Source: Trichobilharzia szidati (lineage: Eukaryota > Platyhelminthes > Trematoda > Strigeidida > Schistosomatidae). From it: a stretch of 64,000 nt of DNA. Location of the stretch: NCBI GenBank assembly GCA_944472155.2, contig OX235279.1, positions 142,944,920-143,008,919 of the forward strand. The letters are read 5' to 3'. The translations under genes were made by a program, and so were the position numbers. Shown one piece after another: positions 1-64,000 of the stretch; position 1 is the first letter of the stretch, and each line of letters starts with the position of its first letter. The notes beneath the pieces are model-generated. The model was not told where the DNA came from. It saw nothing but the letters and a program-made list of their open reading frames with translations, and did no database searches.

Positions 1-440
1 TTTGATTCTTAAAATAATGGTAATGATAATAGTAATTGAGATAAAAATTTGTGATCACAACCATAGTAAAATACTGAGCGATAATACAGGTTATGTAACA
101 TACAAAAAAATCTAAGAAAAAAGTGATTTTATTTGATAAACAAAACACATCGATTCAATATTATTTACTGATACCGTTTCAAACAAAATTTACCGAGCGT
201 AAACACATCAAGACACTCACAAACTTTGTTTATATGATTTCATGATTTTATTGGTAGTAATATTTTTTATACCTTTACTCTTACCGTTGTGTCGTTTGCA
301 TTGCCTATTTTAGGTGTGAATTCAATGAAGATAGGTTCAGTGATCAAACTCTGCTTTCGACTGCCTACACTTCTTTCAAGAATTGTAGTTCTGTCACACT
401 ATATTGTGTGAATTGGTGTTAGTGTAAAAAATCTTCATTT
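1..440 (-). mobile_element. Decayed 3' terminal region of a family A Penelope-like element
   Basis: Read on the minus strand, about 160-420 resembles the terminal repeat that follows the better-preserved PLE at 24000-25240. Both have a GAAA-type word followed by CAGTAAATA, then a similar AT-rich stretch. No coding part survives. Only relatedness to the other copies supports the call. Confidence 0.45.
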
Positions 441-1185
441 CTCAAAGCTGTTCATCTTCCTGTATAAGTCTTAGAAAGGAGTATAAAATTAATAATATTA
501 GTTGGCAGATATAACAACACATAACAAGGCAAGAGGTTTAACAAGTTTCAATTTAACACTCTAGTAATAAACTCCTTGAAAATAGACTCTTCGCTGAATA
601 ACGTTTTCTTCAACCGAAATGTAATAATGACAAAATATAAAAACATTAATTTGCAATTTCGATCTGAAGAAAGGGTTCAAAACGTAGTTCCTTTGTCTGT
701 ACTGTTTCTCAGTAATCTTCATTCTTCTTCTTTGTGATATGATCCGTTGCCTTCCTATCAAAAATTCTTGCAGAAGGTAGCATTGACATACTACTTGGAA
801 ATTCCTGTCAGCAGCATACTCCACGAGATCACTTCTTTCGTTCTTTTTCAGACAAAAAGAGGTCATTCATTTTGTTTTATGATATATTAGTATATATGAT
901 ATGACTGAATAAGTGAAAAGATTTCTACAACCTGGAAAAATTGATTTGATCGAGTGAACTAAGGCAGTATGTACAAAGATACTGAACGCAACACGACACC
1001 TCAGCTGAATATCGAATACAACTGCTTTCCCCCGGGTAATCTCTATTTCGTTTAGCCACAAAAATATCAGGAGTTAGAGACTGATCTGTGACGATATTTT
1101 CAGGCGAAAATACATCATATATATGTATATATACTTTTCCATACACGTAAAATCAACCTAGATGAGTTATGAAACAACCTATTCG
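441..1185. other. AT-rich DNA with no recognised feature
   Basis: Short open frames occur on the minus strand but show no domain or family resemblance. A short TA-rich run lies near 1115-1135. I see no gene here. Confidence 0.4.
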
Positions 1186-1189
1186 GACT

Positions 1190-2015
1190 GGCTGTGTATC
1201 TTCGAAAATGTTTGAGTGTTAGGTAGCCGGAATATGAGTGAAACTGGACCTGATCAAAAATTTACTACAGTTAGAGAATCACTAAGTACTAGAGCGTCCT
1301 GGACAGCTGTCTCACATCCTAGGTGACTCACTACAAACTGCAGACTTTCATCAGCCTACACTAGAAGATGAGATGGCTGACGGTAATGCATGAGGAAACA
1401 AGAAGGGACTCTAGATGGCAGTGAACTAGCCAACAAGCCGCTACCGAAAACATATGCTAAACGGGACGTGGATGGATTGAAAATATGCAGAGGGGATCGT
1501 TGAGTGACATGAGATATCATGCCCTCTATTGGGACTGTCATATTGGAGTGTTACTATGAGTGTGGAGTCGTCTAACTTGACGAGAATTCATCTCAAGATA
1601 TGACAACATAATTAACTGATCGCCTGAAAATATCCCCCACACTGAAATAGACATAAAAGTCGGATTTAACTGTGACAGCAGTAACAAAGTTCTATTATTC
1701 AAAATATATGGTATATATAGTTAACAGAAAGTCAGGAATTCAAGTGATAAACAAATAGAAAAGTCTGGTTAGTTCCATAACATCGCAGATACTCAGAAAT
1801 TCAAGCCAAAAACAAACCACTAAAAAACTGTCCAATCAGTGAATGCATAAGTCATAACCTCAAGCCTAAAAACGATAGGTTGTCCGTCCAAACGAAAGAC
1901 CCAACTGAAAAGCTGCGAGTTGGGTGCCAGAGTACGAAATAGAAGGAAAACTGTTGGCAGTCGTGGAGACGGTTAAAAAGGTGGCAAAGTACAGGATGAA
2001 GCCCTATGTTTTAGT
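1190..2015 (+). pseudogene. Decayed RTE-type LINE 3' fragments
   Basis: About 1325-1530 matches, with many gaps, the C-terminal tail region of the RTE copies at 31000-31680 and 47775-49060: the finger-like stretch, the region equivalent to 'WRWIGHTLR', and the tail. About 1890-2010 resembles the extreme 3' end (the 'gaagccctatgtt' word). Reading frames are destroyed. Family RTE/SR2 is inferred from the better copies in this window. Confidence 0.5.
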
Positions 2016-2134
2016 CTCAAAGACTGCTAACAATAACACAAGATGGAGTTCCTAGTATCTTAGCAAGAAGTCGCAATCAGTAGAGTCCTGGTGACATTGT
2101 AAGGCAGTGAATATATATATATATATTATGAATT

Positions 2135-2300
2135 CGCAGAAGTCGGGACCCATAGGCTACTGAGCCCTATCCTAGTGTCTTAGTGGTCACCACGATAGCT
2201 TTGTTAATTGAAGGTTACGGTTTCAAGATCCTTAGGGATCGCAGGTGAGTACTACTGAAGGGTTGTCAGCCAGAAAAGAAAAACTGCCTAGTACTGACTG
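2135..2300 (+). repeat. tRNA-like SINE fragment
   Basis: A tRNA-like layout is visible: an A-box-like word around 2178-2195 (CTTAGTGGTCACCACGA) and a B-box-like word GGTTTCAAGATCC about 40 bases later. The body resembles the element at 57195-57420 on the other strand. It is too decayed to be a tRNA gene. Confidence 0.4.
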
Positions 2301-2389
2301 GTCCTGCGAATTTGTATAGTTTCTCTCCAGCCAGCTACAAAGAGAATATCGTTCTAACGCACCGAAAATGTTTGTTCGTAATAGAGACT

Positions 2390-3010
2390 TAATAATGAAC
2401 TGGCTATTACTGAAAATTATTTAAGGAAAAATGGATATCCTCAAAATATTTTTATAAACACATGAGAACGCCAAATATTGCAGCAAATTTAGATACAGCC
2501 GAAACAAAACATCATTCTTCCGAAAGCTTAGATTCAAAGGTGACGAAGTACATGGAAGAATTAGATATAGGATAAATACCGCTTTCAAACAAACTCGTCC
2601 AGCTGCCATGTTAGTTGCATTTTACTGAATAAATGGCTAAACAATCTAAGGTCAACAAGTCCCCTTTTCATATTACTTTGAACTTCCTGCATCAGTTCAT
2701 ATGCACGTGCCAAAAAACGTACATAAGATAAACAAAAAGAAGGATTTGTGTGTGCATATCTGAGTGCATTTCTAGAAAGTTGTCACTGAAAGGTGCGAAA
2801 GTCTACAGCACTGCACAACTTGGCGTATGATGATCATAAAATCGATGTTTTGAGATCATTTAAGATAATTATAGTCCAAGTTGGTTACAGATTAATACGT
2901 ATGACTCTGGCAGTGACCATTAAACGGTTAAAACTGAACTTGTGGATTCAGAAAGAAACTGTTGTCAATCTCATTCGACCACGGCAAATATACTTTACGT
3001 TTTTTTCTAA
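2390..3010 (+). pseudogene. Family B Penelope-like element, decayed 3' coding end
   Basis: Broken frames give pieces in the right order of a PLE C-terminus: 'RKNGYPQN' (about 2430), 'RFKGDEVHGRIRYR' (about 2530), a cysteine-bearing GIY-YIG start 'FICTC..TYI' (about 2690), then 'HKIDVLRSFKII' and 'TIKRLKLNLWIQK' (2840-2960). These match the intact frames at 38339-38905 and 43507-44265. Stops and frameshifts make it non-functional. Confidence 0.7.
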
Positions 3011-3325
3011 GTTTTTTTTTACTTCCTGTTACTTCAGTAATATTTTGTTGCAACAATGTTACGTCATACCCTTAATTTTACCTTTATCTATACGCTCGGC
3101 GTGATTATTTTTTTGACATTTGTTGAACTAAATCATTTAATCCTTAATTAAATGTGTTGTCGACTATACACCCATATTCACTTTGCAACATTCATTCCTA
3201 ATTCTAGAACCTTCTTGTAATTATTTCTACATACGTTAACGAGCTTAACAGCAACGTTTATTCCTTTTCATTATGCTATGTAATCGCGTGATATTAATGG
3301 CCTTCACCTACAAAACTAGTGATTA
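3011..3325. other. AT-rich spacer, probably PLE 3' flank
   Basis: T-rich sequence directly after the PLE coding relic. It resembles in composition the flank after 38790. No ribozyme core or gene was seen. Confidence 0.3.
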
Positions 3326-3329
3326 CAGT

Positions 3330-3495
3330 TACAAGTTGGAGAACCACTGGAAAACCTGGGAGTACTGGGCAGCCGTTTCGTCCTAGTTTGGGACTCATCA
3401 GTGGCCCGCATCCCCTGTGGTTCAAACCCAACACCTTCCCGTTACAAGGCAAGCTCGCAGACAATTATTCTACTAGGACCCGATCCATGAATTCC
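3330..3495 (-). repeat. Sm-alpha-like SINE, older single copy
   Basis: Minus-strand copy of the same SINE that forms the array 220 bp downstream, clearly diverged. The hammerhead lies at 3362-3405. Its CUGAUGA and GAAA boxes are intact, but the base before the cleavage position is C instead of U (GCC for GUC) and stem I has mismatches, so it is probably inactive. The A box is decayed and the B box is altered. Confidence 0.75.
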
Positions 3496-3559
3496 AAATT
3501 ATTAACTAAAGTATTTGAATATTCTAGGTATTGATAGTAAACTTCATACAAAAACCCAT

Positions 3560-3705
3560 AATCTAAATAATATCAGTCTCCAGCTGATTGGTGTCTACTG
3601 AATGAATGTCCTGAAGCTGTACTGAGATCCCGTGACCACAAGTAGTCCACCATGTCAGACTGAAGTGGATGCTAATGTTTGAGGATGACAATATATTACG
3701 AGTAA
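3560..3705. repeat. Dispersed repeat fragment
   Basis: The words around 3590-3650 (ACTGAATGAATG, then GTGACCACAAG) recur loosely at 16995-17060 and 33420-33500. This suggests a dispersed repeat family. Boundaries and strand are uncertain. Confidence 0.3.
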
Positions 3706-3710
3706 ACAAA

Positions 3711-3719
3711 GTTAGATTT
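3711..3719 (+). repeat. 9-bp direct repeat at left edge of array
   Basis: GTTAGATTT lies at the left boundary of the tandem array and again at 13781-13789, exactly at the right boundary. Its last three bases also fit the array unit, so the exact junction is ambiguous by three bases. It looks like a target-site duplication around the whole array. Confidence 0.6.
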
Positions 3720-3770
3720 AATTGTATGGAGGATTTCATCATGAGCTGACATCAGTTAGAGAACCACTGG

Positions 3771-3774
3771 AAAA
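3771..3774 (-). terminator. Candidate Pol III terminator (TTTT) in each array unit
   Basis: On the minus strand TTTT follows the last base of the hammerhead by seven bases. It is the first TTTT after the tRNA-like promoter, so a Pol III transcript starting near 3901 would be about 130 nt and would include the ribozyme. The same site recurs every 399 bp. Confidence 0.5.
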
Positions 3775-3781
3775 CCTGGGA

Positions 3782-3827
3782 GTACTGGACAGCTGTTTCG
3801 TCCTAGTTTGGGACTCTTCAGCAGTAC
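3782..3827 (-). ncRNA. Hammerhead ribozyme, representative of 25 (repeats every 399 bp up to 13358-13403)
   Basis: All parts of a type I hammerhead are readable on the minus strand. Stem I is GUACUG paired with CAGUAC (6 bp). The core is CUGAAGA, with only the variable position 7 differing from CUGAUGA. Stem II is GUCC/GGAC with a 7-nt loop, followed by GAAA. Helix III is the palindrome ACAGCUGU with no loop. The cleavage triplet is GUC. Schistosome Sm-alpha-type repeats are known to carry such ribozymes. Because helix III has no loop, a single RNA would form it poorly, and two head-to-tail or separate copies would pair better. Cleavage would fall between 3789 and 3788. Confidence 0.9.
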
Positions 3828-3834
3828 GCACCCA

Positions 3835-3904
3835 CCGGGATTCGAATCCAGGACCTTCTGGTTACAAGGCGAGCTCGTAGACCATTGAGCCACTGGGACC
3901 CGAT
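3835..3904 (-). promoter_or_regulatory. tRNA-like internal Pol III promoter (A and B boxes), one per array unit
   Basis: Minus strand: A box TGGCTCAATGGTCTACGAGC (3873-3892) and B box GATTCGAATCC (3838-3848), at tRNA-like spacing. In most units the B box has A in place of the second G of GGTTCGANNCC, which breaks a T-stem pair. It is not a functional tRNA gene. It is the promoter head of the SINE and lies directly 5' of the hammerhead. Confidence 0.8.
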
Positions 3905-6900
3905 CCAATGGTCCTTGAATTCTAACTTCTGCCAATTCACGACATAGCGCGACCATTTCGCAATGTCTTCTTAGATGAGTTACTGTCACATCTTCAACCT
4001 GCTGTACCCTACTGGTCACGGCTTCCCACTAGAACCCCAGGTTAACTGCCTGAATAGGGCCAGTCACTAGTGAGCATCAGATTAATTTTCAAGTATTGGT
4101 TTGGTAGGGATTTTGTTTAATTGTATGGAGGATTTCATCATGAGCTGACATCAGTTAGAGAACCACTGGAAAACCTGGGAGTACTGGACAGCTGTTTCGT
4201 CCTAGTTTGGGACTCTTCAGCAGTACGCACCCACCGGGATTCGAATCCAGGACCTTCTGGTTACAAGGCGAGCTCGTAGACCATTGAGCCACTGGGACCC
4301 GATCCAATGGTCCTTGAATTCTAACTTCTGCCAATTCACGACATAGCGCGACCATTTCGCAATGTCTTCTTAGATGAGTTACTGTCACATCTTCAACCTG
4401 CTGTACCCTACTGGTCACGGCTTCCCACTAGAACCCCAGGTTAACTGCCTGAATAGGGCCAGTCACTAGTGAGCATCAGATTAATTTTCAAGTATTGGTT
4501 TGGTAGGGATTTTGTTTAATTGTATGGAGGATTTCATCATGAGCTGACATCAGTTAGAGAACCACTGGAAAACCTGGGAGTACTGGACAGCTGTTTCGTC
4601 CTAGTTTGGGACTCTTCAGCAGTACGCACCCACCGGGATTCGAATCCAGGACCTTCTGGTTACAAGGCGAGCTCGTAGACCATTGAGCCACTGGGACCCG
4701 ATCCAATGGTCCTTGAATTCTAACTTCTGCCAATTCACGACATAGCGCGACCATTTCGCAATGTCTTCTTAGATGAGTTACTGTCACATCTTCAACCTGC
4801 TGTACCCTACTGGTCACGGCTTCCCACTAGAACCCCAGGTTAACTGCCTGAATAGGGCCAGTCACTAGTGAGCATCAGATTAATTTTCAAGTATTGGTTT
4901 GGTAGGGATTTTGTTTAATTGTATGGAGGATTTCATCATGAGCTGACATCAGTTAGAGAACCACTGGAAAACCTGGGAGTACTGGACAGCTGTTTCGTCC
5001 TAGTTTGGGACTCTTCAGCAGTACGCACCCACCGGGATTCGAATCCAGGACCTTCTGGTTACAAGGCGAGCTCGTAGACCATTGAGCCACTGGGACCCGA
5101 TCCAATGGTCCTTGAATTCTAACTTCTGCCAATTCACGACATAGCGCGACCATTTCGCAATGTCTTCTTAGATGAGTTACTGTCACATCTTCAACCTGCT
5201 GTACCCTACTGGTCACGGCTTCCCACTAGAACCCCAGGTTAACTGCCTGAATAGGGCCAGTCACTAGTGAGCATCAGATTAATTTTCAAGTATTGGTTTG
5301 GTAGGGATTTTGTTTAATTGTATGGAGGATTTCATCATGAGCTGACATCAGTTAGAGAACCACTGGAAAACCTGGGAGTACTGGACAGCTGTTTCGTCCT
5401 AGTTTGGGACTCTTCAGCAGTACGCACCCACCGGGATTCGAATCCAGGACCTTCTGGTTACAAGGCGAGCTCGTAGACCATTGAGCCACTGGGACCCGAT
5501 CCAATGGTCCTTGAATTCTAACTTCTGCCAATTCACGACATAGCGCGACCATTTCGCAATGTCTTCTTAGATGAGTTACTGTCACATCTTCAACCTGCTG
5601 TACCCTACTGGTCACGGCTTCCCACTAGAACCCCAGGTTAACTGCCTGAATAGGGCCAGTCACTAGTGAGCATCAGATTAATTTTCAAGTATTGGTTTGG
5701 TAGGGATTTTGTTTAATTGTATGGAGGATTTCATCATGAGCTGACATCAGTTAGAGAACCACTGGAAAACCTGGGAGTACTGGACAGCTGTTTCGTCCTA
5801 GTTTGGGACTCTTCAGCAGTACGCACCCACCGGGATTCGAATCCAGGACCTTCTGGTTACAAGGCGAGCTCGTAGACCATTGAGCCACTGGGACCCGATC
5901 CAATGGTCCTTGAATTCTAACTTCTGCCAATTCACGACATAGCGCGACCATTTCGCAATGTCTTCTTAGATGAGTTACTGTCACATCTTCAACCTGCTGT
6001 ACCCTACTGGTCACGGCTTCCCACTAGAACCCCAGGTTAACTGCCTGAATAGGGCCAGTCACTAGTGAGCATCAGATTAATTTTCAAGTATTGGTTTGGT
6101 AGGGATTTTGTTTAATTGTATGGAGGATTTCATCATGAGCTGACATCAGTTAGAGAACCACTGGAAAACCTGGGAGTACTGGACAGCTGTTTCGTCCTAG
6201 TTTGGGACTCTTCAGCAGTACGCACCCACCGGGATTCGAATCCAGGACCTTCTGGTTACAAGGCGAGCTCGTAGACCATTGAGCCACTGGGACCCGATCC
6301 AATGGTCCTTGAATTCTAACTTCTGCCAATTCACGACATAGCGCGACCATTTCGCAATGTCTTCTTAGATGAGTTACTGTCACATCTTCAACCTGCTGTA
6401 CCCTACTGGTCACGGCTTCCCACTAGAACCCCAGGTTAACTGCCTGAATAGGGCCAGTCACTAGTGAGCATCAGATTAATTTTCAAGTATTGGTTTGGTA
6501 GGGATTTTGTTTAATTGTATGGAGGATTTCATCATGAGCTGACATCAGTTAGAGAACCACTGGAAAACCTGGGAGTACTGGACAGCTGTTTCGTCCTAGT
6601 TTGGGACTCTTCAGCAGTACGCACCCACCGGGATTCGAATCCAGGACCTTCTGGTTACAAGGCGAGCTCGTAGACCATTGAGCCACTGGGACCCGATCCA
6701 ATGGTCCTTGAATTCTAACTTCTGCCAATTCACGACATAGCGCGACCATTTCGCAATGTCTTCTTAGATGAGTTACTGTCACATCTTCAACCTGCTGTAC
6801 CCTACTGGTCACGGCTTCCCACTAGAACCCCAGGTTAACTGCCTGAATAGGGCCAGTCACTAGTGAGCATCAGATTAATTTTCAAGTATTGGTTTGGTAG

Positions 6901-9900
6901 GGATTTTGTTTAATTGTATGGAGGATTTCATCATGAGCTGACATCAGTTAGAGAACCACTGGAAAACCTGGGAGTACTGGACAGCTGTTTCGTCCTAGTT
7001 TGGGACTCTTCAGCAGTACGCACCCACCGGGATTCGAATCCAGGACCTTCTGGTTACAAGGCGAGCTCGTAGACCATTGAGCCACTGGGACCCGATCCAA
7101 TGGTCCTTGAATTCTAACTTCTGCCAATTCACGACATAGCGCGACCATTTCGCAATGTCTTCTTAGATGAGTTACTGTCACATCTTCAACCTGCTGTACC
7201 CTACTGGTCACGGCTTCCCACTAGAACCCCAGGTTAACTGCCTGAATAGGGCCAGTCACTAGTGAGCATCAGATTAATTTTCAAGTATTGGTTTGGTAGG
7301 GATTTTGTTTAATTGTATGGAGGATTTCATCATGAGCTGACATCAGTTAGAGAACCACTGGAAAACCTGGGAGTACTGGACAGCTGTTTCGTCCTAGTTT
7401 GGGACTCTTCAGCAGTACGCACCCACCGGGATTCGAATCCAGGACCTTCTGGTTACAAGGCGAGCTCGTAGACCATTGAGCCACTGGGACCCGATCCAAT
7501 GGTCCTTGAATTCTAACTTCTGCCAATTCACGACATAGCGCGACCATTTCGCAATGTCTTCTTAGATGAGTTACTGTCACATCTTCAACCTGCTGTACCC
7601 TACTGGTCACGGCTTCCCACTAGAACCCCAGGTTAACTGCCTGAATAGGGCCAGTCACTAGTGAGCATCAGATTAATTTTCAAGTATTGGTTTGGTAGGG
7701 ATTTTGTTTAATTGTATGGAGGATTTCATCATGAGCTGACATCAGTTAGAGAACCACTGGAAAACCTGGGAGTACTGGACAGCTGTTTCGTCCTAGTTTG
7801 GGACTCTTCAGCAGTACGCACCCACCGGGATTCGAATCCAGGACCTTCTGGTTACAAGGCGAGCTCGTAGACCATTGAGCCACTGGGACCCGATCCAATG
7901 GTCCTTGAATTCTAACTTCTGCCAATTCACGACATAGCGCGACCATTTCGCAATGTCTTCTTAGATGAGTTACTGTCACATCTTCAACCTGCTGTACCCT
8001 ACTGGTCACGGCTTCCCACTAGAACCCCAGGTTAACTGCCTGAATAGGGCCAGTCACTAGTGAGCATCAGATTAATTTTCAAGTATTGGTTTGGTAGGGA
8101 TTTTGTTTAATTGTATGGAGGATTTCATCATGAGCTGACATCAGTTAGAGAACCACTGGAAAACCTGGGAGTACTGGACAGCTGTTTCGTCCTAGTTTGG
8201 GACTCTTCAGCAGTACGCACCCACCGGGATTCGAATCCAGGACCTTCTGGTTACAAGGCGAGCTCGTAGACCATTGAGCCACTGGGACCCGATCCAATGG
8301 TCCTTGAATTCTAACTTCTGCCAATTCACGACATAGCGCGACCATTTCGCAATGTCTTCTTAGATGAGTTACTGTCACATCTTCAACCTGCTGTACCCTA
8401 CTGGTCACGGCTTCCCACTAGAACCCCAGGTTAACTGCCTGAATAGGGCCAGTCACTAGTGAGCATCAGATTAATTTTCAAGTATTGGTTTGGTAGGGAT
8501 TTTGTTTAATTGTATGGAGGATTTCATCATGAGCTGACATCAGTTAGAGAACCACTGGAAAACCTGGGAGTACTGGACAGCTGTTTCGTCCTAGTTTGGG
8601 ACTCTTCAGCAGTACGCACCCACCGGGATTCGAATCCAGGACCTTCTGGTTACAAGGCGAGCTCGTAGACCATTGAGCCACTGGGACCCGATCCAATGGT
8701 CCTTGAATTCTAACTTCTGCCAATTCACGACATAGCGCGACCATTTCGCAATGTCTTCTTAGATGAGTTACTGTCACATCTTCAACCTGCTGTACCCTAC
8801 TGGTCACGGCTTCCCACTAGAACCCCAGGTTAACTGCCTGAATAGGGCCAGTCACTAGTGAGCATCAGATTAATTTTCAAGTATTGGTTTGGTAGGGATT
8901 TTGTTTAATTGTATGGAGGATTTCATCATGAGCTGACATCAGTTAGAGAACCACTGGAAAACCTGGGAGTACTGGACAGCTGTTTCGTCCTAGTTTGGGA
9001 CTCTTCAGCAGTACGCACCCACCGGGATTCGAATCCAGGACCTTCTGGTTACAAGGCGAGCTCGTAGACCATTGAGCCACTGGGACCCGATCCAATGGTC
9101 CTTGAATTCTAACTTCTGCCAATTCACGACATAGCGCGACCATTTCGCAATGTCTTCTTAGATGAGTTACTGTCACATCTTCAACCTGCTGTACCCTACT
9201 GGTCACGGCTTCCCACTAGAACCCCAGGTTAACTGCCTGAATAGGGCCAGTCACTAGTGAGCATCAGATTAATTTTCAAGTATTGGTTTGGTAGGGATTT
9301 TGTTTAATTGTATGGAGGATTTCATCATGAGCTGACATCAGTTAGAGAACCACTGGAAAACCTGGGAGTACTGGACAGCTGTTTCGTCCTAGTTTGGGAC
9401 TCTTCAGCAGTACGCACCCACCGGGATTCGAATCCAGGACCTTCTGGTTACAAGGCGAGCTCGTAGACCATTGAGCCACTGGGACCCGATCCAATGGTCC
9501 TTGAATTCTAACTTCTGCCAATTCACGACATAGCGCGACCATTTCGCAATGTCTTCTTAGATGAGTTACTGTCACATCTTCAACCTGCTGTACCCTACTG
9601 GTCACGGCTTCCCACTAGAACCCCAGGTTAACTGCCTGAATAGGGCCAGTCACTAGTGAGCATCAGATTAATTTTCAAGTATTGGTTTGGTAGGGATTTT
9701 GTTTAATTGTATGGAGGATTTCATCATGAGCTGACATCAGTTAGAGAACCACTGGAAAACCTGGGAGTACTGGACAGCTGTTTCGTCCTAGTTTGGGACT
9801 CTTCAGCAGTACGCACCCACCGGGATTCGAATCCAGGACCTTCTGGTTACAAGGCGAGCTCGTAGACCATTGAGCCACTGGGACCCGATCCAATGGTCCT

Positions 9901-12898
9901 TGAATTCTAACTTCTGCCAATTCACGACATAGCGCGACCATTTCGCAATGTCTTCTTAGATGAGTTACTGTCACATCTTCAACCTGCTGTACCCTACTGG
10001 TCACGGCTTCCCACTAGAACCCCAGGTTAACTGCCTGAATAGGGCCAGTCACTAGTGAGCATCAGATTAATTTTCAAGTATTGGTTTGGTAGGGATTTTG
10101 TTTAATTGTATGGAGGATTTCATCATGAGCTGACATCAGTTAGAGAACCACTGGAAAACCTGGGAGTACTGGACAGCTGTTTCGTCCTAGTTTGGGACTC
10201 TTCAGCAGTACGCACCCACCGGGATTCGAATCCAGGACCTTCTGGTTACAAGGCGAGCTCGTAGACCATTGAGCCACTGGGACCCGATCCAATGGTCCTT
10301 GAATTCTAACTTCTGCCAATTCACGACATAGCGCGACCATTTCGCAATGTCTTCTTAGATGAGTTACTGTCACATCTTCAACCTGCTGTACCCTACTGGT
10401 CACGGCTTCCCACTAGAACCCCAGGTTAACTGCCTGAATAGGGCCAGTCACTAGTGAGCATCAGATTAATTTTCAAGTATTGGTTTGGTAGGGATTTTGT
10501 TTAATTGTATGGAGGATTTCATCATGAGCTGACATCAGTTAGAGAACCACTGGAAAACCTGGGAGTACTGGACAGCTGTTTCGTCCTAGTTTGGGACTCT
10601 TCAGCAGTACGCACCCACCGGGATTCGAATCCAGGACCTTCTGGTTACAAGGCGAGCTCGTAGACCATTGAGCCACTGGGACCCGATCCAATGGTCCTTG
10701 AATTCTAACTTCTGCCAATTCACGACATAGCGCGACCATTTCGCAATGTCTTCTTAGATGAGTTACTGTCACATCTTCAACCTGCTGTACCCTACTGGTC
10801 ACGGCTTCCCACTAGAACCCCAGGTTAACTGCCTGAATAGGGCCAGTCACTAGTGAGCATCAGATTAATTTTCAAGTATTGGTTTGGTAGGGATTTTGTT
10901 TAATTGTATGGAGGATTTCATCATGAGCTGACATCAGTTAGAGAACCACTGGAAAACCTGGGAGTACTGGACAGCTGTTTCGTCCTAGTTTGGGACTCTT
11001 CAGCAGTACGCACCCACCGGGATTCGAATCCAGGACCTTCTGGTTACAAGGCGAGCTCGTAGACCATTGAGCCACTGGGACCCGATCCAATGGTCCTTGA
11101 ATTCTAACTTCTGCCAATTCACGACATAGCGCGACCATTTCGCAATGTCTTCTTAGATGAGTTACTGTCACATCTTCAACCTGCTGTACCCTACTGGTCA
11201 CGGCTTCCCACTAGAACCCCAGGTTAACTGCCTGAATAGGGCCAGTCACTAGTGAGCATCAGATTAATTTTCAAGTATTGGTTTGGTAGGGATTTTGTTT
11301 AATTGTATGGAGGATTTCATCATGAGCTGACATCAGTTAGAGAACCACTGGAAAACCTGGGAGTACTGGACAGCTGTTTCGTCCTAGTTTGGGACTCTTC
11401 AGCAGTACGCACCCACCGGGATTCGAATCCAGGACCTTCTGGTTACAAGGCGAGCTCGTAGACCATTGAGCCACTGGGACCCGATCCAATGGTCCTTGAA
11501 TTCTAACTTCTGCCAATTCACGACATAGCGCGACCATTTCGCAATGTCTTCTTAGATGAGTTACTGTCACATCTTCAACCTGCTGTACCCTACTGGTCAC
11601 GGCTTCCCACTAGAACCCCAGGTTAACTGCCTGAATAGGGCCAGTCACTAGTGAGCATCAGATTAATTTTCAAGTATTGGTTTGGTAGGGATTTTGTTTA
11701 ATTGTATGGAGGATTTCATCATGAGCTGACATCAGTTAGAGAACCACTGGAAAACCTGGGAGTACTGGACAGCTGTTTCGTCCTAGTTTGGGACTCTTCA
11801 GCAGTACGCACCCACCGGGATTCGAATCCAGGACCTTCTGGTTACAAGGCGAGCTCGTAGACCATTGAGCCACTGGGACCCGATCCAATGGTCCTTGAAT
11901 TCTAACTTCTGCCAATTCACGACATAGCGCGACCATTTCGCAATGTCTTCTTAGATGAGTTACTGTCACATCTTCAACCTGCTGTACCCTACTGGTCACG
12001 GCTTCCCACTAGAACCCCAGGTTAACTGCCTGAATAGGGCCAGTCACTAGTGAGCATCAGATTAATTTTCAAGTATTGGTTTGGTAGGGATTTTGTTTAA
12101 TTGTATGGAGGATTTCATCATGAGCTGACATCAGTTAGAGAACCACTGGAAAACCTGGGAGTACTGGACAGCTGTTTCGTCCTAGTTTGGGACTCTTCAG
12201 CAGTACGCACCCACCGGGATTCGAATCCAGGACCTTCTGGTTACAAGGCGAGCTCGTAGACCATTGAGCCACTGGGACCCGATCCAATGGTCCTTGAATT
12301 CTAACTTCTGCCAATTCACGACATAGCGCGACCATTTCGCAATGTCTTCTTAGATGAGTTACTGTCACATCTTCAACCTGCTGTACCCTACTGGTCACGG
12401 CTTCCCACTAGAACCCCAGGTTAACTGCCTGAATAGGGCCAGTCACTAGTGAGCATCAGATTAATTTTCAAGTATTGGTTTGGTAGGGATTTTGTTTAAT
12501 TGTATGGAGGATTTCATCATGAGCTGACATCAGTTAGAGAACCACTGGAAAACCTGGGAGTACTGGACAGCTGTTTCGTCCTAGTTTGGGACTCTTCAGC
12601 AGTACGCACCCACCGGGATTCGAATCCAGGACCTTCTGGTTACAAGGCGAGCTCGTAGACCATTGAGCCACTGGGACCCGATCCAATGGTCCTTGAATTC
12701 TAACTTCTGCCAATTCACGACATAGCGCGACCATTTCGCAATGTCTTCTTAGATGAGTTACTGTCACATCTTCAACCTGCTGTACCCTACTGGTCACGGC
12801 TTCCCACTAGAACCCCAGGTTAACTGCCTGAATAGGGCCAGTCACTAGTGAGCATCAGATTAATTTTCAAGTATTGGTTTGGTAGGGATTTTGTTTAA

Positions 12899-13297
12899 TT
12901 GTATGGAGGATTTCATCATGAGCTGACATCAGTTAGAGAACCACTGGAAAACCTGGGAGTACTGGACAGCTGTTTCGTCCTAGTTTGGGACTCTTCAGCA
13001 GTACGCACCCACCGGGATTCGAACCCAGGACCTTCTGGTTACAAGGCGAGCTCGTAGACCATTGAGCCACTGGGACCCGATCCAATGGTCCTTGAATTCT
13101 AACTTCTGCCAACTCACGACATAGCGCGACCATTTCGCAATGTCTTCTTAGATGAGTTACTGTCACATCTTCAACCTGCTGTACCCTACTGGTCACGGCT
13201 TCCCACTAGAACCCCAGGTTAACTGCCTGAATAGGGCCAGTCACTAGTGAGCATCAGATTAATTTTCAAGTATTGGTTTGGTAGGGATTTTGTTTAA
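12899..13297 (-). repeat. Variant array unit with restored B box
   Basis: This is the only unit in which I see substitutions. At 13024 the minus-strand B box becomes GGTTCGAATCC, the consensus form, restoring a G-C pair in the tRNA-like T stem. A second change is T to C at 13113. The single dispersed copies also differ here, so this unit may keep an older state. Confidence 0.75.
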
Positions 13298-13780
13298 TTG
13301 TATGGAGGATTTCATCATGAGCTGACATCAGTTAGAGAACCACTGGAAAACCTGGGAGTACTGGACAGCTGTTTCGTCCTAGTTTGGGACTCTTCAGCAG
13401 TACGCACCCACCGGGATTCGAATCCAGGACCTTCTGGTTACAAGGCGAGCTCGTAGACCATTGAGCCACTGGGACCCGATCCAATGGTCCTTGAATTCTA
13501 ACTTCTGCCAATTCACGACATAGCGCGACCATTTCGCAATGTCTTCTTAGATGAGTTACTGTCACATCTTCAACCTGCTGTACCCTACTGGTCACGGCTT
13601 CCCACTAGAACCCCAGGTTAACTGCCTGAATAGGGCCAGTCACTAGTGAGCATCAGATTAATTTTCAAGTATTGGTTTGGTAGGGATTTTGTTTAATTGT
13701 ATGGAGGATTTCATCATGAGCTGACATCAGTTAGAGAACCACTGGAAAACCTGGGAGTACTGGACAGCTGTTTCGTCCTA

Positions 13781-13789
13781 GTTAGATTT
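13781..13789 (+). repeat. 9-bp direct repeat at right edge of array
   Basis: GTTAGATTT, identical to 3711-3719. Its first three bases also match the unit. The array breaks off here in the middle of the hammerhead of the 26th, partial unit. Confidence 0.6.
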
Positions 13790-13869
13790 CACATGACAAT
13801 GAATTCCGCCCAAGTGCACAAATGGCGAATGGGTTAGTTTCGTAACAAAGTTCATTCCTGTGTCGTGGT

Positions 13870-13960
13870 GTCGTCGGTGTGTACTGCTCAGGAGGCGCAG
13901 ACTAGGATGGACAGTCCGTCCAGTGCTATTTGGTTTCCAATGACCTCTAGATGATGTTGT
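13870..13960 (+). repeat. Decayed Sm-alpha-like SINE fragment, plus strand
   Basis: GTACTG (13881-13886), ACTAGGATGGACAG, CCGTCCAGTGC and a following TGGTTTCCAATGACCTC correspond, with many changes, to the ribozyme part of the array unit read in the opposite direction. The core is destroyed. Confidence 0.5.
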
Positions 13961-14755
13961 TGGCAACCAAAGCTACACAGGGATATTAAAAGTGTTTTAA
14001 GTTAAATACGGCTGAAAAGAAACAATAAAATAAAATGATGTCATGCTATCCCCCTAAATTTGATGTCCTTGCTTTGTTCAAAATCTTCGAAAATTGTCCA
14101 ATGAAATTAACATCTCCACACGGAAACACAAGTCTAAATTTAGGAGCAAAATATTGTACCTCAGTAGCTAACTATTTAAAGTGCTGGTTACTGCTTCAGA
14201 CCCCAACATATGTACTTAGTCATATCTGGTAGACATCGGTAATAACTCATAATGAAACACTGGGAATTTACTATTTTCTGATGATGAAAATAAAAAAAAT
14301 TAATGACGGACGGTTGAATATAATTTACAGGAACCTATAAGCCTAGGATTCTTGTTTACCAGCATTCTTCGGACAGATGTTTCTGAACTCTTGAAAGAAC
14401 TGATATTTCCTTAGAGATTCTAATTCCCATAACAGCCCTCGAGCTATGGCTGATCTGCTTGCTTAATGAGCACAGTGAAAACTTTGTTGATAGAACTCAC
14501 TCAGCGCTAAGGTGTAGACAATGTATATATATACACCGAAGTGAATAGTCAATACATGCAGTAACAGGTATCCCCGTTTTCTCACAGAGAAAAATATTCA
14601 TATAGTCATAGTTACGTTATATGTAGATAAATGCATGTACTCATACAGAATCCATACTGTTCATTATGGTATATATATAGGATAGGAGAAAAACCTTCAC
14701 CTCAGTGTCCATTATTCGTCTAAATAACCACAAGGAGCTTTTTTAGCCATGATGC
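13961..14755. other. AT-rich DNA with no recognised gene
   Basis: Contains short TA-rich runs (around 14522-14534 and 14671-14680) and a 65-codon open frame at 14035-14232 with no recognisable domain. Nothing is assigned. Confidence 0.4.
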
Positions 14756-14762
14756 TTTAGCT

Positions 14763-14945
14763 TTGCAATACATAAAATCTGGACCACAGCAGATTTCGTC
14801 AACACGTCACAGCATTGCAGTTGACTCCTCGTACAGAGTCTTTTGGAAAGTGAAGAAAAATCTACCAAAAGCAGTATGTATTCGACTTTTCTGTACTACC
14901 ATATGCATCAAAAAATTCAATCTGTACATTTACCATGGATTTAGT
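14763..14945 (+). pseudogene. Penelope-like element, tiny C-terminal relic
   Basis: The frame reads 'RHSIAVDSSYRVFWKVKKNL' and later 'CIKKFNLYI', which matches the pattern of the PLE C-terminus ('H.....SFRIIYKV', '..LKPDLYIQ') seen at 34679-34987 and 38339-38905. The GIY-YIG head and the conserved EA motif are lost. Confidence 0.5.
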
Positions 14946-16990
14946 TCTGTTTCATCCCTTACTTTTCGATTTTTGTGTTTTGTTTATTCATTCCCTTCAC
15001 GTTTTCCCTTTTTCATTTATAAAAAGCATTATTTCAGTTTGTTTCCACGCCTATCCAATTCATCTCCGTATTCATTAGAAAAAACTAGTTTATAATCCTG
15101 CGTAATTTTGTTTCTAAACCCCTTGTAATCTATATCCACACCGTAGAACTTCCATATCAAGTTGGAAATTATTATCACCAATCTCCTCTTTCGTTATTAT
15201 GTGGAATTAAATAATAATTGTATGTATATAAATGCGATTCTACAGCTACTTTTGAGGATGAAGTCACTGAAAGGATATCTCTACTGAGTTATTTGTCCTT
15301 TTCTCTCTATTCTCCTGATGGGTATTTTCCCCTGCGAATATACACAGGTAGTTTCCCTACTTTGCATTTGTGCTGATACTAACTAGAAACTCAGTGTTTG
15401 AAACTGATAATCGGAGTGAATAAAATGACTTGTAAGTGAAACGATGAATTTAGAGGTTGTTTTTTTAACAATATCTTTAAAAATATGCACGCACAAAAGT
15501 CACCCCACTAAAAAGCAGCGTATAGCAACAACTCTGCTGAATTAATCACACTGATTAGCACTCTTGATATGCAGTCTACGTAATAATGAGATTTACGTAT
15601 GAACTATTAAAAGTTCATTTTTGTGAACGTTTATTATCCTTTCATTGATAGGAAAGTCCGAGATTTAGCCTAGTATTCGTACTCTGAATCCATCAAACCT
15701 TTAATAATCTCATGCAGAAAATTTGTTTGAAATTGTTGATAAAAAGTCTTACTGTAAAATTAAAACTGGAAATGTCCTGTGCGTATTAACTTTATATGGC
15801 TTCTCTCTTAAGCATCATAAACAATATTTACAACCTATAGATATTGGGTTCTTCTCACAATACATAAATTTAAAAATAAATGACTTTTTATCAGAAGTCA
15901 CACTTGACAGCGTCATATTGCTCTTTAACAAACTTGTTAAGCATTCAAAGAATATTTTTGTGTTAAAATAAATGAAGTAATGACTATTTAGATTATGCTC
16001 CTTAATTCGAAAGTAAAACTATTTGCATGTCTCTCGTCCTTACGGAACAATATCTTGTGCATAAGTGTTGAACATGGTAGATCCTAGATATCAGTTATTA
16101 CTTCGCAACTACTTGCCTTCTCTCTATCCCATCAGTTTTATAAATGGAAAGCAGCAATTTTTCAGCTGCACTAGTTATTAAGAAGTAATTTAACAAGTGA
16201 ATTAGAAGCCCATTCATCCTCAGATTTTGGTTTGCCACTGTGCAACTTCAGTCATTTCGAAAACAAGTACTGAGGAGTAAGAGACTGGTAAAAATAGAAT
16301 TATTGTTTATTGGATAGTAAGAAAATCTATAACCATCCATCGATTTCAAAATTTGCGAATATCATCTATTGTCTGTTGCTTATTAGGTTCTTCTCGGAGT
16401 TGTAACCTTCTTCTGGTGTTTCTTTTTCATTGGCTATCCCAGTGATATAAATTATCATCTCTTCTCTGGCATCATTACTCAATACACTACTCATACCTGA
16501 CTGTTAGTAACATACACTTCACTACAACTATTACTGAGCATTTTTAGTTGATAATTTTACAATAGATTTCATTGATACATATCTACTGATAATATGACTA
16601 ACTTTAAACTTTGGACACAATATTTGTGTAAAAACACGATTGCAGTACAATCCTGATTTCATTAACAGAGTAGCATATTTACATAAAATTATGAGAAGAC
16701 CTAAAATATAAACATATAGGTATATAGTAGTTTGATCAATTTTCGCGTTATCGATAATCTGCCTACGATGACGACGACTTTATAGGCTCCTGAACTATAT
16801 CGTTCAATGAAAAGTACTTTTAAACACTTTTTATTATATTATTTCGTTTTTTCCCTTTTTTTTGAAAAACAAAACTGCTGCCATTTTACTCATCTAAAAT
16901 GCTCTTTCCAATTGTTCTTTATGGGCAAAATGACCAATGATCACAAGATTCCTACACTGAACTGTCACTGGGAGGGGAGGGGAGGGGTAA
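14946..16990. other. AT-rich DNA with no recognised gene
   Basis: The first few hundred bases may be the 3' flank of the PLE relic. An 82-codon open frame at 15723-15971 and a 74-codon frame at 16807-17031 have no recognisable domain and compositions typical of AT-rich noncoding DNA. Confidence 0.35.
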
Positions 16991-16994
16991 TCAC

Positions 16995-17210
16995 TTTTAT
17001 GCATCTAGTCCTTAATGTTGACACTGAATGAATTCTGTCAACCAAACTTGCCGTATCATCACTAAGGTGACCTGTCAACGCAATCCACTTTAAACCTAAG
17101 TTTCATGCTTACTGGCGTTCATCATCAGGAAGCGTCTGCAGCCTCCAATGAATAGATGTCGACTGGCAGATTCAAACCTGCGTTATCCAGTACTACAGTT
17201 ACAAATGTTA
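16995..17210 (-). repeat. Dispersed repeat with a B-box-like word
   Basis: A stretch near 16998-17100 resembles 33415-33560 (shared ATCTAGTCCTTA and CTGAATGAATTCT). On the minus strand GCAGGTTTGAATCTGCC (about 17165-17181) looks like a B box inside a tRNA-like stem. A tRNA-derived SINE is likely, but its ends are unclear. Confidence 0.4.
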
Positions 17211-19730
17211 AGAATTAACTAACTGTCTGGATATAAATATGTGGATAGTTCAGACAAATCTGTTGAACTTAAGGTCGTGATTTTGTTCATATGACTGATT
17301 TAATTCTATTCAAATGTATCTAGGAGATTAAAGTGAATTACGGATCAAGCATTTTAAGGTCTTGTGATTCCCAGTAATTCATTTTAACGAAAGTTAAAAG
17401 ACCTAAGGCGAAGTATGTCTAACCTATTATGGGTAAATTTTGTCTATGTCTAACCTACTTGTATGTAAGAAACGTAGCAGAAGAGATTGATGAACGCAAA
17501 GTAATCACATTGAAAGTCTATGGTTAAATCAAATTTAAATTAGGCTACATTCACTTTATGTTTGCTTTATGAATGAAATTTCTATCCGATAATTTTGGAG
17601 CTAAACAATTCTTGTCCGATCAATAGCCTGCTCAATTCAGCCAACTCTAAAGCTACTTGCACATCTCTCATTGGCTAACATTGATTTGGTCACGGTCATT
17701 CACTCTGATCAACATTTGTCACGTGATTAGCATATATTGATCACGCGATATTAGCTGGATAAACAAATGGGTGGATGAGGAAAGGAATCCCTTAATTTGT
17801 TGACTACCAAAGAAGATTTTCTGAAGTAATGTGGAATAATTTCTATCAGTCTCTAACATTCGCTCTAAACTGTTAAAAGAAAAATATTTTCGGTGATAAT
17901 TTCCAAACGAATTTCCAAAAAGAAGTATATGTCGTCCCGCAACCGCCTTTTGTTGCATTTTGTACTCAGAAATCCACGTCTGTTCTTTTAAGATAATGTA
18001 ATCACCAACTGACTGGGTATAAGGATAATGTTCTAAATATTCTTCGTTCCAAATAACCAGTTTAGTTAGCTTAGTAACAGAAATAGAGCGCATACTTCTT
18101 GATTTGTTTGCTCAGTAACCTGGAAGGTGCATCATATCTCAGGATTTTCATTTAAATTTATCCAGAGTAACCGTTATTTAAATCTATATTGCTATTAGTA
18201 TCGAACTAGCATAACTTCTTTATTTGACTATCACCATATTTGTTTTAGAACTGTATAGTTGGGACAGATTAAATAAATAATTTTTCGACTCCCACTAGTT
18301 TTGTTGGTACCTTCATTGAGACAACAAAATAGTGATTCTCACAATTCAATTAAATATTTACAATTTAAGTACTTTCTGGAAAAAGTGAATTTACAGTCTC
18401 CAGCATGATAACATCACGATGTGAATTTTGTTTCCCGATCTGGGGAATACTTTGCTGAAATTGAATGAGCACCTATGATAGATAATTAATAACTAGTGGC
18501 ACCGACCTTCTACTGGAAGCTTATTTGTACCATCCGAACAACTTTGTGTGATTTTTGAGTTCTGCACACTCTTTAGTTGACTAATCATGTAGACGTCAGC
18601 AAAAAAGACATAGAGTGTAGGAGGTTTGCAGGCTACATTTTTAAGTACTAGTCTCCGAAAACACTTAGTATGACAAGTATATATATGTACATATGTATAT
18701 ATCTTACTAATCAGCAGCACTATGAAATAAAATAAAATAATGGATCTCACGACCCGTTTTCGAAATACTGTTATCTATGATATGGCAGCATAAGTACAGA
18801 ATTGAAGGACTTGAACAACTGACGGATTACTTGAACGACTTTCATATGGTTCATACACACGAGTCCTGGACACGGGAAGTGAAGATGCTACTAGATTATT
18901 GAGACAGTGAAATTATCTAGGACAATTTTTTGTTTTTAAGTAACTAAACTTGACACCAAATGGCAACAGCTGAAAATGAAAATAAACGAGTTCTGACCTG
19001 AAAAGTGCTAGTTTGGATTTGGTAGCACTGTTCCTCAAAAAGGAAGGAGGAATTTGACCACAGACAAAAAGGGGTGTATGCAAGAGTCAATGGTATTATT
19101 TCAAGGATAATCATCGATACCATGGCTATTATTACTACTGTTATTCTTATTATTGCGAATTATTCACCTTAGGTAAGACCGTTAAAAGGAATTTACGTGA
19201 AGTTGAAGAATATGGTTCTGGAAAGAGTATGGCCAAAGCTGATACAAGACCTGTCTAACGTTGAAAAAAATGTGGCGAGTAAAATAAGACAGGAAGACAC
19301 TGAGTTAACAAATAGTATGGAGCATAAAACTTATACCAAAGGGACTTAGGGTATCAAATACATAACTTTGAGAAGTTGTATTATTTAATCACATAGATCA
19401 GTTGGCTTGAGCTATCAATTTGGACTGGTATTTGTGTTTAGATGACGTTTATTCAATGCATTATATATTTACACACATAATACCATATTGTAAAACTTAC
19501 GAAGCCGGTAGACCTTTACTATCAACTGTGAGCTGATTATAAAGGAGGTTTAAAATGGTAACAGAAAGCTGTATATAAACACAGACAAATAAATACACAT
19601 TCTTATGAAGCGATAATAATCTCAATACCACTGAAGCCTTCAACAATAAAAGATCCAACAACCATGTCTTACTTTATGGAGAACTACTTTTTCGTGACCA
19701 TTGAAAAGAAGTTAAAGTGAGAAAGTGACT
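17211..19730. other. Intergenic DNA with no firm gene
   Basis: Holds a 124-codon minus-strand open frame at 17719-18093 with no domain, signal peptide or family likeness that I recognise. It could be chance or part of an exon. TATA-rich runs occur at 18680-18700. The last part lies downstream of the host gene. Confidence 0.35.
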
Positions 19731-19734
19731 TTGT

Positions 19735-19740
19735 TTTATT
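19735..19740 (-). promoter_or_regulatory. Possible polyadenylation signal of the secreted-protein gene
   Basis: AATAAA on the minus strand, about 110 bases past the stop codon at 19852. Position and sequence fit, but AATAAA is common by chance in AT-rich DNA. Confidence 0.4.
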
Positions 19741-19851
19741 TTTATTATTCAAATTGGTGTATTTTTTGTTCATTTCTGCACATGTATATATATATGAAGG
19801 GACGCGGAGTTTTTTCAGTTTCCTTTTACTTTCTATATAGCTGAAAACATT

Positions 19852-21045
19852 TTATATGGATAAAAGTGGATCTTCATTGTTTATCGTGTTTAAATTCACT
19901 TGCCTTAGTAAATGTCGTGGCATTCCATAGATATGCGGTTCATCTTCACTATTCACATAGTTCTCATCATCTTCTGGCTTGTTTATCACTAGCCACGGTT
20001 GTAAATCACTTTCTGAAAGTTGATAATCAAGGTTGCTTGGTCGTGTATGACGACTATGATAATATCTGTTTCTATGGTTTACATAGGAATTTCTATCTGC
20101 ATCATTGTGATCGTCGTCTTCAATATCAGACTGATGACGAGGATGATATGGTTCGTCCAGTAGTCCTTCTTCCTCTTTTTGCTTATGTATTAATTGTTTC
20201 AATATATATAAACGTATCTTCTCCAGTGTTAACTGTTCCGCTTCGCTTAAACGTCTTGTATTCTGTTCAGAATTCTTCAGTAAGTCCACAGTGTCAATGT
20301 CATCATTATCAAAATGAATGAATTCTTTAGGTAAACTGGGCAAATTTTTTCGCCTCTTGTATCGACTACTGGTAGTAGTATCTTCCAAATTAACCATTTC
20401 CTCATCATTTCCATAGTTATGGCTCTGGGCTATTTTGTCGTAAATGTCTTCGTTGACAGCTCGGTAATCATTATCGATGGGACCGATTTTTCGTTCGTCT
20501 AATAAGTAATCATGATCTATGATTGGTACCATAATGTTGTTTTCCCTGATTTTATCGGATTCATCATCCAAAATGTTAGCACGCTTGTCATTGTTCCACA
20601 GTGATTTCAGTGACTTTAATACTTCACGTGCAACTTTAGCCCGGTTTTTAGCCTCTAAAGCTGCTTTCTGTAATGATTCAGCTTGATGAACAGATTCACT
20701 TGCCTCTTGCTCCAGTTGTATTGCTCTAGTGATCTCAGAAGTAACTTGTGCGCTCAGGGCTGATTGCAACTGAAGGAGTTCCTCTTCATTCGGTATTGAT
20801 AAAGTTGATAGGGTATCCGTTGTCGTAGACACTTTTGACGATGATATTGGCTTGTAAAGTGGTGCTAATGATAATAGTACATTTTCACTATTCAAAGCAT
20901 TATCATAGCCATCCTTGTCAATGTCTTCTCTTATGCTTGGAAAAGAACTCTCATAATTTTTGCCACTTGAAGGTAGGGAAAGAGTATGCGTTGTACAGAT
21001 TGCAATAGTTATTAAAAAATATGCAAAGTATAAATTCCAGGACAT
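19852..21045 (-). CDS. Secreted acidic coiled-coil protein, function unknown
   Basis: A 397-residue frame without stops, the clearest host-type gene here. Residues 1-23 form a typical signal peptide: short polar start, hydrophobic core 5-18 and a small-residue end. Residues 86-148 are a long heptad-like helix rich in E, Q, A and K, probably coiled coil. A basic cluster KRRK at 230-233 could be a processing site. Residues 262-296 are a second charged helix, and 299-340 are rich in H, D and R. There are no cysteines after the signal peptide and no transmembrane span, so the protein is probably secreted. The start is chosen because the signal peptide follows it directly. I recognise no family; a secreted stage-specific protein or a prohormone-like precursor is possible but unproven. 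Further exons cannot be excluded. An antisense 151-codon frame (19866-20321) is a shadow. Confidence 0.75.
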   Translation of the reverse strand: MSWNLYFAYFLITIAICTTHTLSLPSSGKNYESSFPSIREDIDKDGYDNALNSENVLLSLAPLYKPISSSKVSTTTDTLSTLSIPNEEELLQLQSALSAQVTSEITRAIQLEQEASESVHQAESLQKAALEAKNRAKVAREVLKSLKSLWNNDKRANILDDESDKIRENNIMVPIIDHDYLLDERKIGPIDNDYRAVNEDIYDKIAQSHNYGNDEEMVNLEDTTTSSRYKRRKNLPSLPKEFIHFDNDDIDTVDLLKNSEQNTRRLSEAEQLTLEKIRLYILKQLIHKQKEEEGLLDEPYHPRHQSDIEDDDHNDADRNSYVNHRNRYYHSRHTRPSNLDYQLSESDLQPWLVINKPEDDENYVNSEDEPHIYGMPRHLLRQVNLNTINNEDPLLSI

Positions 21046-21254
21046 AGTTTACAGTCTGACAGTATGTGATCAGCGTACTCTCGTCAAATTATCATTATAG
21101 CGTTGAATAATTATGCAATGTTCATTATTATAGTGTGTGTACGTGAGTTTCTTTTTTTATCTAATGAGTATTTCACACCAAATGTTTCAAATAACTGATT
21201 TCACTGCTACGACCACACTCATGTTTTTAAATGGCAGTATTTCTGAATACTTAC

Positions 21255-21287
<33 letters not shown>

Positions 21288-22075
21288 TCAGAAATATTTG
21301 GGGTGAAAGGTATACACATATCTAAATTGTCACTAAGGTAGACAATAGGATAGACATACAGACATTAAGTAGGCATTTTCATACGTATTCACGACTGCAT
21401 AAAATTTTTCTATAGCAAATCTAAACATGCAAACAAACAATCGCTAAACTTAAGAAGTAGTTTGTAGACATGCTAGATGAGGCAGTGGGATGAGACATGT
21501 CATTTGGGAAATGAGAATAAGTATATTTATGATGTAGCGAATAAAATGCTAATGAGAACTGGATCAATAATCTCAGGATATAACGTGCATCAACCAATCA
21601 TAAAAGGGTTACTTCCCTCTTTCTGATCCAGGGTGATTTGATGACGGCAAAATTATTTCTTCATCAGGCTAACGGTGAAACCTTTGAATGATGGTAGTAA
21701 TTTCCTGAAGTTAGCTGTTAGAGATAGTTAAAATGAGTATAGGAGAAACACACACACACTAACATTTTTTCACAGACAAACATCATTACATAAGAAGGGG
21801 AGAATTAAATTACTGGATAATTATTCTGAAAATGATTCTGCACTGTTTTCTGCATATAATTAGCTACTTTAATGAAAGAAAGAAAAGGCTTCAACATAAT
21901 TCTCATCTACCTGAGAATTTGATAAAAGAAGCACAGTTAGTAGTACAATCAAATAGTTTTGGTTTTCAGAGGTTCATAAGTTGATCCCAGTTCATGATGA
22001 TAAAGAGCTGTATTATTCTGTCTAGTGTTCTGGATTAAAACTCAGAACTGCACAGTTATCCCTTAATTCTCTTCC
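21046..22075. other. 5' flank of the secreted-protein gene with a (TA)n microsatellite
   Basis: A TA dinucleotide run occupies about 21254-21284, some 210 bases upstream of the start codon. The rest is AT-rich and without recognised genes. No core promoter element can be assigned with confidence. Confidence 0.5.
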
Positions 22076-22079
22076 TTCT

Positions 22080-22262
22080 CGTTCTTTTGAATTCCTTTCA
22101 CGGAGTAAAGCCGCTTACCTCACGTCCAACTATTCCTTTCCATCAGGCTTACTTAATACTGAACAAACGAGGCAAAGTAGTACGTCGGGCAGGAATCGAA
22201 CTCCGGACCATGTGAGTGGTCGGCAAGCATTCTACCACTGAACCACCTACGATATTTATAAC
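22080..22262 (-). repeat. tRNA-derived SINE, second family
   Basis: Minus strand: A box TGGTTCAGTGGTAGAATGC (22227-22245) and B box GAGTTCGATTCC (22192-22203), like a Gly-type tRNA head. The downstream body shares words with the copy at 53915-54040 (ACGTCC, TTCCTTTCC). This SINE differs from the hammerhead SINE. Confidence 0.65.
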
Positions 22263-22790
22263 TAGAATGGGGCTGTCTGAGTTCGCATGGCAGAGATTTG
22301 AAGACGATGGTGTTTGAAACCTTAGCTTATGAGTCTAAAAGTTTGCTTCACCTTCCCTTTAGTTGAAACGCGAAAACAAATTAGGCGTATAACCCAACGC
22401 ATCCTGAGGAATTTGAATACAAAACAAATCAAACCATCCAGTCCCTTAAGAATACATAGTGTAGTAGGAATCCAAGTATAAAAACTAAGTAACTAAAACC
22501 AGTACTGAGGTTTCAGGGGACAGGAAGTTTGAATACTACAATCTTTATGTGGCATCAATGACTTAATATTGCATGTGCCTCGGAATTAGGAATACTATAG
22601 ATTAAGTATAATTCCAACTTACTCCAAGACAAATCTTAGGATCAAATACCTTCGGTACAGAGTTTTATTGTTTTGAGTTGTTGAATTTATGGAGATTTGA
22701 ATAATATGGAAATAAATTGCCTCACGGAAAGACAAACGTCGTAGCAATGGTTTACACTGTTAAGGGATTTACAGAACCAACATGTGCATT
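22263..22790. other. No recognised feature
   Basis: AT-rich sequence without a convincing open frame or repeat. Confidence 0.35.
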
Positions 22791-22794
22791 CACG

Positions 22795-23115
22795 GCTTCA
22801 ATAATTTCTATGCGATGACTGGTAGGAAAGGATGAGGAAGCAAGAAGCTACTCTGGTATTTTACAAACCAGCAAGCAACCTATTTACGGCACAACCAACA
22901 AATGTGCAGAAGCAAATGGAGATTGGTTGGAAATATGCTGAGGAGACTGCTAGTTGACGTCACACACTAGTCACGTCCAGTGGTGGAATCTGAATGGGAA
23001 GAAACGAGTTAGGCTTTCTACGGTGACATGCAGGAGATCATACCAGCTGGAAAGGAAAGCCGGTGTATATTCGTGGAGCCAGCTAAAAATGGCTGCATTG
23101 TGAATACATCTTGCT
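22795..23115 (+). pseudogene. Decayed RTE-type LINE C-terminal fragment
   Basis: Shares the order of words of the RTE tail copies: a stretch like 'GRNRWRLVGNMLR' around 22905-22945, followed by the segment equivalent to 'VEFEWEETS.AFYGDMQEI' and an end resembling 'SWSQLK.AA'. Many frameshifts. Best read as an old RTE/SR2-like 3' end. Confidence 0.5.
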
Positions 23116-23985
23116 AAGTTCCTATTTTCCTCTAAGAATTCAAGAAATGAATAGTAATATGACTAACTAATCATATATTTCCATCATCATCTATTGATTA
23201 ACAAAAATGAAATGGAGAAGTGCTCGTCTCCACTTTAGTTTGTAATAATCATGGTCAGTGAGAGGCATTCACTGTGTACTTACAAGGATAAAGTAGCTAA
23301 AAGTTGGATGAAAAGAATCACCCTTACTCTGTCCAAAGTCAAATTAAGTTCTATCACTTTGATCTATTTACTTCAAATCATCCTTTAAGTTTAGGTTTAA
23401 TTAGGAATAATAGCTTTTAAAGATACCTTGTACGTTCTAAATGATAATGATGTTAGTAAGTTAAAGTAAGACGTTAATAACTTGTTGTATTTTGAATAAA
23501 GAAAAGGATAACAAGTATTGTAAACATGACTTCTTTAAAATTACTACTCTACTTTTGAATCTGTAACTGACCCTTATCATCATTTATGTTTGTAAGGACA
23601 TATCACACACTGAAATACTGACTGAGGTGAAGCAATTCATACCTTTGCGCTGGTGAACACAAACTAGCAGTCAAAAGGCATCACATATGCTGTTTTACAC
23701 GAATTCATGTGTAGAGCCAAGAGCATCAGTTCCACTGGAAATGATTAAATGTCTTTAACAGGAGAAACACAAAGAGTGCCACAGAATCCCTAAAAGCCTT
23801 GTACTGAGGTCAATTTGTAACTAAACAAAGGACAAGTTTATCAGTTGATAAAAACAGTTAGCAAGATCAAAAGGTTAAATTTCAGGTCACTGACATCAGC
23901 AATATCAGTACAAGCGAAAAAAGCCTTAAGGAAGTTGATATAAGAATAAAACTGGTGCAGTTTGGAAGAGGATAATTCCATTATG
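23116..23985. other. No recognised feature
   Basis: AT-rich. No open frame above background and no tRNA-like or PLE sequence identified. Confidence 0.35.
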
Positions 23986-24401
23986 GGTAAAATTTATTTT
24001 GATAGGTCTCATAGTAATATTTACTGATAACTTTTCGAGAAAAATTTATTGCTTATAATTGTATCGAGGTGCTCACACAACTTTCTAACTTCGTTTATAT
24101 AATTTGATTATTTTCCATTGTTTGATTTCATTGTTAGTAATATTTTCCATATTTCCGGTATGAGTGATGAGTCAATCCTATTGCACGTGTTGGTGTAGAC
24201 TCAATGAACAAGGATTCAGTAATCAACCTCTCTTTCCACTTATCTAGAATTTTAACCCTCTCCTATCCAATTGTGTGGTTGTGTGTTAATACATGCAGTG
24301 CAATTGCTGAGCTTTTTTCTAAATTACTTATCTTCTCGGGGTCAACCATTCTTACCTTAGCTAAATTCTTATGTTCTGACAATCTGACTACCCCTTATCT
24401 A

Positions 24402-24656
24402 CTAGTGTGACCTACCTAATTGACCTAACTCAAGGTCATTGTGGGGTATTTTGTAAATTATATTATTTTGTCTAATTGGGTCAACCGGGTCCTTTAGCCC
24501 ACAGAGCTTGTCCCTGAGTGAGTTTGTAGGTTTGAATGCTACCCTAACTCCTACTTTATCAAGAATCCTATTTAGGGTCTTAGACGTCCACTCATTATAT
24601 GGTAAAACTGTAGATGCCTTATATTCTCTCTTATTTATCCTTATTAGGTTCCCCAT
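24402..24656 (-). pseudogene. PLE linker and start of GIY-YIG domain (broken)
   Basis: The frame reads 'VLPYNEWTSKTLNRIL', then 'FKPTNSLRDKLCGLKDP', then 'QNNIIYKIPHND', where the endonuclease begins. It matches the same order in the intact copy (SVVIPYKEGTSEALRRIL and so on). It ends at a stop shortly after the first GIY motif, so no nuclease could be made. Confidence 0.75.
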
Positions 24657-25128
24657 TATTTTTCTTTTGCTTATGACTTTTTCTGATATTCCTAATGAAT
24701 TTGAAAGGATAGTTATTTAACACCAACGCCTCTTCTTTCTGTTTTATTTCATCATTAAGGTCTTTTCTTGTACTACTTAGTGCTACTGCTCGATTTGTTA
24801 GACACTTAACTAAGCTTGCTTTAACAGTTAACGGATGAAATGAATTAAAGTCTAAAGATCTACTAGAATGCATTGGCTTTTTATAAACGCTAGTGTGCAG
24901 TTTACCTTCTTCTGTTCGTTTTATTTTACAATCTAACATAGCTAATTCTCCTTGTTCATTTTCCGATTCAAATGTGAATTTTATTCCCTCTACTAGTGAG
25001 TCCATATGTGTGAAGAAACTGGAGGCAGTTTCTGTTTCTAACACTGTGAAAGTGTCATCCACATATCTCCACCATATTTCTGGAGTAGGATTAAATGTAT
25101 TAAGAGCAATATTTTCCCAGCTGTCCAT
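24631..25128 (-). pseudogene. PLE reverse transcriptase, C-terminal part
   Basis: 165 codons that cover the YVDD active site (residues 22-25), the region 'MLDCKIKRTEEGKLHTSVYKKP' and the thumb-like 'LVKCLTNRAVALSS'. It is highly similar to residues 471-630 of the 710-residue frame at 27152-29284. The upstream palm is lost by truncation and mutation. Confidence 0.8.
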
Positions 25129-25244
25129 AAATATATCTACTACGGTAGGGGATAGTGGTGATCCATCTCATTGCTACACCTTCTGTTTGTCAAAATATTT
25201 TGCCTTGGAATTTAAAGATAGTAGATGTGAGGCATAACTGAATT

Positions 25245-25775
25245 CTTAAAATAATTTTCTCAGTGGTCAGCTTCGTCCTATGAGTGAGAAATTAGATTAG
25301 ATTATATATCCCGTTTAACTTGCATTTAATGCACAGAAGCGTATACTACAAGGGAAGCTAATAATTTAGAATCCCGTTGTTCTTTATTTAGTGCTGGCTT
25401 GAAGGTCTTGTATTTCTATTTCAAGGAAAATTCCCCGTAGTACATGTGATTCAGCTGAATCACTTGTTTTCATTTAAAAAAATTTGTTTATTGCTGTATG
25501 ACGGTTAGTAAACATCGTGAGGAATCCATATTGCTAAGAAATGATTTTGAATAAAATTGTTTTTACTACAATTATTACGCTCAGCTGTGGTACTCTTTAC
25601 CCTACTACTATTTTTTGGATGTAAGCACTAATCAGTAGAAATGTGACTTCATACAAGTGAAACGACCATCTGACTAGCAAACACAACTAGTTTTCAACTA
25701 CTCATATAGATCAGTGGTATATACATACTACCTTAAAATAGTCAGAATTTTTATTGCAGTCATTAATAAAAGAAT
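25245..25775. other. No recognised feature
   Basis: AT-rich sequence between two PLE fragments. No gene seen. Confidence 0.35.
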
Positions 25776-25790
25776 GAGCGTTAGTGACTT

Positions 25791-25830
25791 GATGTGAATA
25801 TGAGCAATAGTTTGCACTCGAAACGTCATC
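25791..25830 (+). ncRNA. Hammerhead-like relic in PLE terminal repeat
   Basis: GAT, core GTGAATA in place of CUGAUGA, an imperfect hairpin, GAA, palindrome ACGT, cleavage C, then ATC pairing with GAT. The 3' half is preserved and the core box is decayed. Probably inactive. Confidence 0.45.
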
Positions 25831-26302
25831 AGTTAAATTAGAAATAAGCTTTGTCAGCTAAAGGATACTGTGGAGCCTTTAAAACAAAACAATTTAGTTT
25901 TTCTAATACCCTGTCTGTAATGACTGTCAGGTCAAATACATAGGTTAAAGTAGTAGAACAGGGGCAGTCAGACTAGCTGAACACAAAAACCTACCAAAAT
26001 CTAGATTGGTTGACCAGAATAAGATAAGAAATCTAGAGAACAGTCCAGCTATAGCACTCACTTCATGCAATTGCACACAACCATAAGATGGCAGTTCCAA
26101 AATCTAATGTAACAGGGTGAATGGAGGGAGACATTGATAACAGAAGCTTTGTTTATCGAACCAACTGCAAATACGTGTAATAGGAATGATTCAACACCCG
26201 TCCCAGATATCCGGAAAATTCTACTACCCCAACGACGACAAATAGGAGCAAAGAAAGAAAACTATAAAACTCAAGTGTCAAAGTCGTGTGATTACAATTG
26301 AC

Positions 26303-26342
26303 GATATGATTATGAACAATAAATTTTGTTCGAAACGTCATC
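26303..26342 (+). ncRNA. Hammerhead-like motif in PLE terminal repeat
   Basis: Stem I GAT/ATC, core ATGATTA in place of CUGAUGA, stem II GAACAA/TTGTTC, then GAA, a two-base-pair helix III formed by the palindrome ACGT, and C at the cleavage position. PLE terminal repeats are known to contain minimal hammerheads with a very short helix III. Two core bases differ, so activity is doubtful. Confidence 0.5.
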
Positions 26343-26529
26343 CAGTAAATAATACTGTTTCACTGTATGATACATCTCATAAACAAACTAATATGGAAGC
26401 TTCATCAGTTAATATTACTGTACAAAACTGTGTGATTTACCAAAATAAAATCTTATCTATAATGGAGTTATACTCTACCACAGTGCCCAAGTTTTGTACT
26501 TATATCAATAAAATAATACCAGTCTGAAC

Positions 26530-27028
26530 ACAAATAGAATGCAGAACAATGGTAAACTTATGACAGTGTAAACATCGAATCTGTGTAAAAGTTAGAAAAG
26601 GCAAAATCAAAGCCTTAATTTATCTGGATGGATTATATGGACTGTAACTATACCATCAAATTCAGTGGCCTATTCTTATGCTTAAATAATGAACAGAATT
26701 TCTTTTCTCGTTCGGATGACACCCATAAATTAGCTGTATAGATTAGCGTTACTGAATATCACATAGAGCTAAATATAAAACTTGCTACAGATATCATGAA
26801 TAGTCATTTTTGAGAAATATAAAAGAAGAGACGTTCAGAGAAGAGTAAATCTTTTCAGCGATATCACTTGCAAGCTGTATAATAATATATATATATAATA
26901 AATTTTCTTAGCAACAAAAAGAATATTTCTGAAGATGCTGTTAAAATTGCAAATTTTTTGGATAGCAAATCATGTATTATAAACGGCGTTAATCGGGCTA
27001 CAGAGTTCTGCACTTAACGCATGAGTTA
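26530..27028. other. Pre-insertion flank of the PLE, no recognised gene
   Basis: AT-rich. A short TATATA run near 26883-26897. No gene seen. Confidence 0.35.
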
Positions 27029-27029
27029 C

Positions 27030-27041
27030 TAATGCTCCTGC
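27030..27041 (+). repeat. Target-site duplication, left copy
   Basis: TAATGCTCCTGC, repeated exactly at 29622-29633 on the other side of the PLE. Confidence 0.8.
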
Positions 27042-27151
27042 TCCTCCAGTAAATAATACTGTTTCACTGTGTGATATACCTAATAAACAAACTAATATGG
27101 AATTACTTACTACCACAGTGCCCAAGTTTTACACATATATTAATATGACTT

Positions 27152-29284
27152 ATGGTCTTCCTGTACGAAGACTTATCAATAAACTCACTCGACTTTCACA
27201 GACTGAAGCAAAATATGAAAATCATCGTATTTTCAACATTCGATGCCCAAAAAAATGAAATCATTCCTAAATATCTACGTCTACGAGCTCCAGTTCCAAC
27301 GGACAGAGTTAGAAGCAGAATAGAAAGCCTACAAAAATTATGCCTGAAAGAAGAAATCCACAGAATCGTTAAAAAGTTGGAACATATCAGATCTGAAATT
27401 GAGCAATTAAAACAAAAGATAAAAGGAATAGTTACCAATACAGATTATGATCTTATAACACAGTCCTCCGGCATTGCAAAATCAGCAACTTTCAAAAAGT
27501 CAAAAAATAGTCAAATCAAAAAGTTCAACAAATTATTAGAAGAGAAATCTTCATCTCAGAATAATGAAGTCGACAATCCAAAGTCAACGGCGATCGATAA
27601 ATCAAAGTGGGTTATCAATCTCTCAACACATATATTAAATACTACGGAAATAAGTGTTTTAGAAAAGGAACTAAATTTCGATGTATCTGTAGACAAGCTG
27701 AAACCTGAGGATGTCATCCCTAAAATAGAAATAGCACTAAGTGGAATAGACAAAACTACGGCTGATGAAGTACGGGCACAATGTGCACTAACATTAAAAC
27801 GACAAAAATGTGGAAAGCCAAACCTGACAAAACAAGAGTTAGAAGCCCTGAAACACCTTAAGAATAACAAGGATCTAGTTATCACAAAGTCAGACAAAGG
27901 AAATGCAACGGTAGTATTAGACAAATCAGACTACTTGGACAAGGTAAACACTCACATACGAACAGGACCATATGAGGAAATTAATAAACCAATTGATACA
28001 GTTATGAATAAAGTTAAGAAATCCACAGCGGATCTTATACGCCGAATGAAGCCGTTTCTAGGTGAGTCTAAGTGGTTTAATTTAATGCCCAAAACTAATA
28101 ACCCCAGTAGGATGTATGGTGTTGTTAAAGTTCATAAGTCAGGATACCCTATTAGGCCTATAGTTGATTTTAGAAATTCACCTACTTATGAATTATCTAA
28201 ATATTTAGCCATGGTATTAAATCCCCTAAAAATCCACTCGAAATCTAGACTAACTAATTCTTATGAACTCAAACACAGATTAGATAATTTAAAATTAGAT
28301 AATGAAGAAAAAATGGTTAGTTTTGACATAGTCAGTTTATACACACGTATACCAATAAATATGGCTATAGAGGCAGTCAGAAACGAACTCATTTCTGACC
28401 AAGAACTCGAACTTAGGACAAAAGTGCCACTTGAGGACATAATGCTGGGAGTACAGCTATGCCTGACTTCCACAGTATTTAAATTCCAAGGGAAAATATA
28501 CAAACAAACTGAGGGAGTTGCCATGGGATCACCAATATCCCCAGTGGTAGCAGATATATTCATGGATAAGTGGGAAAGCATAGCGATTAAAACGTTCACC
28601 CCCACCCCAAAAGTATGGTGGAGGTACGTAGACGACACATTCACTGTACTTAGAACACAAGATATAGATAGGTTTTTGGAACATATCAACTCTAAGGTTG
28701 AAGCAATTCAATTCACTTATGAATTGGAAAATCAGGAAGGGGAGCTCCCAATGTTAGATTGTAAGGTAAAGAGGAAAGAAGATGGGAAGGTAAACACTAG
28801 TGTGTACAGGAAACCCACACACTCCAACAGATATTTGGACTTCCGATCATCCCATCCTATGTCAGTAAAAATAGGATTGGTGAAATGTTTAAATGACAGA
28901 GCACAAAAATTAAGTAGTACCAAAGAAAATCTAAAACAGGAACTAACACACATAAAAGAAGCCTTAAAACTTAATAATTACCCGGATAAATTAGTCAGGA
29001 AATATGTAAAGAAAAGTAAAAATAAAATAAATAATGATAATGATAATAGTGATAATAATAATAATATTAATGACGACACCAACAATAAAGAATCTAAATC
29101 ATCAGTAGTAATTCCATACAAGGAAGGAACCTCGGAAGCCTTACGCAGAATTCTTAACAAGGCAGGAATAAAAATGGCATTTAAACCCACAAACTCAATT
29201 AGAAACAAGCTTTGTCGGTTAAAGGATCAATCCTGTGGAGCCTTTAGAACAAAACAATTTAGTTTATTTAATACCCTGCAATGA
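27152..29284 (+). CDS. Penelope-like reverse transcriptase (710 codons, loses endonuclease by frameshift)
   Basis: Order of parts: an N-terminal region with charged helices (about 45-115), a conserved PLE domain around 'TKSDKGNATVVLDKSDY' (about 248-264), and the RT palm. Palm motifs: 'SFDIVSLYTRIP' with aspartate 392, 'GVAMGSP' at 455-461, and 'WRYVDDTF' with YVDD at 492-495. So the three catalytic aspartates (392, 494, 495) are present. Residues 520-560 give 'LPMLDCKVKRKEDGKVNTS'. An Asn/Asp-rich low-complexity stretch around residues 628-650 comes from an AAT/GAT microsatellite. The frame should continue into a GIY-YIG domain but ends after 'KDQSCGAFRTKQF', out of phase; the endonuclease continues in another frame from 29235. 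The enzyme copies element RNA into DNA at chromosome ends or nicks. Confidence 0.85.
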   Translation: MVFLYEDLSINSLDFHRLKQNMKIIVFSTFDAQKNEIIPKYLRLRAPVPTDRVRSRIESLQKLCLKEEIHRIVKKLEHIRSEIEQLKQKIKGIVTNTDYDLITQSSGIAKSATFKKSKNSQIKKFNKLLEEKSSSQNNEVDNPKSTAIDKSKWVINLSTHILNTTEISVLEKELNFDVSVDKLKPEDVIPKIEIALSGIDKTTADEVRAQCALTLKRQKCGKPNLTKQELEALKHLKNNKDLVITKSDKGNATVVLDKSDYLDKVNTHIRTGPYEEINKPIDTVMNKVKKSTADLIRRMKPFLGESKWFNLMPKTNNPSRMYGVVKVHKSGYPIRPIVDFRNSPTYELSKYLAMVLNPLKIHSKSRLTNSYELKHRLDNLKLDNEEKMVSFDIVSLYTRIPINMAIEAVRNELISDQELELRTKVPLEDIMLGVQLCLTSTVFKFQGKIYKQTEGVAMGSPISPVVADIFMDKWESIAIKTFTPTPKVWWRYVDDTFTVLRTQDIDRFLEHINSKVEAIQFTYELENQEGELPMLDCKVKRKEDGKVNTSVYRKPTHSNRYLDFRSSHPMSVKIGLVKCLNDRAQKLSSTKENLKQELTHIKEALKLNNYPDKLVRKYVKKSKNKINNDNDNSDNNNNINDDTNNKESKSSVVIPYKEGTSEALRRILNKAGIKMAFKPTNSIRNKLCRLKDQSCGAFRTKQFSLFNTLQ

Positions 29285-29504
29285 TTGTCAGGTCAAATAC
29301 ATAGGTCAAACTAGTAGAACAGGGGCAGTCAGACTAGCTGAACATAAAAACTTAGCAAAATCTAGATTGGTTGACCCGAATAAGATAAGAAATCTAGAGA
29401 ATAATTCAGCTATAGCACTACATGCAGTCACACACAACCATACAATAGGATGGGATAGGATGACATTTTTAAAACCTAATGTCACAGAGTATAGGGAGAG
29501 ATAG
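29235..29504 (+). pseudogene. GIY-YIG endonuclease domain of the PLE, frameshifted
   Basis: Reads 'NNLVYLIPCNDCQVKYIGQT' and 'AVRLAEHKN', the GIY and YIG motifs and the R..EH motif of the PLE endonuclease. It is in a different frame from the RT frame that it overlaps by 50 bases. It stops (TAG at 29502-29504) right before a conserved 'ITEALFIE', which contains the Glu expected in the nuclease active site. So two lesions separate it from a working RT-endonuclease fusion. Confidence 0.8.
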
Positions 29505-29621
29505 ATAACAGAAGCTTTGTTTATCGAATCAACTACAAATACATGTAATAGGAATGATTCATCAATCCAGTAAATAATACTGTTTCACTGTGTGATATAC
29601 CTAATAAACAAACTAATATGG

Positions 29622-29633
29622 TAATGCTCCTGC
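29622..29633 (+). repeat. Target-site duplication, right copy
   Basis: TAATGCTCCTGC, identical to 27030-27041. Confidence 0.8.
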
Positions 29634-30975
29634 GGTTTGAATAGGTTTGATTCTTACTCTTTTAGCATGATTCTCGCGTATTCTGTAGATAGCTCTGAAG
29701 TTGATTTGCAGGTTTGATTGGTGTCTAGATTCGATCAACTATTCTAGGATAGTGGTGTGGGTGGATCTTTCTTCTTCTTTATATAACCATGAGGGTAAAT
29801 GTCCTGTGATACATGTGAATAGCGAACGCTGCGCACGGTCAAAATACGAGCAGGTGAACTGATAGACACAGAGTGATGAAGCCAATATTGATAGCCTATC
29901 CTTCACGTTCATGCAAATCGTTGGTTTTCCGGAGAAGGTTAGTCAAAGTTAGTTGCTAAGAAAGTTTTCTTCAATATGCGGGAATGGTGGTTTCTCAGTA
30001 ATTCTTCTGGCGAGTCTCTACTAAATCGTAGGTACAGGTACAGAAGTCTTTTAGGAGCAGCAAGTGTGAGTGGTTTTAGTGGTTTAGTCATCGTGCATTC
30101 AAGAATTTCCCTTGAAAACGGCTACCTCGAACGTTTCAACACAAAATCCATGATTTGCCGACAGTGATATTCTGTAGGATACGTACTGTGTTTCTCCTGA
30201 CAAACTCAAGGGATGACCGAAACACTGAGCTAACACTTCAAGAGAACGACTTAATTACTGGATCAATCTAATGACGAATATAGCCTCTCAGTGAAGTTAG
30301 AGAGAAACTTTTCATGCAACTACTAATAAATAATTTCAGGTTAAAACAACTGATTGCATGCAAACGATTCACTTCAGAAATTTCACTAAAACACGAACAC
30401 CAAATTTTAATGAGAAATAATGACTTTATGGCATTTCGGTAACTTCTTTTCAACTATATACCAAACAGAAAACACTGTAGCCTGCATTCAGGAAACAATG
30501 ATTATTTAGTAAGTGTTCCATTCATTGTTTTGCCTATAAGACGGTAGATCTGTAAAGATATGAAAAATTCTGGTAAAGTTTTCAAGGAAAACAACAACAT
30601 ATAGTTACTCTTTTGGTGAATTCAAGATACGAAAATTGCTAAATGGAAGAGATCACGCAAGGCTGTATCTTCAAATTAAACATGCACGTTTCAAGTCGAA
30701 ATAGGTGCTGGGCAAATCAGTTAGGCTTAAAGAGTAATACTGTACTACAAAATATCAGAAGTTTTATAATACAGTCACTAACTAACAGTGTTAAAAAATT
30801 GGATGTTAAATTTTGAAGAATTTATACCTAGAAATAAAAAGTGTAATCATAGTAATTAGCTGTCGTGAAAGTTAAACACTTAGAGTTGTCCTTTTTCTGA
30901 GTCCATTGGTTTGGTTTCATACCCTGAGGGGAATTAATCCTACTTCATCTGTTTAACATAAACTCAATGCATATC
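29634..30975. other. No recognised gene
   Basis: AT-rich DNA beyond the PLE. Small open frames at 29976-30167 (plus) and 30268-30453 (minus) have no recognised domain. Confidence 0.35.
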
Positions 30976-30979
30976 TAAA

Positions 30980-31680
30980 AATATCTTAAGTGCTGTACGA
31001 ACTCGCTAGGGAAACCAGAAACTTAAACTAGATTTTGAAGACCATGGATTACTTTTGATAATGAGCGGGCTGTTTCAACTACAGGCGGAACTGACGAGGA
31101 TATCAAAGCGAGAATCGGAAAAGCACGACAAGCTTTCACTACCCTCAAGTCTGTGTGGAGGTCAGCAACTCTCAGCATCAAAAATAAGATCCGGATTTTC
31201 AACTCCAATGTGAAGTCAGTGCTACTATACGGATCAGAGACTTGCACTGCGCGTCACAAAGAGCATCTCAAACAAACTACAGACCTTCATCAACAGTTGT
31301 CTTCGCTCAGTAATACTCAAGATCAGATGGCCGGCCAGAAAAGATCAGCAACAGGGATCTCTCGGAGCGAACCAACCAGGAACCGATTGTGAAACAAATA
31401 GGCAGGAAGAAATGGAGATGGATTGGCCATACTCTGAGGAAACGAGTCATCAAGTGACATCACTAGACAAGCCATTGCTCGAGTGGAACTCGAAAGGGAA
31501 GCGGCGAGTTGGTCGTCAGTGCGAGGGTGGGTCACTTGGAGGAGGTCATGTGAAGGGGAGATGGAAGCATGTGAGCAGACTTGGAGCCAGGTCAAAACTC
31601 TAGCAGAGAACCGAATGCAATGGAGACGCACGGCTGAAGCCCTATGTTCCTCCAGGAATTAAATGGATTCAGGAATACAG
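30980..31680 (+). pseudogene. RTE-type LINE, C-terminal fragment
   Basis: From about 31070 the frame reads 'VSTTGGTDEDIKARIGKARQ', then 'IKNKIRIFNSNVKSVLLYGS', the typical post-RT part of RTE/SR2-like elements. A frameshift follows, then the region equivalent to '[12 protein letters not shown]' and the 3' end 'GCACGGCTGAAGCCCTATGT' (about 31630-31650). It is very similar to 48450-49040. 5'-truncated and frame-broken. Confidence 0.8.
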
Positions 31681-31684
31681 ATTC

Positions 31685-32860
31685 ATACATGGGTCAAATT
31701 GCCACTCTACCACACTATCAGCGACTATGAAAAGGCCTTCAACAGCGCTGATCACGAAGTAATTTGGGAACTACTTCAACATTATTGAGTGCAGTATCCC
31801 AAACGTTTATCGATCTCATTCAACAGCTATATGACAATGCCACATGTCAAGTGATCCACAACAGGAAACTCTGAGAAACCTTTGAAATAAAGAAGGGATT
31901 TAGACAAGTTCGATTACTGTCACCAATGAAATTCCTAACTGTGGTGGACTGGATTATGAGGAAGACTGTGGGGAGCCAGAAGACAGGAATACTCTGGAAC
32001 GATAAGAAGACTCTAGAATATCTGGATTTCGCAGGTGAGTTATGTTTAATGCCATATAGAATCTAAGACTTACAGGAGAAAAACCAACAAACCGACAGAA
32101 GAGGCAGGCAGACAAAACAGGACTTCAAGTAAACAAAGGGCAGACAGAGATGGTGAAGATAGCTAGCCAATTGCAACAAGCACCAATGACTGTCAATGTA
32201 AGAAATTTGAAAGAGGTCACTTCCTTCACTTATGAAGGCACCATCGTCTCAACCACAGGCGCGCCCAATGAATGAGGATGTCAAAACCATAATCATAAAG
32301 GCAAGGAAGACCTTCATTACTCTGCAGTCAGTGTGGAAACCTTCTGCACTCCGCCTCCGCATAAAGAACAAGATTTGGATTTTCAACACCAATGTAAAAT
32401 CCGTTAGTGCTTGTATATTAGTTGGATACTTAATCTGTGGGTTACGAGAAGCATGTCCAACAGCTTGCTACAGACTTTTACCAACAGCTGCCTTCGCTCC
32501 ATACTGAGAATCATATAGCCAAGATGAATTAGCAACAAGAAACTCTGGTAATAAACCAACAGAAAACCTATTGCTTAACAAGTATTGGGAAGAAAATGGT
32601 GATGGGTCAAACACAATGAGGAAACCATCGAATAATATCGCCCTTTAGGCCACTGTCCTGGTGGAAACCGAATGGGAAACGACGATCTGTGCCTGTGTCA
32701 GAGGGTGACATGCTAAAGATCGTGTGAGGAGGAGCTGAAAGCTTATGGGCGATCGTGGAGCTACCTGAAGAGGAATGCGGAGAACAAGACGAAATTGAAA
32801 TCTGCTGTTAAAACCCTATGTCCCACTTGAAACCTAAAGGAATAATAATAGACAGAAAAT
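31685..32860 (+). pseudogene. RTE-type LINE, decayed reverse transcriptase and tail
   Basis: The region at 31710-31790 is a degenerate 'DYEKAFNSADHEVIWELLQHY', the RT motif A region of RTE elements ('FIDFEEAFDSIYREVLWQLL' in the copy at 47894). The FADD box is reduced to a damaged version near 32020-32035. The tail with 'RIKNKIWIFNTNVKSV' lies at 32355-32405. Many stops. It follows the previous RTE fragment directly, so two insertions or one rearranged insertion are possible. Confidence 0.7.
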
Positions 32861-33410
32861 TGTTTTTAAAACGTTACCCCGAATATTTATTAAAGGTGTA
32901 TGATTGGTGAAGGGGATCACTTTTTTCTCATGACTTGACTTCGGATCCTTATTTTATGTTTGAAATTAAGTTTGTCAGCTTCTTCTAAGTGCTGCTAGAG
33001 TTTTATTTAATTCCTCGGTGAAACAGAGGTAATAAGAATAAATTGTTCCTGGTAAGGAAGTGTATGGAAATATTATTCCTGAAAACTGCTAATCATACTG
33101 CCAAAATCACAGCAGTGTTGGTTACTGATTGCCTTCATCAGACCTGAAAATAAACCAGGAAGCATAGAGAAAATACACAGATTCCTTAACGTATCTGAAT
33201 GCACATTCAGTTAACGTTAGATGTAAAATGGTTGGTGGCACCTGTCAGAGGGCATATCTGTGGCCTCTAAGGGACTTATATGCCACCTGACGTTGCAACC
33301 TGCACTAACCAGCGCTGTTAGTTTTAATTCCAGAACACCACTGCCTGTTAATAGTTATGTACAACATGACTGAGGATTTCTCGATTCTTACATTGATTCG
33401 TTACTTGTGG
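32861..33410. other. No recognised gene
   Basis: AT-rich. No coding signal or recognised repeat. Confidence 0.35.
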
Positions 33411-33414
33411 AAAA

Positions 33415-33560
33415 TCAGTACTATGTATCTAGTCCTTAGTGTAGTTGCTGAATGAATTCTATCGGTAAAGTTTACAACGTGGTCACCAAACTCGATGACT
33501 CAATAACACGGTGCGCTTTGCACTGATGTTAACTTCACTGCTAAATGACTGGGGAGTGGT
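33415..33560. repeat. Dispersed repeat fragment
   Basis: Resembles 16995-17060 (shared ATCTAGTCCTTA and CTGAATGAATTCT words) in the same orientation. Confidence 0.35.
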
Positions 33561-34275
33561 AAGTACAACAAGATGCATACTACTAATTAATTTCAGTAGT
33601 TGAAGAGCACTCACGTCAACCATTTGGTCTTGACTTTCAGATCATGTTGATGTAAACTCTCGTTGAGGACTGAGCTCTTCACTGGTAAACTACTATAGAG
33701 TCAAATTAGGCAGTCGGATCAATTCACACCACTTAAATTCGGTGTAATCTCGCACTTAATTGAGTACTTTATCAAAAGCTGACTGCATCCTGAAGCACAA
33801 AAGTATAAACTTGTGACTGTATAAATTTTACGAATACAATCTTCTTAAAATTTAGTCTACTGCACTCGTTCACCTCTTTCAAAGGCGAAATAAATTCTCA
33901 AAAGGAGAAGAATTTTCTAATTTCCTCTAAATTGGCCCTAAAGTTGACCAGTATGTCACTGAAAGTTAAACCATCAACAAATTCAACGTCGTGTACACCA
34001 TCGTTCCGCAGATCCACTTAACCATTTTAAAGTATATATGATACTATTTGATACAAAATGATTATTCTAGATAAATCCTCATTTGTGATTTACTGTATTT
34101 TTTTTTGGAATGAACCTGTGACACGATATTAAGCAGTTATATCAAAAAGGATAATTAAAATAAAAAGAATCAGATTTCATTTATCATTCCGATTTTCAAA
34201 CCTTTATCCATCAGCCATCTGATTCGCATTTATATCACCGATAATACCCATTGAGCCATGAAGAAAACAGAAGAT
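33561..34275. other. No recognised gene
   Basis: AT-rich sequence next to the inverted-repeat PLE. No gene seen. Confidence 0.35.
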
Positions 34276-34280
34276 AAATT

Positions 34281-34325
34281 CAGCGAAGAAAATTTTCTTT
34301 ATCGACGAAATCATTTTCAGAGGCT
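34281..34325 (-). ncRNA. Hammerhead-like motif at PLE end (34281-34325)
   Basis: Minus strand: CAGC, two extra bases, CTGAAAA, a short hairpin ending in GTC, then a 14-base palindrome AAGAAAATTTTCTT, C and GCTG pairing back with CAGC. The layout equals that of the copies at 45099, 54763 and 63157, but the GAA box is altered (GAT), so it is likely inactive. Confidence 0.35.
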
Positions 34326-35359
34326 GTACGGTAGTATTTATACTCACAAAAATATATAGTGGTCTATTATTGAGTAACAGGGGGTGACATAATTCATATA
34401 ATTACTCAGAAGTGGCTTTAGAAGTGAAAATTAAAAGTTGTAAATTACGACACAGAGGAAGAAAGGGCTAGAAACTTGATTAGGTTAAAATTGCTATTAA
34501 GTGAGAATAAAGGTATTTGAGTGTCAATTTAACAAGTGTGAACAGGGTGTGAAATGAACAAAAGGAGCATACAAGAGTGATAATAGTGAATTAATTATTA
34601 AAGCACAAGCGAACTGAAAGTAAAATTAAAAAAGAGAAGAAAAATCAAATTTTTTACAGGGAATGACTAGTGGAGAGGTTAAGACCAAGGTAGAATAAGA
34701 GACTGGACAAACTTTTTCTGTATACAGAGTTCGGGGTTGTATTGACGAATTGCCAGCGCCTCTGCCATACACAAAAGCCGATACCTGACGCCCTTTGTAT
34801 CATTTGGCTTCACTTTGTAGATGATTCTGAAAGACGACTCTGGTGGAGCTACGTGGCTAGTAATTGTCTTGCATTGTCCCTTTGCTAGCCATGCCGGATA
34901 ATGTTCAGAGATGCGTTTGGAAAGCGTGAGCTTTGTGCGGCCAATATAACTAGCTCCACACAAGCAGGTGAATTTATAAACACGCATTAGTCGTTCCCTG
35001 TAAAAATTTTGATTTTTCTTCTCTTTATTAATTTTTAATTTTACTATTAGTTTGCTTTTGCTTTAATAATTAATTCACTATTATCACTCTCATATGCTCC
35101 TTTTGTATATTTTCACACCCTCTTCACACTTGTTAAATTGACACACAAATACTATTATTCTCACTCAATAACAATTTTAACCTAATCAAGTTTCTAGCCC
35201 TTTCTTCCTCTGTGTCGTAATTTACAACTTTTAATTTTCACTTCTAAAGCCACTTCTGAGTAATTATATGAATTATGTCACCCCCTATTACTCAATAGTA
35301 GACCGCTATATATTTTTGTAAGTATAAATACGACTGTACAGCCTCTGAAGGTGATTTCG
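34306..35359. repeat. Inverted repeat enclosing a PLE endonuclease fragment
   Basis: Arms of about 365-370 bp (about 34306-34671 and 34987-35359) are reverse complements with small differences, for example around GGGGTGACATAATTCAT. The space between holds only the GIY-YIG C-terminus. PLE insertions often carry an inverted piece of their terminal repeat, which fits this arrangement. Confidence 0.8.
34679..34987 (-). pseudogene. Family B PLE GIY-YIG endonuclease, truncated
   Basis: 102 codons: 'VYKFTCLCGASYIGRT' (GIY-YIG start with the paired cysteines), 'RISEHYPAWL', then a deletion joining 'ITSH' to 'VAPPESSFRIIYKV', and an end with 'MAEALAIRQYNPELCIQKK' containing the conserved EA. About 15 residues are missing relative to the frame at 43507-44265. 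The RT is absent. Lies exactly between the two inverted arms. Confidence 0.75.
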
Positions 35360-35390
35360 CATATATATTTATGCATATATTCAGGTAGGT

Positions 35391-35692
35391 AGTTACCTGG
35401 GTTCTAGTAGGAAGTCATGACCAGTGGGGTGCAGCAGGTTGAGTGTGAGCACAAATACTTGCCGATGACATTCGCTAGGCGTCGCACCATATCGTGAATC
35501 GCCAGAAGTTGGAATTCATGGACCATCGGATCGGCTTGCAGTGGCTCAATGGTCTTCCAGCTCGTCGTGTAACCAGAAGGTCCTGGTTTTGAACCTCCAT
35601 GGGTGCGCACTGTGAACACTCCCATTACTCCACTCCATTACTCCTATGTTTCCCAATAGTCCTGTAACCGGTGTCAGTTTATGAAGGAACCA
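35391..35692 (+). repeat. Sm-alpha-like SINE, near full-length diverged copy
   Basis: Reads in the same order as the minus strand of the array unit: GGTTCTAGTAGGAAGTC, then CAGCAGGTTGA, then the tRNA-like head with CAGTGGCTCAATGGTC (35539-35554) and a B-box remnant GGTTTTGAACC (35584-35594). The ribozyme region is destroyed. Begins about 30 bp after the PLE inverted repeat ends. Confidence 0.8.
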
Positions 35693-36175
35693 TTACAGGT
35701 TCTCATGCTATCTGGAAACTGACTTCAGGATGAATCTCCCAATTTAAAAGATTGAAGAAGACCAGTGCAAGACTTTATGGTGAAATTAGTGCATTCCTTT
35801 TATGATAGTATATATTCACAATTACTGATGAAATGATTTCCCTCACCTTTATCTCCTGTAAAATAGCACTCAGAAACTGATGAAATCTATATTAGTTTAG
35901 TAAAACATTCACAATTAGCATCCCTTAATTATTTTATAAATCACTGGCACTGATTTTATTCAATTTTGAGCAATCCAATCAATTTTGTGTTTGAATTTCC
36001 ATTAAAAGGTCACCAAACATGAATTCTTGTGGTAATTCGAATTTTGCTGATTGTATTTCACTTATATTCCAAGGAAATACCAGTTCTCTGAGATATATAA
36101 TGTTTGTTTTGTAGCGAATTCCTGATTGAAGGAAAGACCACATCGTCAAACTCTCTAAAAATCAAGTTAAGCCCA
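35693..36175. other. No recognised gene
   Basis: AT-rich. Nothing assigned. Confidence 0.35.
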
Positions 36176-36179
36176 TGAA

Positions 36180-36615
36180 ACAAGTAGCGAGGTGTCGTGC
36201 TCCTGTTCACCCACAGCAAAATATCAAGCTGCACCATCTTGGACAGACTAAACTATGCTCTAGATAAAGAAACCTTACCCAGAACACTCTGGATTCAGCA
36301 GAAATAAATCATGCACGAATGAAGTTCCAATATTATAAATCCTCATCGGAGATAACATAGCATGTCAGTCAACTGTATACCTCAACTCCGTTGATTTCGA
36401 GAAGGCCTTCGACAGCGTCAACCGTGCAGTAATTTGTCAGCTGATACAACATTTATTGCCCTCACTCAACAACTGTATGATAGTGCTGCACGTCAAATAA
36501 TTCACAATGAAGAGCTTCTTGGAGTCTTTAAATTGAGGACGGCAAAAGACAACACGATCTCCTTTCACCCATCAGCTTCTTTTCAGTAAAATAGATGACT
36601 TCGGTTGTGTAACTT
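36180..36615 (+). pseudogene. Decayed RTE reverse-transcriptase fragment
   Basis: 'VDFEKAFDSVNRAVI' (about 36390-36435) corresponds to RT motif A of RTE elements, and 'ARQIIHNEELLGVFKLRT' follows, as in the copy at 47894. Truncated on both sides and frame-broken. Confidence 0.65.
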
Positions 36616-36689
36616 AGAATGGAAGAAGGTTAGCTGGTATAGACTTATTCAAATATACAGTGGGGACGTAAGTTCCATCAAGATTTCAG

Positions 36690-37790
36690 ATACGCCTAGC
36701 TGATATTTTTTTTGCTTTGTTCCAAAATACTAATGATACAGCAAGGAATTTTCAGCATTCAGTACAATATTGCATCTAATTTACTCAAAACAACAAAAAA
36801 TAAACATTACATAACAATAATAACAAAATGTTGTTATAGCAGCTATGTAGCAATTACAGCATGCGACAAGGAGAAAAATATGCTTAAAGTATAAAATTGT
36901 AGTAATAACAGTAATAACAACTAAAATAAAATAGCTAAGTTATAATTAAATGATAGAAAGGGTGACACCATAAAATTATAGAAAGATGAACGATGAAAGG
37001 GTCGATTCACTTTCCTAATTACATAGTAACTTATATGCTTCACGTCTAACAGTGTCTCCATCACATAAAATACGGGCTAAATAGAGTGTTGTAGAATTTT
37101 TTACTTAATGGCGCGAGCATTTAACTTCTTATATTGACTTCTCGTCCTACTTGATGAGATGCAAGGGGATAGTTGTGAATAAAGGGGGTGCAGAAGGTCT
37201 GACAGTACGGCCTTGACCAATTTTGTACAGGATTTTAAATGTCTGTCGACTATAATATTGGCGAGCTCACGCAGTGGCATAGCACAAGCCCTACTCACAG
37301 CATTTAATACCCTTCGTAATATGATATAGTCTTTTTTGAGAAGCCCAGGAACGATTAATGGAGAGCAATAGAGTACAATAGGTGAAATACAGGAGTTTAC
37401 AAACTTTAGAAGTAAAGGTTGGTTAATATCTGATTGTCTAAACTATTTAATGTAGAAGGTAAGACGAAACATTTTCTTAGAGATTGATAAGATGTGGGAT
37501 GACCATGAAAGGTCAGAGGAAAGAACTAATCCAAGGTATTTAATGCTTGACTTGGTTTCAATTTCAGTGCCACCTATGCTACATACAGGCATCATGGGAA
37601 ATAACTAGTTCATGTATGTCACACTGATGCTTGAAAGTAAAGTTAACTGCCCGACATTTTGAAGAATTTAACATAAGACCATTTGACTTAGACCACTTGC
37701 TGATGTCCAACAGAAAGCAATAAGTATGAAATCTGCGTCCAGGGTCACCCGAAGATAGCATAAAACGCTTTTGTACTATGATTTACTGTT
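36690..37790 (-). pseudogene. CR1/jockey-like LINE, C-terminal and 3' UTR fragment
   Basis: Minus-strand pieces, in order: 'FLLDISKWSKSNGLMLNSSKC' (about 37700), 'KYLGLVLSSDLSWSSHI' (about 37510-37555), and the tail 'LHPLYSQLSPCISSSRTRSQYK' (37101-37298). 'KYLG...' followed by a helical tail is typical of CR1-clade LINEs after the RT palm. The lower part (36700-37090) resembles the 3' UTR of the sister copy at 59820-61040. Several frameshifts. Confidence 0.75.
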
Positions 37791-38105
37791 ATTGTCTATT
37801 CTGACTACTGCTGAATCAGCGAATCAAAGTAAGCATATTAAATTTTCCTAACATTTTGTCAATTTTTTACAGGAAAGTCTAGTGATAACAAGATGTGAAG
37901 ATGAATATTCTCCAGTATTATTCTTAAGGAATGAACATAGGGCGGAAAGTGATCAGGGAAATATGTTTTGTTTGCCCCAATTCTACTCATAACGAATTAT
38001 TTACGCAGTAAAACCTGCTTAACAATATCATTTCTTTCAATAAAGTTATGTTACCAAGTGAAAAACCTACTGGTGGAAATGTAACTCCATAATTGCATTT
38101 GATAT
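37791..38105. other. No recognised gene
   Basis: Short AT-rich interval between a LINE and a PLE fragment. Confidence 0.35.
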
Positions 38106-38338
38106 AATACATGCTGAGTGATACGGCATTATTTGCAACGTTTAACTGGTCAAAAAGTTCCCGCCTACTGTTTTGGAGCTGGATATATCTGCCGTATTCA
38201 GAGTTTGGTATTTAACAGTATAGTTACCCACAAAGTTTCATTAACAAATATGGCAAGAGTGAACACAAGAAGCTTGATACTGCTACAGTCAGTAAGAAGC
38301 CTATTTTCATCAAACTCGACTACAAGGGCGACGACATT

Positions 38339-38905
38339 ATGAGAATGATAAATAAAAGATTAGGCGCAGCCCTGTCTAGGACGTATCCTGCAGCATTATT
38401 AGTCTCTCTATCCCGAACAAACTCTTCACTGATGCAGTCAAAGATTGACAAGTACCCCTCACATGTTACCTTTAACTGTGTATACCAATTCACATGTATC
38501 TGCGGGAGCAGTTACATTGGAAGAACGGAGAGGAGGGCCTACGTCAGATTCTGCGAACATGTACCAAGGAGCCTCCGGTTAAAGGGACCGAATTATTTAA
38601 GTTCTTCAATCGCCAAACATCTGATTGACACAGGACACGGAGTAGATATGCTGGAATCATTCAAAATAATTAACAGACGAAGTACCTCAAGTCTTCTCAG
38701 GTTTGCTGAAGCTATAGCAATAAAAAGATTGAAGCCTGACTTATATATCCAAAGGAATCCGTTGTTGGACTTCAATTACCCTGGTAACTCACTTCTTAGT
38801 AACTCTTTGTTTTCTAATTTTGTTAATTTTGTTAAATTATCTTTTCACTCCCCCCTCCCCCCTTTTATGTTTCGCTTGACTTTCTTAAGAGATAATTTTT
38901 CTTGA
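38339..38905 (+). pseudogene. Family B PLE GIY-YIG endonuclease, complete domain without RT
   Basis: Within this 188-codon frame 'VYQFTCICGSSYIGRT' (residues 48-63) gives the GIY-YIG motif with the two cysteines typical of PLE nucleases. 'VRFCEHVP' (69-76) gives the R..EH motif, and 'RFAEAIAIKRLKPDLYIQ' (121-138) carries the conserved EA. All expected active-site positions are visible. The true element protein would begin upstream with an RT that is not here, so this is a truncated copy. The last 40 codons read into the 3' non-coding part. Confidence 0.8.
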
Positions 38906-39226
38906 TCTTCTGAGTTCTGCTCACTGTATTACATCATCAACTTCTCATCTGACCTCATGTGCACCGTAATTTTAAAATTTTGATCTTCTCTCGTCTAATT
39001 ACGTAACTATTGCTAATTGTCTTTTGTTACCACCTTAACAACGCAACTGTTAACTAATTTTTCAAGAAACTTCTCTCTACCAAGATATATATGTTGTGAC
39101 ACTTTAGACACCCTGTAAATCTCAATGCCTTATTTTACTATGACGCTCTGACACTATGCTTTCTAATGGATAAAGGTTTGCTAAAATTGTATACTTTTTA
39201 TTTTTAATTAAAAAATTCAGGTTGTA

Positions 39227-39275
39227 CGCAGCTGATGAGAACCAACGAAATAAAATGGATCCAGATTATTCTGCG
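39227..39275 (+). ncRNA. Candidate hammerhead ribozyme with canonical core, PLE 3' region
   Basis: Stem I CGCAG/CTGCG (5 bp), perfect core CTGATGA (39232-39238), GAAA (39247-39250), and helix III ATAA/TTAT with a 12-nt loop containing GGATCC. The base at the cleavage position is T (UUAUU). Stem II (GAACCAAC) has only one clear pair, so activity is uncertain. It lies about 440 bases past the endonuclease, where PLE terminal repeats carry such motifs. Confidence 0.5.
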
Positions 39276-39280
39276 CCAAT

Positions 39281-40975
39281 GTTTCTTCTTTCTTTGTTCA
39301 AATTTATAAAAGGGAATCACTGTATGAAATTTAACAGTATCATCGAATATTTACTTTCATGGTCGTACAGAGGACAAAAGATCCTTAATGTAAGGGTAGA
39401 ATTTGAGCACTGTGGTAGGATATAATTCCATATTAGGTAAGTTTATTAGAAATAAGACATAGTGTTACAATACTGATAAGTGGATAACGTTTTGGGTACT
39501 ATTTATTGCTCATACTCATACTGTATCGCTGTGTGTTATGTGAGGTAATTTTATCTGATGTAGGTAAAAAGATCCCCCTCAGGTCAGTTCTGGAACACAT
39601 GGTCGATTTTTTACACATCTTAGTAGAAAGATGTAGCCTATATCTTACTAGGTCATTCAGACAAAACAAAACTGAAATAAATCAACTTAAGCCACTTTGG
39701 TTTTCTGGCTCATTTCCATCATCTGCTGGAAATTGATACTGTAGGCATGTGTTCCATAGGATTCACAGGCTTTTTGTTAGTTCTAAGTGTAGTATTTAGA
39801 AAAGTAATAATGATAATTAGCCTGATCAAAAGAGTCTGAAGACGACGGATACATCTGATAAGACAGTTGATAAATTCTTATGCTTCTGGTTCGAAGTATT
39901 ATCTGTCATATATGTAATTTTGATTTATATTTCAAGCGTATTTCATGCGATAACTGTGTCTGTATGGATCAATGGGAAAGGTTTAGACAGAAACAAAAAA
40001 ATTGAAGTAAACGCCCTAATATTTTTTTAAATTTAATATTACGATATTATCAGTGGCTGAATACGCAGCAAAAAATCTATATTCCTGTTACAAAAATTTG
40101 GAGTGAGATAAAGACAAAAAACAAAACAAACAAAAACAGAAATATTCTCAAAAAGTCGATAAATAAATTCTAAGGCAGACTAGACAAACTCAATTCATTC
40201 ATTCTTCGACTCACACACTTACATCACTTTAATATTAGTTGGCGAGTAAATATCCCATTCACTTGATTGTGATTGGTGTAGGCTTTTTTTTCGTTTTCGT
40301 AATCTTTCATTGTTAATTTTTATAATGGCTTTACTTTAAAAGAAAAAAATGAAATTCTCAAGAATTCACAATAATCCTTTAATGCTTCATTCAATCATCC
40401 ATTCATTCTGTTCTAATTTTTTTCTAGTGGTAAGCAAGTTGCTTATCCCAGTGACGGTTTGATTTCACGTATAAAAAATCATATTTTACCAGTGAGGATT
40501 GTTATGCTTCCCTTGGCACTGGTTGCAACTTATGTAATTTAATGAATTAATCTATCACTTTGAATAAGGAAAAGATGGTTTTACTAAAATATGTTATTGC
40601 TTAATTTCTTTTCAAATTCGCTACTGCATATCACATTTCCTGGTTTTATTAAATACTAGCTATTAGGTGAATAGCTAAGAAACAAATTTCTATACTATCA
40701 GTAGTTCACAACAGGGTGTAGAAACGATGTGTTCACTTTATTTTCGGTGATGGAAGAGAAGAACCAAACCCACAGTTTGTAAATGGTATAATTAAAGATG
40801 ATAATTCATTACAGTTTTCTTTCGGGAATCAGAATATTCATACCGAAATATGTGACCTGCATAGTATTGCAAATGGAAATTAAGAAAACAAGCGAAACAG
40901 TCAGAAACTACTCACGTCAAAGTGTAGAGCTTGATAGGCAGATTAAAGTGATGCATACTGAGAACTGAGGTTTCG
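39281..40975. other. No recognised gene
   Basis: AT-rich DNA. A 76-codon open frame at 39506-39736 has no known domain. Nothing else is assigned. Confidence 0.35.
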
Positions 40976-40979
40976 CTCA

Positions 40980-41565
40980 CTTGAGGCCGATATCATTAGC
41001 TTTCATTATTTTCAAGCCGCTGTGGGGATCAACAGCACTCAGCATGAAAAATAAGATCCGGATTTTCAACTCCAATATGAAGTCTGTGTTATTATACGGA
41101 TCAGAGAGTTGGCGCCGAGCCGCTTCAGGAAAGGGTACAAACTACACACTTCCATCAACAGCTGTCTTCGCCCGATATTACCCAAGATCAGATGGCCGGC
41201 CAGAGAAGAACAGCAATCGGGAGGAATATCTGGCAATGAACGAACCAACCCAGCAGGTACCGATTATGCAACAAATATGCAGGAAGAAATGGAGGTGGAT
41301 TGGCCATACTCTGAGAAAACCATCAAGTGAGTGACATCACACGACAGGCCATCGCTCTAGCGGAACCGAATGAGAAGCGGCGAGTTGGTTGTCAGTGTGA
41401 GGGTGACATGGAAGAGGTCATGTGATGAGGAGATGAAAGGATGTGGGCAGACGTGGAGCCAGGTGAAAACGTTGGCAGAGAACCGAACTCAGTGGAGACG
41501 TGCGGCTGAAGCTCTGTGTTCCTCTAGGAACTAAAGGAAACAACTAGAAGTATAACTAGAATAAC
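40980..41565 (+). pseudogene. RTE-type LINE, C-terminal fragment
   Basis: 'STALSMKNKIRIFNSNMKSVLLYGSES' is split here by frameshifts, followed by '[15 protein letters not shown]' (about 41283-41330) and the typical 3' end (GGCTGAAGCTCTGTGTTCCTC, 41504-41524). The same tail occurs at 31000 and 48500. Only the post-RT part survives. Confidence 0.75.
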
Positions 41566-43235
41566 CCAGCTCATACAGTCAAATCAGTTGATGAAGTCCG
41601 TTTGAAACGATCAAAATGACTGTCCGGTGTTTAGATCATTTTGCTCTGACTGGGAAACACTACTCCTTCAGTTGAATGATTTCCTACTAAGCATGCAGAA
41701 GGTAAGAAAAGGTTTTCAGGAGAAAAATGTTTTACACAGGTTCACTGATATTGTATCTACATGTTATGTTGACGAAATACATGTTTTCTCAGTACGAAAG
41801 GACTCATACTGACATCATAGGCTGAAGGGGGAAAACAAACTACTGTCCGGCTTAGGAATGAATCCACTTTGTAGAACATAATACTAGACGATTATAAAAC
41901 TACTTTTTGCAACCAGTCAGTAAAATGTTTTGTTCTCGGTATATCTTCTTGCCTCCAGACGTCTTCCTCTTTATGCGCTTTCAGTATTTTTCTTTTTAGA
42001 ATCTGAACTGTCTGGTTATATATCTTTCCTTTAATGACTAGTGTGTATCCTAAATTGATTTCATTTGCCATTTTAAGAGAGAGAGAGATGTTTCCATTCA
42101 AAGTTTTGCCTGTTGCAAACAGAAAAGTCGTTAACTGATGCTTCATGAGCAATAATCAAAATACTTTGTTGGTTCGTTAGCTTGTTCATAATTTTTTTTA
42201 TAGTTTCACTTTGTCTGCAGTTGTGCTTAACATTTTTGAATTATTCAGAATTATCAAGGGAATCAAATGAGTAAAATGCAAATAATTTCAACAAAATGAC
42301 TGCTTGCAACAAAATGGGTGGATTCCTTGGCAATAAATTAAACTCTATCCGGCTGCTTTTTGCCTGATGCTTTCTAAAAAAATACAAAACAATCTGATAT
42401 AATGATTGTACAACTTTGCCATAAATGATTAGATGGGAAAAATATAGGCGCAATGTTCTATTGTGTGGAACATGAATGTGGCTAAATTCTTAAGAGTTAT
42501 TTCGAAGTACATGAGTTATCATCGTTAAATATTTAATGAACAGTTTGAATAAAGACTGTTTGTTTCAATAGCTTTATAATTAATGTTTAATCGCAAATTA
42601 ACTGCCCTTTCAGCAAAAACTACTCATATTAGTTAGTGGTAAATGTTGTTCCACAGTCAAATTCATCCAAAGTCATTTATGCTTTCGTGCTAGTCATACG
42701 TTGTGGCCTAAATAATCTTGTTTACGAGATCCATCCACTGTGCAGTTCTGTCTAGAACTAGGCATTCTACAAACATTTCAAATTATCAGTATGCACAGTA
42801 TTCGCAGAGAAATTTCTCTCAATTGTATCAACAAGCATGGCACTCAGACGAGGTGCAGCCAAAGAACTGTTAGGCAGATATGGTAGTCACAGACACTGCA
42901 AAAGTCTTTCCTGTCACTTAGTCACTGAGTATCACCTTCAAAGGGTTGAAACTAGAGGACTCTTGTAGGATAGTTAGCTACTTGAAATTATAAATGGCAT
43001 TAATGGTCAACTGGCTTCTGCATGGTTGACAATGAAAACCACTTCGTCAGCTAATGAAATACAGATATTTAAACTGTTTGACTAAAACACGAAAAGGCTT
43101 TCTTTTGCTTTCCACAACAGAAGCGCTTGCAAAGGAATAAATGAAGCCCCTTTTCGACCTCTTTGCCTATCTTGTTGGTTTTATATTTAATATTGTCACT
43201 ATAGTTGGTACTAATTTTTATAATATTCATTTATC
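41566..43235. other. No recognised gene
   Basis: AT-rich DNA with short open frames (86 codons at 41892-42152 minus, 70 codons at 42241-42453 minus) that show no domain. Nothing assigned. Confidence 0.35.
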
Positions 43236-43259
43236 AAATTTTATAAAAACAAAATAATC

Positions 43260-43301
43260 GAGCAAAGAATATTCTTTTCGATAAATTCCTCTTCCAGGCT
43301 C
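43260..43301 (-). ncRNA. Hammerhead-like motif, left arm of palindrome
   Basis: Mirror image of 45099-45140: stem I GAGC/GCTC, core-like CTGGAAGA (one base too long), short AT-rich stem II region, GAA, and helix III as the 12-base palindrome AAGAATATTCTT. Confidence 0.4.
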
Positions 43302-43506
43302 TACAATTATATATATGTTTTTATACACAGAATATTTTAAATTAGTAGTTATTAACAATATTAGCGTTTTTTCAAATAATATCGATTTGTAAAGTATGAT
43401 CAATGCTATTGCAGTTCATTAATGATGCTTAAATTATAATAATAATAAAGATATAACAGCGGATAGAATATCAACTAAAATTAGGGAAATTTCACAAAAT
43501 TCTGGA

Positions 43507-44265
43507 TTATTCAAACCTGGATGGCCAAGGTAATGATAATGACTGGACTAACTTCTTCTGGGTGCATAAATTAGGCTTATTAATATGAATCCCCACAGCC
43601 TCCGCAATATTTAGAAGTCGAACTCTTAAAGCGAAATTGAGATTCATAGGTATGCGGTAAATGACCCTGAAAGCATGATTAACGCCAATCTTGTGTTCTG
43701 TCTCCACAAGATGCGCCAGAATAGCACTGCGAATAGATTTTGTTTGACCTTTGCTTAACCAGGCAGGGTGATGTTCGGAAATTCGACGAGAAACACGCCT
43801 AATTGTACGGCCTATGTAACTGGCTCCACAGGAGCAGTTAAATTGGTAGATACACATGGAAGAGGCGAAATTAGGCAGTTCGTCTTTTATTCCCGAACGC
43901 AGAAGAGGAGTGGTTTTGAAGATACAGCGCAATTGAGCAGCAGGGAATGTTCTTTTTACCGCATTTCTGAGGCGATGTGTTAGTATTTCACTTGTGTTGT
44001 CTCCTAGGAACTGCATCTGCAAGAACAAGGATTTCTTTGGAACTGTTGGTACCTTGGATTGTTTTGGTTTTAGATTCATATTCCTATCAATAAACTTTTC
44101 CGGATAACCATTCTCACTAAGCAAACGTTTAATATTGTTGAGCTCCTCGTCAAGACATTCATCCGAGCAAATCTCTCTTGCTCTGTGGACCAGGCACTTT
44201 ATCAGATTGGTCCACAGAGCAAGAGAGATTTGCTCGGATGAATGTCTTGACGAGGAGCTCAACAA
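43507..44265 (-). pseudogene. Family B PLE C-terminal half with GIY-YIG endonuclease (left arm)
   Basis: 252 codons; about the first 20-25 run across the palindrome centre and do not belong to the element. Then 'VHRAREICSDECLDEELNNI', 'ENGYPEKFIDRN', 'VPKKSLFLQMQFLGDN' and 'RLRNAVKRTFPAAQL', the PLE linker. The nuclease follows: 'CIYQFNCSCGASYIGRT' (138-154) with Y140, Y150-IG and the cysteines, 'RISEHHPAW' (161-169), 'HLVETEHKI' and 'NIAEAVGI' (219-226) with E222. The domain is complete and uninterrupted, but no RT is attached, so the element cannot move by itself. Confidence 0.8.
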
Positions 44266-44893
44266 TATTAAACGTTTGCTTAGTGAGAATGGTTATCCGG
44301 AAAAGTTTATTGATAGGAATATGAATCTAAAACCAAAACAATCCAAGGTACCAACAGTTCCAAAGAAATCCTTGTTCTTGCAGATGCAGTTCCTAGGAGA
44401 CAACACAAGTGAAATACTAACACATCGCCTCAGAAATGCGGTAAAAAGAACATTCCCTGCTGCTCAATTGCGCTGTATCTTCAAAACCACTCCTCTTCTG
44501 CGTTCGGGAATAAAAGACGAACTGCCTAATTTCGCCTCTTCCATGTGTATCTACCAATTTAACTGCTCCTGTGGAGCCAGTTACATAGGCCATACAATTA
44601 GGCGTGTTTCTCGTCGAATTTCCGAACATCACCCTGCCTGGTTAAGCAAAGGTCAAACAAAATCTATTCGCAGTGCTATTCTGGCGCATCTTGTGGAGAC
44701 AGAACACAAGATTGACGTTAATCATGCTTTCAGGGTCATTTACCGCATACCTATGAATCTCAATTTCGCTTTAAGAGTTCGACTTCTAAATATTGCGGAG
44801 GCTGTGGGGATTCATATTAATAAGCCTAATTTATGCACCCAGAAGAAGTTAGTCCAGTCATTATCATTACCTTGGCCATCCAGGTTTGAATAA
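44135..44893 (+). pseudogene. Family B PLE C-terminal half with GIY-YIG endonuclease (right arm)
   Basis: Mirror copy of the left-arm frame. Two visible residue changes: 'YIGHT' instead of 'YIGRT' at residue 153, and D for G in 'HKID' at 194. Otherwise the same domain order and residues. Its start also runs through the palindrome centre. Confidence 0.8.
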
Positions 44894-45098
44894 TCCAGAA
44901 TTTTGTGAAATTTCCCTAATTTTAGTTGATATTCTATCCGCTGTTATATCTTTATTATTATTATAATTTAAGCATCATTAATGAACTGCAATAGCATTGA
45001 TCATACTTTACAAATCGATATTATTTGAAAAAACGCTAATATTGTTAATAACTACTAATTTAAAATATTCTGTGTATAAAAACATATATATAATTGTA

Positions 45099-45140
45099 GA
45101 GCCTGGAAGAGGAATTTATCGAAAAGAATATTCTTTGCTC
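45099..45140 (+). ncRNA. Hammerhead-like motif, right arm of palindrome
   Basis: Stem I GAGC/GCTC, core-like CTGGAAGA, GAA, 12-base palindromic helix III AAGAATATTCTT. Compared with the copies at 54763 and 63157 (GAAC/GTTC), the stem I pair has changed on both strands together, which supports a real pairing. Confidence 0.45.
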
Positions 45141-45167
45141 GATTATTTTGTTTTTATAGATGTCTGA

Positions 45168-46200
45168 ATGAACATTTTTGCAATATCAAATTTTACTCGT
45201 AAACCATCCATCGTTGGGAAGTTAACCAAAAATAACTACCCAAACAACTTCATTAACAAAATCAACACGAACATTAAATATGGTAGAAAACGTATTCCGA
45301 AGACAAGGGCCTCAATAGTTATCATTCCATATAGAGCGAAGACGTCAGACGATATCAGAAGAGTATTCGATAAGCACAACACCGGAGTATTCTTCAAAAC
45401 ATCAGATGGGTTACAAAGCAACCTTGCCCATGTCAAAGACCAAATTCCTAAGGAATCTCTAATCTAATTGTGTCTACAAAATAAAATGCTTGAAATGTGA
45501 TGCGATGTACATCGAACATACATCACAAGAAATCAAGATCAGAAGAAATAAACACCGAAGAGCATTAGTTCGACCACTGAGAAATAAATCCAGTTGAACT
45601 AGGAAAACTTGAAAAATCATCAGCCATAGCCTGTCTACACGCTATAGAATCAGACCACAAAATTGATTTTGACAATATTGAAATAATCCAGAAAAATGTC
45701 AGAAATCACAAAGAACTTCTAATATCGGAAGCACTCCATATCAAATAGAATTCAAATTCTCTGAATAGGAATGATGAACTAAAACAGAATCTGACCTGGT
45801 TACTACACCTCCCTCTCCCATGAAGTGGCAAAATCAAAACGAATGCGATAAGCAATTTCATCATGTAAACACACACTGCTTTTGTAATTTTACACACTTA
45901 TCAAATCCAACAATCTACACATGGCTTTGTTATCTTTACCAATTGGCCAATTTGACAAGGAAAACTGACCTCATGCTGAAGAACGATGATTAAATTGCTA
46001 TATATAAGCTGAGATTTTGTAAATTCCGGTTTAATAATACTTTGATAAAGCTATTAGCAGCATTAAATATCGAAACGTCAGTGAAAGCAGCAATATCGTT
46101 TTGTTTTTCATTCATTGGGAAATACAAAAACCTCTATAACAATGAATATCATACAACCAATGCCCAAGTTTTCTCAAACTATTAAAAGTGAACTTAGTTT
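45168..46200 (+). mobile_element. Family A-type Penelope-like element, 3' end
   Basis: 'NNYPNNFINKINTNI', 'IVIIPYRAKTSDDIRRVFDK' and 'VFFKTSDGLQSNLAHVKDQIP' form the linker before the endonuclease (45168-45467). A decayed GIY-YIG follows a stop ('VYKIKCLKCDAMYIEHTS' at about 45472-45525) and runs to about 45750. A terminal repeat with a hammerhead-like motif at 46039 follows. It begins about 10 bp after the palindrome. Confidence 0.8.
46039..46082 (+). ncRNA. Hammerhead-like motif in PLE terminal repeat
   Basis: ACT, core TTGATAA in place of CUGAUGA, an imperfect stem II region, GAA, palindrome ACGT as helix III, C, then AGT pairing with ACT. The same block recurs at 53135-53175. The core has two changes, so it is probably inactive. 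Confidence 0.45.
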
Positions 46201-47770
46201 GGACATATATAACTTAACCTTTTTGTGACCCATCTAACTTAACTGTTTCCCCTGCTTCCTGGACTAACAGACTAATCTTATTTACGTTTGTGTTTAACAA
46301 CTAAGAGAAAGCTGTAATAGTCTGTATGGTTTATTCTTGCAATATGAATACGAATTTCACAAAATACTTCTTATCTTCAATAACAATAATAGTAATGATA
46401 GGGATAATTTCAAACGGAAATGCTCATACAGTGTCAAATTCCTAGTATAACAACAACAGACACTGAGAGATAAGAGTGATTAAAAGTTTGAAGAGGAGAA
46501 AAATTGGGGAAATTGTGAAAAATAGGGACTAATAAGAATGGCCAATAGAATGACTCAAGCGGAAATAATGGGGGAATGCAACTTTTTCGCAAATTTTCTG
46601 CTTTTCTCCCATAATTTAGCCCTGTAGTCAAATGGCCTTGGCAAATACGAATAATTTGTACTCATTATTTCACGAAGAGCCATGTGATATATTGTTTAAG
46701 CGTGAATAGCTAGCTGGCTGTGATAATGGCTTAAGTTCATTTAGAACTTGCATGTCGTCAAGTGTCAGACGCTTTAAATATGCGCCAGAGTAGATAACAC
46801 AATTTCAGGACATATCGAAATGAAAATGAAAAGGTGAAATGCGATGAAATATATTTTGGCAAAATGAAATCTGAGTAGGCTGTTAAAGAGGATTAAATTC
46901 ATCTGAACTTCAGTGATCTATGAATTTCGCCTTGATAATTACTGAATCAGTTAATAAGGACACAAATCTCGTTTCCTCCTGTAGACAGCATTTATTATTC
47001 AAAGACAAACTTAGAGTTCACTCATTGATCAAATGTGGATTGTGTATTTATTCACAAAAACAGTATTAGTAACAGAATTACTGAAAGCAAATGTGCTATC
47101 AGCATATGTTTCTATCAAGTTCAGGAATTCACTACAGTTTTCAATAGACCTCATCAGTGGAAGTAACCTGAAGACAGTCAGCGATAAGGAATATGAATAG
47201 ATGCCTAGTCAGAAACCATGAATCCACGAATTTTTCTCTTTCACTGGTAAAATGCACTTATCAGAGCCTAACTGTCTTGAATTCGTTCCTCCATAGACTC
47301 TTAAATAATTACCGATGAAAACTCTTGAAAGTGGACAAAAAGTTCGCTTTTCACAACTTTTCAGGCAACATTAGTTCGCCTTTAAAGAATTCTTTAAATA
47401 CAGTGTAATTCACTTGGTACATAAATTTTAGTGAGCAGCTTAACACTGTTTTATATGAGAATGGATGAAACAGGCACACACAGAGAGAATTATTTACCGC
47501 CTGATAGTTGTTCACTTTAATAATTAGAGATAACGTGAAACTGAACAGTGATGTAACACTTTGTGGGTTTTATTACTCAAGATCTAATAAATTTTTCGTC
47601 ATTAGGCTTCACCAGTTTTAACCTACCGAATAGATATTTTTGATCAATTCAGTGAAATTTTGAGCAGAACTAGGTCGCGCTGACATACATCTATACCATA
47701 GATTAGTTTAATGCTGACGTTTTTAATGGCTACATTAAAATAACCGGGTTGGATTACTTTTATCCAGTTT
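46201..47770. other. No recognised gene
   Basis: AT-rich DNA. A 65-codon minus frame at 46434-46631 has no recognised domain. Confidence 0.35.
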
Positions 47771-47774
47771 TAAA

Positions 47775-49060
47775 TCGTTCATGGTACTCATGCCCTCCTG
47801 GATGAAAACCTTCGACCGGAACAGGCTGGATTCACGAGAAACAAGTCATGCATTGATCAGATCGCCACATTACGGATCATCATTGAACAAAGCTTGGAAT
47901 GGCAGTCACCTCTCCATCTCAGCTTCATCGACTTTGAAGAGGCCTTCGACAGCATCTATCGAGAGGTGCTTTGGCAACTACTTCGCTACTACGGGGTGCC
48001 ACCGACAATTATACATCTCATCCAACAGTTGTACGACAATGCTGCATGCCAAGTAATCCACAATGGGAAACTTACGGAATCCTTCGAAGTGAGGACAGGA
48101 GTAAGACAGGGTTGCCTACTATCGCCAATGATTTTCCTGATTGCGGTAGATTGGATAATGCGACAAACAGCGGGCAATGAGGAAACAGGCATAAAATGGA
48201 CTCACACAAAAAATTTGGAGGATCTGGACTTCGCCGATGATATATGTCTGATTTCCCACAAACTGGAAGATTTGCAAGTGAAAAGTAACAAGTTGGCAGA
48301 AGAATCATCAAAGATAGGACTTCAGGTGAACATAGATAAAACAGAGGTGATGAAGATTCCTGGACAAGAACAACAACAACAGACAACGATCAGCATAAAT
48401 GGGAGGAACCTGAAAGAAACAACCTCCTTCACCTACCTACCTGGGAAGCATCGTTTCAACTACAGGCGGATGGAACTGACGAGGATATCAAGGCAAGAAT
48501 CGGGAAAGCAAGACAAGCTTTCACTACTCTCAAGTCTGTGTGGAGGTCAACAGCACTCAGCATCAAAAATAACATCCGGATTTTCAACTCCAATGTCAAG
48601 TCAGTGCTACTCGCTATACGGATCAGAGACTTGCACTGCGCGTCATAAAGAGCATCTCAAACAAACTACAGACCCTCATTAACAGTTGTCTCCGCTCAAT
48701 ACTCAAGATCAGATGGCCAGAAAAGATCAGCAACAGAGATCTCTGGCAATGAGCGAACCAACCAGGAACCGATTGTGAAACAAATAGGCAGGAAGAAATG
48801 GAGATGAATTGCAGGCCATACTCTGAGGAAACGATCAAGTGACATCACTAGACAAGCCACTGCTCGAGTGGAACTCGAAAGGGAAGCGTTGAGTTGGTCG
48901 TCAGTGCGAGGGTGGGTGACTTGGAGGAGGTCATGTGAAGGTGAGATGAAAGCATGTGGGCAGACTTGGAGCCAGGTGAAGACTGTAGCAGAGAACCGAA
49001 CGCAATGTAGACGCACGGCTGAAGCCCTATATTCCTCTAGGAATTAAAGGAAACAATAAT
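47775..49060 (+). pseudogene. RTE-type LINE, 5'-truncated, with reverse-transcriptase palm
   Basis: The frame opens before 47894 ('RPEQAGFTRNKSCIDQIATL'), then continues in the 262-codon frame 47894-48682. Motifs: 'FIDFEEAFDSI' with aspartate 13, 'VRTGVRQGCLLSPMIF', 'DFADDICLI' with FADD at 113-116, and 'GLQVNIDKTEVMK'. A four-base duplication near 48435 breaks the frame after 'TSFTYL'. The tail ('KNNIRIFNSNVKSVLL', 'KKWR.IAGHTLRK') continues out of phase to about 49040. This is the most complete RTE copy here. The endonuclease and 5' half are missing. Confidence 0.85.
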
Positions 49061-51205
49061 AATGCTACTCTGAAGAGAAGAGTCTAAAGCAAGAATAAAA
49101 TGTCCATTTTTTACTTCTTCTTTTTCAACAACTTTTCAGTCAATATCTATCAACTTTGCAAATTAACCGAAGTTTTTCAATTGTAAGTAAAGTTCATATG
49201 ATTGAAGGCCTTCAGTGTAATTTGTTGATTTCTTATTTCATAAAATACATGGTCTATCCACCGTTGTGAATCTACACGATGTCCTCAGAAGTGAATTACG
49301 TAAATTTCTTCCGTCATATGATTATTTTAGTGACTTTGTTGTTCATTGCTGAAGCATGTAACATGATTGATCGAACCACAGAGTTCATCGATGATTTCGT
49401 TGTTATCAAAAAAATACATGATAAGACAGAGCTTTAGTACCTTTAACTTGAGACCGCATCTCTCCCCAAAATGCCGTTAAAACTCGCAATCACTTTCCTT
49501 TAAAAATTAGTCTTTTTACTCATTTAAAAGTAGGAAGCTTCTGGTTTTTGGAACAATGATTCATGAACAAAGTAAAATGAAAACATGAAAGAGATAAATA
49601 ATAACTGAATATTATTCATTTCGATCTTATTTATTAATTACATGTACTGTTTATCCCCTAATAATAACATTCTAATTCAGTACTTATACTTCACGACTGA
49701 TAAATACTTCTATGTACTTTTATTTGACGAGGACCACAATAATTTTTACCTACTGAAAAAAAATTCAGTAGCATAGCTAGAAATCAGTGAGTTTGCTACA
49801 TCTTTGCAAGCTCTAAGGTTGTTTTGATAATATTCACATTTTATGTCAATAAAATCTCCTTATATACTTGGCAGTATTATCTCGGGATATTTGCATAAAA
49901 CTACACGCTACTACTCATCTTAGTCGATCAGTAGTGTATAGTTTTATGCAGATTTACCAGCCTTCTTGATTACCCTTTATAGTATCAAACAGATCGCAAA
50001 CTGCGGTCTGAATTATTTGGTTTCCACTGCAAACCGCAGTGTAAATCTCACCCCTCGAACTATGCACATTTCAAATTGCTTACTAATTTGCAAACTGTGT
50101 ATCCTGAAATGCTTGACGAGGACGAACAAGTGATTGGCAACGTCAGTGACTATTGCACTGCATAACGTGGGTTCAAATCCCCAAACATACGTCAATTCAT
50201 TGGAGGATGTAGATACGCTTTGGTGATGAGTGTTGATAAGGACGGAATCGAAGTGTAATCGCCCCAACCATCTAACTGCAACTGTCTGCTCAAGTTAATG
50301 GAACATCACTCATTTCAAAGTAAATTTCGTAATAAGTCAATATCAAAAGTGTAATCTACTGAAGAGTATCAAAACCAAGCATTCAGAACTTCTTACTTTT
50401 CCCAGTTCTCTGTTCAGATGATGACTGGCAACAAAGACCACCTTTGTATCTTCTAAAGATGTATTTTTTTGAATAAACATATCACCGTTAGGAAGGAATT
50501 TAGTCACTTAATAATATTACTGTGGTTCTTGTGGATTGCAAAACACCTATCCTGACGTCTGCTCAAAACAATCTATGCAGTTCATTCCGAGATTAGGTCT
50601 AAAAAAGGACAAAAATGAAAAACACCTACTCTTTTTAAAGCTAAGCAACACACAGAGAAATTATGTTATTTTCTGAAAGGTATGTTTATCGCAAACAAAA
50701 AAGTTTGAAATGAACAAGCTATAAGTTATTTCTGATCAAAACATCGTGTGATAAAGTTAAGAGAGAAAAGGGTTGTTCAAGAAAACACTTACAGACTACG
50801 AAGTTCAGCAGAATGTTTTCGCTTATTCTGCATACATGTAAAGTCAGAAAACAAGAAGATTATTAGCTGACTAGCCTTTAACAAGACATGTTAAGTTACC
50901 ATAATCAAGAGATTATATTCACACTGTAGAAGGAGAGATTTTCACAGAGTCACTTTGTAAAATAAAATCTGCTTTGCCATGTGAATACACTAAAAGAATA
51001 AGAAAAAGGTCAGGCACCAGTTTGTTTCGATAAACTCTATGGTTTTTACGTGTCAGAGGATCAAAGTGTACCAGCAACCCAGCCACTGGTCATTTACTTG
51101 AAATCAGGTATAAGACAGATACCCAGAAATGAATTCAAAATAATTCACTTCCAGTAACATTGATGGATTCAAGTATAATTAAAACGTTAAATATGGAGCA
51201 AAATA
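49061..51205. other. AT-rich DNA with one tRNA-like piece, no recognised gene
   Basis: Apart from the tRNA-like word at 50130-50190, nothing recognised. An 84-codon minus frame at 50013-50267 overlaps it and is a shadow. Confidence 0.35.
50130..50190 (+). repeat. tRNA-like fragment with good B box
   Basis: GGGTTCAAATCCCC (50169-50182) is a perfect B box with flanking stem. An A-box-like word (TTGGCAACGTCAGTGACT, about 50134-50151) precedes it. The acceptor stem does not fold convincingly, so a SINE head or tRNA pseudogene is more likely than a tRNA gene. Confidence 0.45.
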
Positions 51206-51449
51206 AATGTAAAAATTTATTTGAATAAGGCAATTAGAAGACAAATTTCGCGAGATGATATCGTCATTTCGTAGTTTCTTTACAACCGCTTTACAAATAA
51301 CATGATTAACAATAATAAAATAAAGTTCATTACAATTACTCAGTTAGATAAAAACAAAAGTACATACTAATGGATTAGAGAGGTCCCTACACCTGTAAGA
51401 GACTCATTATCAAATCATTCTGTAAAAATGTCATTTGATCTGACAGATA

Positions 51450-51836
51450 ATGCTAGACACCTTGAACATTAAGGAAAAGGTTATGTGTTCAGTTGACATA
51501 GAATCTTTATTCACCAATGTTTCCCTTAATGAAACTGTTGATTTAATTTGCGATTACATCACAAGCAATGAAATAAACTTACCTATTCCTGTAACTAACA
51601 TCAGAGACATCATCTTAATGTGTACAGAAAATATTAGATTCACCTTTCAAGAAAAGGCATACAAACAAATTGATGGTGTTGCGATGGGTAGCCCTCTTGG
51701 GCCCCTGTTAGCAGATATGTTCATGTAGAAATTGGAAAGACAAATGCAAGGTATGCTTGGAGAATTTATGCTGTATAAACGTTATGTAGATGATACTCTT
51801 ACTATTGGTAATGATAGTAAATGTATTGAAAACTTT
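51450..51836 (+). pseudogene. Family B PLE reverse-transcriptase palm, interrupted
   Basis: 'CSVDIESLFTNVSLNET' gives RT motif A with its aspartate, and 'DGVAMGSPLGPLLADMFM' gives motif B. A stop (TAG at 51726-51728) follows, after which 'YKRYVDDTLTI' gives the YVDD site. The frame is then cut by the nested insertion within 'CIENF'. Confidence 0.8.
51824..51836 (+). repeat. 13-bp target-site duplication, left copy
   Basis: TATTGAAAACTTT, repeated at 52137-52149. Confidence 0.8.
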
Positions 51837-52136
51837 CCATATTAGTTTGTTTATTAGGTATATCACACAGTGAAACAGTATTATTTACTGGATGACGTTT
51901 CGAACAAAATTTATTGTTCATAATCATATCATATCATATATCTAATAAACAAACTAACATGGTATAAAACTCAAGTTTTGAGGTAGTGTGATAATAATTG
52001 ATATGATTATGAACAATAAATTTTGTTCGAAACGTCACCCAGTAAATAATACTGTTTCACTGTGTGATATACCTAATAAACAAACTAATATGGAATTACT
52101 TACTACCACAGTGCCCAAGTTTTACACATATATTAA
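51837..52136 (+). mobile_element. Nested insertion of a PLE terminal repeat with inverted 5' piece
   Basis: A 300-bp insert between 13-bp duplications. The first about 95 bp (51837-51931) are the inverted form of the terminal-repeat block that follows in direct orientation from about 51997 to 52095. The insert ends in the ACCACAGTGCCCAAGTTTT region, as in the family A element. There is no coding sequence: a solo, non-autonomous copy mobilised in trans. Confidence 0.85.
52000..52039 (+). ncRNA. Hammerhead-like motif in the nested terminal repeat
   Basis: Same block as 26303-26342: core ATGATTA, stem II GAACAA/TTGTTC, GAA, palindrome ACGT, C. The 3' side of stem I has changed to ACC, so GAT no longer pairs fully. 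The inverted counterpart lies within 51880-51930 on the minus strand. Confidence 0.4.
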
Positions 52137-52149
52137 TATTGAAAACTTT
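52137..52149 (+). repeat. 13-bp target-site duplication, right copy
   Basis: TATTGAAAACTTT, identical to 51824-51836. The host element resumes here. Confidence 0.8.
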
Positions 52150-52184
52150 ATTACCCTACTAATCATATTCATCCAAATATCCGA

Positions 52185-53020
52185 GTGACTTCCAAACTCG
52201 AATCGAATAACAAACTCTGTTTCCTGGATATTACATTGACCAGGAGAGATGATGGAACGATTCAACGATCTATTTTTCGTAAACAGACATGGAGTGGACA
52301 GTATCTTCATTTGACCAGTTTTGTTCCTATCCGGTATAAACGTTCCCTAGTGAAATGTTTGTTTTCAAGGGCTCAAAAAATATGCACGAGTGACACAGTG
52401 ATGAATCAGTTTCGACATATAAATTCATTTTTATTAGCTAATGGTTATCCGGAAAACTTTATCACTTGTCACAGTAAAGAAAGATCACATCTCGAAAAGA
52501 CAGCTTCTGTACCAAAGAAAGCTATCTTTATTAACCTACCATTCAAGGGTGACCAGATTATGCAGTTGACAGCTCAAAGACTTCGGTCAGCCATCAAACG
52601 CACATTCTACGCAGCATCTCTTTTTCTCACTTGCCGAACATTTTTGATCCCTGTACCTACGATTAAAGGACGAAATTCTGTGGACTCTACTTCAAACTGT
52701 ATCTACAAGTTCACCTGCAGCTGCGGTGACACCTATGTAGGTAGAACCAACAGAATGTTCCAATGTCGTCGGAAAGAACATGTTCATATTGAAAATCCCA
52801 ATGTGAGTAATCTGAATAGAAATCCAGCATCACCCACTGCAAAACACTTATGAATGCCAGGTCACAAAATCAATATTAATGACTGTTTCACAATTATTTC
52901 ACATAACTCTAATTCAGGGTTAATGAAGGTGATGGAAGCACTTTGGATTAATCACATACAGCCTAAACTGTGCGTACAAAAAACAATAGACTTCAATCTT
53001 CGCCTACCATGGACTACATG
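52185..53020 (+). pseudogene. Family B PLE linker and GIY-YIG endonuclease, broken
   Basis: 222 codons from 52185: 'NNKLCFLDITLTRRDDGT', 'IRYKRSLVKCLFSRAQKIC', 'ANGYPENFITC', 'VPKKAIFINLPFKGDQIM', then the nuclease 'CIYKFTCSCGDTYVGRTNR'. A stop at 52851-52853 ends the frame after 'TAKHL'. The rest ('GHKININDCFTI', then 'MEALWINHIQPKLCVQK' around 52932-52985) continues to 53020. RT and nuclease parts would be one protein if unbroken. Confidence 0.8.
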
Positions 53021-53134
53021 ACTGGTCATTAGTATGTACTTTTGTTTTTTATTTAACTGAGTAATTAACAGTTTGAAAAAATTTGGGCATTGGGTATATG
53101 ATATTCATTATAATAAAGGTTTTTGTATTATAAT

Positions 53135-53175
53135 ACTTTGATAAAGCGATTAGCATTAAATAGCGAAACGTCAGT
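53135..53175 (+). ncRNA. Hammerhead-like motif in PLE terminal repeat
   Basis: ACT, TTGATAA, imperfect stem II, GAA, palindrome ACGT, C, AGT. Near-identical block to 46039-46082, about 115 bases past the endonuclease. Confidence 0.45.
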
Positions 53176-53334
53176 AAAAACAATATCGTTTTGTTTTTCA
53201 TTCATTGGGAAATACAAAAACCTTTATTATAATTGAGTAATTGTCATGATCTTTATTATTGTTAACCATGTTAATTGTAAAGCGGTTGTAAAGAAACTAC
53301 GAAATGATATCATCTCGCGAAATTTGTCTTCTAA

Positions 53335-53547
53335 ATGCCTAATTCAAATTTATCAGAGGGATTAACTGCTTTAATAAAAATTTATCCCGATAACAAGACA
53401 CCGTTTTATTATATGGAAGACTTTATTTTATCACCCACTGACTCAGACACTTATCCTACTAAGTTCACTGGACATACAAAGACAGTGGCTTACGCAACAC
53501 TACTGCTTTTTGTGTCAATATTAACTCTCTGCATGATATTGACGTAA
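53335..53547 (+). CDS. Small open frame with C-terminal membrane span, possible host exon
   Basis: 70 codons. The last about 22 residues ('VAYATLLLFVSILTLCMIL') form a hydrophobic span right before the stop; the rest is hydrophilic with several T, P, D and Y. A CAG/AG acceptor-like site at about 53355 could start an exon in this frame. I recognise no family. The composition is more protein-like than most short frames nearby, but chance cannot be excluded. The start codon lies inside the PLE end, so only the part after about 53355 could be host sequence. Confidence 0.25.
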   Translation: MPNSNLSEGLTALIKIYPDNKTPFYYMEDFILSPTDSDTYPTKFTGHTKTVAYATLLLFVSILTLCMILT

Positions 53548-53739
53548 TCCATTGCTTAATTTTTTTCGCCCTAATAAATTTATGCTGTCACTCACTTTAT
53601 TTAAAAGAATTTTTTTCCAAAATGTTTATTCACAACCTACAAATATGCAAATATTGACAAAGTATTCTGGAAAATTTCCCCTTATTTTTTTCTCTTGGTT
53701 AGTCTAGACAATGTTGGATAGGCAGACTGATTTTGATGT

Positions 53740-53835
53740 AAACGGTGTGGTGACTGCAGGAGAGATTGAAACCTTATGACTACCAGTTTACTGCTTTATC
53801 AGCTGAGCTATGCGATAAAAACACCAACCAGAAGT
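53740..53835 (-). repeat. tRNA-like SINE fragment
   Basis: Minus strand: A box TAGCTCAGCTGATAAAGCA (53792-53810) and B box GGTTTCAATCTC (53762-53773), at tRNA spacing. No convincing acceptor stem, so probably a SINE head. Confidence 0.5.
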
Positions 53836-53914
53836 GACTATCTGAATTTTTTCATTCTGTGTACTGTGAGTGAAGCATGCAACTTCGAACTTTGAAAACT
53901 TCAGTAGCTGTGGT

Positions 53915-54040
53915 GTTCTCCTTTTTAACGAGGTGAAGTTACTAACCACACGTCCGACCTTCCCTCCTTTCCAGGATTACTATCAGCTGGACACGAGCTA
54001 GGAATACACTGGCGGGGAATCGAACTAGCAAGCATCCAAC
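53915..54040 (-). repeat. tRNA-derived SINE, second family, partial
   Basis: Body words (ACGTCCGACC, CCTCCTTTCCAG) match the copy at 22080-22262 and a B box GTTCGATTCCCC lies at 54014-54025. The A-box half is truncated. Confidence 0.55.
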
Positions 54041-54121
54041 TGTTGATATTAGTAATGCTTTGTTAAAACTCATTTAAACGAACTTAACGTTCTCGGGTTA
54101 TTATAATCTAAAAGTCAATCT

Positions 54122-54161
54122 GAACGAAGAATATTCTTTTCAATAATTTCTCTTCAGGTTC
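54122..54161 (-). ncRNA. Candidate hammerhead, left arm
   Basis: Exact mirror of 54763-54802 on the minus strand. Confidence 0.5.
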
Positions 54162-54762
54162 TTACAATTATAAAATATAATATTTGTTGTCGTTACAATA
54201 AAGGCCAGTTATGCGGCAGCGGCAGATACATTTTTAACGTAGAATAACAGATTAGTTATGGGGTGTCAAAATAAATAGTCGTATTTGTGTGACAAACGTG
54301 CTAGGCTGAATTCGATTACAAAATATTGTAAAATGGGAGACAATGGTGATTAATCAAAATAGATTTGTAGAGTGTGGGGTAGGAAAATTGACAAGTCAGT
54401 TCAAGGTTATAGAAGGTGTCAGGTGAGTCGCTAGTAAAAAGTGGTCTGTGTTAAACAGGAGATAGTAAGACTGCAATGGGAGGTTCATAATGAAATAACG
54501 AATATGTGAAATGAAACAGGTGGAGGCATATATTGAGAAAAGAGATAATATCACTAATAATAAGTCCGGATAGTGTAAACGAAAAATTCATGCAAACATT
54601 CTCTTAATACGAATTCAGCCTAGCACGTTTGTCACACAAATACGACTATTTATTTTGACACCCCATAACTAATCTGTTATTCTACGTTAAAAATGTATCT
54701 GCCGCTGCCGCATAACTGGCCTTTATTGTAACGACAACAAATATTATATTTTATAATTGTAA

Positions 54763-54802
54763 GAACCTGAAGAGAAATTATTGAAAAGAATATTCTTCGT
54801 TC
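54763..54802 (+). ncRNA. Candidate hammerhead ribozyme, right arm
   Basis: Stem I GAAC/GTTC, core CTGAAGA (only the variable position 7 differs), a weak stem II region GAAATTATT, GAA, helix III as the 12-base palindrome AAGAATATTCTT, and cleavage base C at 54798. Apart from stem II, every conserved position is present. Confidence 0.55.
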
Positions 54803-54815
54803 AGATTGACTTTTA

Positions 54816-55885
54816 ATTCATAATATGGGAATATTCCACACTATCAAATCTTATTATAATTTGACTATAAGTTTTCTGCTGATGTAAACTGAATTTATAA
54901 AGTTACTGTTTTAAACAATCTAGTGAGTAACATCTTTACGGGCATACACCCTCATATATCCATTTAAACATTTTGTGAAATAATGTATGCTTAGAACAGG
55001 ATATAGGAAATAATGCTTTTTAAGGAGGAATGCAGTTTTCTCTACAGCTCGAAAGAAGTCAATAAGACTCCGGGTCTTCAGAAATTATCATAAGGGAGCA
55101 CTGTATCCCGGCTTTATCTAAAAAAGATAATTCCTCTTGTCAGTAAATCTTATCCACTCTCACAATAAGAACGACAGTTTGGGTCACAATGTTAACTTGA
55201 TTTTGATTTCTACACGTTGTGCTGAACTTATAGTTCAGTAGCCAATCACCTTAACTGTCGTTTTACGTAATAATTTAACCTTTGTCTACTCATTTCTTTT
55301 TGTTCCTTCCCTATCAAATTAAATTTAAGACTTTCCATCTTATTATGTACAATTAAATGAAGCATATTTGATTATCAACTAACTGTTTTTTCATCACTTT
55401 GCCGAGAATTAGTAAATTCTGTAACCAACAAGTTTGTATGGTGTAATACAGTGATTGCACATTAATGAGTGGATGACGCTTAAAGTACGATTTGTTGTTA
55501 TTGTTGTTGCTTTTTCAAGTCTTATTAAATGGAGCAGGTATCTAACATATCTGTCTTATCTTACTATGCTCCGTTATAGACTAGAACTCTAGGGACTGAG
55601 TTTTCTTTCAACTTGTTGATTCTGAAACTTGAAAGAATGAGAATAACAAAATGCAACCGGATAATATGAACTCGTGGATTTCGAACACACACAACAAAGA
55701 ACCTGAAACTAAGAGATTCACAAAATTTAAACAGTGCAGTTATTTGCCACCCACGAAATTGGTTATATTGTAAATAATCTGAGTAAACAAAAGGAATACA
55801 GCTTTCTTCACTTTACCAAGGTTATTGGCATTTAAAGGTTGAAACCAAATCTATGCTTGCAGAAAGGGAGAGAGAGAGAGTGGTG
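54816..55885. other. No recognised gene
   Basis: AT-rich DNA with a short GA run at 55867-55880. Nothing assigned. Confidence 0.35.
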
Positions 55886-55904
55886 CACCTGTCACTGCAC
55901 TGAC

Positions 55905-56075
55905 GATTCATGAGCCACTGAATTGGATCCCAGTGGCTGAATGGTATACGAGCTTGCCTTGTAACCGGAAGGTCCTGGGTGCGTACTGCCGATCATTCCC
56001 AAACTAGGATGGAACAGCTGTCCAGTACTCCCTGGTTTTCATTGGTTCTCTAACTGATGTAAATCCGTGATCAAC
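55905..56075 (+). repeat. Sm-alpha-like SINE, plus strand, B box deleted
   Basis: CCCAGTGGCTGAATGGTATACGAGC is the A-box region (from 55929). The sequence between GGTCCTGG and GTGCGTACTG, which should hold the B box, is missing. The ribozyme region (55983-56028) has stem I GTACTG/CAGTAC and CAGCTGTC intact but a broken core (CCGATCA) and TGGAA instead of CGAAA, so it is inactive. Confidence 0.75.
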
Positions 56076-57190
56076 TCGTAGAAACATAACTAACCCTTAC
56101 AAACCAAACTATAGAAAATAAACTTAATCAATTAAATTACATAATTTTCTATGTCGTGTGTTTTTCTATACTTTGTGTCCCATTCACAAATTTTTATCTT
56201 CATTCAAACTTAACTCGGCTTATTCTCATATGATAATTTATAAAAAAACTGTGTATTTATGTAACCTGCACTACTAACATACTCATTCTAATTAAACTTT
56301 GTTTCTACTCAAAGTAACGAACTCTTTCCTCAAGAATATTTGTCTAATAGTCCTATTATCAATCAATGACTTTAGCTTTTAGTAATTTAAAAATCTACAT
56401 AATTACAAGCTTATTTTACTCATAGTTCCTATCAGTCACTACTTTTCTGTAATTTGTAATTTTGACATTGTTCAGGTTGAAAATAATCCATCGAGCCCAT
56501 ATTACCCTGTTACATTTGTTGTTTTTATTACTTTTTTTAAAGTTGATTGATGGGAAGACTTGCATGAAGTTGTCGGTTTTTGTTTGTTTATCCCTGAGGT
56601 TTTACAACACGAGACATTAATCATCCGCAAGACAGAGATATCCAACTATCATTCTGATAGTCCAAAGTATGACCATCTTCTCACTCCCCTATGATCTGCC
56701 GCACGATCCAATCCACTACAATCGGGAAGATTCAACGTAGTAGTGGTAGTATTAGTAGTAGTAGTAGCAGTAGTAGTAGTCGTAGATAATCTCGTCTTAC
56801 TTCTCTTTTCAGTTCAAGTGGTTCTATGAGACTTCTGTTGTAAATTAGTTAGCATCTAGAATCATTGTCTAATTTAGTAATCGGTTCTAAGCCCGGAAAC
56901 GATGTTCGGTTTGTGAGGATTTCATTAATTTCAAATTATGTAACTCGCAGTGTTAAAGTGTCAATCAGCGGATATCGTTGACAGGGCAATTTAAACGCTA
57001 CTTTGTCTCACCCAACAATTAGAAAGCATATGTTTAGTGGTAGGTCAATTTTGCTTCATGCCAAACTTCTGACAGGATTCTATTTTTCTAGATTTGGTTG
57101 AGTTTTTATTCCCTGATTACCCTGACTCTAAGCTAATTTGACTTTTGCACTTAACATCAAAGTCTGCGTATGACAATTAATTAGTCATAA
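56076..57190. other. AT-rich DNA with a (TAG)n microsatellite
   Basis: An imperfect TAG trinucleotide run lies at about 56739-56786. No gene recognised. Confidence 0.45.
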
Positions 57191-57194
57191 TTGC

Positions 57195-57420
57195 ATAAAA
57201 CTATATACCACTGAGTGACTGAGATAAGCAGCTGTGCACCATGATGCCAATGGGGATCAAACCTGGAACCTGCATGTCAAGAAGCGTGTCCGCTGATCAT
57301 TCAGTCACCACGACTGAGTCCAATGGTCCATAAATTCTAACCTCTACCATTTCGCGAAATTCAGCTGTACAGTCAGCTAATTTTATCATGGAGTATTCAT
57401 TTTCACACCCTATTTGGTGC
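57195..57420 (-). repeat. tRNA-like SINE, related to the hammerhead SINE at its 5' side
   Basis: Minus strand: B box AGGTTTGATCCCC (57252-57264) and an A-box-like word GTCGTGGTGACTGAATGATC (about 57292-57311). The stretch CCAATGGTCCATAAATTCTAACCTCT (57320-57345) matches the region just upstream of the tRNA head in the array unit. No hammerhead is seen. Confidence 0.5.
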
Positions 57421-58225
57421 GGTATAATGTTGTGGAAGACATAACTATGCCATTTGAAGTGGTAAGACTGACAAAACTTTATGATATAGGAATGATTTCA
57501 TGGGTGAATTGCAAAAGAAACTTCTTGAAAGTCGCATTATTTTCACACCAGTTTTGGTCAAATGTTAATCATTTCTATGGTGTCTTGCACGTATCTGTGG
57601 TGATGGATTAGGTCTTTTAAAACGTTTTCATTCATGAATTCACTTTGAAATGTTTGCAAAAACAATTTGTCTGTTTTTATTTTTGACTAAGTCATCGTTG
57701 AATGATTCATGCAACTGTTAGTCAATTGTGCAAAGTTTCTTAATATTTGTGCACAAGTTATAGCAGCAGTCTCTTGAATTAAAATTCACCGTAAAATACA
57801 GCTGATGTATTAATTTTTCAACCAATTCAAATAGTAACTGAGTGTTCTGACAAGCTCTAGTAGGCTGTTGACTGTTGTATATCACTTCTATGGGTTTCTT
57901 AATACTAAGACCATTGAGTGGCATAGTTCTTCGTTTGATAGCGCGTTGAGAAAGACAACTTATATTTTAGAAATATGTTGCACAGGATGAGTCTCATGGG
58001 GACGGCAGTTACTTTTTTCAGGATATTAGTTAGCTACACAGAGTTCTAAATCAAGTTGTGGCACTTACAACTGAACTACACGTTGTTCTTCAAAGGCTTC
58101 AATACGGTATTCTTGTTACTAGTCAAGAAAGTTTTCTGCTTACAATGATATGGTGTTATTCCAGTACGGTGCTGGCTTGGAATGTAGACTGTGAGGTTTC
58201 ACGAGAATTAATCCTAACATTGGTT
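57421..58225. other. No recognised gene
   Basis: A 65-codon plus frame (57414-57611) and a 68-codon minus frame (57718-57924) show no domain. Nothing assigned. Confidence 0.35.
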
Positions 58226-58229
58226 TAAG

Positions 58230-58623
58230 AATTTCATCATGAGCTGGCATCACTTAGAAAACCACTGGAAAACCTGGGAGTACTCAACAGCTGTTTCGCT
58301 ACCCTAGCTCAGGACTCTCCAGCAGTACGTACACACCGCCAGGTTTCGAACTCAGAACCTTCTGGTTACAAGACCAGCTAGCTGGTAGACCACTAAGCCA
58401 CTGGGATCCGATCCAATGGCCCATGAATTCTAACTTCTGCTAATTCATGCCATAGTAGACCACTTCGCAATGTATTCTTCGATGAGTTACTACCTCACCT
58501 TCAACCTGCTGTACCCTACTGGTCACGAATACCCACTAGAATCCCCGGTTCACTGACTGAATAGGTCTAGTCGCTAGTGAGCGTCAGATTAATTTTCAAA
58601 TGTTGGTTTTGTAGGTATTTTGT
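58230..58623 (-). repeat. Sm-alpha-like SINE, single full-length diverged copy
   Basis: Aligns from end to end with the 399-bp array unit but lacks the linker of about 15 bp, so it shows what one dispersed element looks like. The hammerhead has decayed: core CTGGAGA (A to G at a conserved position), cleavage triplet GTT and a longer stem II. The B box GGTTTCGAACTC lies at about 58342-58355. Confidence 0.85.
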
Positions 58624-59815
58624 CTGTTTGATGACCTCAGTGCAACTGTAACTGGAGTGACTAAAACATAAAACATTAAGAGTCTGCTTTGAACACCAAA
58701 TCTGAGGAGATTTTTGAATTCCTTTCAACTGACAACACTACTTATTACTGGCTCAAAACGGGAAAATAACTGATATTTCATGCCTAAGCCTAATATTAAG
58801 AAAACAGTCAACTTTACACTACAGTTAGAACTCTGACAGCTGTCATTCCCCTATGTGACTTAAAAACCTTAGTGATGAATACCAGTGTTAGATAGTCACA
58901 GGAAAACGTCAGATACAACCAGTAATCTGTATTGAATATTTGCAAATTTTGTAGCCCAAGATGTTTATTTCTAGATTTTTCTTCACTGTTAATGTCAACC
59001 TTGTTCCTAGTTTCACTGAAAGGTATAGACATTAAGGCAGTTTTCTCGTAAGCGATCATCAAAGTGTAAGTTGTATAACTAGACGATTGAAATACACTAA
59101 AAAAAGTGATCAAATCCTATTTTATTTATAATCTTGTGCACTTGAATGGCTTACCATCTGTGATAGTAAAACCATTTCATCGAACAATATAAACAGAACC
59201 ACAAACAGAACATGTCATTTCACATGAAAAAGAAATTTTTGAAGTATTTATAAGATGAGAAGGTAGTTAAACACAAACTCTTGATTCGATATATGCAAAT
59301 GAAAAGTAGTAAATACCTATATCGCACATGGACTTAAAATATAAAATTGGCGCCACTGAACATGAAACCCAGGTCGAGGGATTCCGGCTAATAGCCTCCA
59401 TCCACCTAATAAAGCAGTTTTCTATTCATCCTTCTTTTTTATAGGAGCACAGCCATCTCAACATTTCTTATGAGAACTAAGAAAATTATAAAACCGTTTC
59501 GTGTTCATTCTGTTCTTTTCGGTGTAGTGGCATTACGAATAGTTGGTCAATTGGAATAAAGCAAAAATAGCGGTTTGTACAGAATAAAGCGGTACCATCA
59601 TTTATTTGGTCGGATTATCATCAGCTGCCTAGAGCCTAAAAAACTATTCAGTTTATATACAGGACAATTTTAAAATATTTACAAATATTAGTTTAACGTC
59701 AGTTGACAGTAGACTCCAGACTTAATGAACAGTGGTCAGAAATTACACTTGTATACCTAGTACACAGAAAGTTCAAGTTTAAACTAAAACAAATGTTTGC
59801 AGACAATGGTAAAGG
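58624..59815. other. No recognised gene
   Basis: AT-rich DNA. A 99-codon minus frame at 58814-59113 shows no known domain. Confidence 0.35.
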
Positions 59816-59819
59816 ATTT

Positions 59820-61040
59820 ATAATAATAATAATAATTTGCTTTATTCCAGAAACAGTACTAGTGGTACAGTGTGGAATTTTCAGCACATATCTACAATAT
59901 TTGCATCTAATTTTACCGACATTTAAAATAAGTATTAAACAAACAAAAAAATAAATCTGAAGACACCAACAGCAAAAAACAAAAACAGGATAAACACAAA
60001 ATAATTATAAATGCGAAAAAAGTACCAAAGTCTACCAAGGTCTCATGCAGTGTTTGTGGTGGTAGTGTGAGTAATCCTGAATAATACAAAATTTTTTAAG
60101 GTGGTGACTATGGCGTTCACAACCAATGATTGTCAGTTTAATAGTGACGAAAAGTATAGAAAATAAGAAAAAACAACCACGAAACTAATAATTACATGAT
60201 GGTTAATGAGAGGACAATTTTGTAATACTCATAGTGCTAATAGAGTCGGAACCAGTGGAAACACAATAGAAGAAATATAGTAAAGTACAAAAAGGAAGCC
60301 AATGTTAATATTTTGGGTAGCTAAGTATGTTTGAAGAAGGAGTTCACTAAAGAATACAAAATAAGAGAGAAATAAAAGAGCCTAAAATTATGTCGTTAAT
60401 AACGGAGCAAGTCATAGGTTTCACGCTTAACATTGTCTCTGTCGCTTAGAACACGGGCCAAGTACGGTATCGTTGAGTTCCTGTACTTGGTTGTACGAGC
60501 ATAGATTATTTTATACTGATTTCTGGTTTTACTTGATGAGATACAAGGAGAGAGTTGGGAATAGAGGGGGTGTAGGGGATCGGAGAGCATGGTTTTTGCC
60601 CATTTTTCGCATGTATCCAGATGCCTATCAACTAAAGTAGTGACGAGCTGACTGAGATTTACACCACTAGTTCTACTGACTACCTTCAACATCCTTCTCA
60701 GGATGGTATAGTCCTTTTTCAGTAGACCAGGAAAGACTAACGAGGAGCAGTAAAGTAGAATAGGTAAGATACAAGAGTTGACAAATTGTTAAAGTAGAGT
60801 TCGGGTGATTCCTGATTGTCTAAGTTTCTTAATATAGTAGGTAAGACAGAACACTTTCTTAGAAATCATTAGGATATGAGATGTCCAAGCAAGGCCAGAA
60901 GATAGAACTAGACCGAGGTATTTAGCGTTAGACTTAGTTTCAGTTTTAGTCCCCTCAATGCAACAGTCTTCATGAGAAGACAAGTGGTAAATAAGCTGAT
61001 GATTAACCAATAAATTGAGTAACAATGTGATGAGTTCAAC
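59820..61040 (-). pseudogene. CR1/jockey-like LINE, 3' end with ATT-repeat tail
   Basis: Minus-strand pieces, in order: 'KYLGLVLSSGLAWTSHI' (60789-61025 frame), a linker equivalent to 'SSLVFPGLLKKDYTILRR' (about 60695-60750), then 'LHPLYSQLSPCISSSKTRNQYK' within the 98-codon frame 60396-60692. A 3' UTR of about 570 bp follows, ending in an ATT microsatellite (59821-59838), the kind of short-repeat tail typical of CR1 elements. Strongly similar to 36690-37790. 5'-truncated. Confidence 0.8.
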
Positions 61041-61084
61041 TCAATCGTCGTAGAAACAAAAGACAAGCAAAGTTACATTATAGA

Positions 61085-61495
61085 GAAGTGCGAGAGGAAT
61101 TTAAAGCCAAAGAGAGAGTGAGGATGAGTAAAGAGATTCAGTTACCAGAGCACATAAATCGTGTTTCAGGTGTTTGATAGTGATTGCTTCGGCAAACATG
61201 AGGAGAATTGTACCATTTTGTCTATTGTTAATCTTAAAGGATTTCATGATGTCCACCTCATGACCCGTATGAATAGGCTGTCTGACAATGGCACTACTGT
61301 AAGCGTTTATTGTGTTGGGACGCATGCTGTTCGGTATGCATTCAGAAAATGCAAAGTGTGCTCTTATTTCTGTCCTGTTAATGTAACTGCTTCCTCAGAA
61401 TCACGTAAATTTGTATACACAGATGGAGTTGACATGAGAAGGGTATTTTTCCACTACTGACTGCATCAAATAGCATGTTGTCTGGTAAACGGAAT
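61085..61495 (-). pseudogene. Family B PLE endonuclease, decayed C-terminus
   Basis: 'AIVRQPIHTGHEVDIMKSFKI' and 'LLMFAEAITIKHLKHDLCA' (frame 61101-61325) match the C-terminal half of the GIY-YIG domain at 38339. Upstream, remnants of the first half (about 61330-61490) are frame-broken. It directly adjoins the CR1 fragment. Confidence 0.7.
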
Positions 61496-61925
61496 TTGCC
61501 TCATGACTAAATGCAGAAATGAGAAGTAGTTAACACAAGACAAGTATGTGTATTTCTCTCTTTTCCTCTTTGTAAACTTCTGTTTCCATTGATAATTAAT
61601 TTTTACACTGTTAAGCGATAGTTTCATAAAAAAAACATTCACTAGACTTTATTACTACCAAATTTTAGTCCTGTTTTTAAGCTTTAGAGAACGACTATCA
61701 ATCTTTAGTATCACTTACTATTTACTGGAATGAAAATGTTATAACTTCTTGTTAGACCTCCCTGAGAAGTGATGTGAAGCATTTGATTGTAAAACAGTTT
61801 GATTTGAGTTTTTCAACTTTCCAAATTACACAGATTGTACCTTACTTCCAGCTTCATTTGTCACGTATTGTTCCTTTTTCTATAGAATTCAGTCTGAAGC
61901 TGACAAAAGACTAGACGCAGAACAC
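61496..61925. other. No recognised gene
   Basis: AT-rich. Nothing assigned. Confidence 0.35.
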
Positions 61926-61929
61926 TAGA

Positions 61930-62060
61930 TAGTGTCGGTGGCACAGTGGTTAGAACTCTCGCCGATCATGCACATGGTCCGGGGTTCGATCTCCTGCCGG
62001 CGCACATCCGATATCACTTGTCGGCCTGCAAAATTGGGCTACCGATATCACATGCTGAAA
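61930..62060 (+). repeat. tRNA-derived SINE head, third family
   Basis: A box GTGGCACAGTGGTTAGAAC (61939-61957) and B box GGTTCGATCTCC (61983-61994), at normal tRNA spacing. The bases after the head (TGTCGGCCTGCAAAATTGGG) do not form an acceptor stem, so it is not a tRNA gene. Confidence 0.6.
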
Positions 62061-62149
62061 ATTCTATACTTGTACCAAAATACGGTGTGGAATCAAGCTA
62101 TAGTAAATAAAAAATAATAAAATTTAATATAGTCCTACAAAAAGATCAG

Positions 62150-62340
62150 TTGAGAGGTCGAATAACTCAGTGGTAACGCCTCTGACTGTATCACTCGGTG
62201 ACACGGGTTAGAATCTCATAGTGAACATAAGCTCCTTCAAGACTGCAGATACTCCTTTTTGACGACCATCAACAAACAGGAAACCTAGGCCCAAGCCTTC
62301 CTTCAGTTTGCCTCCCTGCATCTAATGGATGTATTGGTGT
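62150..62340 (+). repeat. tRNA-like SINE, another family
   Basis: A-box-like ATAACTCAGTGGTAACGCC (62162-62180) and a decayed B box GGGTTAGAATCTC (62205-62217), followed by a body with CAAGCCTTCCTTC. Not a tRNA gene. Confidence 0.5.
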
Positions 62341-63115
62341 GAACACAGGTTAACTCACGGACAATGTCATTATGTATTCTTTAACCTCACAATTCATTTA
62401 ATTTCCCTTTGTTATATTTGCTTGTGTGTTAACTGTGTGAAGTAATATCAGGCATCGTAATACCGCGGGTAAGTATAAAGAAGTCTTATGTGTAAGAAAA
62501 TTCTTACTTATTGACTAGAAAACAGAAATGTTAAAGGCTAGCTAACGATTCATTCATTTCAGAAACTTTAACAATATGGGACCATAAGTAGAAATATATC
62601 TTGCCGATAAAAATATGCATTCTGACATTGAGACCTCTTAGCCGGCTTTTTCTTTTAATGTTACAAGCGCGTTACTACTGTCACTTGACTATTCAACGTT
62701 TCCTGGAGAAAAAGTTGTGAAACAGACACACACACACACACAATTTGCGAAAGATAGTTGTCCGAAAAAATATGCTAAGTATGTAATGCGTGATAAAAAC
62801 TGCAAGTCAGCTTAAATATACTCACAGCAGACTTGAGTATTTATAATAAATGAATATAAGTGACTGAAAACTAATTCAAAAATGTAACAAATGCAGTGTG
62901 ACATACAATGAAGGTCGCATTTTTAATAGCATTTCTGGCTTTAGTTATATGTAGTTAAGAGTTTTCAGTGCGAAAGGTTGTGAATATAAATTATCTGAAT
63001 TTGGTACACAAATGATAAGAAATAAACGTGACTTTAAATATCTTTGTAGTAAATTGTTGATTAGCATTCCTGTCTATATACATTCTGTGAAGAAGTGTCA
63101 GCAATTATGTTATAA
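62341..63115. other. AT-rich DNA with a (CA)n run
   Basis: A CA dinucleotide run lies at about 62725-62741. No gene recognised. Confidence 0.4.
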
Positions 63116-63156
63116 TTGCAACCAGTGAAATATCACTAATAATAATAATAGACACG

Positions 63157-63197
63157 GAACAAAGAGTACTCTCTTCGATAAATTCATCATCAGGTTC
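63157..63197 (-). ncRNA. Candidate hammerhead ribozyme, PLE 3' region
   Basis: Minus strand: stem I GAAC/GTTC, perfect core CTGATGA (63193-63187), stem II region TGAATTTATC with two pairs, GAA, G-U pair plus the palindrome AGAGTACTCT as helix III, and T at the cleavage position. The core is canonical; stem II is weak. Confidence 0.5.
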
Positions 63198-63361
63198 TAC
63201 AATTATATATACATTATAATGAATGAATGAATTAGTCTTATGAACGACATTAATATTGTTTAAATAACATCGAATCAATAATATTGATAAATTACAGCTG
63301 AACAGCATCAACATAAAATAAACTGAATGTCAGAAGAATTAGGAAAGGTAATAGTACAAAT

Positions 63362-63606
63362 TCATGAGTTTATAGTCTCTACTGAGGGCCAGGGCAGTAG
63401 TAGGGGCTGGACTTTTTTCTTTTGAACACAGAGCGCTGGTTGTTTGAGGCGAATTGCAATAGCCTCTGCTGTTTGGAGTAGGCGGTGCTTCGACGATTTT
63501 GGTAGTTTGTTAGGCACCCGGTATATTATGGAGAAGGATTCTTCTACGCTTGCTTTGTGGCCGGTTTGTACCAGATGGTCTAATATCGAGCTGTTAATAG
63601 TTTTAA
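63362..63606 (-). pseudogene. Family B PLE endonuclease, C-terminal part
   Basis: Open frame 'SSILDHLVQTGHKASVEESF', 'SIIYRVPNKLPKSSKHRLL', 'QTAEAIAIRLKQPALCVQKK', 'VQPLLLPWPSV', ending at TGA. It matches the last 80 residues of the frame at 43507, with the conserved EA. It begins in the middle of the domain, so the GIY-YIG motifs are missing. Confidence 0.8.
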
Positions 63607-63612
63607 TAATAA

Positions 63613-64000
63613 TTATTATTATGATTATTATTATATCTGATTAAGGTGTAGATAACGTGCAGCCAGTAGTTCAGAATTAGTTTCCGTCATAAGCTAAAAA
63701 AACTTAAAGGTGGGGACTGCTCGATATTCTCTAAGTTTCAGTAATTCACCATCAATATTGCCTAATCAAACTTGGAAACATCATCAGTGCAAATATCATT
63801 GAGGCTACTAATAACAGCATTTATTGCTTGTAATCCGAAAAGAACACTGGGTTTCACATTAACATATCCATCCTAGTCGATTCACTGATATCACCTTCAA
63901 CTGACTCCACAAGACACACTAACTCCCATTTCCTCACAACATCATCACCTAACACTCACACTAACGCCTCTTGCTTCCAGTTCAACTCACACTGGAAGTT
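63613..64000. other. AAT-type microsatellite, then DNA with no recognised gene
   Basis: An imperfect AAT/ATT run occupies about 63604-63638. No gene seen to the window end. Confidence 0.4.

Follow-up and report, generated by a model that had tools for sequence, protein, structure and literature searches.

A near-invariant 25-unit array of hammerhead repeats in Trichobilharzia szidati and its probable origin by retrotransposition

Tandem array and its hammerheads

The window analysed here, a 64-kb stretch of DNA from the bird schistosome Trichobilharzia szidati, contains a tandem array at 3717..13783, the RNA sense of which is the minus strand. TRF gave a period of 399 with 25.2 copies, and a unit-by-unit split yielded 25 full units of 399 bp and 92 nt of a further unit, so the 25-unit array described in an earlier note on this DNA is real. 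The near-invariance claimed there was also borne out: 24 of the 25 units were identical letter by letter, and the only variant, unit 24 (12894..13292, minus strand), carried two substitutions, one at 13024 and one at 13113, each of which replaces A by G when read in the RNA sense. This invariance spans the whole 399-bp unit and not the hammerhead alone. The GC content of the unit was 47.4%, and no separate terminal repeats (LTRs) were seen in the array. A protein-coding reading was rejected, since no frame among the 22 listed for the window (stop to stop, at least 110 aa) falls in the array. Collapse or consensus polishing could also give 24 identical units of 25, in which case the unit count or the near-identity would be partly an artefact of assembly; this is quite improbable given the clean borders with a matched 10-bp repeat (see below) and the retention of two variants in one unit.

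Searching with the Rfam model Hammerhead_1 (RF00163) gave 25 minus-strand matches, one per full unit, from 3782..3827 to 13358..13403, each with 54.1 bits (E 2.4e-11) against a gathering score of 34; by covariance model the complete hammerhead claimed for each unit, here of type I, thus scores as intact in all 25. Counting placed the predicted cut, after GUC, between 3788 and 3787 in the first unit, a small correction to the site 3788/3789 given earlier. A long transcript would be expected to be cut into 399-nt monomers, as had been proposed, and this expectation is supported by related repeats in other animals (PMC7229834). Among five schistosome motifs tested in vitro, three cleaved, and the other two carried damage to the core or the cleavage site (PMC8490949). 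The predicted circular minimum-energy fold of the unit contained only 4 of the 12 hammerhead pairs; this was given little weight, since an energy model of the same type likewise missed the full hammerhead in the isolated 46-nt motif. A loose text pattern for minimal hammerheads had seven matches elsewhere in the window, one of which was the divergent copy at 3363, and a search of IMG/VR with one exact core pattern, which may omit the source genome's own records, returned no relatives.

tRNA-like segment and divergent copies

Upstream of the hammerhead in the RNA sense, motif searches (coordinates by counting) found in unit 1 an A-box-like TGGCTCAATGG (3882..3892, minus strand), which repeats every 399 bp, and a B-box-like GATTCGAATCC (3838..3848, minus strand). 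The B-box consensus is GGTTCGANTCC, with G as its second base; the second base was A in 24 of the 25 units (GATTCGAATCC), and GGTTCGAATCC was found in unit 24 only, through the variant base at 13024. Of the tRNA-like A and B boxes that the earlier note saw in every unit, the A box therefore holds and the B box is one base off in 24 units. The TTTT said to be the first beyond the hammerhead was confirmed by counting seven bases past the end of the Rfam match (3771..3774, minus strand); it lies between G and C, is not longer than four, and is the only T run of at least four in the RNA sense of the unit. ARAGORN, with the bacterial code and its default settings, called no tRNA gene, and with a lowered threshold on a doubled unit it gave weak tRNA-Phe and tRNA-Ile calls.

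Outside the array, nhmmer gave eight matches to the unit in the 64-kb window (E up to 0.1). The single divergent full-length copy (58219..58630, minus strand) was 84% identical by blastn. A copy at 55897..56124 (plus strand), from which the B-box region is deleted, runs across a unit-to-unit junction, so tandem or circular forms of the repeat are old. The hammerhead of this copy scored 28.4 bits, and that of a copy beside the array (3331..3500, minus strand), in which some stem pairs are broken, 27.3 bits; both are below the gathering score. The copy at 35377..35693 (plus strand) has lost part of its hammerhead, the one at 2052..2306 (plus strand) is old and degenerate, and a weak old copy (25.7 bits) in the opposite orientation lies directly to the right of the array (13784..13957, plus strand).

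Damaged or sub-threshold hammerheads in the older copies examined also bear on selection. All 25 hammerheads of the array score as intact, as would be expected if the array were kept as a multicopy gene for a ribozyme or circular RNA useful to the fluke, for example by trans-cleavage of other RNAs; the whole unit is nearly invariant, so recent origin alone explains the intactness of the hammerheads, and with the state of the older copies this makes such maintenance very improbable.

The ends of the divergent copies also speak to the proposal that every unit acts as a Pol III gene whose RNA of about 131 nt trims its own 3' end. The A-box match, the B-box-like sequence and the TTTT shortly beyond the hammerhead, present in every unit, agree with it, and in S. 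haematobium 16 clusters of hammerhead-like small RNAs (55-404 nt, mostly at low level) are described, 7 of them within SINE/tRNA repeats (PMC5993326). Short RNAs from the units may thus exist, by analogy with that species. The proposal nevertheless appears unlikely and was rejected as the main reading of the mobile form: besides the altered B box, the T run of just four and the default ARAGORN result, four of the five aligned divergent copies pass the TTTT position by at least 19 nt, and in three of the six for which the 5' end was read, that end lies well before the tRNA-like head, from which it follows that the mobilised RNAs were not short RNAs running from the head to the TTTT. The Pol III cassette of the earlier note is accordingly weak.

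Array borders and the origin of the array

The array is flanked by a 10-bp direct repeat, AGTTAGATTT, with the left copy at 3710..3719 and the right copy at 13780..13789. It occurs in the window at the two array borders only, and a border match of 10 bp was reached by 12 of 200,000 random border pairs. The last three bases of the left copy also match the start of the array and the first four of the right copy also match the next letters of the array, so that seven of the ten bases fit the array as well and the unambiguous part is 3 bp (AGA); the four and three array-matching bases may represent microhomology or chance. In the RNA sense, the array starts inside a hammerhead and has its 3' end 68-71 nt past the predicted cut (monomer position 68-71), in the most A/C-rich stretch of the unit (A/C fraction 0.83 in 30 nt, compared with 0.51 on average), where the TTT at the joint matches an AAA in the unit. 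The flanking repeat and the end positions of the array were absent from the earlier note.

Both ends of the single copy at 58219..58630 (64-71 and 58-67) lie within about 15 nt of this 3' end position, and the 3' ends of the remaining aligned copies scatter (about 18, 37, 58 and 107). None of the five divergent copies tested was surrounded by direct repeats of at least 7 bp, and the border and end evidence for insertion of the array comes from one locus.

These ends fit target-primed reverse transcription starting within a circular or multimeric RNA, by analogy with a Penelope-like enzyme studied in vitro (PMC11167929). In this reading, a nicked target with a 3' end of TTT would act as primer in the A/C-rich stretch, 68-71 nt beyond the hammerhead cut. 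Reverse transcription would then pass through about 25.2 unit lengths of a circular RNA (or of an uncut multimeric one), end within a hammerhead and leave the 10-bp target-site duplication. Penelope-like elements, already proposed for retrozymes generally (PMC7229834), would be the likeliest source of the enzyme. Pieces of such an element in a partial tandem arrangement are located at 25837..29629 (plus strand) by our own assignment, and machinery of this kind could have mobilised the array. A shared end motif was considered and dropped: the array end and the end of the Penelope element had only TAAACAAA in common, which is not significant (292 of 2000 random 60-mers scored as well).

The array is very probably, from its features, a non-LTR retrozyme or Sm-alpha-like SINE array of Trichobilharzia, and its locus is likely to be a retrotransposed insertion. 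To the whole explanation, a retrozyme/SINE array put down by retrotransposition from a circular or uncut multimeric template with a Penelope-like enzyme as the likeliest agent, we assign a probability of about 60%. It is favoured by the 25 hammerheads at 54.1 bits, the identity of 24 of 25 units, the restriction of the 10-bp repeat to the borders, the agreement between the 3' end of the array and the ends of the 84%-identical copy, the A/C-rich setting of that end, which resembles the start site of the anole Penelope-like element (see below), the copy that crosses a unit junction, the Penelope-like pieces in the window and the published retrozyme model. Against it stand the 3 bp that are unambiguous in the repeat, the absence of repeats of at least 7 bp around the five divergent copies, the variable 3' ends elsewhere, the two changes in unit 24, the few hammerhead pairs in the circular fold, and the behaviour of the anole element with respect to cleavage, substrate and start-site homology (see below).

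That all or most units were put down in one event has somewhat less than an even chance, and the narrower scheme, in which a Penelope-type reverse transcriptase, target-primed about 70 nt past the cut, made some 25 rounds on a single 399-nt circle to leave 10 kb and a target-site duplication at once, is more tentative still. Unit 24 is pertinent here, because two changes together in one unit, with a G at 13024 as in some older copies, are unexpected from one circular template copied once. In the RNA sense this site is G in unit 24 and A in the other 24 units, and among the four aligned divergent copies keeping it, it is G in two, T in two and A in none. Alternatively, the insertion may have been short, some 1.2 or 2.2 units for example, and flanked by the same duplication of the target site; as in ordinary satellites, unequal crossing-over, gene conversion or slippage would later have brought it to 25 units. 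Such growth would preserve the flanking repeat and the end positions, recent homogenisation would equally make 24 units identical, and unit 24, near one array end and with a base present in two of the four older copies keeping the site, favours it. Expansion might be expected to leave a ladder of variants common to neighbouring units; the array holds only two variant bases and therefore displays no such ladder. We regard this later expansion as possible, with the same reserve as the single-circle scheme.

If insertion from one circle did occur, satellite-like arrays can be born in one step. The published retrozyme cycle (circle, multimeric cDNA, integration) leaves the enzyme, the start point and a one-step origin of arrays undecided, and an array whose ends resemble those of a retrotransposon insertion bears on how such arrays form. 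With its matched flanking repeat, definite RNA-sense 3' end and little variation, it makes a concrete prediction, which could be checked in a chromosome-scale assembly with no new experiments: if more arrays in the genome share the end position and have duplications of their own, an initiation site and a one-step origin follow.

Comparison with known systems

Repeats of this kind are already known as the schistosome Sm-alpha SINE-like repeats and the metazoan non-LTR retrozymes, and a search of the open literature, with most subscription journals outside its coverage, found no papers on Trichobilharzia and ribozymes. The Sm-alpha and Sj-alpha repeats of Schistosoma (W36.2 family, S. mansoni) are likewise SINE-like, carry a type I hammerhead and belong to blood flukes; the comparison covered repeat type, hammerhead type and unit length. 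From S. mansoni, SINEs of tRNA origin that resemble Sm-alpha are described (PMC2770079), and W36.2 and W25.2 variant motifs cleave in vitro (PMC8490949). In S. mansoni the W36.2 unit has 332-335 bp and in S. rodhaini 337-347 bp (PMC8490949), whereas the unit found here, in another genus, has 399 bp. The eight dispersed, divergent matches outside the array in the 64-kb window are as expected of an Sm-alpha-like SINE; as for a consensus internal Pol III promoter, the A box fits and the B box departs from it in 24 of 25 units.

Metazoan non-LTR retrozymes (coral, mussel and axolotl) have a type I hammerhead, tandem repeats of 150-450 bp, a GC content below 50% and no LTR; their arrays reach 62-mers in coral, and their target-site duplications, when present, exceed 4 bp (PMC7229834). 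The array shares a hammerhead per unit, a 399-bp tandem repeat, a GC content of 47.4%, the lack of coding capacity and of LTRs, and a flanking repeat of more than 4 bp (10 bp at both borders, seven bases of which match the array). In view of the coral arrays, its description as unusual in the earlier note applies only in part. It differs from these retrozymes in the tRNA-like segment added to the unit, the identity of 24 of 25 units and the 10-bp repeat flanking the array; they are expressed as linear and circular monomer RNAs, the circles having been demonstrated, whereas such RNAs are a prediction for the present array. In the published model, circles are reverse-transcribed into tandem cDNA, with Penelope-like elements as a strong candidate (PMC7229834), and a review states that the enzyme cannot be deduced from the animal repeats, as these share no conserved motif (PMC7761336).

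Penelope-like elements with hammerheads share with the array a tandem arrangement and a hammerhead upstream of the start of reverse transcription (PMC11167929), which in both would lie some tens of nucleotides beyond the cut in a sequence rich in A and C, as a prediction in the present case. In the anole element, reverse transcription starts 111-118 nt into the ORF, in an AC-rich stem loop, and the hammerhead cut at +26 places this start 85-92 nt past the cut; insertion in vitro did not need hammerhead cleavage, unprocessed RNA being the dominant substrate (PMC11167929). The start site of that element lacks homology to the cut DNA (PMC11167929), whereas TTT at the array joint matches an AAA in the unit, and the 399-bp unit differs from Penelope-like elements in that its type I hammerhead is full-length and it contains no long open frame.

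The array of 399-bp units and its hammerheads

The array was recovered by TRF at 3717-13783 with a period of 399 and 25.2 copies, as the earlier note had placed it, and in 399-bp steps it comprises 25 full units and 92 further nt. Its reported near-invariance was borne out, 24 of the 25 units being identical letter for letter and unit 24 (12894-13292) differing at two bases, 13024 and 13113. Compared with the remaining units, both variants are A to G in RNA sense (minus strand). Editing of the RNA ahead of reverse transcription would give such changes, but two sites make this no more than a curiosity.

A hammerhead in every unit was confirmed by 25 minus-strand Rfam matches to Hammerhead_1, each of 54.1 bits (gathering score, 34). 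The single extra match in the whole window at E up to 0.5 lay in a divergent copy (3362-3407, 27.3 bits), and a search confined to 55800-58800 added a match at 55983-56028 (28.4 bits). By counting along the motif, cleavage was predicted between 3788 and 3787, one base off the figure in the earlier note. The predicted fold of the 399-nt circle contains only 4 of the 12 hammerhead pairs. Since the isolated 46-mer did not fold into the full hammerhead either, the circle fold says little on the hammerhead. The predicted energy of the circle (-121.2 kcal/mol; unit GC, 47.4%) was below that of all 60 dinucleotide shuffles (z, -2.6).

Counted in RNA sense from the predicted cleavage site, and located partly by counting, the features of the monomer are as follows: TTTT lies at 14-17, the part richest in A/C at about 52-91, and a body extends to about 258; next comes a tRNA-like segment containing an A box, and the hammerhead occupies 360-399 and 1-6. 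Of the 25 units, 24 carry GATTCGAATCC as B box and only unit 24 carries GGTTCGAATCC.

Divergent copies and the proposed transcription by Pol III

Eight related stretches outside the array were detected in the window by nhmmer, five of which were aligned in full or nearly so. The copy at 58219-58630 is full-length and single (84% identity to the unit), and that at 55897-56124 does not stop at the unit junction but enters the next unit; past insertions thus included single as well as tandem (or circularly permuted) forms. Exactly at the right border of the array starts a weak, old copy that faces the other way (13784-13957, plus strand, 25.7 bits). From the make-up of the unit and these inserted forms, the element is therefore an Sm-alpha-like hammerhead SINE, alias metazoan non-LTR retrozyme (PMC8490949, PMC7229834, PMC7761336). 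For S. mansoni, hammerhead candidates numbering about 38,500 have been reported (PMC2770079); for S. haematobium, the reported figure is 16 clusters of hammerhead-like small RNA, 55-404 nt long and mostly at low level (PMC5993326). The open-access literature yielded no publication that deals with both Trichobilharzia and a ribozyme.

The earlier note had read each unit as a Pol III promoter-hammerhead-terminator cassette. The A box and TTTT are present, but the B box departs in 24 of the 25 units from the consensus. Four of the five aligned copies extend beyond the TTTT position by 19 nt or more. Three of six copies (58219, 35377 and 2052) have their start far ahead of the tRNA-like head, at monomer 64-147, and the other three (55897, 3331 and 57245) start at 242-259; these counts take in six of the eight nhmmer hits, with 13784-13957 and 1243-1328 left out. 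Short Pol III RNAs may exist; judged by the ends of the copies, they are not what was inserted.

Putative Penelope-like pieces and other frames in the window

Pieces in partial tandem arrangement at 25837-29629 (plus strand) were assigned to a Penelope-like element. The frame at 27149-29284, whose sole Pfam match is RVT_1, shares 93% identity with a protein of T. szidati across most of its length, with a frame change near 29228. A 930-aa relative of this frame has, by eye, a GIY-YIG-looking region at its end, and PF01541 (GIY-YIG) occurs in 3 of the 57 listed relatives; together these features suggest the assignment. Several Penelope-like leader copies stop at a common ATGG, and 4 of 6 inspected occurrences of the leader sequence ending AAACAAACTAA(T/C)ATGG diverge, by eye, within a base or two beyond it. 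Similarity between the leader end and the array end was not significant, 292 of 2000 random sequences scoring as well.

An inverted pair of leader pieces lies at 51835-52140 and encloses a sub-threshold Rfam match to MIR4371 (51880-52048; 57.7 bits, gathering score 110), which is most likely merely the inverted repeat of these pieces. Two 261-aa frames, nearly identical, oppositely oriented and overlapping at their ends (43507-44292, minus strand; 44108-44893, plus strand), form a large inverted repeat that weakly resembles the Penelope-type protein (25-27%). The 398-aa frame at 19852-21048 (minus strand), whose start looks signal-like by eye, gave no match in a Pfam search. It is 81% identical to a T. 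regenti protein, with 87% of the query aligned, versus 33-36% identity to five Schistosoma proteins.

Origin of the array and comparison with the anole element

At the left border the flank ...AAAGTTAGA meets the array start TTTAATTG, and at the right border the array end ...CGTCCTAGTT meets the flank AGATTTCACATG. A 10-bp direct repeat, AGTTAGATTT, is present at 3710-3719 and 13780-13789, with no longer match on either side and no other occurrence on either strand of the window; random border pairs from the rest of the window, given equal slack, yielded a repeat of at least 10 bp in 12 of 200,000 cases. Only AGA is surely flank on both sides, AGTT and TTT also matching the next letters of the array. 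Microhomology at both joints is usual in target-primed reverse transcription, and a 10-bp target-site duplication with such microhomology would account for all ten bases.

The 3' end of the array (RNA sense) falls at monomer 68-71. It thus lies 68-71 nt beyond the cleavage site, whereas a linear RNA that had cut itself would end at that site; the 5' end falls inside loop II of a hammerhead. A/C content peaks at 0.83 in 30-nt windows starting at 60-65 (mean, 0.51), spanning monomer 68-71; because such a stretch covers about a tenth of the unit, this position taken alone is a weak pointer. The single copy 58219-58630 has its ends at monomer about 64-71 and 58-67.

With a circle as template, rolling reverse transcription round the 399-nt RNA would lay down tandem units, and just one hammerhead motif would need to stay uncut; if every hammerhead cuts well, a linear 25-mer would hardly stay uncut to serve as template. 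Rolling reverse transcription on a circle is favoured by this argument, by the uniformity of the units and by where the array ends. Against a one-step circle and for later expansion of the array stands unit 24, with its two changes together. At 13024 this unit has G and the other 24 have A; among the divergent copies, G occurs in 58219 and 3331 and T in 35377 and 2052, and the base is deleted in 55897, so that G is found in two and A in none of the four aligned copies retaining the site. Unit 24 may thus be a relic of an older, later homogenised array. Moreover, the 3' ends of the remaining aligned copies scatter (about 18, 37, 58 and 107), and direct repeats of at least 7 bp were found around none of the five divergent copies tested. 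In view of this counter-evidence, one-step origin was put at a probability of roughly 0.4; later expansion was judged only slightly less probable, and so was the fuller version in which a Penelope-type enzyme made the array in one step on an RNA circle.

For the Penelope-like element of the anole, insertion in vitro did not need hammerhead cleavage, the substrate was mainly unprocessed RNA, and reverse transcription started without homology to the cut DNA (PMC11167929), results that count against parts of the mechanism proposed for the array. In the same element, reverse transcription starts internally, at an AC-rich stem loop 111-118 nt into the ORF, and the hammerhead cuts at +26, hence a start 85-92 nt past the cut; the target is cleaved at an ATT motif before reverse transcription starts (PMC11167929). 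The array target TTAGATTT likewise has ATT, a motif common in such AT-rich DNA.
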